A DNA stretch of 64,000 nt from Alphaproteobacteria bacterium (GTDB lineage Bacteria; Pseudomonadota; Alphaproteobacteria; Micropepsales; Micropepsaceae): the NCBI GenBank assembly GCA_947475445.1, contig CANJLC010000002.1, positions 62,001-126,000 of the forward strand, in the 5' to 3' direction. A program made the translations under genes and the position numbers. Positions 1 through 64,000 of the stretch are shown one piece after another; the stretch's first letter is position 1, and every line of letters starts with the position of its first letter. Under the pieces are notes generated by a model. The model did no database searches, was not told where the DNA came from, and saw only the letters and a list, made by a program, of their open reading frames with translations.

Positions 1-1356
1 TCCCGCTTTACCGGAAAATCCGGCCAGTTGCTTGAGGTTCTGGCGCCTGCCGGCCTGTCCGTATCGCGCATCGTGCTGGTGGGCTTGGGCAAGCCCGGCG
101 CCCTGGACGAAAAGGGACTTGAGACCATCGGGGCACAGATTGTGGCCCGGCTGCACACGCTGGGTGAAACCACCGCCACCCTGGAGGTGGATGCGCCCAA
201 GGGCTCAAAAGTCAAAGCAGGCGAAATTGCGGCACACCTGGCCTTCGGCGCGAAGTTGCGCAGCTACACATTCGAAAAATACCGCACCAGGAATCTGGAT
301 GAATACAAGAAGCGCCTGGGCGAGCTGCTTGTCATAGCGCCCGATGCGGCGGCGGCGCGGCGCGCCTATGCCGGGCTTGATGCCGTGGCGAACGGCATTT
401 TCCTGGCGCGCGACCTGGTCAACGAGCCGCCCAATGTCCTGTTCCCGGCGGAGTTCGCCAAACGCGTGAAGGCGCTGTCCAAATTCGGTCTCAAGGTCGA
501 AGTGCTGGGCGAAGCGGAAATGAAACGCCAGGGCTTTGGCGCGCTGCTCGGCGTGGGCCAGGGTTCGGTGCGCGAAAGCCAGCTTGTCGTGATGCAGTGG
601 AATGGCGGGAAGAAAAAGGCCGCCCCCGTCGCGCTGGTGGGCAAGGGCGTGTGCTTTGATTCCGGCGGCCTGTCGCTCAAGCCTGGCGCGGCGATGATGG
701 GCATGAAAGGCGACATGGGCGGCGCCGCCGCCGTGACCGGCACCATGCTGGCGCTGGCGACGCGCAAGGCCAAGGTCAACGCGGTTGGCGTGATCGGGCT
801 TGTCGAGAACATGCCCGATGGCGGCGCCATTCGCCCCGACGACGTTCTGACATCCCTTTCGGGACAGACCATCGAAGTCCTGAACACCGACGCCGAAGGC
901 CGGCTGGTGCTGGCGGACTGCCTCACCTACACCCAGCGCCGCTTCAAGCCCAAATGCGTCGTCGATCTTGCCACCCTGACCGGCGCCATCGTGCAGGCGC
1001 TGGGCTATGAACATGCCGGCGTCTTTTCCAATGACGAGAAGCTCGTCCAGCGCCTGCGCGATGCCGGTGTCCATACCGGCGAACGGGTGTGGCAGCTGCC
1101 GCTTGATCCTTGCTATGACAAGATGATCCGCTCCAAGATCGCCGACGTGAAGAATATCGGCGGCGCCAATTCCGGCTCCATCACGGCGGCGCAGTTCCTC
1201 CTGCGCTTCATCGAGGACGGCACGGTGTGGGCGCATCTCGATATCGCCGGCGTGGCCTGGCAGGACCATGAGCACAGGGTGCAGATTCCCAGCTGGGGCA
1301 CCGGCTGGGGCGTGCGGCTGTTGAACCGTCTCGTCAAGGAAAACTACGAGAACTGA
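1..1356 (+). CDS. pepA: Leucyl aminopeptidase (M17), 5' end cut by window
   Basis: This is a cytosolic two-metal aminopeptidase that removes N-terminal residues from peptides; the family forms hexamers. The frame is open to base 1, and the residues before the TTG at 28 (RFTGKSGQ) belong to the normal N-terminal domain. That TTG is therefore not the start, and the real start lies upstream. The metal-binding block GKGVCFDSGGLSLKPG is near visible residue 214 and the M17 signature NTDAEGRLVLAD near 295. About 451 residues are visible against roughly 490-500 in the family, so a few dozen are missing. holC follows on the same strand, a common alphaproteobacterial order. Confidence 0.95.
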   Translation, partial: SRFTGKSGQLLEVLAPAGLSVSRIVLVGLGKPGALDEKGLETIGAQIVARLHTLGETTATLEVDAPKGSKVKAGEIAAHLAFGAKLRSYTFEKYRTRNLDEYKKRLGELLVIAPDAAAARRAYAGLDAVANGIFLARDLVNEPPNVLFPAEFAKRVKALSKFGLKVEVLGEAEMKRQGFGALLGVGQGSVRESQLVVMQWNGGKKKAAPVALVGKGVCFDSGGLSLKPGAAMMGMKGDMGGAAAVTGTMLALATRKAKVNAVGVIGLVENMPDGGAIRPDDVLTSLSGQTIEVLNTDAEGRLVLADCLTYTQRRFKPKCVVDLATLTGAIVQALGYEHAGVFSNDEKLVQRLRDAGVHTGERVWQLPLDPCYDKMIRSKIADVKNIGGANSGSITAAQFLLRFIEDGTVWAHLDIAGVAWQDHEHRVQIPSWGTGWGVRLLNRLVKENYEN

Positions 1357-1368
1357 CCCCATTCCTCC

Positions 1369-1391
1369 ATGGCCGGCCCTGAGCCGGCCAT
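1369..1391. repeat. Inverted repeat after pepA, possible terminator
   Basis: Perfect 9-base arms ATGGCCGGC and GCCGGCCAT are separated by CCTGA, directly after the pepA stop. No T-run follows, so an intrinsic terminator is not proven. It could be a processing hairpin or part of a repeat element together with the palindrome 20 bases downstream. Confidence 0.5.
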
Positions 1392-1410
1392 CCAGGGACG
1401 CGAGAAGAAG

Positions 1411-1441
1411 TTGGATGGGCGGGTCAAGCCCGCCCATGGTG
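1411..1441 (+). repeat. REP-like palindromic unit, copy 1
   Basis: The unit has arms ATGGGCGGG and CCCGCCCAT around TCAAG. A second copy lies inverted at 3804-3834, with 29 of 31 bases identical when aligned by eye. Both copies sit in intergenic gaps on either side of the holC-TPR-lpxD group. This looks like a dispersed palindromic intergenic repeat rather than a gene-specific terminator. Confidence 0.65.
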
Positions 1442-1452
1442 GAATTGGATAA

Positions 1453-1917
1453 ATGACAGAAGCACTCTTCTACCACCTCGAACGTCGGTCACTTGAAGAC
1501 GTTCTCCCCGGCATGGTGGAGAAATCGCTGGAGCGCGGCTGGCGGGCCGTGATCCGCACCGACAGCGCCGAACGCTCCGACGCGCTCGATACCTTGCTGT
1601 GGACCTATAATGACGAAAGCTTCCTGGCCCATGCGCAGTCGGGCGACGGCGATCCCGCGCGCCAGCCGGTGCTGATCACGGTGGAAGACGAAAATCCCAA
1701 TGCGGCGAAAATCCTGTTCTGTGTCGGAGGAAGCCAGCCTTCCGACTGGGGCGACGCAAAATTGTCGGAATTGGCCCGCATCGTTCTGCTGTTCGACGGC
1801 CGCGACAGCGCCATGCTGGGGGCGGCGCGCACCGCCTGGAAAGCCGCCACCGCCGGGGGGCACGACGTGACCTACTGGAAGGAAAGTCCTTCCGGCAAAT
1901 TCGAAAAGCAGGCCTGA
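1453..1917 (+). CDS. holC: DNA polymerase III chi subunit (HolC)
   Basis: HolC is the small clamp-loader accessory subunit that links the polymerase III holoenzyme to SSB on the lagging strand. The 154-residue length and the opening MTEALFYHLE with a following RGWRAVIR segment match the family, as does the central DALDTLLWTYNDESFLAHA block, which corresponds to the usual 'LW.....FLPH' stretch. It follows pepA by 96 bases and ends with a TGATG overlap onto the next gene, so the two are probably translated together. Assignment rests on overall pattern and on the pepA-holC neighbourhood, since the family has no catalytic residues to check. Confidence 0.9.
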   Translation: MTEALFYHLERRSLEDVLPGMVEKSLERGWRAVIRTDSAERSDALDTLLWTYNDESFLAHAQSGDGDPARQPVLITVEDENPNAAKILFCVGGSQPSDWGDAKLSELARIVLLFDGRDSAMLGAARTAWKAATAGGHDVTYWKESPSGKFEKQA

Positions 1918-2693
1918 TGTTCAGTCCCGTCATGATCGGCATGTTCCTGGTCAGCCTGGCAATTGCCTGGCATTCGATCCGCAATGGCCGTTCGCCCATG
2001 TGGCTGATGGCGCTGGCCGTGGCATCCTTTGCGGGCGCTTATTCCTTTTTCGCCACCGTGGGGGTCTGGTTCGCCTATCTGGTCTTTGCCGTCATTCCTG
2101 ATTTCTGGAACAGCCATTCCATGCGCCGCTTCACCGGCGGAATCGTCAAGGCCGCCGATCCTGGCCGCGCCTACCGCGAAAAAGCCCGCCAGGTGCAGCA
2201 GGTGGGTTCGGTGGAGGCCAAGCGCGCTTTGGCGGAAGAATCCCTGAAGCGCGGCCTGCATGCCGAAGCCGTGGCGCTGTATGAAAGCGCCATGCAGGGA
2301 CCGCTGGGCGGCAGCGATCCGGTGCTGCTCAAGGGCCTGGCCCGCGCGAAACTCATGTCGGGCGATGGCGCGGCGGCGGAAGCCCTGTTCCTGCAATTGA
2401 AAGAGATAGACCGCACCGCTTTCGATGCCGATGCCGAGCTGGATTACGCCCGCGCCCTGGAATTGCAGGGCAAAAACGATGCCGCGCTCCAGCAGTATGA
2501 AAATGTGGCGGCGCGCTATCCCGGCGAGGAAGCCCGCTGCCGTTACGGCCTGCTGCTGGAAAAAACCGGCCAGCGCGAACGGGCGCAGGCCGTGTTCGGG
2601 GAGATCATCGAATCCGTGAACGGCGCGCCCAGTCACTATCGCTCACGCCAGGGCGAGTGGCTGAAGATCGCCAAGCAGCACTTGAAGAACTAA
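1917..2693 (+). CDS. Membrane-anchored tetratricopeptide-repeat protein
   Basis: The 258-residue protein has three closely packed hydrophobic segments (about residues 4-18, 29-46 and 47-62). These are followed by a soluble region of helical repeats (about 75-250) with TPR-like spacing, for example AEAVALYESAMQGPLGG, GDGAAAEALFLQLKEID, GKNDAALQQYENVAARYP and GQRERAQAVFGEIIE. TPR domains act as protein-binding scaffolds, and the partner is not evident. The start ATG overlaps the holC stop by one base. The 3' end overlaps the convergent lpxD by four bases. I recognise the architecture but not a named family. Confidence 0.8.
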   Translation: MFSPVMIGMFLVSLAIAWHSIRNGRSPMWLMALAVASFAGAYSFFATVGVWFAYLVFAVIPDFWNSHSMRRFTGGIVKAADPGRAYREKARQVQQVGSVEAKRALAEESLKRGLHAEAVALYESAMQGPLGGSDPVLLKGLARAKLMSGDGAAAEALFLQLKEIDRTAFDADAELDYARALELQGKNDAALQQYENVAARYPGEEARCRYGLLLEKTGQRERAQAVFGEIIESVNGAPSHYRSRQGEWLKIAKQHLKN

Positions 2694-3709
2694 TCTTCTT
2701 TTTTCTGTATCAGCTTCGCCAGCGCCGCGGACTGGCGGTGCCATTGGCGCACCGGCACGGCGGGGTAACCCGCCACGATCTCGCCCGGCGCCACATCCCA
2801 CGCCACGCCGCTCTTGCCCGCGATTTTCGCGCCGCTGCCGATGGTGAGGTGATCCGAAATCGAAACCCCGCCGCCCACCATCACGCCATCGCCGATGGTG
2901 ACGGAACCCGCCACGCCCGACTGGCCCGCGAACACGCAGGCCTTGCCGATCTTCACATTGTGGCCGATCTGCACAAGGTTATCGAGCGCGGTCATGTCGC
3001 CGATCACCGTGTCGCCCAGCGCGCCGCGGTCGATGGCGCAATTGGCGCCGATCACCACCTGGTTGCCGATCACCACGCGCCCCACATGGGTCAGCCGCAC
3101 CAGGCTTTTTGGTCCGGGGACAAAGCCGAAGCCTTCGCCGCCAATGGTGGAATTGGGCGCGATATCCACGCCTTCGCCGATCACGGCATGGCTGATGCTG
3201 ACATTGGAGGCGATCACGGCATCGGCGCCGATCACCACGCCGGTTTCGATCACCGTGTTGCCGCCGATGCGGCTGCGCGGACCAATCACGACATTCTCGC
3301 CGATCACCACGCCTGCCGCGATATGGCAGTCCGCGCCGATGCTGGCGCTGGCGGCGACACTGGCGCTGTGATGGACAAAGCCATGTGGCGCAGGCGCGGG
3401 ATGGAAAATCTTGCCCGCCAGCGCGAAGGCCAGCTTGGGATCGTCGGCATAGAGCAGCGCGGCCTTGTGGGGCTGCTCGCCCAGCTTCTTGGTGGTGATG
3501 ATGGCGCCGGCCTTGGCAACGGCGAAATCGGGGGCCAGCTTGATGGAACTGAACAAGGCGAGGTCGTTTTCGCCCGCGCCGCCCAGATCGGCAATGTCCT
3601 TTACCGTGCGGGCCCCCTGCGCCGGGTCGGCCAGCACGGCGCCGATCTTGGAGGCCAGATCGTTCAAGGTGAACGGCCCGGCGGGTTTGAAGAATCTTGG
3701 ATCAGACAT
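2690..3709 (-). CDS. lpxD: UDP-3-O-acylglucosamine N-acyltransferase (LpxD)
   Basis: LpxD transfers the second hydroxyacyl chain from acyl-ACP to UDP-3-O-acylglucosamine in lipid A synthesis in the cytoplasm. The 339-residue protein has an N-terminal uridine-binding domain (about 1-105). A long left-handed beta helix of hexapeptide repeats follows (about 110-310, for example IGADCH, IGENVV, IGGNTV), with the catalytic His in LVQIGHNVKIG and a short C-terminal helix. Length and layout are normal. It stands apart from the usual bamA-fabZ-lpxA neighbours and is convergent with the TPR gene, so it is probably transcribed alone. Confidence 0.95.
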   Translation of the reverse strand: MSDPRFFKPAGPFTLNDLASKIGAVLADPAQGARTVKDIADLGGAGENDLALFSSIKLAPDFAVAKAGAIITTKKLGEQPHKAALLYADDPKLAFALAGKIFHPAPAPHGFVHHSASVAASASIGADCHIAAGVVIGENVVIGPRSRIGGNTVIETGVVIGADAVIASNVSISHAVIGEGVDIAPNSTIGGEGFGFVPGPKSLVRLTHVGRVVIGNQVVIGANCAIDRGALGDTVIGDMTALDNLVQIGHNVKIGKACVFAGQSGVAGSVTIGDGVMVGGGVSISDHLTIGSGAKIAGKSGVAWDVAPGEIVAGYPAVPVRQWHRQSAALAKLIQKKED

Positions 3710-3803
3710 GGGTGCCCCGGAACGAGGCGCATCTTACATGAAAGAAAAGCGGCCAAAAGGCCCTGCGTTCACGATAGCTTGCAATGAATTTCAACTCCCG
3801 ATT

Positions 3804-3834
3804 CACCATGGGCGGGCTTGATCCGCCCATCCAG
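3804..3834 (-). repeat. REP-like palindromic unit, copy 2 (inverted)
   Basis: This is the reverse complement of the unit at 1411-1441, with two differences over 31 bases. It lies in the 208-base gap between the lpxD start and the ABC-F stop. The rest of that gap carries a further GGCCGGCCATTGAGA stretch like the one after pepA, and nothing coding that I can support. Confidence 0.65.
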
Positions 3835-3917
3835 CTTTTTATCATCCAGGGCTGGATGGCGTCCCCACGCTGCCGCTAGGCGCCGGAGGCCGGCCATTGA
3901 GACGGGGGCTGAGCTTC

Positions 3918-5798
3918 TTAATCCGAAGCCATGGCGTTTTCATATTCTTCCTGCGCCGCCAGCCAGGTGCTTTCGATGGCGGCCAGCTTGCGGGCCGCTT
4001 CGGCGCGCTTTTTCGACACGGCGCTGCCCTTGGCCGGGTCCTTGGTGAAGAGCAGGGGATCGGACAGGCTCTTGTCCAGCTTGGCCAGTTCCGCCTGCAG
4101 CGTGGCGACCTGGTGTTCCGCCGACTCGATGCGTTCCTTGAGTGGACGCAGCGACTGGCGCTTTTCCGCCGCGCTGCGCCGCGCCACTTCCTTGGTGACT
4201 TTTGTTTCCGGTTCAACCCGGCGGGTGGGCGCATTGTCGCCCGACAGCAGGAAGCGGCGATAATCGTCCAAATCGCCTTCAAACGGCGACACCTTGCCGT
4301 CCGTCACTAGCAGCAGGGTTTCGGCGGTGGCCTCGATCAGGCGGCGGTCATGGCTGACCAGGATCACCGCGCCGTCAAAATCATTCAGCGCGTTGAGCAA
4401 CTCGCCGCGCGCATCAATGTCCAGATGGTTGGTGGGTTCGTCCAAAATCAGCAGATTGGGCTTGTCCAGCGTTGCCAGCGCCAGCATCAGCCGCGCCCGC
4501 TCGCCGCCCGACAGCAGCCCCACCTTGGTCATCTGCTTGTCGGCGGAAAAACCAAAGCCGCCCAACTGCCCGCGCACCATTTCCTGGGTCAGCTTGGGGC
4601 GCAGCGCCTGCAGCGTTTCAATCGGATTGATCTTGAGATTGAGTTCTTCCTGCTGGTGCTGGGCGAAATATCCCACCACCAGCTTGCGCGCCGGGGTGAA
4701 TTCGCCGCCCATCGCCTGCAGCTTGCCCGCCAGCAATTTGGCGAAAGTGGATTTGCCGTTGCCGTTCTTGCCCAGAAGCGCAATGCGGTCTTCGGGGTCG
4801 AAGCGGAAGGACAGGTTGGTGAGGATCGGCTTGCCCGGCTCATAGCCCACGCTGGCCCGGTCCATGGTGATCAGCGGCGGGCTGGCGGGGGTTGCGGGCG
4901 GAATGCGGATGGGGGCGACATGCTCATCCACCGGCAATTCGACCACGCTCAATTTCGCCAGCATCTTCATGCGGCTTTGCGCCTGGCGGGCCTTGGAGGC
5001 CTTGGCCTTGAAGCGGTCCACGAAAGACTGCATGTGCGCCCGCGCCAGTTCCTGCTTCTTGGCGAAGGCGGTGTCCAGGGCGCGCTGCGCCGTGCGGGTG
5101 GCGACGAAAGTGTCGTAGCCGCCGGTGTAAAGCTTCAGCTTGCCGCGTTCCATGTGCAGGATGAATTCGGCGGCCGTGTTAAGCAGGTCGCGGTCATGCG
5201 AAACGATCACCACCGTGCCGCGATAGCGCTGCAGAAAGTTTTCCAGCCACAGCACGCCTTCCAGGTCGAGATAGTTGGTGGGCTCGTCCAGCAGCAGCAG
5301 GTCGGGGGCCGAGAACAATATCGCCGCCAGCGCCACGCGCATGCGCCAGCCGCCGGAAAACTCCTTGCAGGGGCGCACCTGGTCTTCGGCGGAAAAACCC
5401 AGCCCCGCCAGGATCTCGGCGGCGCGAGCCGGGGCGGTATAGGCGTCAATCGCATCCAGCCGGGAATAGATGTCGCCCAGCCGGTGGCCGTCGGTTTCAT
5501 GTTCCGCTTCCGCCAGCAATGCGGTGCGTTCCTTGTCGGCTTCCAGCACGGTATCCACCAGGCTGACATCGGTGCCTGGTGCTTCCTGCGCCACGGCGCC
5601 CACGCGCCAGGCGCTGGGCCAGCTCACCTGGCCATCGTCAGGATGCAGGATGCCCAATATCACCTTGAACAGGGTGGTCTTGCCCGCGCCATTGCGGCCC
5701 ACCAGACCGATGCGCCGCCCGGCCGGCAGGTTGGCGGTCGCGCCGGTGAGGATTTCCCGGCCCGCTATCCGCACCACAATATTGTCAATCGACAGCAT
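3918..5798 (-). CDS. ABC-F family ATPase (YheS/Uup-like)
   Basis: ABC-F proteins are soluble tandem ATPases that act on ribosomes rather than on transport. The 626-residue protein has two nucleotide-binding domains. The first carries Walker A GRNGAGKTT near residue 37 and signature FSGGWRM. The second carries GKNGNGKST and signature LSGGERARL. A charged linker lies between them, and a C-terminal coiled-coil (about 545-625) resembles Uup/YheS. The ORF track extends to 6527, but the added part is antisense to the next gene. The ATG at 5798 (MLSIDN) is the family start. It is divergent from the secreted-protein gene, with only 51 bases between them. Confidence 0.92.
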   Translation of the reverse strand: MLSIDNIVVRIAGREILTGATANLPAGRRIGLVGRNGAGKTTLFKVILGILHPDDGQVSWPSAWRVGAVAQEAPGTDVSLVDTVLEADKERTALLAEAEHETDGHRLGDIYSRLDAIDAYTAPARAAEILAGLGFSAEDQVRPCKEFSGGWRMRVALAAILFSAPDLLLLDEPTNYLDLEGVLWLENFLQRYRGTVVIVSHDRDLLNTAAEFILHMERGKLKLYTGGYDTFVATRTAQRALDTAFAKKQELARAHMQSFVDRFKAKASKARQAQSRMKMLAKLSVVELPVDEHVAPIRIPPATPASPPLITMDRASVGYEPGKPILTNLSFRFDPEDRIALLGKNGNGKSTFAKLLAGKLQAMGGEFTPARKLVVGYFAQHQQEELNLKINPIETLQALRPKLTQEMVRGQLGGFGFSADKQMTKVGLLSGGERARLMLALATLDKPNLLILDEPTNHLDIDARGELLNALNDFDGAVILVSHDRRLIEATAETLLLVTDGKVSPFEGDLDDYRRFLLSGDNAPTRRVEPETKVTKEVARRSAAEKRQSLRPLKERIESAEHQVATLQAELAKLDKSLSDPLLFTKDPAKGSAVSKKRAEAARKLAAIESTWLAAQEEYENAMASD

Positions 5799-5849
5799 GG
5801 CCGGGCGTATAGCATGGCCTTCGCTCCGGCAAAGCGTGTTATTTGGGGG

Positions 5850-6596
5850 ATGATGAAGCGGCTTTTCCTCATGGCAGTTGCAGCTTTGGCGCTGGCCCTT
5901 CCCGCCCGGGCCGAGACGCCGTCGCGCGACTGCCTGGCCGCCATCAAGGCGGCGGTCCAGCGCCACAGGGCCGACAGGGTTCCGGATGATTGCTGGCGCA
6001 TGGGCCCGCTCAAGCTGGGCATGAGCGAAATGCAGGCGCGCACCCTGCTGGGCCAGCCGGACGCGTCGCGCGTCTTCACTGCCAATTACCGCCGCCGCAA
6101 ATATGCGCTGGACCAGCTGCTTTATGTCTATCCGCGCAACCTGAAGAACTGGCTGCGGCTGGGCCCGGCGCGGCAGCAGGATTTCCATCCCGTCACCCTG
6201 CGGCTGGCCTTCTACAAGGAGGCGCTGGTGGCGCTGACGGTGCGCAATGATGTGCGCATTGCAGCGCCGGCCTGTGTTCCCAAGACGGCAGGGCGCTATT
6301 TCGAGCGCAAGGGCGTGGATTTCCCCTACGGCTTTCACGGGCTGACGCTGGGCGCGGCGATGGACAGCGTGCAACCCCGCTTCGGCCGTTTCGCGGGGCA
6401 GACCAACACCTATTTCTACTGGCCGGTTCCCCTGGCGGTGGGTGGTGCGGCCAAGGTGGTCAGCATCGATATCGCCACCGGCATGGCGTTCGTGAACCGG
6501 GGCGCGCCGCCCGATTTCCAGCTCCATCTCGACCCCAAAAGCTGCTTTATCACCGGTTATGCGGTGCAGGCGGCGCCCGGCTTGCCCGGGCGCTAG
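5850..6596 (+). CDS. Secreted protein with four cysteines, unknown function
   Basis: This 248-residue protein begins with a clear signal peptide (MMKRLFLMAVAALALALPARA, cleavage near residue 22). The mature part contains four Cys (in RDCLAA, DDCWRM, PACVPK and KSCFIT), enough for two periplasmic disulfides. It also has a segment KLGMSEMQARTLLGQPDASRVF, which resembles the helix-turn seen in small BamE/SmpA-like outer-membrane proteins; that resemblance is only suggestive. ATG at 5850 follows a GGGGG purine tract, with a second ATG three bases on. I do not recognise a family. Confidence 0.75.
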   Translation: MMKRLFLMAVAALALALPARAETPSRDCLAAIKAAVQRHRADRVPDDCWRMGPLKLGMSEMQARTLLGQPDASRVFTANYRRRKYALDQLLYVYPRNLKNWLRLGPARQQDFHPVTLRLAFYKEALVALTVRNDVRIAAPACVPKTAGRYFERKGVDFPYGFHGLTLGAAMDSVQPRFGRFAGQTNTYFYWPVPLAVGGAAKVVSIDIATGMAFVNRGAPPDFQLHLDPKSCFITGYAVQAAPGLPGR

Positions 6597-6610
6597 CGCG
6601 TGGGTATAAG
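6582..6610 (+). promoter_or_regulatory. Putative ndk promoter
   Basis: TTGCCC, a 17-base spacer and TATAAG lie 32 bases before the ndk ATG, followed by a GC-rich GCCCGCG discriminator. The -35 element overlaps the end of the preceding gene. Confidence 0.5.
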
Positions 6611-6641
6611 GCCCGCGAATTCACACATTTTCGGAGACATC

Positions 6642-7064
6642 ATGGCGGCCACACGCACCTTTTCGATCATCAAGCCGGACGCGACGCGCCGCAACCTCAC
6701 GGGCAAGATCAATGCCGTGATCGAGGACGCGGGCCTGCGCATCGTGGCGCAGAAGCGCATCCGCCTGTCCGACGCCCAGGCAAAGAAATTCTACGAAGTG
6801 CACAAGGATCGCCCCTTCTATGGCGAACTGGTCAGCCAGATGACCGCCGAGCCGGTGGTGGTGCAGGTGCTGGAAGGCGAAAACGCCGTTCCCGCCTATC
6901 GCGCCGTGATGGGCGCCACCAATCCCAAGGAAGCGGCAGACGGCACCATCCGCAAACTGTTCGCCCTTTCGATCGGCGAAAATTCCGTCCATGGCTCCGA
7001 CAGCCCGGAAAATGCCCAGATCGAGATTGCCCAGTTCTTCACCGATGCTGAGATTGTTGGGTGA
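6642..7064 (+). CDS. ndk: Nucleoside diphosphate kinase
   Basis: Ndk moves the gamma phosphate from ATP to other nucleoside diphosphates through a phospho-histidine, balancing NTP and dNTP pools in the cytosol. The 140-residue chain matches the family length exactly, opens [18 protein letters not shown] and carries the active-site His in [12 protein letters not shown] near residue 116. The ORF track starts 14 codons earlier, but that stretch contains the promoter, so ATG 6642 is chosen. A cluster of hairpins follows the stop. Confidence 0.97.
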
Positions 7065-7074
7065 GCCGGAATAG

Positions 7075-7097
7075 CGGAACCTCCAGTGGAGGTTCCG
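7075..7097. repeat. Perfect hairpin 1 after ndk
   Basis: CGGAACCTCC and GGAGGTTCCG pair perfectly over 10 bases around the triloop AGT, eleven bases past the ndk stop. No T-run follows. A similar core GGGAACCT-C-AGGTTCCC recurs at 62205-62221. Confidence 0.7.
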
Positions 7098-7113
7098 CCC
7101 GGCGAACGCCGCA

Positions 7114-7138
7114 GTGATTTGCGCATCGCGCAAATCAC
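7114..7138. repeat. Perfect hairpin 2 after ndk
   Basis: GTGATTTGCGC and GCGCAAATCAC pair perfectly over 11 bases around the triloop ATC. A short CGGCG-AA-CGCCG inverted repeat lies between this and hairpin 1. Confidence 0.7.
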
Positions 7139-7173
7139 GAGGCCGGGACGGATACACCGCGATAATCTGCTAT

Positions 7174-7208
7174 AAGGCTCCTGTCCCAGACAGGAGCCTT
7201 TTTCTTTT
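7174..7208 (+). terminator. Intrinsic terminator overlapping the SDR ribosome binding site
   Basis: AAGGCTCCTGTC and GACAGGAGCCTT form a 12-base stem with a CCA loop, followed by TTTTTCTTTT. The 3' arm contains AGGAG, which is the only good Shine-Dalgarno sequence for the SDR start at 7207. The structure can therefore both end ndk transcription and hide that site. Confidence 0.8.
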
Positions 7209-8025
7209 GCAAAACAAAACCGTCGTCATTACCGGCGCAACCTCGGGGATCGGGGAAGTTGCGGCGCTGCGCCTGGCGCAGCAGGGCGCGCGCATTGTGT
7301 TTGTCGGGCGCGACAAGAAACGCGCCGGGAACACGCTGGAGCATCTGCCTGCCACGGCGGCGCACAGCTTTATCCTGGCGGACCTGTCGCTGCTGGCGGA
7401 ACAAAAACGCGTCGCCACCGAGCTTTCCGCGGAGCCCGCCATTGACGTTCTCATCAACAACGCCGGAGCGCTGTTCAACAATCGGGTGGAAACAGCGGAC
7501 GGGCTGGAGAGGACTTTCGCCCTCAACCACATGGGCTATTTCACGATCACCAACCTGCTGCTGCCAAAACTGAAACCGGGCGCGCGCATCGTCAGCGTGG
7601 CGTCGCGGGCGCACCAGGGCGCGGCGCTCAACTTCGACGACCTGCAGATGCGCAGCAGCTTTGGCGGCTGGCGCGCCTATGCCAATTCCAAGCTTTGCAA
7701 CATCCTGTTCAATCGCGCCCTGGCCAAACGCCTTGAGGGCACGGGCATCACCGCCAATTGCCTGCATCCCGGCTTTGTCGCCACCCGCTTTGGCGATGAG
7801 TCGGGCGGGGTGGTGCAAAGGCTGGTGGCCGTGGCCAAGCCGATGGGCGCGATCACGCCGGAGGAGGGCGCGCGCACCATCATCCACCTGGCGTCATCGC
7901 CGGCGGTGGAAGGGATCAGCGGCGAATATTTCTTTGAAAGCAAGATCGCCACGCCGTCACAGGCGGCGCGCAGCGACGAGAGCGCGGAACGGCTTTGGGA
8001 AATTTCCGGGAAGATTGCAGGCTAG
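7207..8025 (+). CDS. Short-chain dehydrogenase/reductase (retinol dehydrogenase-like)
   Basis: This is a 272-residue NAD(P)-dependent SDR with the cofactor motif TGATSGIG near residue 9, NNAG near 87, a catalytic Ser in SVASRAHQ and YANSK in the active site. The sequence layout (LNHMGYF, YANSKLCNILF) resembles the WWOX/retinol dehydrogenase branch; the substrate is unknown. I chose TTG 7207 because AGGAG sits about ten bases upstream and the Rossmann fold starts at once. The longer ORF from 7114 would translate the hairpins. It is convergent with purN, sharing four bases. Confidence 0.85.
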   Translation: MQNKTVVITGATSGIGEVAALRLAQQGARIVFVGRDKKRAGNTLEHLPATAAHSFILADLSLLAEQKRVATELSAEPAIDVLINNAGALFNNRVETADGLERTFALNHMGYFTITNLLLPKLKPGARIVSVASRAHQGAALNFDDLQMRSSFGGWRAYANSKLCNILFNRALAKRLEGTGITANCLHPGFVATRFGDESGGVVQRLVAVAKPMGAITPEEGARTIIHLASSPAVEGISGEYFFESKIATPSQAARSDESAERLWEISGKIAG

Positions 8026-8615
8026 CTGAAAACAGCCAGGCCCTTTTGCAGTGTCACCTTGCCGTCGCAAAGCAGGCGCAAGGCTTCCGGATAAAGCTTG
8101 TGCTCCACCGCCAGCACCCGCGCCGCCAGCGCATCCGGTGAATCATCGGCATGCACCGGCACCGTGGCCTGGGCGATGACCGGCCCGGCATCCAGTTCCG
8201 GCACCACGAAATGCACCGAAGCGCCGCTCTGGTTTTCGCGCGCTGCGATCACCCGTTCATGCACCTGCGTGCCTTTATAGGCGGGCAGCAAGGACGGGTG
8301 GATGTTGACCAGCTTGCCTTCCCAGGCGCGGGCAAAGCCGTCGGACAAGATGCGCATGAAGCCTGCCAGGCAGACGATTTCCACGCCGGCGGCGCGCAGC
8401 GCCATGTCCAGCTCGCCGTCAAAGGCTTCGCGGCTCTTGCCCTTGTGGGAAATGACCTTGGTAGCGATGCCCGCCTCGCTGGCGCGGGTGAGGCCATAAG
8501 CGCCTTCGATGTTGGAAATCACCAGCACGATCTTGTAGGGCGCATCCTTTTGCGCGGCGATCAGCGCGCCGAGATTGCTGCCGCGTCCGGAGATGAGGAC
8601 GCCGATCCTTTTCAA
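8022..8615 (-). CDS. purN: Phosphoribosylglycinamide formyltransferase
   Basis: PurN is the folate-dependent GAR transformylase of purine synthesis; it formylates GAR with 10-formyl-THF. The 197-residue protein carries the phosphate-binding [11 protein letters not shown] near residue 9, the catalytic Asn in [12 protein letters not shown], His in SVHFVV and Asp in DAGPVIAQ. The start is TTG at 8615, overlapping the purM stop as TTGA. No better start exists, since the beta strand MKRIGVLIS begins there. It is translationally coupled to purM. Confidence 0.95.
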
Positions 8616-9682
8616 AGCTTAAGCGTCCCGCGATAGACCACCTTGGGCTCGCCCGCGCCGGGCACCAGCGTGCCCAGCCGCACCGCCTTGTCGCCGCCAC
8701 TCTGGAAAGCGTCGATCACATGGCCGGCGTCCTTTTCCGCCACCACCGCCACCAGCCCGATGCCGCAATTGAAGGTGCGCAGCATTTCCGTGGGCGCGAT
8801 GCCGGCGGATTTGGCCAGCCAGCCGAACACCGGCTGCGGCGTCCAGCAATCCAGATTCACTTCGGCGTTAAAATTGTCGGGCAAGGCGCGCGGCAGATTT
8901 TCGGTGATGCCGCCGCCGGTGATATGGGCAAAGCCCTTCACGCCGCCGGTGCGCATGGCTTCCAGGGCGCTCTTTACATAGAGGCGCGTGGGCACCAGCA
9001 GCGCTTCGCCCAATTTCTCGCCCGGTGCGAATGGCGCATCGGCATCCCAGCCCAGCGCCGCCTTCTCCACCACTTTCCTCACCAGCGAATAGCCGTTGGA
9101 ATGGATGCCGCTGGAGGCGACGCCAACCAGCACATCGCCTGCCGCCATGGTCGCGGTCTTGGGCAATATGTTGCCGCGCTCCACCGCGCCCACGGAAAAA
9201 CCCGCCAGGTCGAAATCGCCCTTTTTGTAGAGGCCGGGCATTTCGGCGGTCTCGCCGCCGATCAGGGCGCAGCCAGATTCTTTGCAGGCCCGGGCGATGC
9301 CTTCGACCACGCGCGCCGCGCCGTCCACGTCCAGCTTGCCGGTGGCGTAATAGTCCAGGAAGAACAGCGGCTCTGCCCCCTGCACCACGATATCATTGAC
9401 GCACATGGCGACCAGGTCCTGGCCCAGCCCGTCGAACAGCCCGGTATCAATGGCGATTTTCAGCTTGGTTCCCACGCCGTCGGTGGCGGCGACCAAAACG
9501 GGGTCCTTGAAACCCGTGGCTTTCAGGTCGAACAAGCCGCCGAAACCGCCCAGATCGGCGTCGGCGCCGGGGCGGCGGGTGGACCGGGCGGCCGGCGCGA
9601 TGCGCGCCACAAGGGCCTCGCCGGCGTCAATGTCCACGCCCGCGTCCTTATAGGTCAGGCCGTCCTTGCCATCCTGAGACAT
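8612..9682 (-). CDS. purM: Phosphoribosylformylglycinamidine cyclo-ligase
   Basis: PurM (AIR synthetase) closes FGAM to AIR with ATP in de novo purine synthesis. The 356-residue length is normal. The sequence opens with [17 protein letters not shown], carries [10 protein letters not shown] near residue 70 and has the later motifs [13 protein letters not shown] and [13 protein letters not shown]. purM is the first gene of the purM-purN pair and is divergent from the DUF2066-hdaA-ppk group across a 115-base gap. No purine riboswitch or PurR-like operator was recognised in that gap. Confidence 0.97.
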
Positions 9683-9743
9683 GAGTCCCGTTTAATCAGA
9701 CCGGCCCCCCTGCGCAAGCGGGCGGAACGAACATCACACAGGC

Positions 9744-9772
9744 TTGTTGTTATTGCGGAAAAACCCGATAAT
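9744..9772 (+). promoter_or_regulatory. Putative promoter for DUF2066-hdaA
   Basis: TTGTTG, exactly 17 bases, then GATAAT, with the DUF2066 ATG 25 bases after the -10. This is one of the best sigma-70-type matches in the window. Confidence 0.6.
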
Positions 9773-9797
9773 TGCGGTGCTCCCAACAGGCGTCCCC

Positions 9798-10856
9798 ATG
9801 TCCTTGCCGAAAATCCTACCCCTTCTGGCGCTTGCCGCCCTGCTGTTCGGCTCTGTCCCGGTGGGCCCCGCTTTTGCCGCCGACCCGCCCTATACCGTCA
9901 GCGACGTCCATGTGGATGCCACCGCCGCATCGCCGGCCGAGGCGCTCAATGCCGCCATGGGGCAGGGCCGCCCCAAGGCGTGGCAGATTCTCTATCGCCG
10001 CCTGACGCGCCAGGCCGACTGGGCCCGCCAGCCGCAGCTGGATATCAATGCCCTGCTGCGCATCACGCGCGGCTTCACCACCGCCAATGAGCGCCGCTCC
10101 ACCACCCGCTATGTCGCGGACGTTACCTTCATGTTCAATCCCGATGCCGTGAACCGGCTGCTGCAGGGCGCGGGCATCGCCTTCACCCAGGGCGCGGCCA
10201 AGACCGTGCTGATCGTGCCGCTGTCGCCCGGCTTTGCCGCCAACGGTCCCTGGGCCCAGGCGCTGAATGCGCCCGCGCTGAAAAATTCCAACGTGCCCTT
10301 CCGCGTCGCCACCGAGGCCGATGCCGCCAGCCTGAAGACGCTCAATTTCGACACCGCCAGCTGGGGCGATGTTTCCGCCGCGGCGCGCAAGATCAACGCC
10401 AGCGAAGCGGCTTTGGTGCAGACCGTCTATGCCAACAACAAGGTGACGGTGAATATCCGCCGCATCGGCGTGGGCGAAAGTCCGGCCAAGGCCAGCGTGG
10501 ATGTGCCGCTGGCCGGCACGCTGGGCAACACCTATCCGCTGGCCGCCAACGCGGCGCTGGACGCCATCGAGGATATGTGGAAATCGCGCGCCGTGATCAA
10601 TTACAGCCAGCGCGGCACCCTGACCGCCAATGTGCGCATGTCCTCGCTGCAGCAATGGGGCGCCATCCAGACCGCGCTGGGCAGCGCCGACAATGTCACC
10701 GGCGTGACGGTGAACGCCATGGATATCGGCTATGCCCAGATTTCCATTTCCTACCTGGGCAGTTCCGACCAGCTGCGCGACACGCTGGGCGGCGCCGGCC
10801 TGGCGCTGACGCCGGTGCGCGGCGGCAGCTGGACGCTGGCCATGAACGGCGGCTGA
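9798..10856 (+). CDS. DUF2066 exported protein
   Basis: The 352-residue protein starts with a signal peptide (MSLPKILPLLALAALL..GPAFA, cleavage about residue 27), so it probably acts in the periplasm. The body fits the DUF2066 pattern: an N-terminal YTVSDVHVDATAASPAEALNAA segment, RPKAWQILYRRLT, and a late region with ALGSADNVTGVTVNAMDIGYAQISISY. DUF2066 genes often sit just before hda in alphaproteobacteria, as here (6 bases apart). The biochemical role is not established. The ORF track starts 18 codons earlier, inside the predicted promoter; ATG 9798 fits the signal peptide. Confidence 0.85.
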   Translation: MSLPKILPLLALAALLFGSVPVGPAFAADPPYTVSDVHVDATAASPAEALNAAMGQGRPKAWQILYRRLTRQADWARQPQLDINALLRITRGFTTANERRSTTRYVADVTFMFNPDAVNRLLQGAGIAFTQGAAKTVLIVPLSPGFAANGPWAQALNAPALKNSNVPFRVATEADAASLKTLNFDTASWGDVSAAARKINASEAALVQTVYANNKVTVNIRRIGVGESPAKASVDVPLAGTLGNTYPLAANAALDAIEDMWKSRAVINYSQRGTLTANVRMSSLQQWGAIQTALGSADNVTGVTVNAMDIGYAQISISYLGSSDQLRDTLGGAGLALTPVRGGSWTLAMNGG

Positions 10857-10862
10857 CGCCAA

Positions 10863-11495
10863 ATGGTGCAGCTCGTTCTGCCCCTCGAACCCAACAACGC
10901 GATGACGCGCGCCGACTTCATTGTCGCGCCCGGCAATGCCCGCGCCTTGGCTTTCGTGGATTCCTTTCCCGATTGGCCTGCGCCGGCCGTCGCGCTTTAT
11001 GGACCGTCAGCCTCCGGCAAGACCCACCTGGCGCGGATTTGGGCGCAGGTCTGCGGCGCCACGCTGCTGGATGCGCGCAGCCTGCGCGATCCGGTTGCCG
11101 GTCCCGCCGTGGTCGAGAATGTCGACAGCGCGCCCACTTTCGCGCATGAGCCGGCCCTGTTCGCCATGCTGGAGCAGGGCGCTCCGGTGCTGCTCACCGG
11201 CCGCACCGCGCCGTCGTCATGGCCGGTGTCGCTGCCCGATCTCAAGTCGCGTTACGGCGCGCTCCTGTCCTTCGAACTGGGCGCCTCGGATGAGGCGCTG
11301 CTGATGGCGCTGGCGGTCAAGCTGTTCGCGGACCGCCAGGTGACCGTTCCTGAAAGCGTGGTGACCCACCTGGTGCGCACCCTGGAACGCTCGCCGGCGG
11401 CCCTGCGGGACTTCATCCAGAAGGCCGACGCGCATGCTTTGGCCGAGAAAAAACCGGTGAATCTCCAATTGATACGGGCACTTATGGCAAATTAA
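10863..11495 (+). CDS. hdaA: DnaA-related replication regulator HdaA
   Basis: Hda/HdaA is a short AAA+ protein that, bound to the DNA-loaded beta clamp, stimulates ATP hydrolysis by DnaA and limits re-initiation. The 210-residue protein has a clamp-binding motif QLVLPLE at residues 3-9, a P-loop GPSASGKTHLA near residue 49 and a DnaA-like lid region with SRYGALLSFELG. It has no DNA-binding domain IV, as expected for Hda. The usual Walker B Asp is not obvious (VVENVDSA). It follows DUF2066 by six bases. Confidence 0.92.
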   Translation: MVQLVLPLEPNNAMTRADFIVAPGNARALAFVDSFPDWPAPAVALYGPSASGKTHLARIWAQVCGATLLDARSLRDPVAGPAVVENVDSAPTFAHEPALFAMLEQGAPVLLTGRTAPSSWPVSLPDLKSRYGALLSFELGASDEALLMALAVKLFADRQVTVPESVVTHLVRTLERSPAALRDFIQKADAHALAEKKPVNLQLIRALMAN

Positions 11496-11541
11496 CGGTT
11501 TTTGTCACGACACGTTTAAGGTTTTGACCTAGACTCCTGCC

Positions 11542-13761
11542 ATGTCCATCCAGCCTCTGCCCGCCAATGACGCGCCGGCCAGCGCGTCCACCGAGAATCC
11601 GCTTTCGACAGCGGATGTGGTGATGCTTGCGCACCAGGGCGACAACACCGATTTTGATCCCGCCAGCCCGTCGCGTTTCGTCAACCGCGAACTCAGCTGG
11701 CTGGCCTTCAACCGCCGCGTCATCGAGGAAGCGCAGAACCGCCGCCATCCCTTGTTCGAGCGGGTGCGGTTTCTCTCCATCTCCGCCTCCAATCTCGATG
11801 AATTCTACATGGTGCGTGTCGCCGGCCTGATGGGCATGGTGCAGGCCGGTGTCGCCACGCCATCCGCCGACGGCATGACGCCCGCCGAGCAGCTGGCGCA
11901 GGTGGACGCCACGGCGCGCCAGCTGATCGCCGACCAGCAGCGCGTCTGCGCCGGCCTGCTGCAGGAACTGCGCAAGGAAAATGTCAGTGTCGTCACCGGC
12001 GAGGAAATCAACGACACCGACCATGCCTGGCTGAGCGCCCAGTTCGCCGAACAGATTTTCCCCGTGCTGACCCCGCTGGCGATCGACCCCGCGCATCCCT
12101 TTCCCTTCATTCCCAATCTGGGCTTCACCATCGCCCTGTCGCTGGTCAACCGGCGCGACGGCAAGAGTTTCTCGGCCCTGATCCCGGTGCCGCCGCAGCT
12201 GCGCCGCTTCATGCGCCTGCCCGACACCGAGCGGCGCGTGCGCTTTATTCCCCTGGAAGAGGTGATGGCGCTGTTCTTCGACCGGCTGTTCCCCGGCCAC
12301 AGCGTCAGCGGCTGGGGCATGTTCCGCATCCTGCGCGACAGCGACGTGGAAGTGGAAGAAGAAGCCGAAGATTTGGTGCTGCTGTTTGAATCGCTGCTCA
12401 AGCGCCGCCGCCGCGGCAGCGTCATCCACATGAAATGCAGCAAATCCATGCCGGGAGCCTTGCGCCATTTCATCGCCAGCCACCTGGACCTGGACGACAG
12501 CGAAATCGTCATCATCGAAAACCTGATGGGCCTGTCGGACCTGTCCAAGCTGATCCTGCCCGAACGCCCCGATTTGCAGTTCAAGCCCTACCTGGCCCGT
12601 TTCCCTGAACGCATCCGCGACCATGGCGGCGACTGTTTTGCCGCCATCCGGGAAAAGGACCTGATCGTCCACCATCCCTTTGAAAGCTTCGACACGGTGG
12701 TGCAGTTCCTGCGCCAGGCCGCTGCCGATCCCGATGTGGTGGCGATCAAGCAGACGCTTTACCGCACCAGCTCCGACAGCCCCATCGTCGCGGCCCTGAT
12801 CGAGGCGGCGGAAGCCGGCAAGTCCGTCACCGCCCTGGTGGAGCTGAAAGCCCGCTTCGACGAAGCCGCCAACATCAAATGGGCCCGCGACCTGGAACGG
12901 GCCGGCGTGCAGGTGGTCTATGGCTTTATTGCCCTCAAGACCCACGCCAAGATTTCCCTGGTGGTGCGCCGCGAGGCCGGACACCTCAACACCTATGTCC
13001 ATTTCGGCACCGGCAATTACCATCCCAACACGGCCAAGGTTTACACCGACCTGTCGCTGTTCAGCGCCGATCCGGCGCTGGGGCGCGACGCCGCCCAGGT
13101 GTTCAATTTCATCACCGGCTATGCCGAGCCCAGCAGCCTGGAAAAGCTGGCCATGTCGCCTTTCTCGCTGCGCGGCCGCCTGGCAGAGGCCATCCAGCAG
13201 GAAATCATGCACGCCAAGGCCGGCCGCCCCGCCGCCATCTGGGTGAAGCTGAATTCGCTGGTGGATCCGGCCATGATCGACGGCCTGTACCGCGCCAGCC
13301 AGGCGGGGGTGCAGATCGAACTGGTGATACGCGGCATCTGCTGCCTGCGCCCCGGGGTTCCCGGCCTGTCGGAGAACATCAAGGTCAAGTCCATCGTCGG
13401 CCGTTTCCTCGAACATGGCCGCATCATCTGTTTCGGCGCGGGACATGGCCTGCCGCACAAGGACGCCAAGGTATGGATTTCCTCGGCGGACTGGATGCCG
13501 CGCAACCTGGATCGCCGGGTGGAAACCCTGGTTCCCATCGAAAACCCCACGGTCCATCAACAAGTCCTTGACCAGATCATGGTGGCGCTGCTGAAGGACC
13601 GGGCGCAAAGCTGGTATATGCAGGCGGATGGCGCCTATGTGCGCGATTCTGAAGCAGAGGACCCGCATGCTTTCTCCGCGCATACCTATTTCATGACCAA
13701 TCCGTCCTTGTCTGGGCGCGGCCGGGCGCTCAAAATGACCACGTCCCCCAAACGGACCTGA
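11542..13761 (+). CDS. ppk: Polyphosphate kinase 1
   Basis: Ppk1 builds long polyphosphate from ATP through a phospho-histidine. The 739-residue protein has the N-terminal domain opening [20 protein letters not shown] near residue 47, and the two phospholipase-D-like domains with the nucleophile region [13 protein letters not shown] and the second conserved His in [31 protein letters not shown] is also typical. About 45 N-terminal residues precede the conserved core. ppx follows three bases after the stop, so synthesis and breakdown of polyphosphate are encoded together. Confidence 0.97.
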
Positions 13762-13764
13762 GTC

Positions 13765-15276
13765 TTGTCGGCCGCATCTGATCTCAAACACGCCGCTTCG
13801 CCGCGCGCCGCCAGCAAGGCGCGCGCGCCCGTGGCCATTGTGGACATCGGCTCCAATTCCGTGCGCCTGGTGATCTATGAAAACGGCCTGCGCAACGCCG
13901 CCACCCTGCAGAATGAAAAGGCCATTTGCGGCATAGGCCGCGACATGGTTTCGACCGGGCGGCTGCATGACGAGGGCTGCGCCGAGGCGCTGGAAGCGCT
14001 GGCGCGTTTTCGCCTGCTGGCCGACGGGTTGGGCGTGGACGCGCGCGAGGCTGTCGCCACCGCCGCGGCCCGCGACGCCGTCAATGGCGGGGAATTCGTC
14101 ACCAGGGCGGAAAAAGCCTGGGGCTCGCCCATCCGCGTGCTGGCGGGCGAGGACGAAGCGCGCATCGCCGCCGAAGGGGTGGTGGCGGGCATTCCGAACG
14201 CCGACGGGCTTGTGGCGGACCTTGGCGGCGGCAGTCTTGATATGGTCACGGTGCGGGGCGGCGAAACCGGCAAGGCCTTCACGCTGCCTTTTGGTCCGCT
14301 CAGGCTGATGGACCAGGCGCGCGGCGAACCGGACCGCGCCCGCGATATCGTGGACAAGGGGCTGAAGAACCTGCCCGACCTGTCGGCGCCCGCATTGTAC
14401 GCGGTGGGCGGCATCTGGCGCAGCTTCGCGCGGGTGGACATGGAGGAAACCGGCTACCCGCTCCATGTGCTGCAGCAATATAACATTCCGCGTGGCCGCG
14501 CCTTGCGCCTGTGCAAGGTGCTGGCCGGCCTGTCGCGGGAATCCGTGCGCAAGATCAAGGTGGTTTCCAAGCGCCGCGCCGATGCCTTGCCTTACGGCGC
14601 CGTTGTTCTTGAGCGCCTGCTGATGGCGGGCGACATCAAGGATGTGGTGATCAGCGCCTATGGCCTGCGCGAGGGACTTTTCTATGCCCGGCTGCCGGCG
14701 GATGAGCGCGCCCGCGATCCGCTGCTGGAATTCGCCCGCGGCAGCAATGAGCGCCAGGCGCGCGTGCCCGGCCATGCCGGGGAAATGATCGAATGGACCG
14801 CGCCGCTGTTTGAAGGCGAGGGCAGCGAGCAACGCCGCCTGCGCGAGGCCTCTGCCTATTTCTCCGATGTCGGCTGGCGCCGCCATCCCGATGACCGCGC
14901 CGTGGGCGCCATGGGCCAGGTGCTGACCGCGCCCTTTGCCGGGGTGGACCATCGCGGCCGCGCCGTGATCGCCACCTCCATCTTCCATCGCTATTCCGGC
15001 GACGAGGATTTTCCCCGCGATCTCATCCTGGCGGGCCTGCTTGACAAGGATGACGAGAAGCGGGCGCTGCGCCTGGGCCTGGCCTGGCGCTTTGCCTTTT
15101 CGCTCTCGGCCTCGGCCATCGGCGAGCTGGGGCATTACAAGCTGCGCACCACGCCATCCAAGATCATCCTGGAAGTGCCCACCCGCCGCGAGGCGATCGC
15201 CAGCGATCCGGTCCAGAAAAGGCTGGGTGCGCTGGCCGAAGCCTTTGATAAACGCGGGGAAATCCTGGTCGGCTAA
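13765..15276 (+). CDS. ppx: Exopolyphosphatase, Ppx/GppA family
   Basis: The enzyme releases terminal phosphate from polyphosphate, or hydrolyses pppGpp in the GppA branch. The 503-residue protein belongs to the actin-like ASKHA fold: phosphate-1 loop VDIGSNSVRLVIYE near residue 27, ATAAARDA, a VLAGEDEARIAAEG segment and phosphate-2 loop VADLGGGSLDMV. A C-terminal helical half (about 320-503) follows, as in long Ppx. The TTG at 13765 starts an Ala/Lys-rich 20-residue lead before the fold, so a GTG slightly downstream is an alternative start. Pairing with ppk favours the exopolyphosphatase role. Confidence 0.93.
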   Translation: MSAASDLKHAASPRAASKARAPVAIVDIGSNSVRLVIYENGLRNAATLQNEKAICGIGRDMVSTGRLHDEGCAEALEALARFRLLADGLGVDAREAVATAAARDAVNGGEFVTRAEKAWGSPIRVLAGEDEARIAAEGVVAGIPNADGLVADLGGGSLDMVTVRGGETGKAFTLPFGPLRLMDQARGEPDRARDIVDKGLKNLPDLSAPALYAVGGIWRSFARVDMEETGYPLHVLQQYNIPRGRALRLCKVLAGLSRESVRKIKVVSKRRADALPYGAVVLERLLMAGDIKDVVISAYGLREGLFYARLPADERARDPLLEFARGSNERQARVPGHAGEMIEWTAPLFEGEGSEQRRLREASAYFSDVGWRRHPDDRAVGAMGQVLTAPFAGVDHRGRAVIATSIFHRYSGDEDFPRDLILAGLLDKDDEKRALRLGLAWRFAFSLSASAIGELGHYKLRTTPSKIILEVPTRREAIASDPVQKRLGALAEAFDKRGEILVG

Positions 15277-15380
15277 CCGTCAGGACTTGCGCCTTTCCCC
15301 GGGGAGGGGTTTAAAGGGGGCTGATAGCGGCCAAGCCGCGCCCCGGCCTAGCCTTTTCAAGGGGTTGAAGGAGAAACACT

Positions 15381-15578
15381 ATGGGTGGTTTGAGCTGGAT
15401 CCATTGGCTGCTGCTGGGCGTCGTCGCCCTGCTTTTGTTCGGCGGCCGCGGCAAGGTTTCCGACCTGATGGGCGATTTCGGGCGCGGCATCAACAGCTTC
15501 AAGAAGGGCCTCAACGAAAAGGAAGAGCCCCGCGTCATCAACGCCGAAGAGAAGACCAAAGACACCGCGCCGCGGTAA
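15381..15578 (+). CDS. tatA: Twin-arginine translocase subunit TatA
   Basis: TatA forms the pore-like oligomer that moves folded proteins carrying RR signal peptides across the inner membrane. The 65-residue protein has one N-terminal hydrophobic helix (about 5-21, [17 protein letters not shown]), a hinge, an amphipathic helix ([19 protein letters not shown]) and a charged tail. A strong AAGGAG lies nine bases before the ATG. It is first in tatA-tatB-tatC. Confidence 0.95.
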
Positions 15579-15581
15579 TCC

Positions 15582-16001
15582 ATGTTCGACCTGTTCGCCC
15601 CGAGCCATCTGATAATCCTGCTCGCCGTGGCGCTGGTCGTGGTGGGGCCGAAGGATTTGCCCAAGCTGATGCACATGGCGGGCAAATGGGCCGGCAAGGC
15701 GCGCAATCTTGCGGGCGAATTCAAGAAAAGCTTCGACGACATGGCGCGCCAGACCGAGCTGGATGAGCTGCGCAAGGAAATCGAGGAGCTGCGCAACAGC
15801 CAGACGGTGAGCGACGTCGAAACCGCGCTGAACCAGCCGGTCGATCCGCTGATCCAGTCCCTCAATGACGGCATCGGTACCGGGCCCGAACCGCGCAGCG
15901 GCGAAATGCAGGTGACGGGGACGCAAATGCCCGAGCATACCGGCACCGGCATCGGCCCGATGCCGCCCATGCCTGAAACCGCGCCCAAGACCGCACCATG
16001 A
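15582..16001 (+). CDS. tatB: Sec-independent translocase subunit TatB
   Basis: TatB works with TatC as the receptor for twin-arginine signal peptides. The 139-residue protein has an N-terminal membrane helix with a Glu-free FAPSHLIILLAVALVVVGPKDLPKL, then a long amphipathic helix (GKARNLAGEFKKSFDDMARQTELDELRKEIEELR). The tail is rich in Pro, Gly and Met (for example GPMPPMP). It starts three bases after the tatA stop and overlaps tatC by an ATGA, so the three are co-translated. Confidence 0.94.
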   Translation: MFDLFAPSHLIILLAVALVVVGPKDLPKLMHMAGKWAGKARNLAGEFKKSFDDMARQTELDELRKEIEELRNSQTVSDVETALNQPVDPLIQSLNDGIGTGPEPRSGEMQVTGTQMPEHTGTGIGPMPPMPETAPKTAP

Positions 16002-16795
16002 GTGTCGAACCCAGTCCCGACGACAAGGCGGCGCTGGACGCCACCCGCGCGCCGCTGATGGCGCACCTGATCGAACTGCGCCGGCGGCTGATCTGGGGCA
16101 TGGTCTCCTTCGTCATCGCCTTCGTGATCTGCTTTGCGCTGGCGACGCCAATCTTCACTTTTCTCACACAGCCGCTGCACCATGTGCTGAAGGGCAAGGC
16201 CAACGACCATTTCATCTACACCGCGCTGACCGAAGTCTTTTTCACCAATGTGAAGATCGGCATGTTTGGCGGGCTGTGCCTGGGCTTTCCCTTCATGGCG
16301 GCGCAGCTGTGGATGTTCGTGGCGCCCGGCCTTTACCGCCACGAGAAGAACGCCTTCTGGCCGTTCCTGGTGGCAACGCCCTTCCTGTTCCTGCTGGGCG
16401 CGGCGTTCGTTTATTATTTGATGCTGCCTTTTTCCATCCAGTTCTTCGCCGGCTACCAGACTGTGCCGACGCCTGACGTCATGGGCATCCAGCTCCAGGC
16501 CAAGGTGAGCGATTACCTCGATTTCGTGATGACGCTGATCTTTGCGTTCGGGCTCACCTTCCAGCTGCCGGTCTTGCTGTCGCTGCTGGGCAAGGTGGGG
16601 ATCGTCAGCGCCAAGGGCCTGCGCGAGGTGCGCCGCTATGCCTATGTCGGGCTGTTCGGCGTCGCCGCCATTTTCACGCCGCCCGATGCTTTCTCGATGA
16701 TCGCGCTGGCCGTGCCGCTGGTGGCGCTGTACGAGGCTTCGATCATCAGCGTGCTCCTGATCGAGCGCAGCAAGGCCCGGAAACCCGCTCCATAG
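15998..16795 (+). CDS. tatC: Sec-independent translocase subunit TatC
   Basis: TatC is the six-helix inner-membrane core of the Tat translocase that binds the twin-arginine motif. The 265-residue protein shows the conserved start MAHLIELRRRLIW near residue 20, EVFFTNVKIGMFGGL, FPFMAAQLWMFVAPGLY and FGLTFQLPVLLSLL. Hydrophobic blocks are spaced for six membrane passes. The start overlaps tatB by four bases. An inverted repeat 34 bases past the stop may end the operon. Confidence 0.97.
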   Translation: MSVEPSPDDKAALDATRAPLMAHLIELRRRLIWGMVSFVIAFVICFALATPIFTFLTQPLHHVLKGKANDHFIYTALTEVFFTNVKIGMFGGLCLGFPFMAAQLWMFVAPGLYRHEKNAFWPFLVATPFLFLLGAAFVYYLMLPFSIQFFAGYQTVPTPDVMGIQLQAKVSDYLDFVMTLIFAFGLTFQLPVLLSLLGKVGIVSAKGLREVRRYAYVGLFGVAAIFTPPDAFSMIALAVPLVALYEASIISVLLIERSKARKPAP

Positions 16796-16828
16796 GAGCG
16801 CGAGGATTTTTGTGGCCTGAACAGGAGC

Positions 16829-16867
16829 GTCGCGCGGAGCCTGCGCTAGCAGGTGAGCACGCGCGAC
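16829..16867. repeat. Nested inverted repeat between tatC and the histidine kinase
   Basis: The outer arms are GTCGCGCG and CGCGCGAC and the inner arms CCTGC and GCAGG with a GCTA loop, together spanning 39 bases in the gap between two convergent genes. This suits a bidirectional transcription stop, although no clean T-run is adjacent. Confidence 0.55.
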
Positions 16868-16907
16868 GAACTCAGGACGCAAAAAGACTGCGCGTGGATC
16901 AGTACCC

Positions 16908-17963
<1,056 letters not shown>

Positions 17964-18084
17964 GCTTGCAGTGTAAGCCCTGCGTTATTGCATCGCGGTT
18001 TCGCGGCTTGGTCCAATTGCCGGGGTAATATTAGGACCCGGTTAAGCATCGGCCCCTTTTTGGCGGTTTTCCGCGGGGTTTTGA

Positions 18085-19434
<1,350 letters not shown>

Positions 19435-20202
19435 ATGCGCATCCTTGTCACCAATGACGACGGCATCCACGCCCCCGGCCTTGCCGTGGCCGAAAAGATC
19501 GCCCGCGAGATTTCCGACGATGTCTGGGTGATGGCGCCCGAGACCGAACAGTCCGGCGCCTCCCATTCGCTCACGCTGACCTCGCCGCTGCGGCTGCGCC
19601 AGATTTCCGAGCGCCGCTTTGCCGTTTCCGGCACGCCCACCGATTGCGTGATGATGGGCGCGCTGCATGTGCTGAAGGACAAGCCGCCCGCGCTGGTGCT
19701 GTCGGGCGTCAATGCCGGTTCCAACCTGGCCGATGACGTCACCTATTCCGGCACCATCGCCGGCGCCATGGAGGGCTGCGCCCTGGGAATTCCCTCGATC
19801 GCCCTGTCACAGGCATCCGATGAAGATTCGCGCGAACGGTTCGACTGGTCGCCAGGCTCCGCGCATGGCCCGTCCCTGATCCGCCGCCTAGTGGAAGCGG
19901 GCTGGCCGCGCGGCACGCTGATGAATGTCAATTTCCCCGCCTGCGCCGCCAACGAAGTCACCGGCACCGTGGTGGTGCCGCAGGGCCGCTATGACCTGCA
20001 GTCCACCGAGATCGAGGAACGCTTCGACGCCCGCGCCCGGGCCTATTACTGGATCGGCCTTCGCCGCCGCAAAGCCTCGCCGCCCGGCGACACCGACCTG
20101 GGCGCGGTTTATTCCAACAAAATCGCCGTCACGCCGCTGCACATGAACCTGACCGATGCACCCGCCCTGGCGAAAATGCGCCTGGCGCTGGGCCAAAAAT
20201 AA
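19435..20202 (+). CDS. surE: 5'/3'-nucleotidase SurE
   Basis: SurE is a metal-dependent phosphatase acting on nucleoside monophosphates and, in some species, short polyphosphate; it is linked to stationary-phase survival. The 255-residue protein opens with the metal-binding MRILVTNDDGIHAPGL. It carries APETEQSGASHSLTL near residue 38 and SGVNAGSNLADDVTYSGTIAGAMEG near 85. The start codon follows the serS stop with no spacer. The protein-repair gene pcm that often follows surE is absent. Confidence 0.96.
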   Translation: MRILVTNDDGIHAPGLAVAEKIAREISDDVWVMAPETEQSGASHSLTLTSPLRLRQISERRFAVSGTPTDCVMMGALHVLKDKPPALVLSGVNAGSNLADDVTYSGTIAGAMEGCALGIPSIALSQASDEDSRERFDWSPGSAHGPSLIRRLVEAGWPRGTLMNVNFPACAANEVTGTVVVPQGRYDLQSTEIEERFDARARAYYWIGLRRRKASPPGDTDLGAVYSNKIAVTPLHMNLTDAPALAKMRLALGQK

Positions 20203-20298
20203 ACAAGGTCTTAAATTCATCGCGCTTATGCTTAAGCGTTTTTTTACTATTCGCGAACATGATCCATTCCGAGACATTCGTGCAGAAGGCATGAAACG

Positions 20299-20991
20299 AT
20301 GGAACGCGGATTGAAACTGGCCTTTGGACTGCTCGGCGCGATGCTGCCGATGCTGGCCGCCTGTACCCCGTCCACGCCGGAGACCGAATTGTCCTGGGGC
20401 GTCAATGACCGCTCCAGATCCGTGGCGTCGCGTCCCGCCAAAACCACCGCCCGCACCGCCCGGACCTATACCTATGTCGGCCCCGGCGAGAATTACGCCG
20501 TGCCCGCGCCCAAGCCGCGCCCCCAATATGTCGCCCAGCCCGCGCCGCGCCCGGCTTACCGCCCCGCCAGCTACCAGCCCTCCACCAGCTATACCGGTTC
20601 GGCCTCCGGCACTTTTGCCTGGCCGGCCAACGGCAAGGTGATCGCCGGTTTCGGTTCCACCGCCAGCGGCGAGCGCAATGACGGCATCAATATCGCCGTG
20701 CCTTTGGGCGCGCCGATCCGCGCTTCCGCCAGCGGCACCGTCACTTACTCCGGCAACGAGCTGAAGAATTACGGCAACCTGCTCCTGATCAAGCATGACA
20801 GCGGCTATGTCACCGCCTATGCCCATGCCGACCAGCTGCTGGTCAAGCGCGGCGATTTCGTCAGCAAGGGCCAGGTGATCGGCTATGCCGGCCACACCGG
20901 CGATGTCGCCACGCCGCAGCTGCATTTCGAAATCCGCCACGACACCACGCCGCTGAATCCGAACTCCCTGCTGGCGTCGCGCAGCTCTTAA
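20299..20991 (+). CDS. Degenerate LytM/M23 lipoprotein (NlpD-like)
   Basis: The 230-residue protein has a lipoprotein signal with lipobox LAAC (Cys22). A Pro/Tyr/Arg-rich linker (about 40-105) and a C-terminal M23/LytM domain (about 108-228) follow. The zinc ligands look lost: the first motif reads RNDGINIAVP without His, and the last reads PQLHFEIR with one of the two usual His missing. Such degenerate LytM factors switch on cell-wall amidases at the septum rather than cutting peptidoglycan themselves. No LysM domain is recognisable, unlike classical NlpD. Its position after surE fits nlpD. It overlaps the convergent DUF815 gene by four bases. Confidence 0.85.
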   Translation: MERGLKLAFGLLGAMLPMLAACTPSTPETELSWGVNDRSRSVASRPAKTTARTARTYTYVGPGENYAVPAPKPRPQYVAQPAPRPAYRPASYQPSTSYTGSASGTFAWPANGKVIAGFGSTASGERNDGINIAVPLGAPIRASASGTVTYSGNELKNYGNLLLIKHDSGYVTAYAHADQLLVKRGDFVSKGQVIGYAGHTGDVATPQLHFEIRHDTTPLNPNSLLASRSS

Positions 20992-21869
20992 ATCTTCTTC
21001 CCCAGCTCGCCCGCCAGGGCTTGAATAAACTGCCACGCCACGCGGCCTGAGCGGTTGCCGCGGGTGATGGACCATTCCAGCGCCTTGGCGCGCAAATCCT
21101 CTGCCTTGATCTTCAGCCCGTAATGGCCGGCATAGCCCGTGACCATCGCCAGGTACTCGTCCTGGCCGCAATTGTGGAACCCCAGCCACAAGCCGAAACG
21201 GTCTGACAGCGAAACCTTTTCCTCCACCGCTTCGCCCGGATTGATGGCGGTGCCGCGTTCATTGTCCATGATATCGCGCGGCATCAGATGCCGCCGGTTG
21301 GAGGTGGCATAGAACAGCACATTGCCGGGCCGCCCCTCGATGCCGCCTTCCAGCGCCGCCTTCAGCGACTTGTAGCTGGTGTCGTCCTTGTCGAAGGAAA
21401 GATCGTCGCAATACAGCAGGAACCGTCGCTTGCTGGCGCGCAAAATTCGCAGCAGCTGGGGCAGGGTGGAAATATCCTCGCGGTGGACTTCCACCAGCAC
21501 CAGCTTCGCTGCGCCCTTGGCCTTTGCATTGATCTGCGCATGCACCGCCTTGACCAGCGAGCTCTTGCCCATGCCGCGCGCCCCCCACAGCAGGGCGTTG
21601 TTGGCCGGCAGGCCGCCCGCAAAACGCTGGGTGTTGGCGATCAGGGTATCGCGCTGGCTCTCGATGGCCTTGAGCAGCACCAGGTCGATTGCAGCGACAT
21701 GGGGCACGGCCACCAGCCCGCCCAGAAGCGGCTCCCAGACAAAAGCATCGCCGCTGGACGGCACGGCGGCATCTGTGGACGCGGGCGCCAGTCTTTCCAG
21801 CGCCTTTGCGATGCGCGCCAGAAGCGCTGTTTCACCGGCCAAAGCGCTCTTTTTTGCAGGTTTTTTCAT
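20988..21869 (-). CDS. DUF815 family AAA ATPase
   Basis: This 293-residue predicted ATPase has Walker A WGARGMGKSSLVKA near residue 98 and an acidic Walker B-like strand in RFLLYCDDLSFDKDD. It also has the family block NVLFYATSNRRHLMPRDIMDNE and an arginine-rich sensor region SITRGNRSGRVAWQFI. DUF815 proteins are widespread in alphaproteobacteria just before yajC; their cellular task is not established. The N-terminus is Lys-rich (MKKPAKKSA). The ORF track runs to 23864, antisense to secD; ATG 21869 is the sensible start. It is divergent from yajC. Confidence 0.88.
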   Translation of the reverse strand: MKKPAKKSALAGETALLARIAKALERLAPASTDAAVPSSGDAFVWEPLLGGLVAVPHVAAIDLVLLKAIESQRDTLIANTQRFAGGLPANNALLWGARGMGKSSLVKAVHAQINAKAKGAAKLVLVEVHREDISTLPQLLRILRASKRRFLLYCDDLSFDKDDTSYKSLKAALEGGIEGRPGNVLFYATSNRRHLMPRDIMDNERGTAINPGEAVEEKVSLSDRFGLWLGFHNCGQDEYLAMVTGYAGHYGLKIKAEDLRAKALEWSITRGNRSGRVAWQFIQALAGELGKKI

Positions 21870-21892
21870 CCTAAGCCCTTGTTTTGACACGG

Positions 21893-21920
21893 TTGCAAAC
21901 CAGTCCGCCGCCGCTATAGT
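21893..21920 (+). promoter_or_regulatory. Putative yajC-secD promoter
   Basis: TTGCAA, a 16-base spacer and TATAGT followed by CCCGGGG, ending 28 bases before the yajC ATG. A TTGACA nine bases further up is too far from this -10 to pair with it. Confidence 0.5.
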
Positions 21921-21948
21921 CCCGGGGCTTTTTGAGGCCCAAGCCCAT

Positions 21949-22242
21949 ATGGACATGTCCACTATTAACACGATCGCGCCGCTCGTTATCATCATGGCGA
22001 TCATGTATTTTTTGCTGATCCGGCCGCAGCAGCAGGTGCAGAAGAAGCTGCGCGAAAAGATCAACGCCGTGCGCCGCGGCGACATCGTGGTGACGGCCGG
22101 CGGCATTGTCGGCAAGGTGGCCAGGTCCCCGGCGGCGGAAGACCAGGAAGTTCTGGTCGAGATCGCCGACAATGTGCAGGTCAAGATCCTGAAATCCACG
22201 CTCAGCGATGTGCGTCCCAAGGCCGAGCCGGATAACAGCTGA
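21949..22242 (+). CDS. yajC: Preprotein translocase accessory subunit YajC
   Basis: YajC is a small inner-membrane protein associated with the SecDF complex. The 97-residue protein has one N-terminal transmembrane helix (about 8-22, IAPLVIIMAIMYFLLIRPQ) followed by the family signature RPQQQVQKKLREK and a small beta domain (GDIVVTAGGIVGKV). The ORF track runs further upstream, antisense to DUF815; ATG 21949 fits the helix and follows the promoter. The stop overlaps the secD ATG by one base. Confidence 0.95.
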   Translation: MDMSTINTIAPLVIIMAIMYFLLIRPQQQVQKKLREKINAVRRGDIVVTAGGIVGKVARSPAAEDQEVLVEIADNVQVKILKSTLSDVRPKAEPDNS

Positions 22243-23849
22243 TGCTGCAAGTTTCGCTGTTCACGCGCATTTCGGTGGCGCTGGTGGTGCTGGTGGGGCT
22301 GCTGATCGCCCTGCCCAACGCCTTGTCCCAGAAGACCCTGGACCGTTTGCCCGCCTGGCTGCCCCATTCCACGGTCAGCCTGGGCCTGGATTTGCAGGGC
22401 GGTTCCTATTTGTTGCTGGAAGTGGATCTGCCGCAGGTCCAGAAGGACAAGGCCCAGGCGCTGGTCGGCGATATCCGCGGCGCCTTCCGCAAGGTGCGCA
22501 TTCCCTATACCGGCCTGACCGCCAAGGATGACAGCCTGCAGGTGCGCGTCACCGATGCATCGCGCGTGGCCGAAGCCCGCAAGCTGATTGACGGCCTCAA
22601 TCCCACCCTCACCAACGCCGTGCTGGGCGTGGGCTCCAAGGCCTACGACGTCAGCCAGCCGGGCGACGGCGTCTTCGCCCTGAAGATGACGGAGCCTTTC
22701 AAGGCCCAGACCCAGCAGCAGGTGCTGGAACAGTCCATCGAAGTGGTTCGCCGCCGCATCGACGAGATGGGCACCCGCGAGCCGACCATTGAACGCCAGG
22801 GCGATGCCCGCATCCTGGTCCAGGTGCCGGGCCTGCAGGACCCGCAGCAGCTGAAGAACCTCCTGGGCAAGACCGCCAAGATGACCTTCCAGCTGGTGGA
22901 CGAAACCGCCGATCCCAATTCCACCGTCATCTCGCCGGAAGACGAAGCGCTGCCGCAGGTGAGCGACGATCCCAACGTCAAGGGACCGATGATCATCGTG
23001 CAGCGCCGCGTCATGGTGTCGGGCGACCGGCTGACCGATGCCGGCACCAGCTTCGACCAGCAGACCGGCGCGCCGGTGGTGACCTTCCGCTTCGACACGG
23101 TGGGCGCGCGCCAGTTCGGCGACGTCACCAAGGCCAACGTCAATCACCGCTTCGCCATCATCCTGGACAAGCAGGTGATCAGCGCCCCCGTCATCATCAA
23201 TCCCATCCTGGGCGGCACCGGCCAGATCACCGGCAGCTACACCACCAAGACCGCCAACGACTTCGCCATCCTGCTGCGCGCCGGCGCCTTGCCCGCGCCG
23301 CTCAAGGTGATCGAGGAACGCACCGTCGGCGCCGAACTGGGCGCGGATTCGATCAAGGCCGGTCAATATTCCGCCGTGGGCGGCCTTATCGCCGTCGCCC
23401 TGTTCATGATCCTGCGCTACGGCCTGTTCGGGCTTTTCGCCAATGTCGCGCTGACCCTGAACGTCATATTGCTGCTGGCGGTGCTGACCCTGTTCGGCGC
23501 CACCCTGACCTTGCCGGGCATCGCCGGCATCGTGCTGACCATGGGCATGGCGGTGGACGCCAACGTGCTGATCTATGAGCGCATCCGGGAAGAGCAGCGC
23601 AATGGCCGCTCCATCCTGGCCTCCATCGACACCGGTTTTCGCCGGGCCATGGCGACCATCATTGACGCCAACATGACCCATCTGATCGCCTCGCTGATCC
23701 TGTTCCAGCTGGGCTCGGGGCCGGTGAAGGGCTTCGCTGTCGCCCTGGGGGTGGGCATCATCACCTCCTTCTTCACCTCGGTGATGGTGACTAGGCTGAT
23801 CGTGATCACCTGGCTCAACACCGCGCGGCCCCGGAAACTGGCGATTTAG
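22242..23849 (+). CDS. secD: Protein translocase subunit SecD
   Basis: SecD uses the proton gradient to pull secreted proteins out of the SecYEG channel on the periplasmic side. The 535-residue protein has an N-terminal helix, the motif SLGLDLQGGSYLLLEVD near residue 45 and the large periplasmic domain. A C-terminal block of about five helices carries GMAVDANVLIYERIREE near residue 430. It is SecD only, with no fused SecF domain. secF, which normally follows, is not in the window. Co-translated with yajC. Confidence 0.97.
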   Translation: MLQVSLFTRISVALVVLVGLLIALPNALSQKTLDRLPAWLPHSTVSLGLDLQGGSYLLLEVDLPQVQKDKAQALVGDIRGAFRKVRIPYTGLTAKDDSLQVRVTDASRVAEARKLIDGLNPTLTNAVLGVGSKAYDVSQPGDGVFALKMTEPFKAQTQQQVLEQSIEVVRRRIDEMGTREPTIERQGDARILVQVPGLQDPQQLKNLLGKTAKMTFQLVDETADPNSTVISPEDEALPQVSDDPNVKGPMIIVQRRVMVSGDRLTDAGTSFDQQTGAPVVTFRFDTVGARQFGDVTKANVNHRFAIILDKQVISAPVIINPILGGTGQITGSYTTKTANDFAILLRAGALPAPLKVIEERTVGAELGADSIKAGQYSAVGGLIAVALFMILRYGLFGLFANVALTLNVILLLAVLTLFGATLTLPGIAGIVLTMGMAVDANVLIYERIREEQRNGRSILASIDTGFRRAMATIIDANMTHLIASLILFQLGSGPVKGFAVALGVGIITSFFTSVMVTRLIVITWLNTARPRKLAI

Positions 23850-23885
23850 GCCGCAAAACCCCATAATTTTAGGGCCTTACCCGGC

Positions 23886-23914
23886 TCGAAAAGCGCTGCG
23901 GGAAGCCGTATAAA
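23886..23914 (+). promoter_or_regulatory. Putative promoter for the PuuD-like gene
   Basis: TCGAAA, 17 bases, TATAAA, located 35 bases before the ATG at 23949. It suggests this gene is expressed apart from secD. Confidence 0.4.
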
Positions 23915-23948
23915 TTGCGCCGGACTCAATAATGGGGAGGGCAGCCGA

Positions 23949-24572
23949 ATGGCGTTTCTGGGAAATCTTCGCAATGTGGTGATCGCAAGCTTCGTGCTGG
24001 CGATCCTGCTTGTCGGTGTCTATTGCAGCCTGCAGGGCTTTGACGGCCCCACCTTTGAATTGTTCACGCTGCGCCTCCTGCACATCACCGCCGGCGTGAT
24101 GTGGATCGGCCTGCTGTGGTATTTCAATTTCGTCCAGATCCCCACCATGCCCAAGGTGCCCGCCGAGCTTAAGGGCGGCGTCACCGGCTATATCGCCCCT
24201 GCCGCCCTGTTCTGGTTCCGCTGGGCCGCGATGGTCACCATCGTGCTGGGCATCTTCCTGGCGTTCCGCAGCAACTATTTGATCGAAGCCTATACGCTGG
24301 ACTTCAGCCAGGGCCTGGAAGGCTGGCCGGTGGTGCCGCAGTTCCTGTCCATCGGCATCGGCATGTGGCTGGGCACCATCATGTGGTTCAATGTCTGGTT
24401 CGTGATCTGGCCCAACCAGCAAAAGGCCCTGAACATCGCGGGCAAATACCCCTCGCTGACCCCTGAGGAAAAGGCCGCGGCGGCCAAGACCGCCACCATG
24501 TTCAGCCGCATCAACACGCTGCTGTCGGTTCCCATGCTGTTCGCGATGGTTTCGGCCTCGCACCTTTACTAG
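23949..24572 (+). CDS. PuuD/DUF989-like polytopic membrane protein
   Basis: The 207-residue protein has about five hydrophobic helices. It matches the pattern of the membrane domain of PuuD-type urate hydroxylases: LLHITAGVMWIGLLWYFNFVQ near residue 44, GTIMWFNVWFVIWPNQQKAL near 140, and a closing RINTLLSVPMLFAMVSASH. Full PuuD proteins continue into a C-terminal cytochrome c domain, which is missing here, and no purine-catabolism gene lies nearby. His residues in helices could bind heme, but urate oxidation is not demonstrated by the sequence. A GGGGAGGG purine tract precedes the ATG and a terminator follows. Confidence 0.75.
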   Translation: MAFLGNLRNVVIASFVLAILLVGVYCSLQGFDGPTFELFTLRLLHITAGVMWIGLLWYFNFVQIPTMPKVPAELKGGVTGYIAPAALFWFRWAAMVTIVLGIFLAFRSNYLIEAYTLDFSQGLEGWPVVPQFLSIGIGMWLGTIMWFNVWFVIWPNQQKALNIAGKYPSLTPEEKAAAAKTATMFSRINTLLSVPMLFAMVSASHLY

Positions 24573-24597
24573 CGCCTGCGAAGAATGTTTAGAAAAG

Positions 24598-24632
24598 GCC
24601 GTCCGTAACCAACGGGCGGCTTTTTCGTTTTT
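24598..24632 (+). terminator. Intrinsic terminator before the NDUFAF6-like gene
   Basis: GCCGTCCGT and ACGGGCGGC form a 9-base stem (one G-U pair) with loop AACCA, followed by TTTTTCGTTTTT. The T-run ends only three bases before the next start codon. Confidence 0.85.
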
Positions 24633-24635
24633 AGT

Positions 24636-25436
24636 ATGATGGACGCAGCCCTCGCATCCCGCCTTGCCGCTTCGGTGCGCGCCGCCGATCCCGACCGCTA
24701 TTTCGCCTCGCTGTTCGCGCCGGCCCCGGCGCGGCCCTACCTGATGGCGCTCTATGCCTTCAACCATGAGCTGGCGCGGGTGGCCGAAACCGTGCGCGAG
24801 CCCATGCTGGGGGCGATCAAGCTGGAATGGTGGCGCGAGACGGTGGAAGCCGCCCACAAGGGCAACCCCCGCATGCTGGACGTGGCGCTGGGGCTGGCGG
24901 CTTTGTTCCAATCCACTCCGCTGGCCCTCGCCGATTTTGAAAGCGTGATCGCGGCGCGCGCCTTTGACGCCAGCCCCGAACGTTTTGCCGATCTGGCGGC
25001 GCTGGAAGCCCATGTCGATGCCACCGGCGGCGGCATCATGCGGCTGGCCTGCAAGATTTTGGGCGGCGATCCGGGGATCGCGCGCGAACCCGCCTTGGCC
25101 TATGGCCTCACCGGATTGCTGCGCTCGCTCGGGTTTCACAATGCGCGGCACAAGCTCTACATGCCGGTGGATTTGCTGGCGGCGGTGGGGCTGGCGCCGG
25201 ACGCGTTTTTCGATCTGCACCATGACCAGCGCTTGGACGCCGTGGCGCACCAGGTGGCGCTGCGCGCCCGCGATCATTTCCTGGCCTCGCGCAATGGGCC
25301 CAGGCCGGGCGCCGCCCTGGCCGCCATTCTCCCCGCCGCCATCGTGCCGGTTTACCTGCGCTGCCTGGGAAAGAACGTCGCCGTGCATCGCCGCCAAATG
25401 GCGCTGCTGGCCGCCGCGATGAAGAAGCGGCTCTAG
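24636..25436 (+). CDS. Squalene/phytoene synthase-fold protein, NDUFAF6-like
   Basis: The 266-residue all-helical protein has the trans-isoprenyl-diphosphate synthase fold: RYFASLFAPAPARPYLMALYAFNHELARVAETV and KLEWWRETVEAA. The Asp-rich metal motif at YAF is replaced by NHELARV, and the second expected DxxxD is also absent. It therefore probably does not make squalene or phytoene. This pattern fits the NDUFAF6 (complex I assembly factor) branch. ATG 24636 is the ORF start (ATGATG), with no Shine-Dalgarno because a terminator directly precedes it. It abuts the convergent trmFO. Confidence 0.8.
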   Translation: MMDAALASRLAASVRAADPDRYFASLFAPAPARPYLMALYAFNHELARVAETVREPMLGAIKLEWWRETVEAAHKGNPRMLDVALGLAALFQSTPLALADFESVIAARAFDASPERFADLAALEAHVDATGGGIMRLACKILGGDPGIAREPALAYGLTGLLRSLGFHNARHKLYMPVDLLAAVGLAPDAFFDLHHDQRLDAVAHQVALRARDHFLASRNGPRPGAALAAILPAAIVPVYLRCLGKNVAVHRRQMALLAAAMKKRL

Positions 25437-26786
25437 TTATTCCGCCGCAACTTTTTCACCAAGCCACGCGGTCAAATCTTCAATCGCCCGCAGCGACATG
25501 GCCTGCTTGCGGTCCTTGCCCTTGATCTTCTTTTTGCCTTCCATGATCGGCGGGAACAGGCCGAAATTCACATTCATGGGCTGGAAGGTTTTCTCATCCG
25601 CGCCGCCGGTGATGTGGCCCAAGAGCGCGCCGAAGGCCGTGGTGACCGGCGGCGGCGACAGCGTTACGCCTTTCGCCTCTGCCGCAGCGAAGCGCCCGGC
25701 CAAGAGGCCGATGGCGGCGCTTTCGACATAGCCTTCCACGCCGGTGATCTGTCCCGCAAAGCGCAAATGCGGCTGCGACTTCAGGCGCAGCTGATTGTCG
25801 AGCAGGCGCGGCGAATTGATGAAAGTGTTGCGGTGCAATCCGCCCAGCCGCGCGAACTCGGCATTCTCAAGCCCCGGAATGGTGCGGAAGATTTCCACCT
25901 GCGCCCCATGCTTCAATTTCGTCTGGAAGCCCACCATGTTCCAAAGCGTGCCCAGCTTGTTGTCCTGGCGCAGCTGCACCACGGCATAGGGCCGCGCCGT
26001 GGTGCGCGGGTCCTGCAATCCCACCGGCTTCATGGGGCCAAAGCTGAGTGTCTCCACGCCGCGCTCCGCCATCACTTCGATGGGCAGGCAAGCTTCGAAA
26101 TAGGGCGTGGATTTTTCCCATTCCTTGAAATCGGTTTTGTCCCCCGCCAGCAGGGCGGCGACGAAGGCCCGGTACTGGGCCTCGTCCATCGGCAGGTTGA
26201 TGTAATCGGCCACCCCGCCGCCCGGGCCTTCCTTGTCGTAGCGCGACTGGAACCAGGCCACGTCGAAATTGATGCTGTCGCGGTGGACGATGGGGGCGAT
26301 GGCGTCGAAAAAGGCCAGGTGATCCTGCCCCGCGGCGTCGGCGATGCTTTTCCCCAGCGCCTCGGAAGTCAGCGGCCCGGTGGCGATGATGGTGAGGCCG
26401 GAGGAGGGCAGGGCCGACACTTCCGTCCGGTCAATGGTGACATTGGGATGGGCCTCAAGCGCCTGCGTCACGGCAGCGGAAAAGCCGTGCCGGTCCACCG
26501 CCAGCGCCCCGCCCGCCGGCAGCTTGTGGGCATCGGCGGCGCGCATGATCAGCGAGCCGGCCCGGCGCATTTCCTCATGCAGCAGGCCCACGGCATTGTT
26601 CTGCCAGTCGTCGGAGCGGAAGGAGTTTGAGCAAACCAGCTCGGCCAGGGCGTCGGTCTGGTGGGCAAATGTGGCGCGATTGGGGCGCATCTCGTGCAGC
26701 ACCACCGCCAGGCCCGACTCAGCCGCCTGCCAGGCCGCTTCCGAACCGGCCAAACCGCCGCCGACGATGTGAAGTTTTTCCGCCAT
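25437..26786 (-). CDS. trmFO: tRNA (uracil-54-C5) methyltransferase, folate-dependent (TrmFO)
   Basis: TrmFO makes ribothymidine at position 54 of tRNA using methylene-THF and FAD, in place of SAM-dependent TrmA. The 449-residue protein begins with the FAD-binding motif [19 protein letters not shown]. It carries the catalytic-Cys block [12 protein letters not shown] near residue 50 and the typical C-terminal [22 protein letters not shown] and NFGLFPP motifs. The ORF track adds 19 residues; ATG 26786 places the Rossmann motif at the normal distance. Confidence 0.97.
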
Positions 26787-26873
26787 GCGGTGTTCTAGCA
26801 CCCCCGGGAGGCGGCGAAAGCGCGATAATTCTGCATCATTCACAAAAACGCTTTTGAAAGGGGCCCCGTGCTA

Positions 26874-26903
26874 ATGACAGATGCGCCGGTCGCCGCCTAT
26901 ATA
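26874..26903 (+). promoter_or_regulatory. Putative promoter for the 81-residue membrane protein
   Basis: ATGACA, 18 bases, TATATA followed by GGTCCGG. The ATG lies 37 bases after the -10, preceded by an AAAAGAG purine tract. Confidence 0.45.
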
Positions 26904-26940
26904 GGTCCGGCAGTACAATTCCTGTTCAAAAGAGAAAAAA

Positions 26941-27186
26941 ATGGCTGAGGAAAAGGGTTCCAATCTGATGCGGCTGGCTATTGGCGCCGGCATCCTGGCT
27001 GCGGGCGCTGTCGCCCTGGCCGTATTCGTGCCCAAAAGCCGCTGGCAGAAGATCGGCGCCCCCATCAAGACGGCAGGCCTGCCGCTAATCGCCGCCGTCA
27101 CCGCCTGGGCCACCGGCATGTGGGCCGACATGACCGCCCCGACCCCGCCGGCCTTTGACGACATGCGCCCCTTCGACGAATTCTGA
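26941..27186 (+). CDS. Small membrane protein, unknown
   Basis: The 81-residue protein has a likely membrane helix (about 10-31, MRLAIGAGILAAGAVALAVFV) and a second hydrophobic stretch (about 44-62). An acidic, Pro/Phe-rich tail ends FDDMRPFDEF. A purine-rich AAAAGAGAAAAAA lies just before the ATG and a plausible promoter upstream. I do not recognise a family. The last codons and stop are duplicated in the following 17 bases. Confidence 0.65.
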   Translation: MAEEKGSNLMRLAIGAGILAAGAVALAVFVPKSRWQKIGAPIKTAGLPLIAAVTAWATGMWADMTAPTPPAFDDMRPFDEF

Positions 27187-27204
27187 AGTTTGACGAATTC
27201 TGAA
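27175..27204 (+). repeat. 17-base tandem duplication at the 3' end of the small membrane protein gene
   Basis: GACGAATTCTGAA occurs at 27175 and again at 27192. The first copy includes the stop codon. The second lies in the intergenic gap. Confidence 0.7.
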
Positions 27205-27250
27205 AATTTCAGGCTTGCGGTCCCGCACCCGTCGGGCGCATGAGGGGGCG

Positions 27251-28102
27251 ATGAAGAAAGTCCCCATCCTCGCCACTGTCCGGGCCGCCTGGAGCTTCGT
27301 CTATACCCATCTGGGCGCCATTATCGGCCTGGTCTGGGTTCCCGTCGTGGTGATGACGGTCACCGGCTTTTTCGTGGAAAGCCGCTATTACGCCGCCGTC
27401 GCCGACAGCCTGGCCTCGGGCAATGTCGTCACCCAGGGTCCCGCCCTGCTGGGCATCTTCGTCTATTTCATCGCCGTGCTGCTGCTCTATTCCGCCATGT
27501 ATGTGCCGGTGGTGCAGCTGGCCCAGGGCCAGCGCAAGGACGGCGCGCTGCTGCATTTCGCTTTCGGCCCGCCGGAATGGCGGCTGTTCCGCGCCCTGCT
27601 GGGGCTGTTTGCCTTCCTGCTGGTCCCCGTCATGCTCAGCGGCGTGCTGGCCTCGTTGCCCCAGTTGGCGAAAATGCAGGAATTGCTGAGCGTGCTGCTG
27701 GTGCTGGTCTTCATGGGCATCGCCTATGCGGGCCTGCGCTTCGTGGTGCTGCTGCCCGCCATCGCCGTCAGCGAGGAAGGCCCGGCCTTGCCGCGCGCCT
27801 GGAAATTGTCGGCGGGAAATTTCTGGCGGTTGCTGGCCATCCTGCTTTTGACGGTGGCGCCGCTGCTTCTGTGCGACGGCATCGCGGGCGTGGTGCTGAT
27901 GGGGGCGCAGGCGATGGCGCCGGGCCTGGACCAGACCCCGGCGATGCAGGCGGCAAGGCTGCAGGCGGTGGCGGGCAACATGCCCATCGCCAAGGGCATT
28001 GAATTCTTCATCGCGCCGCTCTTGACCGGCCTGGTCGCCTCGATCAGCGCCAGCGTCTATGCCGTGGTCAAGGACACAGGGCGCGTCAATATCTCGGTGT
28101 AG
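27251..28102 (+). CDS. Polytopic inner-membrane protein, unknown
   Basis: This 283-residue protein has about six hydrophobic helices (near residues 16-38, 65-88, 112-135, 143-170, 190-215 and 255-275). It resembles the general pattern of uncharacterised membrane proteins with repeated APRAWKLSAGNFWRL-like amphipathic joints before a helix, as in glycerophosphodiesterase-type membrane domains. That comparison is weak. ATG 27251 follows a GAGGGGGCG purine tract. It is convergent with uvrA, which begins at the next base. Confidence 0.75.
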   Translation: MKKVPILATVRAAWSFVYTHLGAIIGLVWVPVVVMTVTGFFVESRYYAAVADSLASGNVVTQGPALLGIFVYFIAVLLLYSAMYVPVVQLAQGQRKDGALLHFAFGPPEWRLFRALLGLFAFLLVPVMLSGVLASLPQLAKMQELLSVLLVLVFMGIAYAGLRFVVLLPAIAVSEEGPALPRAWKLSAGNFWRLLAILLLTVAPLLLCDGIAGVVLMGAQAMAPGLDQTPAMQAARLQAVAGNMPIAKGIEFFIAPLLTGLVASISASVYAVVKDTGRVNISV

Positions 28103-30982
<2,880 letters not shown>

Positions 30983-31066
30983 GGGGACAGACGCATGTGG
31001 TGTTGGAACCCGTATTACGCAAGGCGTGTGAGGCCTGTATGCCCACAGCCTCACATTAGTTGGGGA

Positions 31067-31095
31067 TTGACTCGAATCCGGGGAGAACATAATAG
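31067..31095 (+). promoter_or_regulatory. Putative ssb promoter
   Basis: TTGACT, exactly 17 bases, TAATAG. The -10 lies inside the LexA box, so repressor binding would block it. On the other strand TATTAT in the same box may serve as the uvrA -10. Confidence 0.6.
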
Positions 31096-31099
31096 GAAC
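31085..31099. promoter_or_regulatory. LexA (SOS) box between uvrA and ssb
   Basis: GAACATAATAGGAAC is a perfect match to the alphaproteobacterial LexA site GAAC-N7-GAAC (reverse of GTTC-N7-GTTC). It lies between two genes that are classic SOS members. It is 103 bases from the uvrA start and 75 from the ssb start. Confidence 0.85.
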
Positions 31100-31173
31100 G
31101 AACCCCCAAACGCAATGCGCGGGGCAGGGCAGGCGGCTAGGGTGCCGCCCAGACACGAGAAGGACTTCAGGCC

Positions 31174-31620
31174 ATGGCGGGAAGCGTCAACAAGGTGATT
31201 TTGGTGGGCAATCTGGGCAAGGACCCGGAGGTGCGCCGCATGACCTCGGGCGACCCGGTGGTCAACCTCTCCGTCGCCACCTCGGAGACCTGGCGCGACA
31301 AGGCCAGCGGCGAGAAAAAGGAAAAGACCGAGTGGCACCGGGTGGTGATCTTCAACAAGAACCTCGCCGACGTGGCCGAGAAGTACCTGCGCAAGGGCGC
31401 CAAGGTTTACCTGGAAGGTTCCTTGCAGACCCGCAAATGGACCGACAAGGACGGCGCGGAAAAATACTCCACCGAAGTGGTGCTGCAGAATTTCAACGGC
31501 ACCCTGGTGATGCTGGATGGCCGCAGCGGCGGCGGCGAAGGTGGCGCGCGTGCCGGCGGCACCGGTGAATCCCCCGCCAGCTTCCAGCGCGACGAGATGG
31601 ATGACGAAATCCCATTCTAG
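31174..31620 (+). CDS. ssb: Single-stranded DNA-binding protein
   Basis: SSB coats single-stranded DNA in replication, repair and recombination and recruits partners through its tail. The 148-residue protein has the OB fold (about 5-110: [51 protein letters not shown]). A short Gly-rich linker and the acidic tip DDEIPF follow. HolC, which binds this tip, is encoded at the other end of the window. The next gene starts 20 bases before its stop in another frame. Confidence 0.97.
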
Positions 31621-32233
31621 GCTTTTTGCGCTGGCCGTCATTTCGGTTGCGCTGGCCGGTTGCGCCACGCCTTCGGGCCAGCCCGTGGCCGCCATCGCGC
31701 AAAGCGCCATCGCATCAGCCTATCTGCCGCTTTCGGGCCGCGTGCACCTGGGCCTGGACAATGCCGCAGGCGCCGCCATGGCGATCGCGCCGGGCATCGC
31801 CGTCACCAACGCCCATAATGAAAACCTGCTGGACGGCGCCGCATTGATCGGCACGGCGCGCGACTATGACCTGCTATTCTTCCGTACACAGAATAACTCC
31901 GTGTATGTCCCGGTTGGGGGCACCGCCGCCCCCGTGATCGGCGGCGCGGTCACCGCCTATGGCCAGGACTCTGACAACCGGCTGCGCATCGCCCATGGCG
32001 TGGTGAAGGAGATCGTCACCTGCCCCGATTGCACCGCGCCCGCCTATTTCATTTTCGAGGGCAATGCCGGTCCCGGCTTTTCCGGCGGGCCGGTGGTGGA
32101 TGCCCAAAGCCGCCTTGCCGGCATCACCTTCGGCTACAAGGACGAGGGCGGCAAAAGGCTGATTTACGCCTATGACATGGCCCGGGTCCGGGCCGAGCTT
32201 TCGGCATTACAAAACGGCCAGAAAGCGCAATAG
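31601..32233 (+). CDS. Trypsin-like serine protease lipoprotein
   Basis: The 210-residue protein starts [21 protein letters not shown], a lipoprotein signal with lipobox LAGC (Cys21). The mature part has a chymotrypsin-like catalytic triad pattern: His in [10 protein letters not shown], Asp in [10 protein letters not shown] and Ser in [16 protein letters not shown] pair ([12 protein letters not shown]) could form a disulfide or bind metal. No PDZ domain follows, unlike HtrA/DegP. The start lies inside ssb, 20 bases before its stop, implying coupling. Substrate unknown; it is most likely lipid-anchored in the periplasm. Confidence 0.8.
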
Positions 32234-32243
32234 AATCAACGGC

Positions 32244-32283
32244 TTTTTAGGCGCCATTTCGCTTCCTCTGGCCGTCCTAAAAA
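32244..32283. repeat. Inverted repeat upstream of gyrA
   Basis: TTTTTAGG and CCTAAAAA are 24 bases apart in the 105-base gap before gyrA. It could be a weak bidirectional terminator for the protease gene or an operator. The evidence does not decide between these. Confidence 0.35.
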
Positions 32284-32338
32284 TGCTAGAAATCCCCCTC
32301 TTTTCCACGCCCGATTCCGGGCTTTCTGGATACGTGTT

Positions 32339-35068
<2,730 letters not shown>

Positions 35069-35070
35069 TG

Positions 35071-35586
35071 ATGACCAAGAACCGCATCGGCCTGTATCCC
35101 GGCACCTTTGATCCGGTGACGCTGGGCCATCTCGACATCATCAAGCGCGCCGTCAAGCTGGTGGACCACCTGGTGATCGGGGTCGCCACCAACGCCTCCA
35201 AGTCGCCTTTGTTCTCCCTGGAAGAGCGCCGCGCCATGCTGGAGGCGGAAGCCGCCCCGCTGGCAAAGGGCTTCGCCACCATCGAAGTGGTGGCGTTCGA
35301 CATCCTGCTGGTGAAGTTCGCCGAAAAGGTCGGGGCCGGGCGCATCATCCGCGGCCTGCGCGCCGTGTCCGACTTTGAATATGAATTCCAGATGGTGGCG
35401 ATGAACCAGCGCCTCAACCCGGAAATCGAGACCGTGTTCCTGATGGCCGATCCGCGCCACCAGGCCATCTCCTCGCGGCTGGTCAAGGAAATCGCCATGC
35501 TGGACGGCGATATTTCCGCCTTCACCACGCCCACCATCGCCGCCGCCCTCGTCAAACGCTGCCAAGAACTGAAAACAAGGAACTGA
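35071..35586 (+). CDS. coaD: Phosphopantetheine adenylyltransferase
   Basis: CoaD makes dephospho-CoA from 4'-phosphopantetheine and ATP, the fourth step of CoA synthesis from pantothenate. The 171-residue protein has the nucleotidyltransferase motif GTFDPVTLGHLDII near residue 9, and RGLRAVSDFEYEFQMVAMN and ISSRLVKEI further on. The ORF track starts at GTG 35068, which overlaps the gyrA stop; ATG 35071 directly follows and gives the usual MTKNRIGLYPGTFD start. It is probably coupled to gyrA. Confidence 0.97.
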   Translation: MTKNRIGLYPGTFDPVTLGHLDIIKRAVKLVDHLVIGVATNASKSPLFSLEERRAMLEAEAAPLAKGFATIEVVAFDILLVKFAEKVGAGRIIRGLRAVSDFEYEFQMVAMNQRLNPEIETVFLMADPRHQAISSRLVKEIAMLDGDISAFTTPTIAAALVKRCQELKTRN

Positions 35587-35593
35587 AACGCTA

Positions 35594-36082
35594 ATGGCAA
35601 CCGATCCCGAAAACACATTGATCCTCGACCTCAAGACCGGCCCGGTCACCATCCAGCTGCTGCCCGACGTGGCGCCGGGGCATGTCGCCCGCGTCAAGGA
35701 GCTGACCCGCAAGGGCTTCTATGACGGCGTGGTATTCCACCGCGTCATTCCCGGCTTCATGGCCCAGACCGGCGATCCCACCGGCACCGGCAGCGGCGGC
35801 AGCGACCTGCCCAACCTCAAGGCCGAATTCAACGACACGCCGCACCAGCGCGGCACCGTCTCGGCGGCGCGCACCGGCAATCCCAACAGCGCCAACAGCC
35901 AGTTCTTCATCTGCTTTGACGAATGCGGCTGGCTTGACCGGCAATATTCCGCCTGGGGCCAGGTGGTCGCCGGCATGGAGAATGTCGACGCCATCAAGAA
36001 GGGCGGCGAGCACAATAACGGCGCCATCTCCGGCGAGCCCGACAAGATCCTCAAAGCCCGCATCGCGTCCGACAAAGCCTGA
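35594..36082 (+). CDS. Cyclophilin-type peptidyl-prolyl isomerase
   Basis: This 162-residue cytoplasmic cyclophilin speeds cis-trans turning of Xaa-Pro bonds during folding. The active-site stretches are present: FHRVIPGFMAQTGDPTGTGSGG near residue 50, and NSANSQFFICF near 95. No signal peptide is seen. It follows coaD by seven bases, the usual alphaproteobacterial order, which then normally runs into queA-tgt. Here an 8.8 kb glycan block intervenes. Confidence 0.95.
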   Translation: MATDPENTLILDLKTGPVTIQLLPDVAPGHVARVKELTRKGFYDGVVFHRVIPGFMAQTGDPTGTGSGGSDLPNLKAEFNDTPHQRGTVSAARTGNPNSANSQFFICFDECGWLDRQYSAWGQVVAGMENVDAIKKGGEHNNGAISGEPDKILKARIASDKA

Positions 36083-36142
36083 GCGTCTGAAGGTCAAGGC
36101 GAGAACGTGAGCCCCTGGCAGGATGCTCGTTGGCTGGAGTGG

Positions 36143-37039
36143 TCAGTAGGCATCAAAATCAAGAAATTCAAAATGTCTTTGTCCAGAAAAAATGGGCTCA
36201 TTTTCCCGCAGGGATTTATAAATCAGGTTAAGCGGTGAAGGTTTCAGCCGAGCAGGCACGGCAATGCCTGTAATGCGAATGCTATTGTTCCAGCCGGCGT
36301 GAAGAAAAAGCGGTGTGCGATGTACCCACGCCGCCGCGCGCAAAATCGGTCCGATTTTTACTGTAGGGGCGCTGTGCCGCGGCAGGACTTTCAGCAATGC
36401 TGTAAAGGGCAGGCCCGCATGTTGTACGCAGCGCGTAATACCGATGCCATCGGGCGTTACATGAATATGGTAGCGAGCATGGGGTGAGGAAAGGCGCCAG
36501 CGAAGGCGATCAATATTCCAAACAACTTGCCATCCTGACTGAGAAATCGACGCGCAAATATCTGCAAATGTATGGCTTTCGAGAAAGAAAGCTGTTGCTT
36601 CGTAGCTTTTCGCCTGAAAGGCCCAAGGGAAGGTCAGCCCGACCTGAACAGGCATCGGGCCGATCAGCTTAAAACCCAAGCGCTTGAGGAATCCGGGCGT
36701 CGAATTGCCGTTTGCTACCCCCACTATTCCTGTGATGCCCTCAGCTTCGGCGTGGCGGTATGCTGCATCGGCAAGGGTCGTAAACAGCCCTTTGCCACGG
36801 AATTCCTCGCCGATGGCAGTATTGAGCGATAGAGCGAGTCGCGCGACGCAGGTGCCATTGCTCCACAGTTGTGGAATTACAGCATAGTGCCCTCTGCAGT
36901 GCCCCGCCGATATCTCATCAATCGCTATTTCTTGCCCATCAGGATTCTGGCGGTACTGCCAGTCCAGATAGGGGGGGCGAAAACGCTCCTCCCCAAAAAC
37001 TTCTGCCAAAAGCAAGCGGCGAGATTCATTGTCGCTCAT
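36143..37039 (-). CDS. GNAT-family N-acetyltransferase, glycan operon
   Basis: The 298-residue protein carries an N-terminal GNAT domain with the acetyl-CoA loop EEFRGKGLFTTLADAAYRHAEAEG and the following NGNSTPGFLKRLGFKLIG near residue 120. A longer C-terminal part (about 140-298), which I cannot assign, follows. GNAT members in glycan loci acetylate sugars or amino sugars; the acceptor is unknown. ATG 37039 overlaps the deacetylase stop as ATGA and is preferred to the upstream start in the ORF track. It is last in the six-gene minus-strand operon, and base composition is clearly less GC-rich than the flanking housekeeping genes. Confidence 0.75.
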   Translation of the reverse strand: MSDNESRRLLLAEVFGEERFRPPYLDWQYRQNPDGQEIAIDEISAGHCRGHYAVIPQLWSNGTCVARLALSLNTAIGEEFRGKGLFTTLADAAYRHAEAEGITGIVGVANGNSTPGFLKRLGFKLIGPMPVQVGLTFPWAFQAKSYEATAFFLESHTFADICASISQSGWQVVWNIDRLRWRLSSPHARYHIHVTPDGIGITRCVQHAGLPFTALLKVLPRHSAPTVKIGPILRAAAWVHRTPLFLHAGWNNSIRITGIAVPARLKPSPLNLIYKSLRENEPIFSGQRHFEFLDFDAY

Positions 37040-37863
37040 GAGAGCTCGAATGCTGGCAACGCGCCTTGAGATTCGACCCACTCAGCCAAAGGCTTTGTTT
37101 TGGAAACATCCCCCATCAGCGCCAGAAACTTTTTTAATGCCCCTCTCCGGCGCAGCCATATGAGAATATTGGTCGCCAACCCGGTATTAGGCATCCGCGT
37201 GAAAGGCTCGTCGGTATCAAAATCGTACGGATGACAATAGGTCCAGGGACAGGGATTGGTTTCAACCCGCAACAAGGCTTGCGATAGAGCGAGAGGAAGG
37301 TAGCGGAAGTAAATCCCTCCCAAATAAGGCAGATTGATAGGGCCGATTGATCCTACCGGGCAGGGCAGTTCAACCAAGCCGTTAGGCCAGAGGAACGGCG
37401 TGCGCGGGGCGCCCGGAAAACAATGAAGGGGGTTGAATGCTGGCATAACGCTGGAGGAATAAGCGAAGCCCAGTTCCCTTATTATCTCTATTGCCCAAGT
37501 CGTGGAGGGCACCAGAGAAAAGACAGGCGCGCGGTATCCAATAACGGGGCGCCCGCTCATGTCCTCCAAAATTGCCTTGGCTTTGGCAGTCTCAGCACGA
37601 AATGTTTCGGGCGTTTCGCGGTCCAAGGTGCGGTGTTGCCATGAGTGGCAACCTATTTCATGTCCCGCCGATATAGCGGCTTTCACCAGTTGTGGCGCTT
37701 GCAGCGCGGCTTTCCCCACAAAAAAAAGAGTTCCGCGTATCCGGAGTTCTGACAGTTTCTCAATGACACGCAAGGTGTTGGCGATGTACCGCCCGTCCGA
37801 AGCATAGTTGCCCAGATGGTCTTCGACATCCAAAGTAAATAAGACTGGCCGAGTATCAGCCAT
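37036..37863 (-). CDS. Polysaccharide deacetylase (NodB/CE4 family)
   Basis: CE4 enzymes remove N-acetyl groups from amino sugars in polysaccharides. The 275-residue protein shows motif 1 FTLDVEDH near residue 11, motif 2 GCHSWQHRTL (the His-x3-His metal pair) near 70, and motif 3 GYRAPVFSL near 109. No signal peptide is obvious, so it may act on lipid-linked precursors in the cytoplasm, as do the deacetylases of exosortase-linked polysaccharide loci, which it resembles. It overlaps the methyltransferase upstream by 8 bases and the GNAT gene downstream by 4. Confidence 0.88.
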   Translation of the reverse strand: MADTRPVLFTLDVEDHLGNYASDGRYIANTLRVIEKLSELRIRGTLFFVGKAALQAPQLVKAAISAGHEIGCHSWQHRTLDRETPETFRAETAKAKAILEDMSGRPVIGYRAPVFSLVPSTTWAIEIIRELGFAYSSSVMPAFNPLHCFPGAPRTPFLWPNGLVELPCPVGSIGPINLPYLGGIYFRYLPLALSQALLRVETNPCPWTYCHPYDFDTDEPFTRMPNTGLATNILIWLRRRGALKKFLALMGDVSKTKPLAEWVESQGALPAFELS

Positions 37864-38728
37864 GATCCACCTTCAAAAATACTGCCTGACCGTCAGGCGC
37901 TGAGGCGGAAAATGGAAAGAGCAAGAGGGCTGCAAAATATTGAATTCCGCAGGATGCCCAAGACAGTCCCGGGTCGCTAGAGATGCGGTCCCATAGCCCC
38001 CTGAGGGAAATACTCGGCAATGACAGAAGCGGGGCCGCCACAGAGAACCCCTTGGCCTGTGCGATCAAGGCAAGGCTCCGGCGCGAGAAGTAATGCAAGT
38101 GCGGGGTGTAAAACATCCGTTGCCACATTCGCTCGTAAGGCCCGCGAAAACCTAGCCGGTAGGCAACAACGGCAATCCGAAAAAACAAGCCGTGAGAATC
38201 GGGCAGGGATAAAACTAGATAACCACCTCTTTTAAGAAATGGCTTGCAGTCCGAAAGGACTTTCCCCGGGTCGCCGATATGCTCCAGCACGTCATTGAAA
38301 AAAATCGCCGAAAAATTCTCGTCTTTATCCAGGATTTCCGGAAAAAACCCCACGCGTACTTTTAGTCCTTTTCCGAGTGCCAGGCGGGCCATTCTCTCTT
38401 TCGGCTCGACGCCTGAAGCTGGCCAGCCATAAATTTGTGCGACTTCAAGAAATTGGCCGCTTGCACAACCGACGTCCAAAACCGCGCCTTCGGGAGGCGT
38501 AAGCCTTCGCAATTGGGCCAACAATGTACCGAAATTGCGGGCGCGAAGGCCCCCAAGATGCTCTAGCGGGTCCGTATCATCATCCAGCCCTTCAAAAAAG
38601 CTTTCGTCCGCCGCCCCGAGATCGGGCTGCGCATTACAGAACCAGTGATCGCAGGACGGACAATAGAGAGACCATGGTGCGACGCGCGACGAGCAGGTCC
38701 TGCTGCAGATAGGGCAAGTCCCGGTCAC
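37856..38728 (-). CDS. Zinc-ribbon class I SAM methyltransferase
   Basis: The 290-residue protein starts with a four-Cys zinc ribbon (CPIC near residue 5 and CPSC near 23). The Rossmann methyltransferase core follows, with SAM motif I VLDVGCASGQFLEV near 85, FNDVLEHIGDP and KRGGYLVLSLPD. The C-terminal region has YTPHLHYFSRRSLALI. This architecture is common in O-antigen and exopolysaccharide loci, where it methylates sugars. The start is GTG 38728, overlapping the upstream glycosyltransferase as GTGA. The acceptor cannot be read from the sequence. Confidence 0.85.
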   Translation of the reverse strand: MTGTCPICSRTCSSRVAPWSLYCPSCDHWFCNAQPDLGAADESFFEGLDDDTDPLEHLGGLRARNFGTLLAQLRRLTPPEGAVLDVGCASGQFLEVAQIYGWPASGVEPKERMARLALGKGLKVRVGFFPEILDKDENFSAIFFNDVLEHIGDPGKVLSDCKPFLKRGGYLVLSLPDSHGLFFRIAVVAYRLGFRGPYERMWQRMFYTPHLHYFSRRSLALIAQAKGFSVAAPLLSLPSISLRGLWDRISSDPGLSWASCGIQYFAALLLFPFSASAPDGQAVFLKVDHG

Positions 38729-39714
38729 TCGTATTCCCCGCCAAGCAATCTCTGCAAGGGCTGGCGTGGCGCATTACCGATGTCGAAGGCGAGAAAAGAC
38801 AGCAGCATCTGGGCGCCCAGCATAATTGGCAGGCTCGCAAGCATTACGGTGCCCGCTGTGGCGGCTTCGCCGCGCTGGGCCAGTTCGATCCAACGCTCTG
38901 TTCCAAAAATGAAACCGAATGCGAGCAGGGGAACCGATAGCACAAGGTAAATCGACGCCATGCTGAAATCGCGGATCATGTAAGTGTAGAAGATGCGCGT
39001 CAAAAAATTGCTCGCATGGTGCCACGCGAAGTAAAACGCGTTGCGCATGATCCGAAAATTGCTTTTTTCGCTGCCATAAACTGCCCGCATGGGAACGTCA
39101 ACAACCATGGCGCGCAGCAGGTTCAGGTGATACAGCATGTCGGATTCGAAAAAAAACCTTTTGTCGATCTCTGCGAGCAGCAGACGCTGGAAAGCGATGG
39201 CATGAATCGCAACAAAGCCGTTTGTCGGGTCAAATATCTGCCAATAACCGGACGATATTTTGGAAACAAATGAAAGGATGGCGTTTCCGATCTTGCGGAC
39301 AAAAGGCATGCCGGCAAGATCGCGCAGGTCAAAAAAGCGGTTGCCCTTTGCATAATCGTAGTCGCCGCGCAAAATCGGGGCAACCAATCGTGGCAGCAGC
39401 GCGGGATCTATTTGTCCGTCTCCGTCTATCTTCACCATGACCAGGGCGCCATCGTCGAAAGCCCGCTTCATTCCGTTCAGCGTGGCGCCGCCGACACCGA
39501 GATTTTTTTCGTTGCGCAGCACGATCAGCCGGGCATCGCGGGCATTGGCTTCAACGAAATCCGCAGTGCCCTCGGGACAAAAATCGTCCACCACGTAAAT
39601 TGCATTGCAAGCGGGTGGAATGCGGGCGATCACGCCCAGGATCTGGCTCCTGACGCGATAGCACGGGATTATGACAGCGATTTTGCCAGGCTTTTTAAGG
39701 GTTTCGCCGCTCAT
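38725..39714 (-). CDS. Family 2 glycosyltransferase, polyprenyl-phosphate sugar type
   Basis: The 329-residue protein has an N-terminal GT-A domain (AVIIPCYRVRSQI near residue 13; nucleotide-metal motif KIDGDGQIDP near 96; GLGV-like NLGVGGATLNGM). Two C-terminal hydrophobic helices lie about 250-275 and 290-312. This layout matches enzymes that load a sugar onto polyprenyl phosphate (DPM1/ArnC/GtrB-like). The product would be a donor for the GT39 enzyme two genes upstream. It overlaps the downstream methyltransferase by four bases. Confidence 0.87.
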   Translation of the reverse strand: MSGETLKKPGKIAVIIPCYRVRSQILGVIARIPPACNAIYVVDDFCPEGTADFVEANARDARLIVLRNEKNLGVGGATLNGMKRAFDDGALVMVKIDGDGQIDPALLPRLVAPILRGDYDYAKGNRFFDLRDLAGMPFVRKIGNAILSFVSKISSGYWQIFDPTNGFVAIHAIAFQRLLLAEIDKRFFFESDMLYHLNLLRAMVVDVPMRAVYGSEKSNFRIMRNAFYFAWHHASNFLTRIFYTYMIRDFSMASIYLVLSVPLLAFGFIFGTERWIELAQRGEAATAGTVMLASLPIMLGAQMLLSFLAFDIGNAPRQPLQRLLGGEYE

Positions 39715-39722
39715 GCGCTAAA

Positions 39723-40382
39723 CTATCCACGCCAGTTCCATGCAGTCAAGGTAAACAGTGAGAGCCCGGGCAAGGGCAATTTCCGGCGGAGCACGGGTAC
39801 AAAGCGGTTTTCGGCGAGAATGAATTCTACCTCGGCTGCTGTGCGGTAGTGATCGGAGGGCTTGGTAACGCCAAACAGCTTTCGCAGCCCGCGGTAAGCC
39901 AGTGACTCGGTCGGCAGCGAAGTGAACAAATATCCTCCCGGCTTCAACCAGCGCCGGATCGCCGCCAAAGGCTCTGTCAGTTCGCGATAATGTTCCAGGA
40001 CATCGGCTGCCACGATGGAGTCAAACGGCGCCTCGAAAACCGATTGCTCAAACAGGCCTTCCGTCAATTCGGCATTGTTCAGCGAAAGCCGTTCGACGAG
40101 TCTTTTTGCTCCGCCGGTATCCAGGTCAACACAGACAACCTTGTCAAAACGTGCGGCAAGGGTGGGCAGAAAAACACCTTCTCCGCCGCCCACATCCAGG
40201 CAACGTCCGCCATGCAATTTGAGGAGCGCCATCTGGCGATCTATCTCCCGCAGGCGCCACCAGAAGCCTTCGCGCAATATTGGATTGAAATGGCCATATA
40301 AAGTCGGGTGACGCACGTTTCCCGTCGCAACTTCCATCAACAGGCTGCGACTGACTTTTCGAAACATGGAAGCGCTATTCAT
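39723..40382 (-). CDS. Class I SAM methyltransferase
   Basis: The 219-residue protein carries SAM motif I CLDVGGGEGVFLPTL near residue 61. VCVDLDTGG, AADVLEHYRELTEP and LKPGGYLFTSLPTE follow, the standard order of the methyltransf_11/23 type. ATG 40382 (MNSASMF) is used because it overlaps the GT39 stop by eight bases; the ORF track start lies further inside GT39. Its place between two glycosyltransferases points to methylation of a sugar or lipid-linked glycan. Confidence 0.82.
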   Translation of the reverse strand: MNSASMFRKVSRSLLMEVATGNVRHPTLYGHFNPILREGFWWRLREIDRQMALLKLHGGRCLDVGGGEGVFLPTLAARFDKVVCVDLDTGGAKRLVERLSLNNAELTEGLFEQSVFEAPFDSIVAADVLEHYRELTEPLAAIRRWLKPGGYLFTSLPTESLAYRGLRKLFGVTKPSDHYRTAAEVEFILAENRFVPVLRRKLPLPGLSLFTLTAWNWRG

Positions 40383-41766
40383 GGGCCTGCCTTCGGACTC
40401 TGTCATACAGGAACACAACTCCGGCCATCAGGAACATAACGCAGAAAGGCTCGATAGGAACCCGAAAACGGTCTCCGCCGCGAATTAACAGGGCATTCAA
40501 TATGACGAATGATAGGGATCCGCCCCATATCGGCAGAAGCGTGCGAAAATCTCGCCGGTACCAGGCGAGCAACGGAAACAGCATAAAGCTGAAAAGGATT
40601 AGGCCGCGCGCACCGAAGGTCAACAACGCGGCCGCGGGCCGAACGCCGAAATTGATCCCATTGCGCTCGATGGCCTTCGCGATGAGATCGGGCTCATCAT
40701 ACATGGATGCAAGGAAGGTCCGTGCCATGTTGCGTGAAAACATTTTCGCCAAAACGCCGGGATTGTCAGCGACATATTTCACGACACGCCGCTGCAATTC
40801 TTTGTCGGTGATCGCGTCTGCCTTCAATGGAGGTGTCCCGTTATTGACAAGCTCGCGGGCATAGCGCGTCCGATCCGCGTTGCTCCAGACCAGTTGGGGC
40901 GCGAACTTGCTTCCTCCCAGCGAGTAATTGTCTGCAAGGGCGTAGCCCAGCACGCCGCCCGCGCCGGTGGGATAGACGATGCCGGTCAACTGATAGTTGC
41001 GCCAGGTCCATCCGCCGATAATCGTCAGGGCGATGATCGCGGCCAGCGCGATGGCCGTGAGTTTTTTCCAGTTCAGCCGCTGGATATCTCGGGCCAACGT
41101 TATCAGCGCGAATACCGCCAGAGGTACGACAAGATTGCCCCTGGTGAGGACGGCCAGGCCGGCAATTATGCCAACCGCAACAAATCGCCATGTGGATGGC
41201 GCAATATCCGGCCGGAAAGATTGCGATGCCCAATACCAGGCCAGGACGAAAGCACAGCAGGCAAGGCCCGCCAGCGTATCCATCTGCACGCCGCCATTGT
41301 AAATCAGGTAAGCGGGATCGAGGACCATTAACAGAAGAAATAGAAAACGGTTCCGGGGCGTGCCTAGCTTGAGTCGATTCAGCAGTTTCAGGCCAATCCA
41401 GCATGTGAGCCCAAAAATTACCGCGTTCAGCGCCAGCGCTGTGCGCCAGCTGTTCCATATGGACAGCGCAAGCGCGAGAAAGGGAAAATAGACGGGCGGA
41501 GAAACTGTATTGGGAACCCACGCATCCGCCTGGACCAGCTGAAACATAGAATGCGGCTCGCCGTAAAGAGCCCCGTGCGCCAGCAGGTAGCGCGCCATTT
41601 GCAGATACTTCTCGCCGTCAGGGCCGAACCCGGTAGGGGCAAGTTGGGCGGGATCAAGCGCCAAACAAAGGATCATCGCGGCCATTGTCGCGGCGGCGGC
41701 AGAAGCGGCATCTCGAAATTGCTGGAACCACATATTTTTCTTATTCTCTAGTAAAACAGGGCGCAT
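40375..41766 (-). CDS. GT39-like polytopic glycosyltransferase (ArnT/PMT type)
   Basis: The 463-residue protein has about ten hydrophobic helices. The first periplasmic loop carries the acidic motif GFGPDGEKYLQMARYLLAHG typical of ArnT/PMT-family GT-C enzymes, which take sugars from polyprenyl phosphate on the outer face of the inner membrane. LDPAYLIYNGGVQMDTLAGLACCAFVLAW and LTRGNLVVPLAVFAL also fit this class. It is the first gene of the six-gene operon; the GT2 enzyme two genes on could supply its donor. The acceptor (glycan, lipid or protein) is unknown. Confidence 0.8.
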   Translation of the reverse strand: MRPVLLENKKNMWFQQFRDAASAAAATMAAMILCLALDPAQLAPTGFGPDGEKYLQMARYLLAHGALYGEPHSMFQLVQADAWVPNTVSPPVYFPFLALALSIWNSWRTALALNAVIFGLTCWIGLKLLNRLKLGTPRNRFLFLLLMVLDPAYLIYNGGVQMDTLAGLACCAFVLAWYWASQSFRPDIAPSTWRFVAVGIIAGLAVLTRGNLVVPLAVFALITLARDIQRLNWKKLTAIALAAIIALTIIGGWTWRNYQLTGIVYPTGAGGVLGYALADNYSLGGSKFAPQLVWSNADRTRYARELVNNGTPPLKADAITDKELQRRVVKYVADNPGVLAKMFSRNMARTFLASMYDEPDLIAKAIERNGINFGVRPAAALLTFGARGLILFSFMLFPLLAWYRRDFRTLLPIWGGSLSFVILNALLIRGGDRFRVPIEPFCVMFLMAGVVFLYDRVRRQAHE

Positions 41767-41938
41767 GGAGATTCATTTGGCCGCCAGCCTCCGGGATTGT
41801 CCGGCTATCACGGTGCAGTTATGCAGGGCTATCCACTAGCCCCCAGCCATGGTGTGGATATAGTGGTCCTCAGTATAGCGCAATCAGGCATGTTGAAAAT
41901 GGGTATAGAGGTCCGGGTTCATACAGGAAGCAATCTGC

Positions 41939-41944
41939 TATAAT
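41939..41944 (+). promoter_or_regulatory. Putative extended -10 of the manC promoter
   Basis: TGC-TATAAT is a consensus extended -10 element, 36 bases before the manC ATG. A GGTTCA 17 bases upstream is a poor -35. The 214-base gap also holds two copies of TATAGWGGTCC (41859 and 41904), 45 bases apart, of unknown meaning. Confidence 0.55.
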
Positions 41945-41980
41945 GTTTTTGTTGCGTTATTAATCGCATGAGGGGTTTGA

Positions 41981-43432
41981 ATGCTTGGTGACAAGGGATC
42001 TGTCGTACCTGTTATCCTGTCCGGCGGCTCCGGCTCGCGCCTGTGGCCGCTGTCGCGCAAGGCGCTGCCCAAGCAGTTGCTGGCGCTGGCGGGTGACAAC
42101 ACCATGATCCAGGACACGGTGGCGCGCGCGAGGGGGCCGGGCTTTGCCGCCCCCATCGTCATCTGTGGCCAGGAGCATCGCTTTTTGATCGCCGAGCAAT
42201 TGCGCGCCGCTGGTTTTGACGGCGCCCGCATCATTCTGGAGCCGGCCGGGCGCAACACCGCGCCCGCTGCCGCCGTGGCGGCGCTGAAAATCCTGGAAGA
42301 CGATCCCGACGGCCTGCTGCTGCTGATGCCGTCCGACCATATCGTGGCGAATGTGAAGGCATTCCATGAAGCTGTCGGCGTCGCGGCGAAAGCCGCGCGT
42401 GGCGGCGCGCTGGTCACTTTCGGAATCCAGCCCGCCGGTCCGGAAACCGGCTATGGCTATATCAAGGGCGGCAAAGCTTTGCCGAGTGGCGCGCTGGCGG
42501 TGGAGCGCTTTGTCGAAAAGCCCGACCGCGCCACGGCGCAAGGCTATCTCAAGGCGGGCGGCTATTACTGGAACAGCGGCATGTTCCTGTTCAGCGCCAA
42601 AACATTTCTCGCCGAGATGAAGCGGCTGGAGCCGGGCATGCTGGCCTGTTGCCAGGGCGCACTCGAACACGCCCATCGCGATATGGATTTCATCCGCTTG
42701 GGCGAAGCCGCGTTCCTGGCCTGCCCGGCGCAATCCATCGATTACGCCGTCATGGAGCATGCCGCCAACGCCGCCGTGGTGCCGGTGGAGATGGGCTGGA
42801 ACGATGTCGGCTCCTGGCAATCGCTGTGGGAAATCGCCCCGCGCGGCGCCGACGGCAATGCCCTGCTGGGTGACGTCATCACGGAAAAGGCCAAGAATTC
42901 CTACATCCGCAGCGAAGGCGTGCTGGTCGCCGCCGTCGGCGTGGAAAATCTGGTGGTGGTGGCGACCAAGGATGCGGTGCTGGTCGCCCACCGCGACGCG
43001 GCGCAGGACGTCAAGAAAATCGTGGAACAGCTCGAAGCGGCGGGCCGCGACAACCACATCAACCATGCCGTGGTGCACCGCCCCTGGGGCTCCTACGAAA
43101 GCGTGGATACGGGCAAAAATTTCCAGGTCAAGCGCATCATCGTCAAGCCGGGCGCGAAACTCTCCCTGCAGATGCATCATCACCGCGCCGAACACTGGAT
43201 CGTGGTGTCAGGCGCGGCGCGCGTCACCTGCGATGACAAGGTCTTCCTGCTGCAGGAAAACGAATCCACCTTCATTCCGCTGGGCGCGAAACACCGGCTG
43301 GAAAATCCCGGCAAGGTGCCGCTGCATCTGATCGAGGTGCAGTCCGGCGCCTATCTGGGCGAAGACGACATCGTGCGCTTCGAAGACACTTACGGCCGCG
43401 TGCCGCAGGCCGAGAGTAACAAGCCCAGCTAG
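41981..43432 (+). CDS. manC: Mannose-1-phosphate guanylyltransferase/mannose-6-phosphate isomerase
   Basis: This bifunctional type II enzyme makes GDP-mannose and interconverts mannose-6-P and fructose-6-P. The 483-residue protein has the nucleotidyltransferase motif LSGGSGSRLWPLSRKALPKQ near residue 13 and the sugar-binding FVEKPDRATA near 170. A C-terminal cupin isomerase domain is present (HRPWGSYESVD near 366 and LQMHHHRAEHWIVVSGAARV near 395). GDP-mannose would feed the glycan genes on both sides. It sits after the divergent GT39 operon and abuts a small convergent ORF. Confidence 0.96.
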   Translation: MLGDKGSVVPVILSGGSGSRLWPLSRKALPKQLLALAGDNTMIQDTVARARGPGFAAPIVICGQEHRFLIAEQLRAAGFDGARIILEPAGRNTAPAAAVAALKILEDDPDGLLLLMPSDHIVANVKAFHEAVGVAAKAARGGALVTFGIQPAGPETGYGYIKGGKALPSGALAVERFVEKPDRATAQGYLKAGGYYWNSGMFLFSAKTFLAEMKRLEPGMLACCQGALEHAHRDMDFIRLGEAAFLACPAQSIDYAVMEHAANAAVVPVEMGWNDVGSWQSLWEIAPRGADGNALLGDVITEKAKNSYIRSEGVLVAAVGVENLVVVATKDAVLVAHRDAAQDVKKIVEQLEAAGRDNHINHAVVHRPWGSYESVDTGKNFQVKRIIVKPGAKLSLQMHHHRAEHWIVVSGAARVTCDDKVFLLQENESTFIPLGAKHRLENPGKVPLHLIEVQSGAYLGEDDIVRFEDTYGRVPQAESNKPS

Positions 43433-43660
43433 TTAGAGCCGCGAGACGATGCGCCCTGCCGGGGTTGGCAAGATGCCGCCCATTGAAATGTGAATCAGTT
43501 CAAGCTCCAGCAGCCGGGCGGCATGTTCGGGATTGACCTGCCGCCTGGGCGTGAAACTGCCCGCCACGATGCGGCGCAGCGACATCAATTGCGGCGTCGT
43601 CAGTTCGGAGGCCCTGGGGACGCGGTCCATCATGGCCCTTGCGTGCGCCTGTTGGGCCAT
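43433..43660 (-). CDS. Small hypothetical protein
   Basis: This 75-residue ORF from ATG 43660 (MAQQAHARAMMDRVPRASEL) ends at the base next to the manC stop. It has a helical, basic composition with a winged-helix-like ending (ELTTPQLMSLRRIVAGS, then LLELELIHISMGGILPTPAGRIVSRL). That pattern recalls a small HTH domain, although no family is recognised. The upstream TTG in the ORF track would add 18 residues. No strong ribosome site is visible, so confidence is moderate. Confidence 0.5.
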   Translation of the reverse strand: MAQQAHARAMMDRVPRASELTTPQLMSLRRIVAGSFTPRRQVNPEHAARLLELELIHISMGGILPTPAGRIVSRL

Positions 43661-43754
43661 ACTGTCAAATCGCTGATTTAAACTGCAATATTTCGTCAGT
43701 GACGCTGGCGGCAAAGCGCTTTAAAAAGCGGGCTGTTTTGCGCCGAGGTGCTTC

Positions 43755-44882
43755 GTGGCCGATCCCATTGCCTTTATTGATCTGCAGGCCCAGCGCCGCC
43801 GTTTGGGCGAGCCCCTGAACAAGGCCATCCAGGCCGCCGTCGAGGGCGGGCAATGGATCCTGGGGCCGCAGGTGGCCCAGTTCGAAAAGGACATCGCCGC
43901 CTGGGCCGGGGTCAAGCACGCCGTCGCCTGCGCCAACGGCACGGATGCCCTGCTGCTGGTGCTGCGCGCATGGGGCGTGGGTCCGGGCGACGCCGCCTTC
44001 GTGCCCGCCTTCACCTTCGCCGCCACCGGCGAAGTGGTGGCGCTGGCCGGCGCTTCGCCGGTGTTCGTGGATGTGCTGCCCGATACCTTCAACATGGATC
44101 CGGCCAGCCTTGAGGCTGCCATCGCGCTGGTGAAGCGCGAAGGCAAGCTTGCGCCCAAGGTGGTGATGCCGGTGGATCTGTTCGGCCAGCCTGCCGATTA
44201 CCGCAAGCTGGCGCCCATCGCTTCGCGCGAAGGGTTGAAACTGTTCTGCGATACGGCGCAGGGCTTTGGCGGCCTGCTGGACGGCAAGCGCGCCGGGGCC
44301 ATTGGCGATGCCGCGGCCACCAGCTTTTTTCCCGCCAAGCCGCTGGGCTGCTATGGCGATGGCGGCGCCTGCTTCACCAATGACGATGGCTTGAAGGATT
44401 TGCTGTTGTCGCTGCGCATGCATGGCCAGGGCAGCGACCGTTATGAACATGTCCATGTCGGCTACAATTCGCGGCTCGACACCATCCAGGCCGCCATCCT
44501 GATCGAGAAGCTGAAAATCTTCCCGGACGAGATCGAGGCGCGAAACCGCGTCGCCAAAAGATACAATGACGCCTTTGCCGGATCGAACCGCATCAAGCCG
44601 CCTGTGGTGATCGCGGGCGCCACCTCGACCTGGGCGCAATACACTTTGAAGATCGAGAACCGCGCCAAGTTCCAGGCCGACCTGAAAGAGGCGGCCGTGC
44701 CCACCGCCGTCTATTACCCCATCCCGCTGTCGCGCCAGAAGGCCTATTCCCATTACCCCAGCGCGCCCACGCCCGTCAGCGAGGCCCTGTCGGCCCAGGT
44801 GGTCAGCCTGCCCATGCATCCCTACATGGATGAGGCCACCCAGGACCGCGTGATTAAAGCGGTGCTGGCGAGCACCGGCTGA
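43755..44882 (+). CDS. DegT/DnrJ/EryC1 sugar aminotransferase, WbpE/WlbC-like
   Basis: These PLP enzymes aminate a keto sugar nucleotide. The 375-residue protein shows FIDLQAQRR, GGQWILGPQVAQFE and ANGTDALLLVLRA. The PLP-Lys is in SFFPAKPLGCYGDGGA near residue 197, and NSRLDTIQAAIL and VPTAVYYPIPL follow. The pattern is close to WbpE/WlbC, which form UDP-2,3-diamino uronic acids, but the partner oxidase (WbpA/B) and acetyltransferase (WbpD) are not in the window. The start is GTG 43755 with GAGG upstream. Confidence 0.88.
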   Translation: MADPIAFIDLQAQRRRLGEPLNKAIQAAVEGGQWILGPQVAQFEKDIAAWAGVKHAVACANGTDALLLVLRAWGVGPGDAAFVPAFTFAATGEVVALAGASPVFVDVLPDTFNMDPASLEAAIALVKREGKLAPKVVMPVDLFGQPADYRKLAPIASREGLKLFCDTAQGFGGLLDGKRAGAIGDAAATSFFPAKPLGCYGDGGACFTNDDGLKDLLLSLRMHGQGSDRYEHVHVGYNSRLDTIQAAILIEKLKIFPDEIEARNRVAKRYNDAFAGSNRIKPPVVIAGATSTWAQYTLKIENRAKFQADLKEAAVPTAVYYPIPLSRQKAYSHYPSAPTPVSEALSAQVVSLPMHPYMDEATQDRVIKAVLASTG

Positions 44883-44911
44883 AAGCCGGCAAAAACGGCA
44901 ATAAGTTCTGA

Positions 44912-44917
44912 TATAAG
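44912..44917 (+). promoter_or_regulatory. Putative queA -10 element, possibly leaderless
   Basis: TATAAG followed by GCC ends only five bases before the queA ATG. If used, transcription would begin at or next to the start codon. No good -35 is seen. Confidence 0.35.
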
Positions 44918-44922
44918 GCCGA

Positions 44923-45969
44923 ATGGACGTTTCCCTGTTCGATTTTGACCTGCCCGAGGAGCGCATTGCACTGCGCCCTGCCAGCCCGCGGGACAGCGCC
45001 CGCATGCTGGTGGTGCATGGCGATAGCAGGCTGGAGCATCGCCATGTGCGCGATCTGCCCGATTACCTGAATGCGGGCGATGCCCTTGTCGTCAATGACA
45101 CAAAAGTGATCGCCGCCCGGCTGCGCGGCCAGCGGCTGCGGGCGGAAGGTCTCGCAAAAATCGAAATCCTGCTGCATCGCCGGTTGTCGCCCAGTCGATT
45201 TTCCGTGCTGGCGCGGCCGGCCAAGAAGCTGTCGGCGGGCGATGCGCTTGTGCTGGGCGGCCTGGACGCAAAAGTGATTTCGCGCGGCGAGGCCGGCGAG
45301 GCGGAAATCGAATTTTCCCTGTCCGGCGCGGCGCTCGATGCCGCCATTGCGGCGAAGGGCGAGATGCCGTTGCCGCCCTATATCGCGGGCAAGCGCCCGG
45401 CGGATGCGCGCGACGCGCAGGACTACCAGACCATGTTCGCGCGTGATTTCGGCTCGGTGGCGGCGCCCACGGCGGGGCTGCATTTCACACCGCAATTGTC
45501 GCAAGCGCTGGCGGCCAAGGGCGTGGCGCGCGAGCAGATCACCTTGCATGTGGGTCTTGGCACATTCCTGCCGGTGACGGCGGATGACACCAGCGCCCAT
45601 CGCATGCATCCTGAGCAGGTGACGATCAGCGCGCAAACCGCGTCGCGCCTTAACGCCGTCCATGACAAGGGCGGGCGCATTGCAGCGGTGGGCACCACCA
45701 GCTTGCGCAGCCTGGAAAGCGCCCTGGATGCGGCGGGCCGGATCACGGCGTTCGACGGTGAAACCGACATTTTCCTGACCCCCGGGCATCAATTTCGCGC
45801 CGCGGATCTGCTTTTGACCAATTTCCACCTGCCGCGCTCGACCCTGTTCATGCTGGTCAGCGCCTTCATGGGGCTGGAGGTCATGAAAAAGGCCTATACC
45901 GAGGCCATCGCCCAGGATTATCGTTTCTATTCCTATGGCGATGCCTGCCTGCTAATGAGGCCGTCATGA
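44923..45969 (+). CDS. queA: S-adenosylmethionine:tRNA ribosyltransferase-isomerase (QueA)
   Basis: QueA adds the ribosyl part of SAM to preQ1 in tRNA, giving epoxyqueuosine. The 348-residue protein opens [28 protein letters not shown]. It carries [43 protein letters not shown] and the C-terminal [17 protein letters not shown]. It overlaps tgt by an ATGA. No Shine-Dalgarno is evident between the preceding TATAAG and the ATG. Confidence 0.97.
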
Positions 45970-47093
45970 GCGGCTTTTCCCTTGAACTGCTTGGCCAGGA
46001 TGGCGCGGCGCGCACGGGCGTGATCCACACCCCGCGCGGGGATATCCGAACGCCGGCCTTCATGCCGGTGGGTACGGCGGCCACGGTGAAAGCCATGCTG
46101 CCGGAAAGCGTGCGCGAGACCGGCGCGGATATCCTGCTCGGCAACACCTATCACCTGATGCTGCGGCCCGGGGCGGAGCGCATCGCGCGGCTGGGCGGTT
46201 TGCACAAATTCATGAACTGGCAGCGGCCCATCCTCACCGACAGCGGCGGCTTCCAGGTGATGTCGCTGGCGGATTTGCGCAAGATCACGGAAGAGGGCGT
46301 CAAGTTCCAGTCGCACATAGACGGACACGAGGAATTCCTCTCGCCCGAACGGGCGATGGAGATTCAAAGGCTGCTGGGCTCCGATATCCAGATGGTGCTG
46401 GACGAATGCCCGGCGTTGCCGGCATCGCGCGAGGTGATTGAAAAATCGCTGGCCCTGTCCATGCGCTGGGCCAAGCGGTCCAAGATCGCGTTCGGGGAAC
46501 AACCGGGACGCGCCTGTTTCGGCATTGTGCAGGGCGGCGTGCTGGCCGATTTGCGCCAGCGCTCCGCCGAAGCTTTGCGTGAGATTGGCTTTGACGGTTA
46601 CGCGGTGGGCGGCCTGGCGGTGGGCGAGGGACAGCCGGCCATGTTCGAAACGCTGGAAGCAACCGTGCCGCATCTGCCGACCGATCGTCCGCGTTACCTG
46701 ATGGGCGTCGGCAAGCCCGATGACATTGTCGGCGCGGTGGAACGCGGCATCGACATGTTTGACTGCGTCCTGCCGACACGCTCAGGCCGCAACGGCCAGG
46801 CTTTCACCTGGGACGGACCGCTCAATTTGAAAAATGCGCGCCATGCCGAAGACAGCGGGCCGCTGGATGCCGCTTGCCGCTGCCCCGCCTGCCAAAATTA
46901 CAGCCGCGCTTACCTGCACCACACCGTCAAGGCGGGCGAGATCATCTCCGCCATGCTGCTGACCTGGCACAATCTGGCCTTCTACCAGGACCTGATGGCG
47001 GGCCTGAGGACAGCCATCGCGGCGGGCGCGCTGGCGCGGTTTGCCAACGGGTTCCGTGCCCGCTATGGCGAAAGCGGCCCGTCCCCCGCCTAA
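45966..47093 (+). CDS. tgt: tRNA-guanine transglycosylase
   Basis: Tgt swaps guanine-34 for preQ1 in tRNAs for Asp, Asn, His and Tyr, the step before QueA. The 375-residue protein has the catalytic-Asp motif [13 protein letters not shown] near residue 90 and GLAVGEGQ. A second conserved Asp lies in [19 protein letters not shown]. The zinc site is [16 protein letters not shown] near 305. It is co-translated with queA. The next gene is the glycan initiating transferase, 119 bases on. Confidence 0.98.
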
Positions 47094-47212
47094 CTCCCTG
47101 ATTTTCCGGCCGGAATTGCTTTGTGCCGGGAAACTTGGCATTTATCCGGCTTGGGCATTAATTTCACTGGTACTGGCCAATGGGCTGATCTTGCTGGGAC
47201 TATCGGGGTTTC

Positions 47213-48706
47213 ATGACCATCGCCGCATCCGTTGAAAGACCGCACCGGGGGGAATTCGCCCTACGGCCGGATTCATTTTGGCGGCGGCTGGCCATCATCC
47301 TGGCCCTGCTGGTTTCGGACGCGCTGTGTTTTGCGTTGGCCGACCTGCTGCTGCGCCTGGGACTGGGCAGCAATCTTCCTGCGCTGGCGCCGCTGCCCGG
47401 CGCCTCGCGCGTCGGCACGGCCCACATCATTGACCTGCTGGCGCTGATCGCCGTGGCCTTCGTGGCCGTGCGCTATCTGTTCGGCGACTATAGCCGCCGC
47501 CAGCTGTTCTGGGACAGCGCCCGTTCCACCACCGGCGCGCTTCTGGTCAGCGGCGCTGTTTATCTTGGCGCCGTGCTGATGCTGGAGCCGGGCGCGCTGC
47601 TGTTTTCCAGCGCCGTGTGGTTTGGCCTGATCTTCCTGCTGCCCACGGCGCGCCAGGGCATGCGGTATCTTTTGAGCCGGGCCGGGCTGTGGAATCTGCC
47701 CACCGCGCTCCTGGGCACCAGCCGGACCGCCCAGGAAGTCTATCCCACCCTGACCAAGCAATTGGCGCTGGGCCTGGATGTGCGCTGGATCGTTCCGGAA
47801 AACGCCGACAAGCATGTGCCGGGCGGGTTGTCCCACCTGAAGTCGCTGATCGCGCCGCCCGACGAGATCGCGCAGATGCTGGTTAATGCCGGCTGCCGCC
47901 AGGTCATCCTGGTGCCGGAGGATCATTTCCACGTCAACCAGACGCACCTGATAGACCAGCTTGTCGGCGCCGATATCCGCGTCGCCATCGTGCCGTCGCT
48001 GCGCCGGCTGCCGCTGTTCGGCCTTTCCACCAGCTATTTCTTCGGCAAGGACCTGCTGTTGATGCAGGTGCGCAACAACCTCGCCCGCCTGCCGCAGCGT
48101 TTCCTCAAACGCACGATTGACCTGGTGGGCACCATTGCTGCCGTGGTTCTGCTGTGGCCCGTGTTCATTCTCTTGGCGGTTTTGATCAGGATGGAAGATG
48201 GCGGGCCGGTATTTTTCCGCCAGCTGCGCGTGGGCCGCAATGGCCGCGATTTCGTCTGCTGGAAATTCCGCACCATGGTGGAGGATGCCGAGGAGCAGAT
48301 GGCGCGCTGGGAAAGCGAAGACCCGGTGCTGCTGGCGCGCTACCGCGAATCGAATTTCAAGCTCAGGGCCGATCCACGCGTCACCAAGGTGGGGAATTGG
48401 CTGCGCCGCACCAGCCTGGATGAGCTGCCGCAGGTGATTAATATCCTGCTGGGCGAGATGAGCATGGTGGGGCCGCGGCCGCTGCTGCGCCGCGAATTGC
48501 CCGATTACGGCGCCGTGATCACCCTGTATGAACGGGTGCGGCCCGGCGTGACCGGCCTGTGGCAGACCTCAGGCCGCAGCCACACCACCTTCGCGGAGCG
48601 CGTCTCCCACGACGAGTGGTACATCAAGAACTGGACGGTCTGGTACGACATCGTGATCCTGCTCCAGACCGTCTGGGTGCTGGCGGCGCGCAAGGGCGCC
48701 TATTGA
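47213..48706 (+). CDS. Undecaprenyl-phosphate sugar phosphotransferase (WbaP/WcaJ type)
   Basis: This enzyme starts a polysaccharide repeat unit by moving a hexose-1-phosphate from a nucleotide sugar to undecaprenyl phosphate. The 497-residue protein has four to five N-terminal membrane helices (about 25-160) and a central nucleotide-binding-like domain (about 165-290). The C-terminal polyprenyl glycosylphosphotransferase domain has [72 protein letters not shown] and [13 protein letters not shown]. Whether glucose-1-P or galactose-1-P is used cannot be told. Confidence 0.93.
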
Positions 48707-48779
48707 GAAAAGGCGGCGGCGCCAGGCTATCGCAATAACGGATAATGCATGTCGGCGGCTGCCGATTGGAGAGTATTTT

Positions 48780-49700
48780 ATGGCCTATCAAAATATCGCT
48801 GAAGCAGGGCAAGGTTCGCCGAAACCCGCTTTCAGCTATCACAGCCAGCTGGGCGAAGACAAAATCATCCACGGCTTTCTGGACCGCATGAGCATCGCGA
48901 ACGGCTATTTCGTCGAGTTCGGGGCCTGGGACGGCAAGTATATGAGCAACACCTATTTTCTTTACGAGCTGGGCTGGAGCGGTTGCTACATCGAAGGCGA
49001 TCCCAGACGCATGCATCAGCTTGAGAAGAATTGTCCCGATGCGCGTGCGCGCAAGGTTTGCGCCTTCGTCAGGACGGAGGGGGAATCTTCCCTGGACAAT
49101 ATTCTGACGGCAAATGGCGCGCCCGAAGTTGATCTGCTTTCCATAGATATCGACAGCGACGATTACGCGGTCTGGAAGTCTCTCAGCAAATTCCGGCCCC
49201 GGGTCGTAGTCATCGAGTATAATCCGTCCATTCCCTTCGACACGCAGTATGTCAATCCGCCGGGAGCCAACCACGGCAATTCCGCCCGGTCACTCGCCGA
49301 ACTGGGTGAAGCACGGGATTACAGCCTTGTCGCCGGAACGCTGTTCAATCTTATTTTTATCCCGCGTGAATTGGCCGAAAAGCACGGCATTCCGTCCGTC
49401 ACGCTGCAGAGCATTCGCGACGCCACCAACGCCGGACGTTATTTCTTCGCTTTTGATGGCACGCTGGTCCAGGCCGAAAATGGCCGCCACAATGATTCCT
49501 ATGGCGACCTGTTGATCGTTCCCTGGGCCGATTGTCCCGTACCGCAGCCGTTACCGCGCGGGCTTCGCCAGTTCCGCTCGGGGTGGGGGCCGGTACAGGT
49601 CTTGCGCGCCGGCTATGCCTTTTTCTGGTCTTTCCTGCGCTCTCCGGCCATCACCCTCAAATATCTGCGCAAAAGAGTGGCGCAGAAATTTTCGCGCTAG
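48780..49700 (+). CDS. FkbM-like SAM methyltransferase
   Basis: The 306-residue protein has a Rossmann core typical of FkbM-like methyltransferases near glycan genes: YHSQLGEDKIIHGFL near residue 20, GYFVEFGAWDGKYMSNTYFLYELGWSG, YIEGDPRRMHQL and a late VDLLSIDIDSDDYAVWKSL. A basic C-terminal tail ends the protein. It probably O-methylates a sugar; the acceptor is unknown. It follows the WbaP/WcaJ gene by 73 bases and precedes the tRNA gene. Confidence 0.78.
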   Translation: MAYQNIAEAGQGSPKPAFSYHSQLGEDKIIHGFLDRMSIANGYFVEFGAWDGKYMSNTYFLYELGWSGCYIEGDPRRMHQLEKNCPDARARKVCAFVRTEGESSLDNILTANGAPEVDLLSIDIDSDDYAVWKSLSKFRPRVVVIEYNPSIPFDTQYVNPPGANHGNSARSLAELGEARDYSLVAGTLFNLIFIPRELAEKHGIPSVTLQSIRDATNAGRYFFAFDGTLVQAENGRHNDSYGDLLIVPWADCPVPQPLPRGLRQFRSGWGPVQVLRAGYAFFWSFLRSPAITLKYLRKRVAQKFSR

Positions 49701-49810
49701 GCTTCCTGGCGCCGCCCGGCCCGCGCCGATTCTGGCCGGAAATTGCCGCGGACCGCTCCGATGGGCCCTGCAAAGGCCCCAAAAAGGCGGAAAACCGGCG
49801 ATTTCTAAGG

Positions 49811-49839
49811 TTGACCGGCGTGGCCCGCACCCATACGGT
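49811..49839 (+). promoter_or_regulatory. Putative tRNA-Lys promoter
   Basis: TTGACC, 17 bases, TACGGT, ending 16 bases before the tRNA 5' end. Good -35, weak -10. Confidence 0.45.
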
Positions 49840-49855
49840 CCGCGAAAATTGGTAA

Positions 49856-49930
49856 GAGCCCATAGCTCAGCGGTAGAGCATCTGACTTTTAATCAGAGGG
49901 CCGATGGTTCGACCCCATCTGGGCTCACCA
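49856..49930 (+). tRNA. tRNA-Lys (anticodon TTT), CCA encoded
   Basis: The 75-base sequence folds as a cloverleaf. The acceptor arms GAGCCCA and TGGGCTC pair fully. The D arm is GCTC/GAGC, the anticodon stem TCTGA/TCAGA carries loop CTTTTAA (anticodon TTT at 49888-49890), and the T arm contains GGTTCGACC. Discriminator A and CCA are encoded. No T-run terminator follows; the next CDS starts 43 bases on. Confidence 0.96.
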
Positions 49931-49973
49931 ATTTGCAGATTTCGGCCCGGGCCCTGGTTCCTGGCAAGATCAC

Positions 49974-50633
49974 ATGGCGGGCGTCGTGAAAAGAACCATC
50001 AAGCAGAAGATCAAGGACAGTGTCCGCAATACGGGCTTGTGGCAGGGACTGTTGTTGCCGATCAAATCACGCCGCGACTTGAAGCGCTGGTTTGCCGCCG
50101 GCCGTCCCGCCCCCGTGCCGCATGCGGTCAAGGTTCGCAACATCCTTTGTCTGGCGGACCTGTTCGGCCTCGATGTCCTGGTGGAAACAGGAACCTTTGA
50201 AGGGGTGATGATCGACGCCACCCTGGCCCGCTTCCGGCAGATCTATTCGATCGAAATATTCGAGCCGTTGGCGATCAGGGCCAGGCGCCGCTTTGCCGCA
50301 AACGCGCAGGTGAATATCCTGTGCGGCGACAGCGCCGATCTTCTTCCGGGGTTGCTGGAAAAGCTTACAGAGCCCGTCCTGTTCTGGCTGGACGGCCATT
50401 TCAGCGGCGAAGGCACCGGAATTGGCGCCGAAGAATCGCCCATCCTGGCAGAAATCGCCCATATCCTGCGGCTGCGGTCTGCCTATGCCGATGTCATTAT
50501 TGTCGACGATACAACCTGCTTTACCTGCGGTGGCGGCTATCCGAAGCTGGACGACTTTGTTGAAAGCCTCAAGGCGCAGTTCGGACGAACCGTCCGAGTC
50601 GCGGATGACGCCATCTTCATCCTGCCTTACTGA
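49974..50633 (+). CDS. Putative SAM-dependent methyltransferase
   Basis: The 219-residue protein has a basic N-terminus (VKRTIKQKIKDSVRN) and then a Rossmann-type core: LVETGTFEGVMIDAT as SAM motif I near residue 70, YSIEIFEPLAIRARRRFA, NILCGDSADLLPGL, and PVLFWLDGHFSGEGTGIG. It ends with DVIIVDDTTCFTCGGGYPKLDDF. The order fits a class I methyltransferase of the small 'macrocin-type' group found in glycan clusters. It overlaps the convergent dehydrogenase gene by seven bases. Confidence 0.72.
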   Translation: MAGVVKRTIKQKIKDSVRNTGLWQGLLLPIKSRRDLKRWFAAGRPAPVPHAVKVRNILCLADLFGLDVLVETGTFEGVMIDATLARFRQIYSIEIFEPLAIRARRRFAANAQVNILCGDSADLLPGLLEKLTEPVLFWLDGHFSGEGTGIGAEESPILAEIAHILRLRSAYADVIIVDDTTCFTCGGGYPKLDDFVESLKAQFGRTVRVADDAIFILPY

Positions 50634-52330
50634 TTGCCCTCGAGCGACGCTTTTTTCAGCATGCTGGTGATCTGAAGAATTGTATCCGCGGAAAGGCCCG
50701 GATTCGGCATTGTTGTCCCGGGGGCGAAATCCTCCGGCGACGTCAGAAACGCCGCCAGGCTTTCCTCGTCCCAGACGCCGCCCTTTTTCCTCAGGCCCTC
50801 GGAATAGTTGGCGAAGGCCCCGCCGGCAATCTTGCGGCCGTAAACGCCGTTCAGGGTGGGCACGGTAAAGGAGGGGTTGCGGGCTGCCAGGGAATGGCAC
50901 TGCTTGCAGGCCGAGAAGATCACATCGTTATAGGCGTTGCGGGGATCGATATTGGGCTGTCCCGACCAGGCATAGTCGGTGTTCGGCGTCAGGAAGACCA
51001 GCGCGCCATCATCGGTCAGAAGAATGATCTGCCCCCTGGCATTGACCACATCCCGGATGCGGCGGCCGATCAGAATGCTTTCAGAGGAAATGACGTGGCC
51101 GTTCCTGATGCGCAGATGGATCAGCGACAGTCCCTTGAGCGATCCCACCAGGAAGTCGCCGTTCCACTTTTCGTCGAACGCCCTGACCTCGACGATCGAA
51201 GTTGGCGCGATTGAAGGAACCCAGGCAAAGACCGGATCAATCAATTTTCCGCGGTCCGGAATGGTGCCGGTCTTGGCCGTATCGATAAGCGTGGGCAGAA
51301 CGCTGAAGCCCGCCGCATATTTGCCGTCCTTCACGATCTCGCCGACGGGCCCCCTGCCGAACGGCCAGGCATATTGCGTTCCCCAGAAGATATAGGGCCA
51401 GCCATAATTGCCGCCTTCCACCATCAGATTTAGTTCGTCACCGCCGCGCTCGCCATTTTCCGTTTCCCAAAGCTCGCCCTTCGAACTGACGACCAGGCCT
51501 TCCGGTACGCGCAGCCCAATGCTCAGAACGGTCAATTTCCCCGAGGGCAGGTCGAGCTTGTAGCTCTTTCCGAGCATGGATGTTCTGTCCTGGGCGGCGG
51601 CATGGATGCCCAGATTGTTCAGATTATAGTCGCCCAGGGCGAAGAACAGCGTATCGCCCGCGAAGCTCATCTTGCCCCCGGCGGCGTGGCCGAAATAATA
51701 AGGCGGCTTCAGTTCCGCGCTCTTGAATACGGTTTGCCAGCCGCCAACCGGCACCGCGGTATCCTTCTGCAAAAGGATTTTCGAGATTTCAAAATGGGTG
51801 GCATCCGGGCCCGCGTCATAGACTTCGTAGCTGGCGTAAAGGTAGCCAGATTTCGCATGATAGCGGACATCATGGGAAATCAGCGTGGCGGGGTTCAGGG
51901 GGAATTTGGAATGCGCCACATATTCGCTGACATGCATGGGCAGGTCGGGAAAGGGCTTTGAATCAATGTTGCCGCCATCGTAAACCAGGAAGTGCCCCAG
52001 GCGGTCGAGTATGACGAGCTTGCCGCCGACCGCTTCAATGGCGCCCCCGTCGGTGGCGAATTTCTCCCGCCCGGCCAGAGGATCGGTGGTCATGATCAGG
52101 GACACGGCATTGCTCTGCACGATTTCCGAAGCGCCTTGCGACGCAACGGCCAGCGGAACAGGGTTGATCGGACCCTGCGCCGACACGACGCGGACGGGCG
52201 TTTCGTAGGTTCTGGCGGCAGCCACGATCAGCACGAAGCCCAGCGCTGCCATCAAAATCGATATCGGGAGACCGAGAATTCCGATGGCGGCGGTGAGTTT
52301 CGACAGACCGGCCAGATTTCGCGCCTTCAT
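50627..52330 (-). CDS. Membrane-anchored sugar dehydrogenase-cytochrome c fusion
   Basis: The 567-residue protein has one N-terminal membrane helix (about 10-40). A beta-propeller of the glucose/sorbosone dehydrogenase family follows (RVPEGLVVSSKGELWETENGERGGDELNLMVEGGNYGWPYI). A C-terminal cytochrome c domain carries the heme motif CKQCH near 470 and a likely axial Met in GTTMPNPG. Members are soluble PQQ-dependent sugar dehydrogenases; the fused heme would pass electrons to the respiratory chain in the periplasm. PQQ synthesis genes are not in the window. ATG 52330 is chosen because the hydrophobic anchor starts soon after. Confidence 0.85.
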   Translation of the reverse strand: MKARNLAGLSKLTAAIGILGLPISILMAALGFVLIVAAARTYETPVRVVSAQGPINPVPLAVASQGASEIVQSNAVSLIMTTDPLAGREKFATDGGAIEAVGGKLVILDRLGHFLVYDGGNIDSKPFPDLPMHVSEYVAHSKFPLNPATLISHDVRYHAKSGYLYASYEVYDAGPDATHFEISKILLQKDTAVPVGGWQTVFKSAELKPPYYFGHAAGGKMSFAGDTLFFALGDYNLNNLGIHAAAQDRTSMLGKSYKLDLPSGKLTVLSIGLRVPEGLVVSSKGELWETENGERGGDELNLMVEGGNYGWPYIFWGTQYAWPFGRGPVGEIVKDGKYAAGFSVLPTLIDTAKTGTIPDRGKLIDPVFAWVPSIAPTSIVEVRAFDEKWNGDFLVGSLKGLSLIHLRIRNGHVISSESILIGRRIRDVVNARGQIILLTDDGALVFLTPNTDYAWSGQPNIDPRNAYNDVIFSACKQCHSLAARNPSFTVPTLNGVYGRKIAGGAFANYSEGLRKKGGVWDEESLAAFLTSPEDFAPGTTMPNPGLSADTILQITSMLKKASLEGNQ

Positions 52331-52373
52331 GACAACCCCATGAGACCGCCAAGGCCGCCAAGCGGCAATGCGG

Positions 52374-53132
52374 TCAGTTCTTCGTGAATTCAAACATGCC
52401 GCAACCGAAGACTTCGTTTTCCACGACTTCGATTCCGCAATCGCGATGGAATTTCCTGTCATCCGTGACGCAGGAGAAGGAGACCAGCGGCAGGCCGACG
52501 GCTTCCACGATAGTATGGGGGGAGATGACGCGCTGGGCGTTGAACATCAGCCGTTCCTTGCCGCATGGCACGGCGAAATAAAGCCGGCCCCCGGGTTTCA
52601 CCACGCGCGCCAGGGATTTCATGAACTGGATGTGCCCGATGGGATTGACCGGGTCGCCATACCGCCCGAGGCCGAAATGCTCCGCGGCGTGGAGGCTGGA
52701 GATGGAATCGACGGAACCGTCCGCGTAGGGCGTCAGCGTGGTGCCGTCGGCGACCAGCGTGCTGAGCCCGTCTATCAGGCCTTCGGAAGGCCGCACGTCC
52801 ACGAGTTCGACGGACATGAAGGTCAGCAAATGGGAAACGAATCCCGAGATGGAAGATCCGATATCCACATGACGCTCGGGACGCCGCGCATAAATGCGGC
52901 GGGCCGCCCACAAGTCCATATAGAAATAGTGAGGGTCGAGATCGCCGTTGGAAACATAGCGCTCGTGCATGATCGGATACAGGGCCGTTATCGGCATTGC
53001 ACCCGGCACGCCCCTGGCGCGCCGCTTGTAGTCGCGCAAGTCCCGCAGGAAGGCGGGGATGCCGCGCAGCGAGCGCACGGTCTTGCGCGGGTCAAACCCG
53101 AGCTGAATCAGGACATGATAGAGAAGTCTCAC
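52374..53132 (-). CDS. DUF268 family methyltransferase-like protein
   Basis: The 252-residue protein fits the DUF268 pattern: YFYMDLWAARRIYARRPERHVDIGSSISGF near residue 70, then SISSLHAAEHFGLGRYGDPVNPIGH, VVKPGGRLYFAVPCGKERLMFNAQRVI and a closing VVENEVFGCGMFEF. VDIGSSISGF stands where SAM motif I is expected, so a methyltransferase fold is likely, although activity has not been shown for the family to my knowledge. It is placed 43 bases before the dehydrogenase and 65 after the CgeB-like gene in the same direction. Confidence 0.8.
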   Translation of the reverse strand: MRLLYHVLIQLGFDPRKTVRSLRGIPAFLRDLRDYKRRARGVPGAMPITALYPIMHERYVSNGDLDPHYFYMDLWAARRIYARRPERHVDIGSSISGFVSHLLTFMSVELVDVRPSEGLIDGLSTLVADGTTLTPYADGSVDSISSLHAAEHFGLGRYGDPVNPIGHIQFMKSLARVVKPGGRLYFAVPCGKERLMFNAQRVISPHTIVEAVGLPLVSFSCVTDDRKFHRDCGIEVVENEVFGCGMFEFTKN

Positions 53133-53197
53133 AGATATTGTCTCCTTGGCCGTGCCCGGGCCTGCGGGTCATATGATTGCATTCTTGCAGAAAATAG

Positions 53198-54214
53198 TCA
53201 CTGGCGGCCAGGCAGGGCCGCTTCCAGAACAGCCCTGAAGCGGTGTTCATAGGTGTGTTCGCGGCAGGCTCTCTCATGGGCCTTCTGCGCCATCGCGCAC
53301 CGTTCCTGCGGGTGCGCAAGATAGTAGCGTATCTGCGCGGCGCATTGCTCGGGGCTGTTGAAGATCGCGATCTCCTTGCCGATGTCGAAATAATGCTCCA
53401 GGCCGGGCGCGTAGTGGCTCAGTTCGAATCCGCCTGCCAGGGGAATTTCGAAATTGCGCGCCTTCATCTGCTCGACCCGTTTCTTGCTGCGCAGAAAGCG
53501 TGCGGCATTCATGGGATGGGCGAAGATGAATCCGATATCGTTCTGCACGCTGTTCGACAAATTGAGGTTGATGCGCGAGGACTGGAAAAAGCTGCTGAGC
53601 TTTTCGGCGGGCAGTGGGCCGTTGGGCCAGCCATGCCCATAACACTCTACTTTGATGCCTTCCTTTTGAAGGCGGCCCACGTACCAGTTGCGCACTTCGT
53701 TGCGGATGCCGACAAAGGATATGTTGGAACGAAAGCTGCCGTCGGGCGGCAGCGCGTCATGCGCCCCCAGCTTCGGATCGGCCGCCCATTGGGAAAGAAT
53801 GGCCTTGGCGCCGAGCCGCGCATATTTGTCCAGGGCCCAGGGATCGGTGGTGGCGCAAAAGGAAAAGTGCCGGGCGTATCGGCGCGTATAGCTTTCAAAG
53901 CGCCACTGGTCGTCGCCGAACCAGGCGATGGTGGTGGCGCGCGTCTTCAGCCGATCCAGGAATTCGGGACGGAACTGGTCCTTGTAGGTGGTGAAGAAAA
54001 TCACATCGGGCGCATAGTCGGCGACCGTCCGTTCCAGCTCCTGTTCTATCCGGGCGGGATCGTCCAGGAATTCGTCATACCAGAAGGGTTTGGCTTCGCG
54101 GCAGATACTGGCCATGGGATCGAAAAAGGCGGATCTTTCGCCGCTTTCGCCGCTTTCTTTCTTGCCATAGCCCCATTGCATCAGCACGGCCAGGAGGCGG
54201 ATATCCATGGTCAT
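53198..54214 (-). CDS. CgeB-like glycosyltransferase
   Basis: The 338-residue GT-B protein opens MDIRLLAVLMQWGYGK and carries DVIFFTTYKDQF and TIAWFGDDQWRFE. A C-terminal nucleotide-sugar domain (about 165-335) has NISFVGIRNEVRNWYVGRL, IRTNL-like INLNLSNSVQ, MKARNFEIPLAGGFEL and the tail pattern QKAHERACREHTYEHRF. This is the CgeB/DUF3880 layout found in spore-coat and O-antigen clusters. The sugar and linkage are unknown. It starts 11 bases after rfbH, so it may add the 3,6-dideoxyhexose made by rfbFGH. That is inference from position. Confidence 0.82.
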   Translation of the reverse strand: MTMDIRLLAVLMQWGYGKKESGESGERSAFFDPMASICREAKPFWYDEFLDDPARIEQELERTVADYAPDVIFFTTYKDQFRPEFLDRLKTRATTIAWFGDDQWRFESYTRRYARHFSFCATTDPWALDKYARLGAKAILSQWAADPKLGAHDALPPDGSFRSNISFVGIRNEVRNWYVGRLQKEGIKVECYGHGWPNGPLPAEKLSSFFQSSRINLNLSNSVQNDIGFIFAHPMNAARFLRSKKRVEQMKARNFEIPLAGGFELSHYAPGLEHYFDIGKEIAIFNSPEQCAAQIRYYLAHPQERCAMAQKAHERACREHTYEHRFRAVLEAALPGRQ

Positions 54215-54225
54215 GCCATCAACTC

Positions 54226-55596
54226 CTAGCGCCGGCAGAAAGCGGTGATCTGCTCTATGGCGTAGTTCAGGTGATCTTCTCTGAGGCCCGGATAGAGGCC
54301 AATCCAGAACGTGGAGGTCATCACTGTATCGCTGTTGGTCATCTCGCCCACCACGCGGTATTCGCGGCCCTTCATGTAGGGCTGGCGCAGCAGATTGCCG
54401 CCGAACAGGAGGCGGGTGTGGACGTTCTTTTCATTCAGGTACTGGACCAGCTCGTCACGGCTGAAGGGCGCGCCCGGGCGCACGGTGATGGGAAAGCCGA
54501 ACCAGCTGGGTTCGGACTTGGGCGTGGCTTCGGGAAGGATGAGGAATTCCTCCACGGCCTTGAGGCCCTTTTTCAGGAACGCGAAATTGTGCCGGCGCGC
54601 GGCGATGAAGCCTTCCAGCCGGTCCATCTGGGCCAGGCCGACAGCGGCCTGCATGTCGGTGATCTTCAGGTTATAGCCCAGGTTGGAATAGGTATATTTG
54701 TGGTCATAACCCTTGGGCAAATCGCCCAGCTTCCACTGGAAGCGCTTGTTGCAGGTATTGTCCACGCCCGGCGGGCAATAGCAGTCGCGGCCCCAGTCGC
54801 GCACCGATTCCAAAGCGCGCTTGAGCAATCCGTCATTGGTGAAGACCGCCCCGCCTTCGCCCATGGTGATGTGATGGGCCGGATAGAAGCTGACCGTACC
54901 GACATCGCCGAAGGTGCCGATCATCTTGCCGTCATAGGTGGCACCCAAGGCATCGCAACTGTCTTCCACCACCCACAGGTCGTGCTTCTTGGCGAGGTCC
55001 ATCACCACGTCCAGCGCAAAGGGATTGCCCAGCGTATGGGCCACCATGATGGCCTTGGTCTTGGGGCTGATCGCGGCCTCGATCATGTCGGGGCGGATAT
55101 TGTAGGTGGGAATGTCCACATCCACGAACACCGGCATCATGCCGTTCTGGATGGCCGGGTTCAGCGTGGTGGGAAAGCCGGTGGCGCAGGTGATGACTTC
55201 GTCGCCGGGCATCAGGCGCTGCTTGCCCAGCAGCGGCGAGGTCAGCGCGCTCATCGCCACCAGGTTGGCGGAGGAACCCGAATTGACGGTCAGCGCGAAA
55301 CGCAGGCCCAAATAGGCGGCCAGCCGCGCCTCGAAGGCGTCGTTGAAACGGCCCGTGGTCAGCCAGAAATCCAGCGAGGAATCCACCAGGCTGCGCAGTT
55401 CCGGCGCGCCATAGACCTTGCCCGACACCGGCACCACGGGCTTGTCCGCCACGAATTCGCGCGGGCCATGGGCGAGGGCGGCGTATTTCTCGGTCAATTC
55501 CAGGATCTGGGCGCGCAGCGCGGCGGCTTCGCTGGTCTCGGGCTTGGCCTTGCCGGTGGGCGTCTTGGCGTCGTCGGGCTTGGTGTCGGTCGTCAC
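54226..55596 (-). CDS. rfbH: CDP-4-keto-6-deoxyglucose 3-dehydratase (RfbH/E1)
   Basis: RfbH is a PMP-dependent, iron-sulfur dehydratase that removes the C3 hydroxyl on the way to CDP-4-keto-3,6-dideoxyglucose. The 456-residue DegT-fold protein has His in place of the usual PLP-Lys ([16 protein letters not shown], His241/242), the hallmark of E1. Its cysteines C213, C272, C274 and C282 reproduce the [2Fe-2S] spacing. A 45-residue charged N-terminal lead precedes the fold. GTG 55596 overlaps rfbG as GTGA. The reductase partner RfbI is not seen in this window. Confidence 0.95.
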
Positions 55597-56672
55597 GCGC
55601 TTACTCTCCTGGAAGCTGGCGCACCAGCCAGATGTTCGTCAATCTGCTTGAGGGTGAAGGCGCGCATGTCGGCGCCTTCGGCATAGGCCTTGTACCAGGC
55701 CATGGTCTGGCCGACGCCGTCTTCAAAACCCCAGCGCGGCTGCCAGCCCAGTTTGGTGTGGGCCTTGGTGGAATCCAGCTTCAGCAGCGTGGCTTCATGC
55801 ACGGCATTGGGATCGGGCTGGATCGAGAGCGCGTCCGGCGTGCCCCACAATTTCACGATCAAATTGGCGAGGGTGCCGACGCTTTGTTCGCTGTCCTTGC
55901 CGGGGCCGAAATTCCAGCCTTCCCATTTGGTGGGACCGGACGCCAGCAGCGCTTCGGCCACCTTCAAGTAGCCGGACAGGGGCTCCAGCACATGCTGCCA
56001 GGGGCGGATGGCGTCGGGACGGCGGATGATGATTTTTTCGCCCGCGATCAGGCCGCGCGCCAGGTCGCAGACAATGCGGTCCTTGGCCCAGTCGCCGCCG
56101 CCGATCACGTTGCCGGCGCGCACCGATGTCAGCGAACCGTGATTGCCGGCGTCGAAATAGGAACGGCCATAGGCGGCGGTAACCAGCTCGGCACAGCCCT
56201 TGGAACTGGAATAGGGATCATGCCCGCCCATGGCGTCGCCTTCGCGATAGGGCGTCATGGCCTCACGGTTCTCGTAAGCTTTGTCCGATGTGATCACGAG
56301 CGTGGCTTTCACGCCGGGCGTCTGTTTGACGGCTTCCAGCACATGCACCGTGCCCATGACGTTGACGTCATAGGTCTCCACCGGGATCTTGTAGGAATCG
56401 CGCACCAGCGGCTGGGCCGCCATGTGCAGCACGACATCGGGCTTGAAGGTGGTCATTGCCGCGTTCAGCTTCGCCACGTCGCGGATATCGCCGATATGGT
56501 GTTCAATGCCCTCGGCCACGCGGGCGATGGTGAACAGGTTGGGATCGGTGGGCGGCGTCAGGGCATAGCCGCTGACCTTCGCTCCCAGCCGCGCCAGCAG
56601 CAGCGTCATCCAGGAACCCTTGAAGCCGGTATGTCCTGTCAGGAAAACGCGTTTGCCGTTCCAGATACTCAT
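55593..56672 (-). CDS. rfbG: CDP-glucose 4,6-dehydratase
   Basis: RfbG turns CDP-glucose into CDP-4-keto-6-deoxyglucose with tightly bound NAD. The 359-residue extended SDR has [24 protein letters not shown] near residue 7, [12 protein letters not shown], the catalytic [12 protein letters not shown] near 158, and [22 protein letters not shown] and [14 protein letters not shown], all typical of this enzyme. ATG 56672 overlaps the rfbF stop as ATGA, so the longer ORF in the track is not used. Second gene of rfbF-rfbG-rfbH. Confidence 0.96.
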
Positions 56673-57445
56673 TTCTTCCAGACCTGCCACGGCGCCTTGC
56701 CGGAGGCCCATAATTCTTCCAGGTGGTTTTTGTCGCGCAGCGTGTCCATCGCCTGCCAGAAGCCGGGATGTTCGAAGGCCTGCAACTGGCCTTCCGCGGC
56801 CAGGCGTTCCATCGGCTCTTTTTCCCACAGGGTGGAATCGCCGGCGACGTAATCCAGCACCTTGGGCGAGAGCACGAAGAAGCCGCCATTGATCAGGCCG
56901 CCTTCGCTGATGGGCTTTTCCTCGAAGCGCTCGACGCGCGAACCGTCCATAACCAGCGCGCCGAAGCGGGCGATGGGGCGCACGGCGGTGACGGTGGAAA
57001 GCTTGCCATGGGATTTGTGGAAGGCGATCAGCTTGCCGACATCGACATCGGCCACGCCGTCGCCATAGGTCAGGCAGAAGGCTTCGTCGTTGCCGATATA
57101 ATCGCGCACCCGCTTGAGGCGGCCGCCGGTCATGGTGCTGTCGCCAGTTTCAACCAGCGTGACTTTCCAGGGGTCGGCGTAGGTCTGGTGCACCGTGAGG
57201 TCGTTCTTCGCCACATCGATGGTGACGTCGGAGGTGTGCAGCTTGTAGTGGAAGAAATATTCCTTGATCTTGTAGCCCTTGTAGCCAAGGCAAACGATGA
57301 AATCGTTGATCCCGTAATGGGAGTAGATCTTCATGATGTGCCACAGGATCGGGCGGCCGCCGACCTCGACCATGGGCTTGGGCTTGGTCTCGGTTTCTTC
57401 GCTGAGGCGCGAGCCGAGCCCGCCTGCCAGAATGACTGCCTTCAT
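56669..57445 (-). CDS. rfbF: Glucose-1-phosphate cytidylyltransferase
   Basis: RfbF makes CDP-glucose from CTP and glucose-1-phosphate. The 258-residue protein begins with the nucleotide-binding motif MKAVILAGGLGSRLSEETETKPKPM. It carries GGRPILWHIMKIYSHYGINDF and FLTYGDGVADVD-like CLTYGDGVADVDVGKL, with the metal-binding Asp, and FEEKPISEGGLINGGFFVLSP. It is the first gene of the overlapping rfbFGH operon. The 131-base gap upstream separates it from the HAD gene; a TTGACC is present there but no convincing -10. Confidence 0.97.
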   Translation of the reverse strand: MKAVILAGGLGSRLSEETETKPKPMVEVGGRPILWHIMKIYSHYGINDFIVCLGYKGYKIKEYFFHYKLHTSDVTIDVAKNDLTVHQTYADPWKVTLVETGDSTMTGGRLKRVRDYIGNDEAFCLTYGDGVADVDVGKLIAFHKSHGKLSTVTAVRPIARFGALVMDGSRVERFEEKPISEGGLINGGFFVLSPKVLDYVAGDSTLWEKEPMERLAAEGQLQAFEHPGFWQAMDTLRDKNHLEELWASGKAPWQVWKK

Positions 57446-57576
57446 GGAAATATCCGCCTGAACCCCGGTTTTGGGGTGTCTTTTGGCAATAGGAGCATGA
57501 GCCGGTCAAGGCGGCCGCCCCCGGGCCTTGCCTGTTTGGCCAGCCTATCGGGTCCGCCGCACAAAATGAAGCTTTT

Positions 57577-58254
57577 TTAGCCTTTTAGCGTGCGCAAGAG
57601 GGCCGGCAGCCCCGCCAGCCCATCCAGCCGCACCTGGTGGGGGATGCCCTCCAGGGGCACGGTGGCATAGCCATAGGTGGCCAGGATGAAAGGCAGGCCT
57701 GCCCGCGCGGCCGCCTCTCCATCCACTTCGCTGTCCCCGACATAGACCGCCATGGCGGCAGGCACGCCCATTTTTTCCAGGGCCAGGTGCAGGGGATCAG
57801 GATAGGGCTTGGCCCGCGCCGTGGCGTCGCCGCCCACCACCGCCGCGAACAGGGGCGCCAGACCAAGGTCCGAGAGGAGGTTTTCGGTCAGCCCTTGGGG
57901 CTTGTTGGTGCAGATTCCCAGCGCCAGGCCGGAGGCGTAAAGCTGTTCCAGCATCGCCCTGGCGCCGGGGTAGAGATCGGCGGGATCAGCAGGCAGCACG
58001 GCGTAGACGGTGCGGAAATCGCCCAGGTCGCGCTCCGGCGTGGTGGCGTGGTCGCCGAAGGCGGCGGCCACCAGTTCGGCGGCGCCTCGGCTGACCAGGC
58101 TGCGGACTTTCTGTTCCGTGACGGCGATACCGCCGCGTGCTGCGATCACCTGGTTGAGGGCTTGGGCGATGGCGGGCGCGCTGTCGATCAGGGTGCCGTC
58201 CAGGTCGAAAAGGACGCCGGAGATTTTCGTGAGGCTGCTCAACGCGGCCGGCAC
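57577..58254 (-). CDS. HAD-family phosphatase (Gph-like)
   Basis: The 225-residue HAD hydrolase has motif 1 LFDLDGTLIDSAPAI near residue 15, a helical cap (about 28-90), motif 2 ICTNKP, motif 3 Lys in ARAKPYPDPL and motif 4 YVGDSEVDGEAAARAG. The sequence is close to phosphoglycolate phosphatases. In this setting it could instead remove phosphate from a sugar phosphate in nucleotide-sugar synthesis. GTG 58254 lies 16 bases inside the FkbM gene. A TTG six codons later is another possible start. Confidence 0.85.
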   Translation of the reverse strand: MPAALSSLTKISGVLFDLDGTLIDSAPAIAQALNQVIAARGGIAVTEQKVRSLVSRGAAELVAAAFGDHATTPERDLGDFRTVYAVLPADPADLYPGARAMLEQLYASGLALGICTNKPQGLTENLLSDLGLAPLFAAVVGGDATARAKPYPDPLHLALEKMGVPAAMAVYVGDSEVDGEAAARAGLPFILATYGYATVPLEGIPHQVRLDGLAGLPALLRTLKG

Positions 58255-59126
58255 AGCAGCAGCGGGAAGGCGTGTTCGGAGCTTTGCACCACGGGCGTGG
58301 CGCTATAGTCCTGCGCTTCCATGAAGGCCTGGATCTTGTCCATGCCTTCGCCATGCACTTCGATCATCAGCGCGGGACGGTAACGGGCGAGGAAGGGGCC
58401 CAAGGTCGGCACCACTTTATGTTCCGAACCCTCGACATCCATTTTCACGAAGTCCACCCGCTGCAAATTCATGCGCGCCGCCAGGTCGCCCAGGCTGGCG
58501 ACCTTGATGGTGGTGCCATCGCCCAGCCAGTCGCCGGCCTTGATTTCCACGATATAGGAACCCATCGAGCCGTCCGACGCGAAGCGGATGGTGGTGGACT
58601 TGTCCCAGGCGCCTTCCTGCAGCGCCGTGACATTGGCAAGGCCGTGGCGTTCCACATTCCTGGAAAGGGAATCGAAATTCTGCGGGTCCGGCTCCAGGGA
58701 AATCACCCGGCCTGCGGGTCCGACGGCGCGGGAAAATGCCAGCGTCGCCAGGCCGCAATTGGCGCCCAGGTCGAATACCACATCGCCCTCCTTCAGCCGC
58801 GCGGCGTCCAGATACATCGGATTGATGGACTCGCCCTCCGTAACGGAGGTGAAAAAGAAGTCTTCACCCGAGCCGGACAAATGGTGCCAGGCCGGGGTGG
58901 AATAATCCACCACCTGGTCGGTGCCGTTTTGCACCGGCCGCACCGCGCTGAAATAGATGTCGAATTCGGTGATGATGTCAGGATGGGTGAAGGCGTGATT
59001 TTTCTTCACGATCAGCACCGTGTTGCCACGGCGAAACGCCACGGCGCCGCCGCGATGCGTCATGGCGGCGGTCAGCCCGGCCGCCTGGGCGGAAGCCTGC
59101 AATCGCTTGAGCCGCACCCTGTCCAT
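58239..59126 (-). CDS. FkbM-family SAM methyltransferase
   Basis: The 295-residue protein has the FkbM core: DVVFDLGANCGLATLAFSRAVGP as SAM motif I near residue 115, VISLEPDPQNFDSLSRNVERHG, and the family-defining DFVKMDVEGSEHKVV near 225. An N-terminal domain of about 100 residues precedes it. FkbM enzymes O-methylate sugars or polyketides. The frame stays open for 20 codons above ATG 59126 without a normal start, so ATG is used. It follows the ThDP enzyme by 61 bases in the same direction. Confidence 0.88.
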   Translation of the reverse strand: MDRVRLKRLQASAQAAGLTAAMTHRGGAVAFRRGNTVLIVKKNHAFTHPDIITEFDIYFSAVRPVQNGTDQVVDYSTPAWHHLSGSGEDFFFTSVTEGESINPMYLDAARLKEGDVVFDLGANCGLATLAFSRAVGPAGRVISLEPDPQNFDSLSRNVERHGLANVTALQEGAWDKSTTIRFASDGSMGSYIVEIKAGDWLGDGTTIKVASLGDLAARMNLQRVDFVKMDVEGSEHKVVPTLGPFLARYRPALMIEVHGEGMDKIQAFMEAQDYSATPVVQSSEHAFPLLLCRPR

Positions 59127-59187
59127 CAGCGCGACGCCGCCGGGCAGCGCATTGAGAAGGGCTTTAAGGGGGTGCTGGATCAGGGGA

Positions 59188-61032
59188 TCAATCCTTGACC
59201 AGGGGGATCAGCATGTTGGCCGCCAGTTCCTCGCGCGACAGGAAGGGCGCCATGTCTTCCAGGGGCGAGGTGACCATGCGGCCGTCATCCAGGCGGCGCG
59301 AGGCCAGCTTGGGCGCGAATTGCTGGGACTTGTCGATCATCACTTCGCAGATCTGCGGGCCGGGAGAGGACAGCGTGTCCTTGATGGCCTGCTCCATGTC
59401 GTCATGGCTGGAGGTGCGGCGCACGCCGAAGCCCAGCACTTCGCCCAGCTTGAGGAAGTCGGGGAAGGTGACGCCGCTTTCGGGGCCGCAGCCCACCACA
59501 TTGTCCGGGAAATAATTCTGCTGTGTCTGGCGGATGGAGTGATAGCCGGAATTGTTGGTCAGGAAAATCTTCATGGGGATTTTCTCGCCGACGATCGTCT
59601 GCAGTTCCTGCAGGTTCATCATGACGCTGCCGTCGCCGGCAAAACAGATGATGCGTTTTGCCTTTGTGTTGGCATACCAGGCGCCGATGGCGGCGGGCAG
59701 GTCGTAGCCCATCGAGGCGCAGCCGGAGTTGGAGAACAGGCGCTGGCCCTGCTTGATCTGGGCGGTCTGGAACGTCACCACGCAGGCAGTGGCGTCGCCG
59801 GTGACGACGACATCGTCCTTGTCCAGATGCTTCCACACGGTCTCGGCGAAACAATAGGGATTGACCACGCCCTTGGTGTCCCAATATTCCGGCAGGACGG
59901 TGGGGAATTTGGCGACGCGCTCGCGGCACCACGCCAAATACTCTTTTTGCGCTGCGGAGGGCTTGTAGCTCTTCGCTTCCTCTTTCAGCACGGTGAGGAA
60001 GGCCTTGAGTTCGGCATGCACCGGCAGGGCCAGGTGCAGGGTGGGCTTTTCCAGTTCAGCCCGGTCAATGTCCACCATTGCCACCTTGGAAGCGCGGGCG
60101 AAGCTGTCCCAGTTGTAGCTGATCTGGCGGATATTCAGCCGGCAGCCCAAGACCAGCAGGAAGTCGGAATTTTGCACCGCGAAATTGCCGGCGCGGTCGC
60201 CAACCGTGCCAGGCTTGCCGGCATAGAGGGGATTGTCATTGGCCAGCACGTCATGGGCGTTGAAGGCGGTGGCCACCGGCACACCCAGCTGGTTCGCAAC
60301 ATCCAGGAACAGGTCGGCGGCGCCGGCGATGCGCACGCCGGTGCCCGGCAGGATGCAAGGGCTCTTTGATGCGGCCAGCATGTCCAGCACCTTGCGGGCG
60401 GCGTCGCGCAATCCGTCGCCGGTCAGCGCCTTGGTCTCCGTGGGCGTCGCAGCTTCGATGTCGGCGGCATGCTTGATGGGATCAAAGCCTTCCAGCGTGG
60501 TCTCGTCGATATTGCTGCCCTGCACGTCGATCGGCACATCGATCCAGACCGGACCGGGACGGCCATTGACCGACAACCAGAAGGCTTTCTCGATCTCGTA
60601 GCGGATGCGCTTGGGGTCCTGAACGATCACGGCGTATTTGGTGATGCCCCCCACCATGCGCACGATATCGACTTCCTGGTCGCCCAGCTGGCGCAGGCCG
60701 ATGGGGAAATTGTTGGCGATGGTTTCGCGCCGCGCCTGGCCGGACACCACCACCATGGGGATCGAGTCGGTATAGGCGCCGAACACGCCGTTCAGGGCGT
60801 TGATGCCGCCTGGGCCGCTGGTGACGTTGAGCACGGCGGGGCGGCCCAGCAGGCGGGCATAGCCTTCCGCCGCGATGGCGCAGGACTGTTCATGGTGGCA
60901 GCAGACATAGGTGAGCCCCTTGGTGCGCCCGAACGCGTCATTCAGGTGCATGGCGCCGCCGCCTGTTACCAGAAAGACATGCGTGATCCCAAGCCGCGCC
61001 AGGGACTGGGCGATATAGTCGGCCACCCGCAT
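59188..61032 (-). CDS. ThDP-dependent acetolactate synthase-like enzyme
   Basis: The 614-residue protein has three ThDP-enzyme domains. The catalytic Glu is in CCHHEQSCAIAAEGYAR (Glu48), and a central Rossmann-like domain covers about 205-340. The cofactor motif is FAGDGSVMMNLQELQTIVGEKIPMKIFLTNNSGY. It resembles acetolactate synthase large subunits, but there is no small subunit or ilvC nearby. It sits between nucleotide-sugar genes, downstream of a NeuB gene by 32 bases. A YerE-type role, adding a two-carbon unit from pyruvate to CDP-4-keto-3,6-dideoxyglucose, is a reasoned alternative to amino-acid synthesis. Confidence 0.85.
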   Translation of the reverse strand: MRVADYIAQSLARLGITHVFLVTGGGAMHLNDAFGRTKGLTYVCCHHEQSCAIAAEGYARLLGRPAVLNVTSGPGGINALNGVFGAYTDSIPMVVVSGQARRETIANNFPIGLRQLGDQEVDIVRMVGGITKYAVIVQDPKRIRYEIEKAFWLSVNGRPGPVWIDVPIDVQGSNIDETTLEGFDPIKHAADIEAATPTETKALTGDGLRDAARKVLDMLAASKSPCILPGTGVRIAGAADLFLDVANQLGVPVATAFNAHDVLANDNPLYAGKPGTVGDRAGNFAVQNSDFLLVLGCRLNIRQISYNWDSFARASKVAMVDIDRAELEKPTLHLALPVHAELKAFLTVLKEEAKSYKPSAAQKEYLAWCRERVAKFPTVLPEYWDTKGVVNPYCFAETVWKHLDKDDVVVTGDATACVVTFQTAQIKQGQRLFSNSGCASMGYDLPAAIGAWYANTKAKRIICFAGDGSVMMNLQELQTIVGEKIPMKIFLTNNSGYHSIRQTQQNYFPDNVVGCGPESGVTFPDFLKLGEVLGFGVRRTSSHDDMEQAIKDTLSSPGPQICEVMIDKSQQFAPKLASRRLDDGRMVTSPLEDMAPFLSREELAANMLIPLVKD

Positions 61033-61064
61033 TGTGAAGTTACCCCAATATTAGAAAGCCGCGC

Positions 61065-62192
61065 TCAGTTCTTGGAGACGAGACGTGGCGAGTTTGAATC
61101 CAGCGGAATCGGATCGACGCCACGCGCATCAATCAGCTTCTGCAGGTCGGAATTGGACGAATAGGGGCTGTCAATCTCGCGCAGATGGACCGGCGCATCC
61201 TTCTTGATGGGCGAACGGATCACTTCGCCGCGCATCAGTTCGCGGCAGGAGATCTGGCCCTTGAGCAACGGGATGGCGAGATAGACATCCTTGTCGCCCA
61301 GCACATGGCCGGCCGGGAGGTCGGACTTGGCATAGACGCCGCGCACCAGCTGGTCGAGATATTCCACTTCGCGCTTCGGCGGGATGCGCTTGGCGGTGCC
61401 CGGCGCGCCGCACATTTCCTGCGCCTTCTTGAAGGCCTTGAACCACTGGTCAGCCTGTTCGGGCAGGGTGCAATAGGACGAGACCGGCACGCCTTCGTAA
61501 TCAATGTCGATATGACGCTCAAAGGTGCGCGCACCCTTGGCATAGGCGATCATTATCGACTCGTTCCAGCTGGTCATCTCGTGGGTCGAGAAGCCGATCA
61601 CATTGTCGGGATAGCGGTTGTGCAGGAAATCGATCTGGTTGATTTCAATTTCGCTGTCTTCCGAGGGGTAGAGCGAAACGCAATGGTTGAGCGCGAAGGG
61701 AATGTTGCGCTTGTTGAAGAAGCTGATCAGGTCGTCCATGTCGCGCAGGGAGGAGCCGCCGGTGGAGGCGATCACCGGCTTGCCGGTAGAGGCCATCTTT
61801 TCGATTAGCACCCAGTCGCGGATGTCGGAGCTGGCGATCTTGAGGATCTGCACGCCGAATTCGACGCATTTGTCGACTGAGGTTTCGTCGAAGGGCGTCG
61901 CCATGGTGATCATGCCATTGGTGCGCACGGCGTCATTGAGGGTGCGCAGCTGTTCCCAGGTCATGTGGGTAGCCAGGGTCTTCTTGATGTAGCGCACATC
62001 CTCGCGATTGCGATGGTCCTTGTGCACGAAGCTGTCGACGTCGCGGAACTGCAGCTTGATGGCGGCGCGCACATTGTTGAAGCGCACCACCTTGGCGAAA
62101 TCATTGACGATCTTCAGGCCGCGCTCGAGCTTGCCCCAGTGATTGTTGGCGAGTTCCAGGACGAACAGGTCTTCAAAAATCGGCGAGCGCAT
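61065..62192 (-). CDS. NeuB-family sialic acid synthase-like protein with SAF domain
   Basis: NeuB enzymes condense phosphoenolpyruvate with an amino sugar (such as ManNAc) to make nonulosonic acids. The 375-residue protein has the TIM-barrel domain (LFVLELANNHWGKLERGLKIV near residue 9; KLQFRDVDSF; IASTGGSSLRDMDDLI; HCVSLYPSEDSEIEI; GFSTHEMTSWN; FERHIDIDYEGVP). A C-terminal SAF/antifreeze domain (about 285-345) has VYAKSDLPAGHVLGDKDV. The usual partners NeuC (epimerase) and NeuA (CMP transferase) are not in the window. A good promoter lies upstream; the ThDP gene follows 32 bases after. Confidence 0.88.
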   Translation of the reverse strand: MRSPIFEDLFVLELANNHWGKLERGLKIVNDFAKVVRFNNVRAAIKLQFRDVDSFVHKDHRNREDVRYIKKTLATHMTWEQLRTLNDAVRTNGMITMATPFDETSVDKCVEFGVQILKIASSDIRDWVLIEKMASTGKPVIASTGGSSLRDMDDLISFFNKRNIPFALNHCVSLYPSEDSEIEINQIDFLHNRYPDNVIGFSTHEMTSWNESIMIAYAKGARTFERHIDIDYEGVPVSSYCTLPEQADQWFKAFKKAQEMCGAPGTAKRIPPKREVEYLDQLVRGVYAKSDLPAGHVLGDKDVYLAIPLLKGQISCRELMRGEVIRSPIKKDAPVHLREIDSPYSSNSDLQKLIDARGVDPIPLDSNSPRLVSKN

Positions 62193-62204
62193 CGGGCCTC
62201 ATGA

Positions 62205-62221
62205 GGGAACCTCAGGTTCCC
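62205..62221. repeat. 17-base palindrome in the NeuB leader
   Basis: GGGAACCT-C-AGGTTCCC lies between the putative NeuB promoter and its ATG. It would form an 8-base hairpin in the leader RNA or serve as a protein site. It resembles the hairpin at 7075-7097. Confidence 0.6.
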
Positions 62222-62247
62222 GCTGGGTTGTTGCTTTGGAGGAAATC

Positions 62248-62276
62248 TTATTATCAGGGGGTTTCAGGATTCACAA
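62248..62276 (-). promoter_or_regulatory. Putative promoter of the NeuB-ThDP operon
   Basis: On the minus strand TTGTGA, 17 bases, TAATAA, placing the start of transcription near 62241, about 49 bases before the NeuB ATG. Confidence 0.55.
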
Positions 62277-62283
62277 GTGTGAA
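62270..62283. promoter_or_regulatory. Operator-like palindrome over the NeuB -35
   Basis: TTCACA-AG-TGTGAA is a perfect 6+6 dyad covering the TTGTGA -35 element, between the divergent NeuB and SDR genes. Its protein partner is unknown. Confidence 0.45.
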
Positions 62284-62361
62284 CTGTGGTAACATCCCTG
62301 GCTTTTCCCCAGACTTTCCCCGCTTTTGGCGGTTTTTTGCGCCCATGGTAGAGAGCCGGTA

Positions 62362-63288
62362 ATGGCCCATCTGGATGATTGCAATTTCGTGGTGACGGGT
62401 GCTACCGGATGGCTGGGCAGGGCCAGCTTGGGCGCGCTGGAAGCGCGGCTGGGCGACGCCTTTGCAGCGCGCGTTTTCGCCTATGCCACCAAGGATGGAC
62501 AGACCAGCCTGCAATCGGGCCGGATTGTGCGGTACGGCGCTCTGAATGCGATCAGCGAACTGCCGCCGGCGCGCTATGCGGTGCTGCATTGCGCCTTTCT
62601 GGGCAAGGAGCGCGTCGCGGATATGCCGCTCGGCGATTACGTGCAGTTGAACGCGGCGATTTCCGAGCAAGTCTGTGACGCCGCCCGCAGGATAAAGGCG
62701 CAGGCCTTGTTCGTGCCTTCGTCGGGCGCGGTTTATGCGAAAGACCGTATGCTGGAAACGGACATCGGCAAAAATCCCTATGGCGTTATGAAGCTGAAGG
62801 ATGAGGCACGGTTCACCCGCCTGGCGGAGGAATTGCAATGCCCCTTGCTGGTGGCGCGGGTCTTCAATGTCGCGGGGCCTTACATGAACAAGACCACGTC
62901 CTATGCGCTAGGCTCCATCCTGGAGGATGTGGCCCACCATCGCCCGGTACGGATCCGGGCGGCGCAGCGCATCATCCGGTCCTACAGCCATGTCATGGAC
63001 CTGATGGAGCTGGTGCTGGCCATGCTGGACGAGGGTGCCGCCAATCCGGTGTGGTTCGACACGGCGGGCGAGCGGGAAATCGAAGTTGGAGAGCTGGCGC
63101 GCCTGGTGCTGGATCTGCTGGGACACAAGGCGGGCGCGATTGAGCGCCCCGCACTTGATTCCACACTGCCGGACAATCGCTATGTGGGCGACGGCACAGC
63201 GATGCGGATGCTTGCAGCGCGGCACGACATCACCCTGCGGCCGCTGTCGGCGCAGATCGCGGACACGGCATCCTTCCTGGCAGGCTGA
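62362..63288 (+). CDS. Extended SDR, NAD-dependent sugar epimerase/reductase-like
   Basis: The 308-residue protein has the cofactor motif NFVVTGATGWLGRASL near residue 8, a central FVPSSGAVYAKD with catalytic Ser, and YGVMKLKDE with the Tyr-x3-Lys pair. The substrate-binding half has LLVARVFNVAGPY and IIRSYSHVMDLMELVLAML. The pattern fits sugar-nucleotide reductases such as CDP-abequose/paratose synthase or YerF as well as epimerases; sequence alone does not choose. Because rfbFGH needs a closing C4 reductase, this is the natural candidate in the window. ATG 62362 is used over the longer track ORF. Confidence 0.82.
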   Translation: MAHLDDCNFVVTGATGWLGRASLGALEARLGDAFAARVFAYATKDGQTSLQSGRIVRYGALNAISELPPARYAVLHCAFLGKERVADMPLGDYVQLNAAISEQVCDAARRIKAQALFVPSSGAVYAKDRMLETDIGKNPYGVMKLKDEARFTRLAEELQCPLLVARVFNVAGPYMNKTTSYALGSILEDVAHHRPVRIRAAQRIIRSYSHVMDLMELVLAMLDEGAANPVWFDTAGEREIEVGELARLVLDLLGHKAGAIERPALDSTLPDNRYVGDGTAMRMLAARHDITLRPLSAQIADTASFLAG

Positions 63289-63291
63289 CGC

Positions 63292-64000
63292 CTATCTCTT
63301 GCGGATCAGGAAACGCCCGTTCACGCCTGTGTCCCAGGCTTTGTAGCCCTGATCGACCTGGTCCTGCGCGCAATCCAACAATTCCAGACCATCGATGGAT
63401 TCCACAAGTTTCTGCATTCCCAGAATGTCGAATTTGTTGATGTGCTCGTGAATCAGGATAGGAGTGTCGACGATGCGGTGCGCGAAATCATTGCGCATCC
63501 GCGTATCCAGCTCATGCGGCACTTCGATGTACATCAGTCCGCCATGCACAAGAAAATCCCTGGCTTCCAGGACCATCGCCCGCGGATTTCCCACATGTTC
63601 CAGCACATGCATGCAGGCCAAAAAGGCATATGTTTCTTTGGAAGGGGATGCGGTCTTCGATACCCTGGTCTGTCCGACCGTAGCGTGCAGGGCAACGTCG
63701 GAGGGCTCGAAAATTTCGATGCTGCTGAATGTTTCGTACATGAACGGCGTCAGGAAGCGGCCGTCGCTGCCGCCATAATCGAGCGCCACGCCGCCCGCAA
63801 AATGGGCTGCATTTTTGCGCAGGAACGCATCCGCCGCTTTGTTGCGGTTGATGATCTCCAGGGGGTGATCTCCGATATTCCGGGCCAGCTTGGCATAGCT
63901 GGGCTCGACGGATACGCGGTCGCGGTTGTAGCTCTTGGAGCGATAGTCGCGGTAGAGCCCTTGCAAATCTTCGAAGGAATATTCATGCGATGGCGTAATG
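63292..64000 (-). CDS. Class I SAM methyltransferase, 5' end cut by window
   Basis: The frame is open to the last base, and the residues before the track's TTG at 63966 (PSHEYSFEDLQ) read naturally into YRDYRSKSYNRDRV, so the true start lies beyond the window. The core has VALDYGGSDGRFLTPFM as SAM motif I, IEIFEPSDVALHA, LACMHVLEHVGNPRAM and VHGGLMYIEVPHEL. The truncated N-terminus may hold a zinc ribbon, as in the related protein at 37856. It is convergent with the SDR, three bases apart. Confidence 0.8.
   Translation of the reverse strand, partial: ITPSHEYSFEDLQGLYRDYRSKSYNRDRVSVEPSYAKLARNIGDHPLEIINRNKAADAFLRKNAAHFAGGVALDYGGSDGRFLTPFMYETFSSIEIFEPSDVALHATVGQTRVSKTASPSKETYAFLACMHVLEHVGNPRAMVLEARDFLVHGGLMYIEVPHELDTRMRNDFAHRIVDTPILIHEHINKFDILGMQKLVESIDGLELLDCAQDQVDQGYKAWDTGVNGRFLIRKR

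Follow-up and report, generated by a model that had tools for sequence, protein, structure and literature searches.

A NeuB-family synthase as proposed donor-maker for a YerE-like carboligase in an operon for a putative C4-branched 3,6-dideoxyhexose

More than 200 YerE-like enzymes have been predicted, but for most of them the structure of the sugar is not known, nor are the physiological substrates of JanthE (PMC12247030, PMC12188165). The same two studies showed that ErwE favors 4-hydroxy-2-oxo acids as donor and that JanthE takes 4-hydroxy-2-oxovalerate. Caryophyllose is 3,6-dideoxy-4-C-[1,3,4,5-tetrahydroxyhexyl]hexose (PMC5706390). We analyzed a stretch of 64,000 nucleotides of alphaproteobacterial DNA (the window), which resembles the YerE/YerF system of Yersinia pseudotuberculosis in its CDP-4-keto-3,6-dideoxyglucose genes, its ThDP carboligase and a candidate SDR. 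From gene content and comparison with related loci, we consider that the product of the operon is probably a 3,6-dideoxyhexose, activated with CDP and bearing a long branch at C4, that is destined for a surface glycan. The genes are as follows:

61065-62192, minus strand: NeuB-family PEP-dependent synthase, 375 aa, with a SAF domain, the proposed donor synthase (PF03102, 1.6e-38; PF08666)
59188-61032, minus strand: YerE-like ThDP carboligase, 614 aa (nearest solved structure 8rph; placed apart from AHAS in the tree)
58239-59126, minus strand: FkbM-family methyltransferase (PF05050, 4e-18; TIGR01444)
57577-58254, minus strand: HAD phosphatase, phosphoglycolate-phosphatase-like (PF13419, 1e-34; TIGR01449 above its cut-off)
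56669-57445, minus strand: RfbF, glucose-1-phosphate cytidylyltransferase (TIGR02623, 438.7 bits against a cut-off of 300)
55593-56672, minus strand: RfbG, CDP-glucose 4,6-dehydratase (TIGR02622, 473 bits against a cut-off of 278; GHTGFKG and YSSSK motifs)
54226-55596, minus strand: RfbH, CDP-4-keto-6-deoxyglucose 3-dehydrase, E1 (PRK15407, 730 bits against a cut-off of 423)
53198-54214, minus strand: CgeB-like glycosyltransferase, which may place the sugar (PF13524, Glyco_trans_1_2, 5.9e-30)
52374-53132, minus strand: putative methyltransferase (DUF268/Methyltransf_11), which closes the run
62362-63288, plus strand: extended SDR, divergently oriented, candidate branch-ketone reductase in the role of YerF (PF01370, Epimerase, 3.8e-19; GATGWLG and YGVMK motifs)

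The genes named in a preliminary description of this DNA were all recovered: by their family scores RfbF, RfbG and RfbH are true family members, and the ThDP protein, the SDR and the CgeB-like protein were found as well. The NeuB-family and HAD phosphatase genes were absent from that description. The NeuB-family gene lies upstream of the ThDP gene, 32 bp from it and on the same strand, and the CgeB-like transferase gene follows rfbH after 11 bp. The start of rfbG is probably the ATG at 56672, giving a 4-bp overlap with the rfbF stop, and that of the SDR gene is probably the ATG at 62362 rather than 62326. A counterpart of the FkbM-family methyltransferase occupies the same place in locus L022, which, like the sphingomonad relatives, also has a homologue of the SDR. 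RfbH contains the [2Fe-2S] Cys motif C214-X57-C272-X1-C274-X7-C282 together with [11 protein letters not shown], and has His in place of the PLP lysine, as is required of an E1 3-dehydrase. The usual E3 partner of RfbH, a FAD_binding_6 (PF00970) protein, was not found in the 98.4%-complete genome, an observation that concerns a partner gene and not a feature of RfbH itself; electron donors other than this E3 are possible.

In the comparisons of the ThDP protein, structure 8rph is taken by us to be JanthE and 5ahk to be PpYerE. The best solved match was 8rph (1.3e-116, 36% identity over 561 columns), and PpYerE was 27.5% identical. The entry for the JanthE structure is given as 8rpj in PMC12188165, and the sequences of 8rpj and 8rph are the same. 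In the tree, the kind of analysis proposed in the preliminary description, the protein grouped with JanthE and then PpYerE, with AHAS/IlvB splitting off at an SH-aLRT of 99; PpYerE fell outside the clade with donor genes. The firm grouping with IlvB, named in that description as the main refutation, was not seen. The catalytic Glu48 is intact (98 of the 99 alignment rows have E48 and the remaining one a gap), as is the ThDP-binding motif G466-D467-G468. At one site Asp is found in the window protein, Phe in AHAS and PpYerE, and Val in JanthE. Since its gene shares a run with those of RfbF, RfbG and RfbH, the context is that of CDP-deoxyhexose synthesis. Grouping, motifs and context thus point to a YerE-like, ketone-accepting carboligase. 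Relatives of this protein were not found in a plasmid collection.

The residues of the NeuB-family protein were examined against a published list for NmeNANAS (PMC6795526). Those that bind PEP and metal are retained, as evidenced by the presence of Glu25, Lys53, Gln55, Thr110, Lys129, Ser132, Ser154, Tyr186, Ser213, His215 and His236. The sialic-acid acceptor sites are altered (Arg314 to Ile, Asn74 to Arg, Asn184 to Ser and Phe288 to Gln). The nearest solved relative is 3g8r from Chromobacterium violaceum (35% identical), recorded as a "probable spore coat polysaccharide biosynthesis protein E", which strongly matches the NeuB-cupin form in L022 (6.5e-113). The genome holds no second NeuB, and no CMP-sugar (CMP-nonulosonate) synthetase was detected in it beyond KdsB and one weak partial match. 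A sialic-acid-like pathway was rejected, with KdsB as the only CMP-sugar synthetase and the acceptor residues lost.

We compared 80 loci with related ThDP genes from many phyla, 41 of them with full flanks. RfbF/G/H genes lay within 9 kb of the ThDP gene in 41 of the 80 loci (30 of the 41 with full flanks), and a HAD gene was nearby in 23 of the 80. The partner near the ThDP gene was a member of the NeuB subfamily in 27 loci, an HpcH/HpaI-type aldolase in 31, and an HMGL-type enzyme, a 4-hydroxy-2-oxo acid aldolase, in six. These three enzymes are mutually unrelated and all form 2-oxo acids. No locus of the 80 had two donor-type genes together (NeuB versus HpcH, Fisher p=3e-8), and exactly one was present in 38 of the 41 fully flanked loci. 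A donor gene was lacking in 16 of the 80, 13 of which are shortened by contig ends; L023, the locus of a near relative of JanthE, has none. Judged by gene order, NeuB and the HpcH-type aldolase swap in the same slot: Sphingobium L043 reads RfbF-G-H-NeuB-ThDP-HAD-SDR and Novosphingobium L048 reads RfbF-G-H-HpcH-ThDP-HAD-SDR, with the aldolase in the position held by NeuB in L043. A second same-slot swap was seen between ThDP-SDR-cyclase-NeuB (L044 and L077) and ThDP-SDR-cyclase-HpcH (L063 and L070). At 80 loci on viral contigs, NeuB was found in 26, HpcH in 12 and both in none. With the NeuB homologue as starting point, a phylum sample of Pseudomonadota around the window's own genome had a ThDP homologue in 11 of the 13 genomes with NeuB versus nine of the 386 others (p=1e-14), and the pair adjoined in eight of the 11 genomes holding both. 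Cultured relatives that have the NeuB set are Sphingobium chungbukense DJ77, Rhodoblastus acidophilus DSM 142 and Sandarakinorhabdus limnophila DSM 17366. In a class sample, five of the 10 NeuB matches were in genomes without a ThDP homologue, all at 37-42% identity.

On balance, we lean toward the proposal that the NeuB-family enzyme has been recruited to make a 2-keto-3-deoxy acid donor for the YerE-like carboligase, as one of three interchangeable modules (NeuB, HpcH-type and HMGL-type) that set the C4 branch in many bacterial phyla and on viral contigs. What is new in this proposal is that the donor for a ThDP carboligase would come from a NeuB-family enzyme; the open-licence literature yielded no paper connecting NeuB to YerE-like enzymes. 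The sequences themselves show the families, the YerE-like grouping, the donor-gene swap, the retained PEP site and the altered acceptor site, and from these we infer which substrates are used, in what order the steps run and what is made, as follows. RfbF, RfbG and RfbH would supply CDP-4-keto-3,6-dideoxyglucose as the acceptor, and the NeuB-family protein would form a 2-keto-3-deoxy acid by condensing PEP and an aldehyde, which may be a sugar phosphate. Phosphate may be stripped from the donor or the product by the HAD protein. The ThDP protein would decarboxylate this acid and join the resulting acyl anion to the acceptor at its C4 ketone, so that C4 would carry a tertiary alcohol and a hydroxylated, 2'-deoxy side chain whose 1'-ketone the SDR would reduce. 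The predicted end product, with its long hydroxylated C4 branch, would be closer to caryophyllose or erwiniose than to yersiniose. In caryophyllose, the 2'-deoxy carbon corresponds to the one expected from C3 of a 2-keto-3-deoxy acid donor. A branch longer than two carbons is made likelier by the pairing with donor genes and by the longer or hydroxylated donors of ErwE and JanthE. Counting against this explanation are the loci that lack a donor gene, L023 among them, the loci that do not have RfbF/G/H within 9 kb, the NeuB matches in genomes without a ThDP homologue, and the missing FAD_binding_6 partner of RfbH.

Yersiniose proper, named in the preliminary description as one possible product, would have the ThDP protein move the two-carbon unit of pyruvate onto CDP-4-keto-3,6-dideoxyglucose and the SDR reduce it, as YerE and YerF do, with NeuB serving another purpose; in our view this is rather unlikely. 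It has in its favor the presence of RfbF/G/H, of a YerE-like enzyme and of an SDR, a set that does fit branching at C4, and JanthE also accepts pyruvate (PMC12188165). However, the ThDP gene pairs exclusively with NeuB or an aldolase and these exchange in one slot, PpYerE lies outside the donor-gene clade, and the Asp replaces the Phe of PpYerE and AHAS and the Val of JanthE. Since a pyruvate-only donor explains neither the pairing, with one donor gene kept in all but three of the 41 loci with full flanks, nor the donor range of ErwE and JanthE, yersiniose as such is unsupported and probably wrong. Glycan operons often combine several sugar pathways, and among named NCBIfam families the NeuB-family protein comes closest to NeuB and PseI (116 and 108 bits against equivalog cut-offs of 340 and 400), so that this operon might make two separate sugars, a nonulosonic (sialic-acid-like) acid through NeuB and a yersiniose-type sugar through the ThDP protein. 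We regard this as unlikely: KdsB aside, the genome has no CMP-nonulosonate synthetase, Ile replaces Arg314, a residue required to recognize the N-acetyl group (PMC6795526), an aldolase can replace NeuB in its slot, and NeuB and ThDP genes adjoin across phyla.

The gene pairing would be identical if NeuB or the aldolase acted after the ThDP step, extending a short unit by a three-carbon keto acid into an acidic branch, and the step order is not fixed by the data here. Such a route needs a branch aldehyde, for which no enzyme was seen, the branches of caryophyllose and erwiniose have no carboxyl group, and in ErwE the donor is the 4-hydroxy-2-oxo acid itself (PMC12247030); we give it little credence. 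As noted in the preliminary description, the ThDP protein is AHAS-like, with AHAS large subunits as its best-scoring named families, yet the operon has no small subunit gene. Its score is 326 bits against the large-subunit cut-off of 538, and the only other ThDP match in the genome, an IlvB-like protein 27-29% identical, is on a different contig. A stray acetolactate synthase or another decarboxylase is thus highly improbable, the reading as an IlvB isozyme being rejected by the tree and the family cut-offs. Bradyrhizose was dropped as the product because the window has no AroB-like cyclase.

The donor-gene swap would provide a simple rule, by which the neighboring gene predicts the donor. It offers a proposed function for 3g8r, a NeuB structure that has been solved but only tentatively named, and points to a large set of unrecognized branched surface sugars and to new pairs of C-C bond-forming enzymes.

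Unlike YerE/YerF, the window has NeuB and HAD genes in its operon and a predicted donor longer than pyruvate. The window ThDP protein keeps the active-site Tyr297 and Lys567 of JanthE; it differs in having GDG in place of the CDG motif, Asp118 for Val121 and Arg302 for Pro293. NeuB/SiaC and 3g8r share with the window NeuB a barrel plus SAF domain and the PEP/metal residues, whereas SiaC is 25% identical and the window protein has replaced acceptor residues and no CMP-sugar synthetase partner. ErwE (erwiniose) and MMAR_2332 (caryophyllose), compared here by their descriptions, are YerE-like, and published accounts give their donors as longer 2-oxo acids that carry hydroxyl groups. For neither system does the open-licence literature mention a NeuB-family donor-maker of the kind that we propose for the window; the caryophyllose system has a 2'-deoxy branch, as does the product predicted here.

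A NeuB-family gene heads a run of nine genes on the minus strand, from 62192 to 52374, and the intergenic gaps suit an operon.

Genes of the operon in order of transcription, with the divergent SDR gene
62362-63288, divergent from the run: SDR
61065-62192, minus, first: NeuB-family protein; gap to the adjacent ThDP gene 32 bp
59188-61032, minus, second: ThDP enzyme; gap to the FkbM gene 61 bp
58239-59126, minus, third: FkbM methyltransferase; gap to the HAD gene -16 bp
57577-58254, minus, fourth: HAD phosphatase; gap to the RfbF gene 131 bp
56669-57445, minus, fifth: RfbF; gap to RfbG -4 bp
55593-56672, minus, sixth: RfbG; gap to RfbH -4 bp
54226-55596, minus, seventh: RfbH; gap to the CgeB-like gene 11 bp
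53198-54214, minus, eighth: CgeB-like glycosyltransferase; gap to the putative methyltransferase gene 65 bp
52374-53132, minus, last: putative methyltransferase

The NeuB-family and HAD genes were both absent from the preliminary description, which had assembled RfbF, RfbG, RfbH, the ThDP enzyme and the SDR into a possible pathway to a yersiniose-type sugar. In a profile search, RfbF, RfbG and RfbH exceeded the curated cut-offs, and RfbH contains C214-X57-C272-X1-C274-X7-C282 as well as a His where the PLP lysine would be, which we take to be the recognised marks of E1 3-dehydrases; the genes named in that description were therefore correctly assigned. A search of the window's genome found no FAD_binding_6-type E3 reductase. 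Directly downstream of the operon and on the same strand lies a gene for a glucose/sorbosone-dehydrogenase-like protein (PF07995; 50627-52462), and a tRNA-Lys(ttt) gene (49856-49930) separates the operon from sugar-transferase genes at 47213-49700. The region 36001-42000, where G+C falls to ~0.55 against 0.63-0.65 in the flanks, encodes a polysaccharide deacetylase, a family 2 glycosyltransferase and a possible membrane protein, and is likely a surface-glycan block acquired by transfer.

The ThDP protein scored 326 bits against the AHAS large-subunit model, far under the cut-off of 538. Its closest solved structure was 8rph, which we take to be JanthE (1.3e-116), and AHAS structures came next (~6e-66). 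In a tree of 99 proteins it grouped with JanthE, with PpYerE (presumably 5ahk) farther out, while AHAS and the IlvB-like protein from the same genome fell on the opposite side with a support of 99; the exact position of PpYerE is unsure owing to its long branch (1.51). The tree and the bit score support the YerE-like reading of this protein over IlvB. JanthE is a YerE-like enzyme that joins 2-oxo acids to ketones, and its structure entry is given as 8rpj (PMC12188165), identical in sequence to 8rph. A locus from the window's genus (L023) encodes a second ThDP relative with the rare CDG motif of JanthE; RfbF, RfbG and RfbH are nearby, and neither a NeuB nor an aldolase gene was seen at the locus.

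Since NeuB enzymes join PEP to an aldehyde, we examined whether NeuB could be a chance neighbour of the ThDP gene. Recurring neighbours were counted in the best 80 related loci (the nearest matches) from a genome collection, using profiles built here and thresholds set in this analysis. RfbF/G/H lay at most 9 kb from the ThDP gene in 41 of these 80 loci. The ThDP gene was accompanied by a window-type NeuB at 27 loci, by an HpcH/HpaI-like aldolase at 31 and by an HMGL-like protein (similar to 4-hydroxy-2-oxovalerate aldolase) at 6, and none of the 80 held two of these types together. Where both flanks reached 8.5 kb or more (41 loci), 38 loci had exactly one. Mutual avoidance of NeuB and HpcH gave a Fisher value of 3e-8 across the 80 loci with kinship disregarded, but the donor labels switch repeatedly across the ThDP tree, with 11 changes for NeuB (7 forced by well-supported branches) and 13 for HpcH (9 forced). 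The same slot is occupied by NeuB in Sphingobium (L043) and by HpcH in Novosphingobium (L048), and a second such swap distinguishes loci L044/L077 from L063/L070. Among 80 viral contigs bearing a ThDP gene, NeuB was found in 26, HpcH in 12 and both in none. In the Pseudomonadota sample, a ThDP homologue occurred in 11 of 13 genomes with a NeuB homologue versus 9 of 386 others (p=1e-14); eight of these 11 genomes have the two genes side by side, and in the other three, whose assemblies are fragmented, they sit on different contigs. The association was weaker in the class sample, where 5 of 10 NeuB matches had no ThDP homologue in the genome, all five being at 37-42% identity.

A variant set with a sugar phosphate cyclase related to AroB (TIGR04425) plus a short SDR was seen in L068 (Bradyrhizobium canariense BTA-1), L075, L063 and L044, and could make carbocyclic branched sugars. 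One candidate product is bradyrhizose, whose genes were unknown according to PMC4743980. RfbH is not near in some of these sets. In IMG/VR viral contigs, YerE-like ThDP enzymes occur in at least 580 confirmed candidate stretches and are frequently accompanied by an RfbH-like protein and by either NeuB or HpcH; the exact C-X57-C-X1-C-X7-C spacing is present in 3 of 58 viral RfbH-like proteins (L118-L197), and most retain the His.

When aligned with the N. meningitidis enzyme, the window NeuB conserves the PEP- and metal-holding residues. We take Lys53, Ser132, Ser154 and His236 to have these PEP and metal roles. Arg314, which places the N-acetyl group, is replaced by Ile, and Asn74, Asn184 and Phe288 are also replaced (residue set and Arg314 role from PMC6795526). 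A sialic-acid-like sugar as the NeuB product is unlikely, because searches of the window's genome revealed no second NeuB and no CMP-sugar synthetase other than KdsB. A congener (L022) has almost the same operon, but its NeuB gene (11463-13019) encodes a fusion with a cupin. The NeuB part matches 3g8r of Chromobacterium violaceum (6.5e-113). The cupin is similar to D-lyxose isomerase (2y0o, 5.9e-7), and its Pfam isomerase match falls slightly short of the cut-off. This fusion hints that the aldehyde substrate is an aldose derived from a ketose, and the HAD gene may point to an intermediate carrying a phosphate. Several Pseudomonadota genomes contain comparably long NeuB reading frames, of 500-550 aa.

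The products of HpcH-type aldolases, HMGL-type aldolases and NeuB are all 4-hydroxy-2-oxo (2-keto-3-deoxy) acids. 4-Hydroxy-2-oxo acids serve as donors for ErwE, which does not use pyruvate, and JanthE can take one such acid (PMC12247030, PMC12188165). Caryophyllose has been described as a 3,6-dideoxy-4-C-[1,3,4,5-tetrahydroxyhexyl]-hexopyranose (PMC5706390), and its 2' carbon, which bears no oxygen, is where C3 of a 2-keto-3-deoxy acid would end up once the acid had been decarboxylated, transferred and reduced. Based on the donor-family products, the ErwE and JanthE donors and this carbon, we propose that RfbF/G/H would supply the acceptor, NeuB, with the HAD protein, would make the donor, the ThDP protein would couple the two, and the SDR would carry out the subsequent reduction. 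Yersiniose itself is an unlikely product, and NeuB as a proposed donor module is the new element. Residue 118 of the window ThDP protein is Asp, as it is at almost every locus with a donor gene, and this Asp may be suited to a hydroxylated donor; AHAS and PpYerE have Phe at this position, and JanthE has the active-site residue Val121 (PMC12188165).
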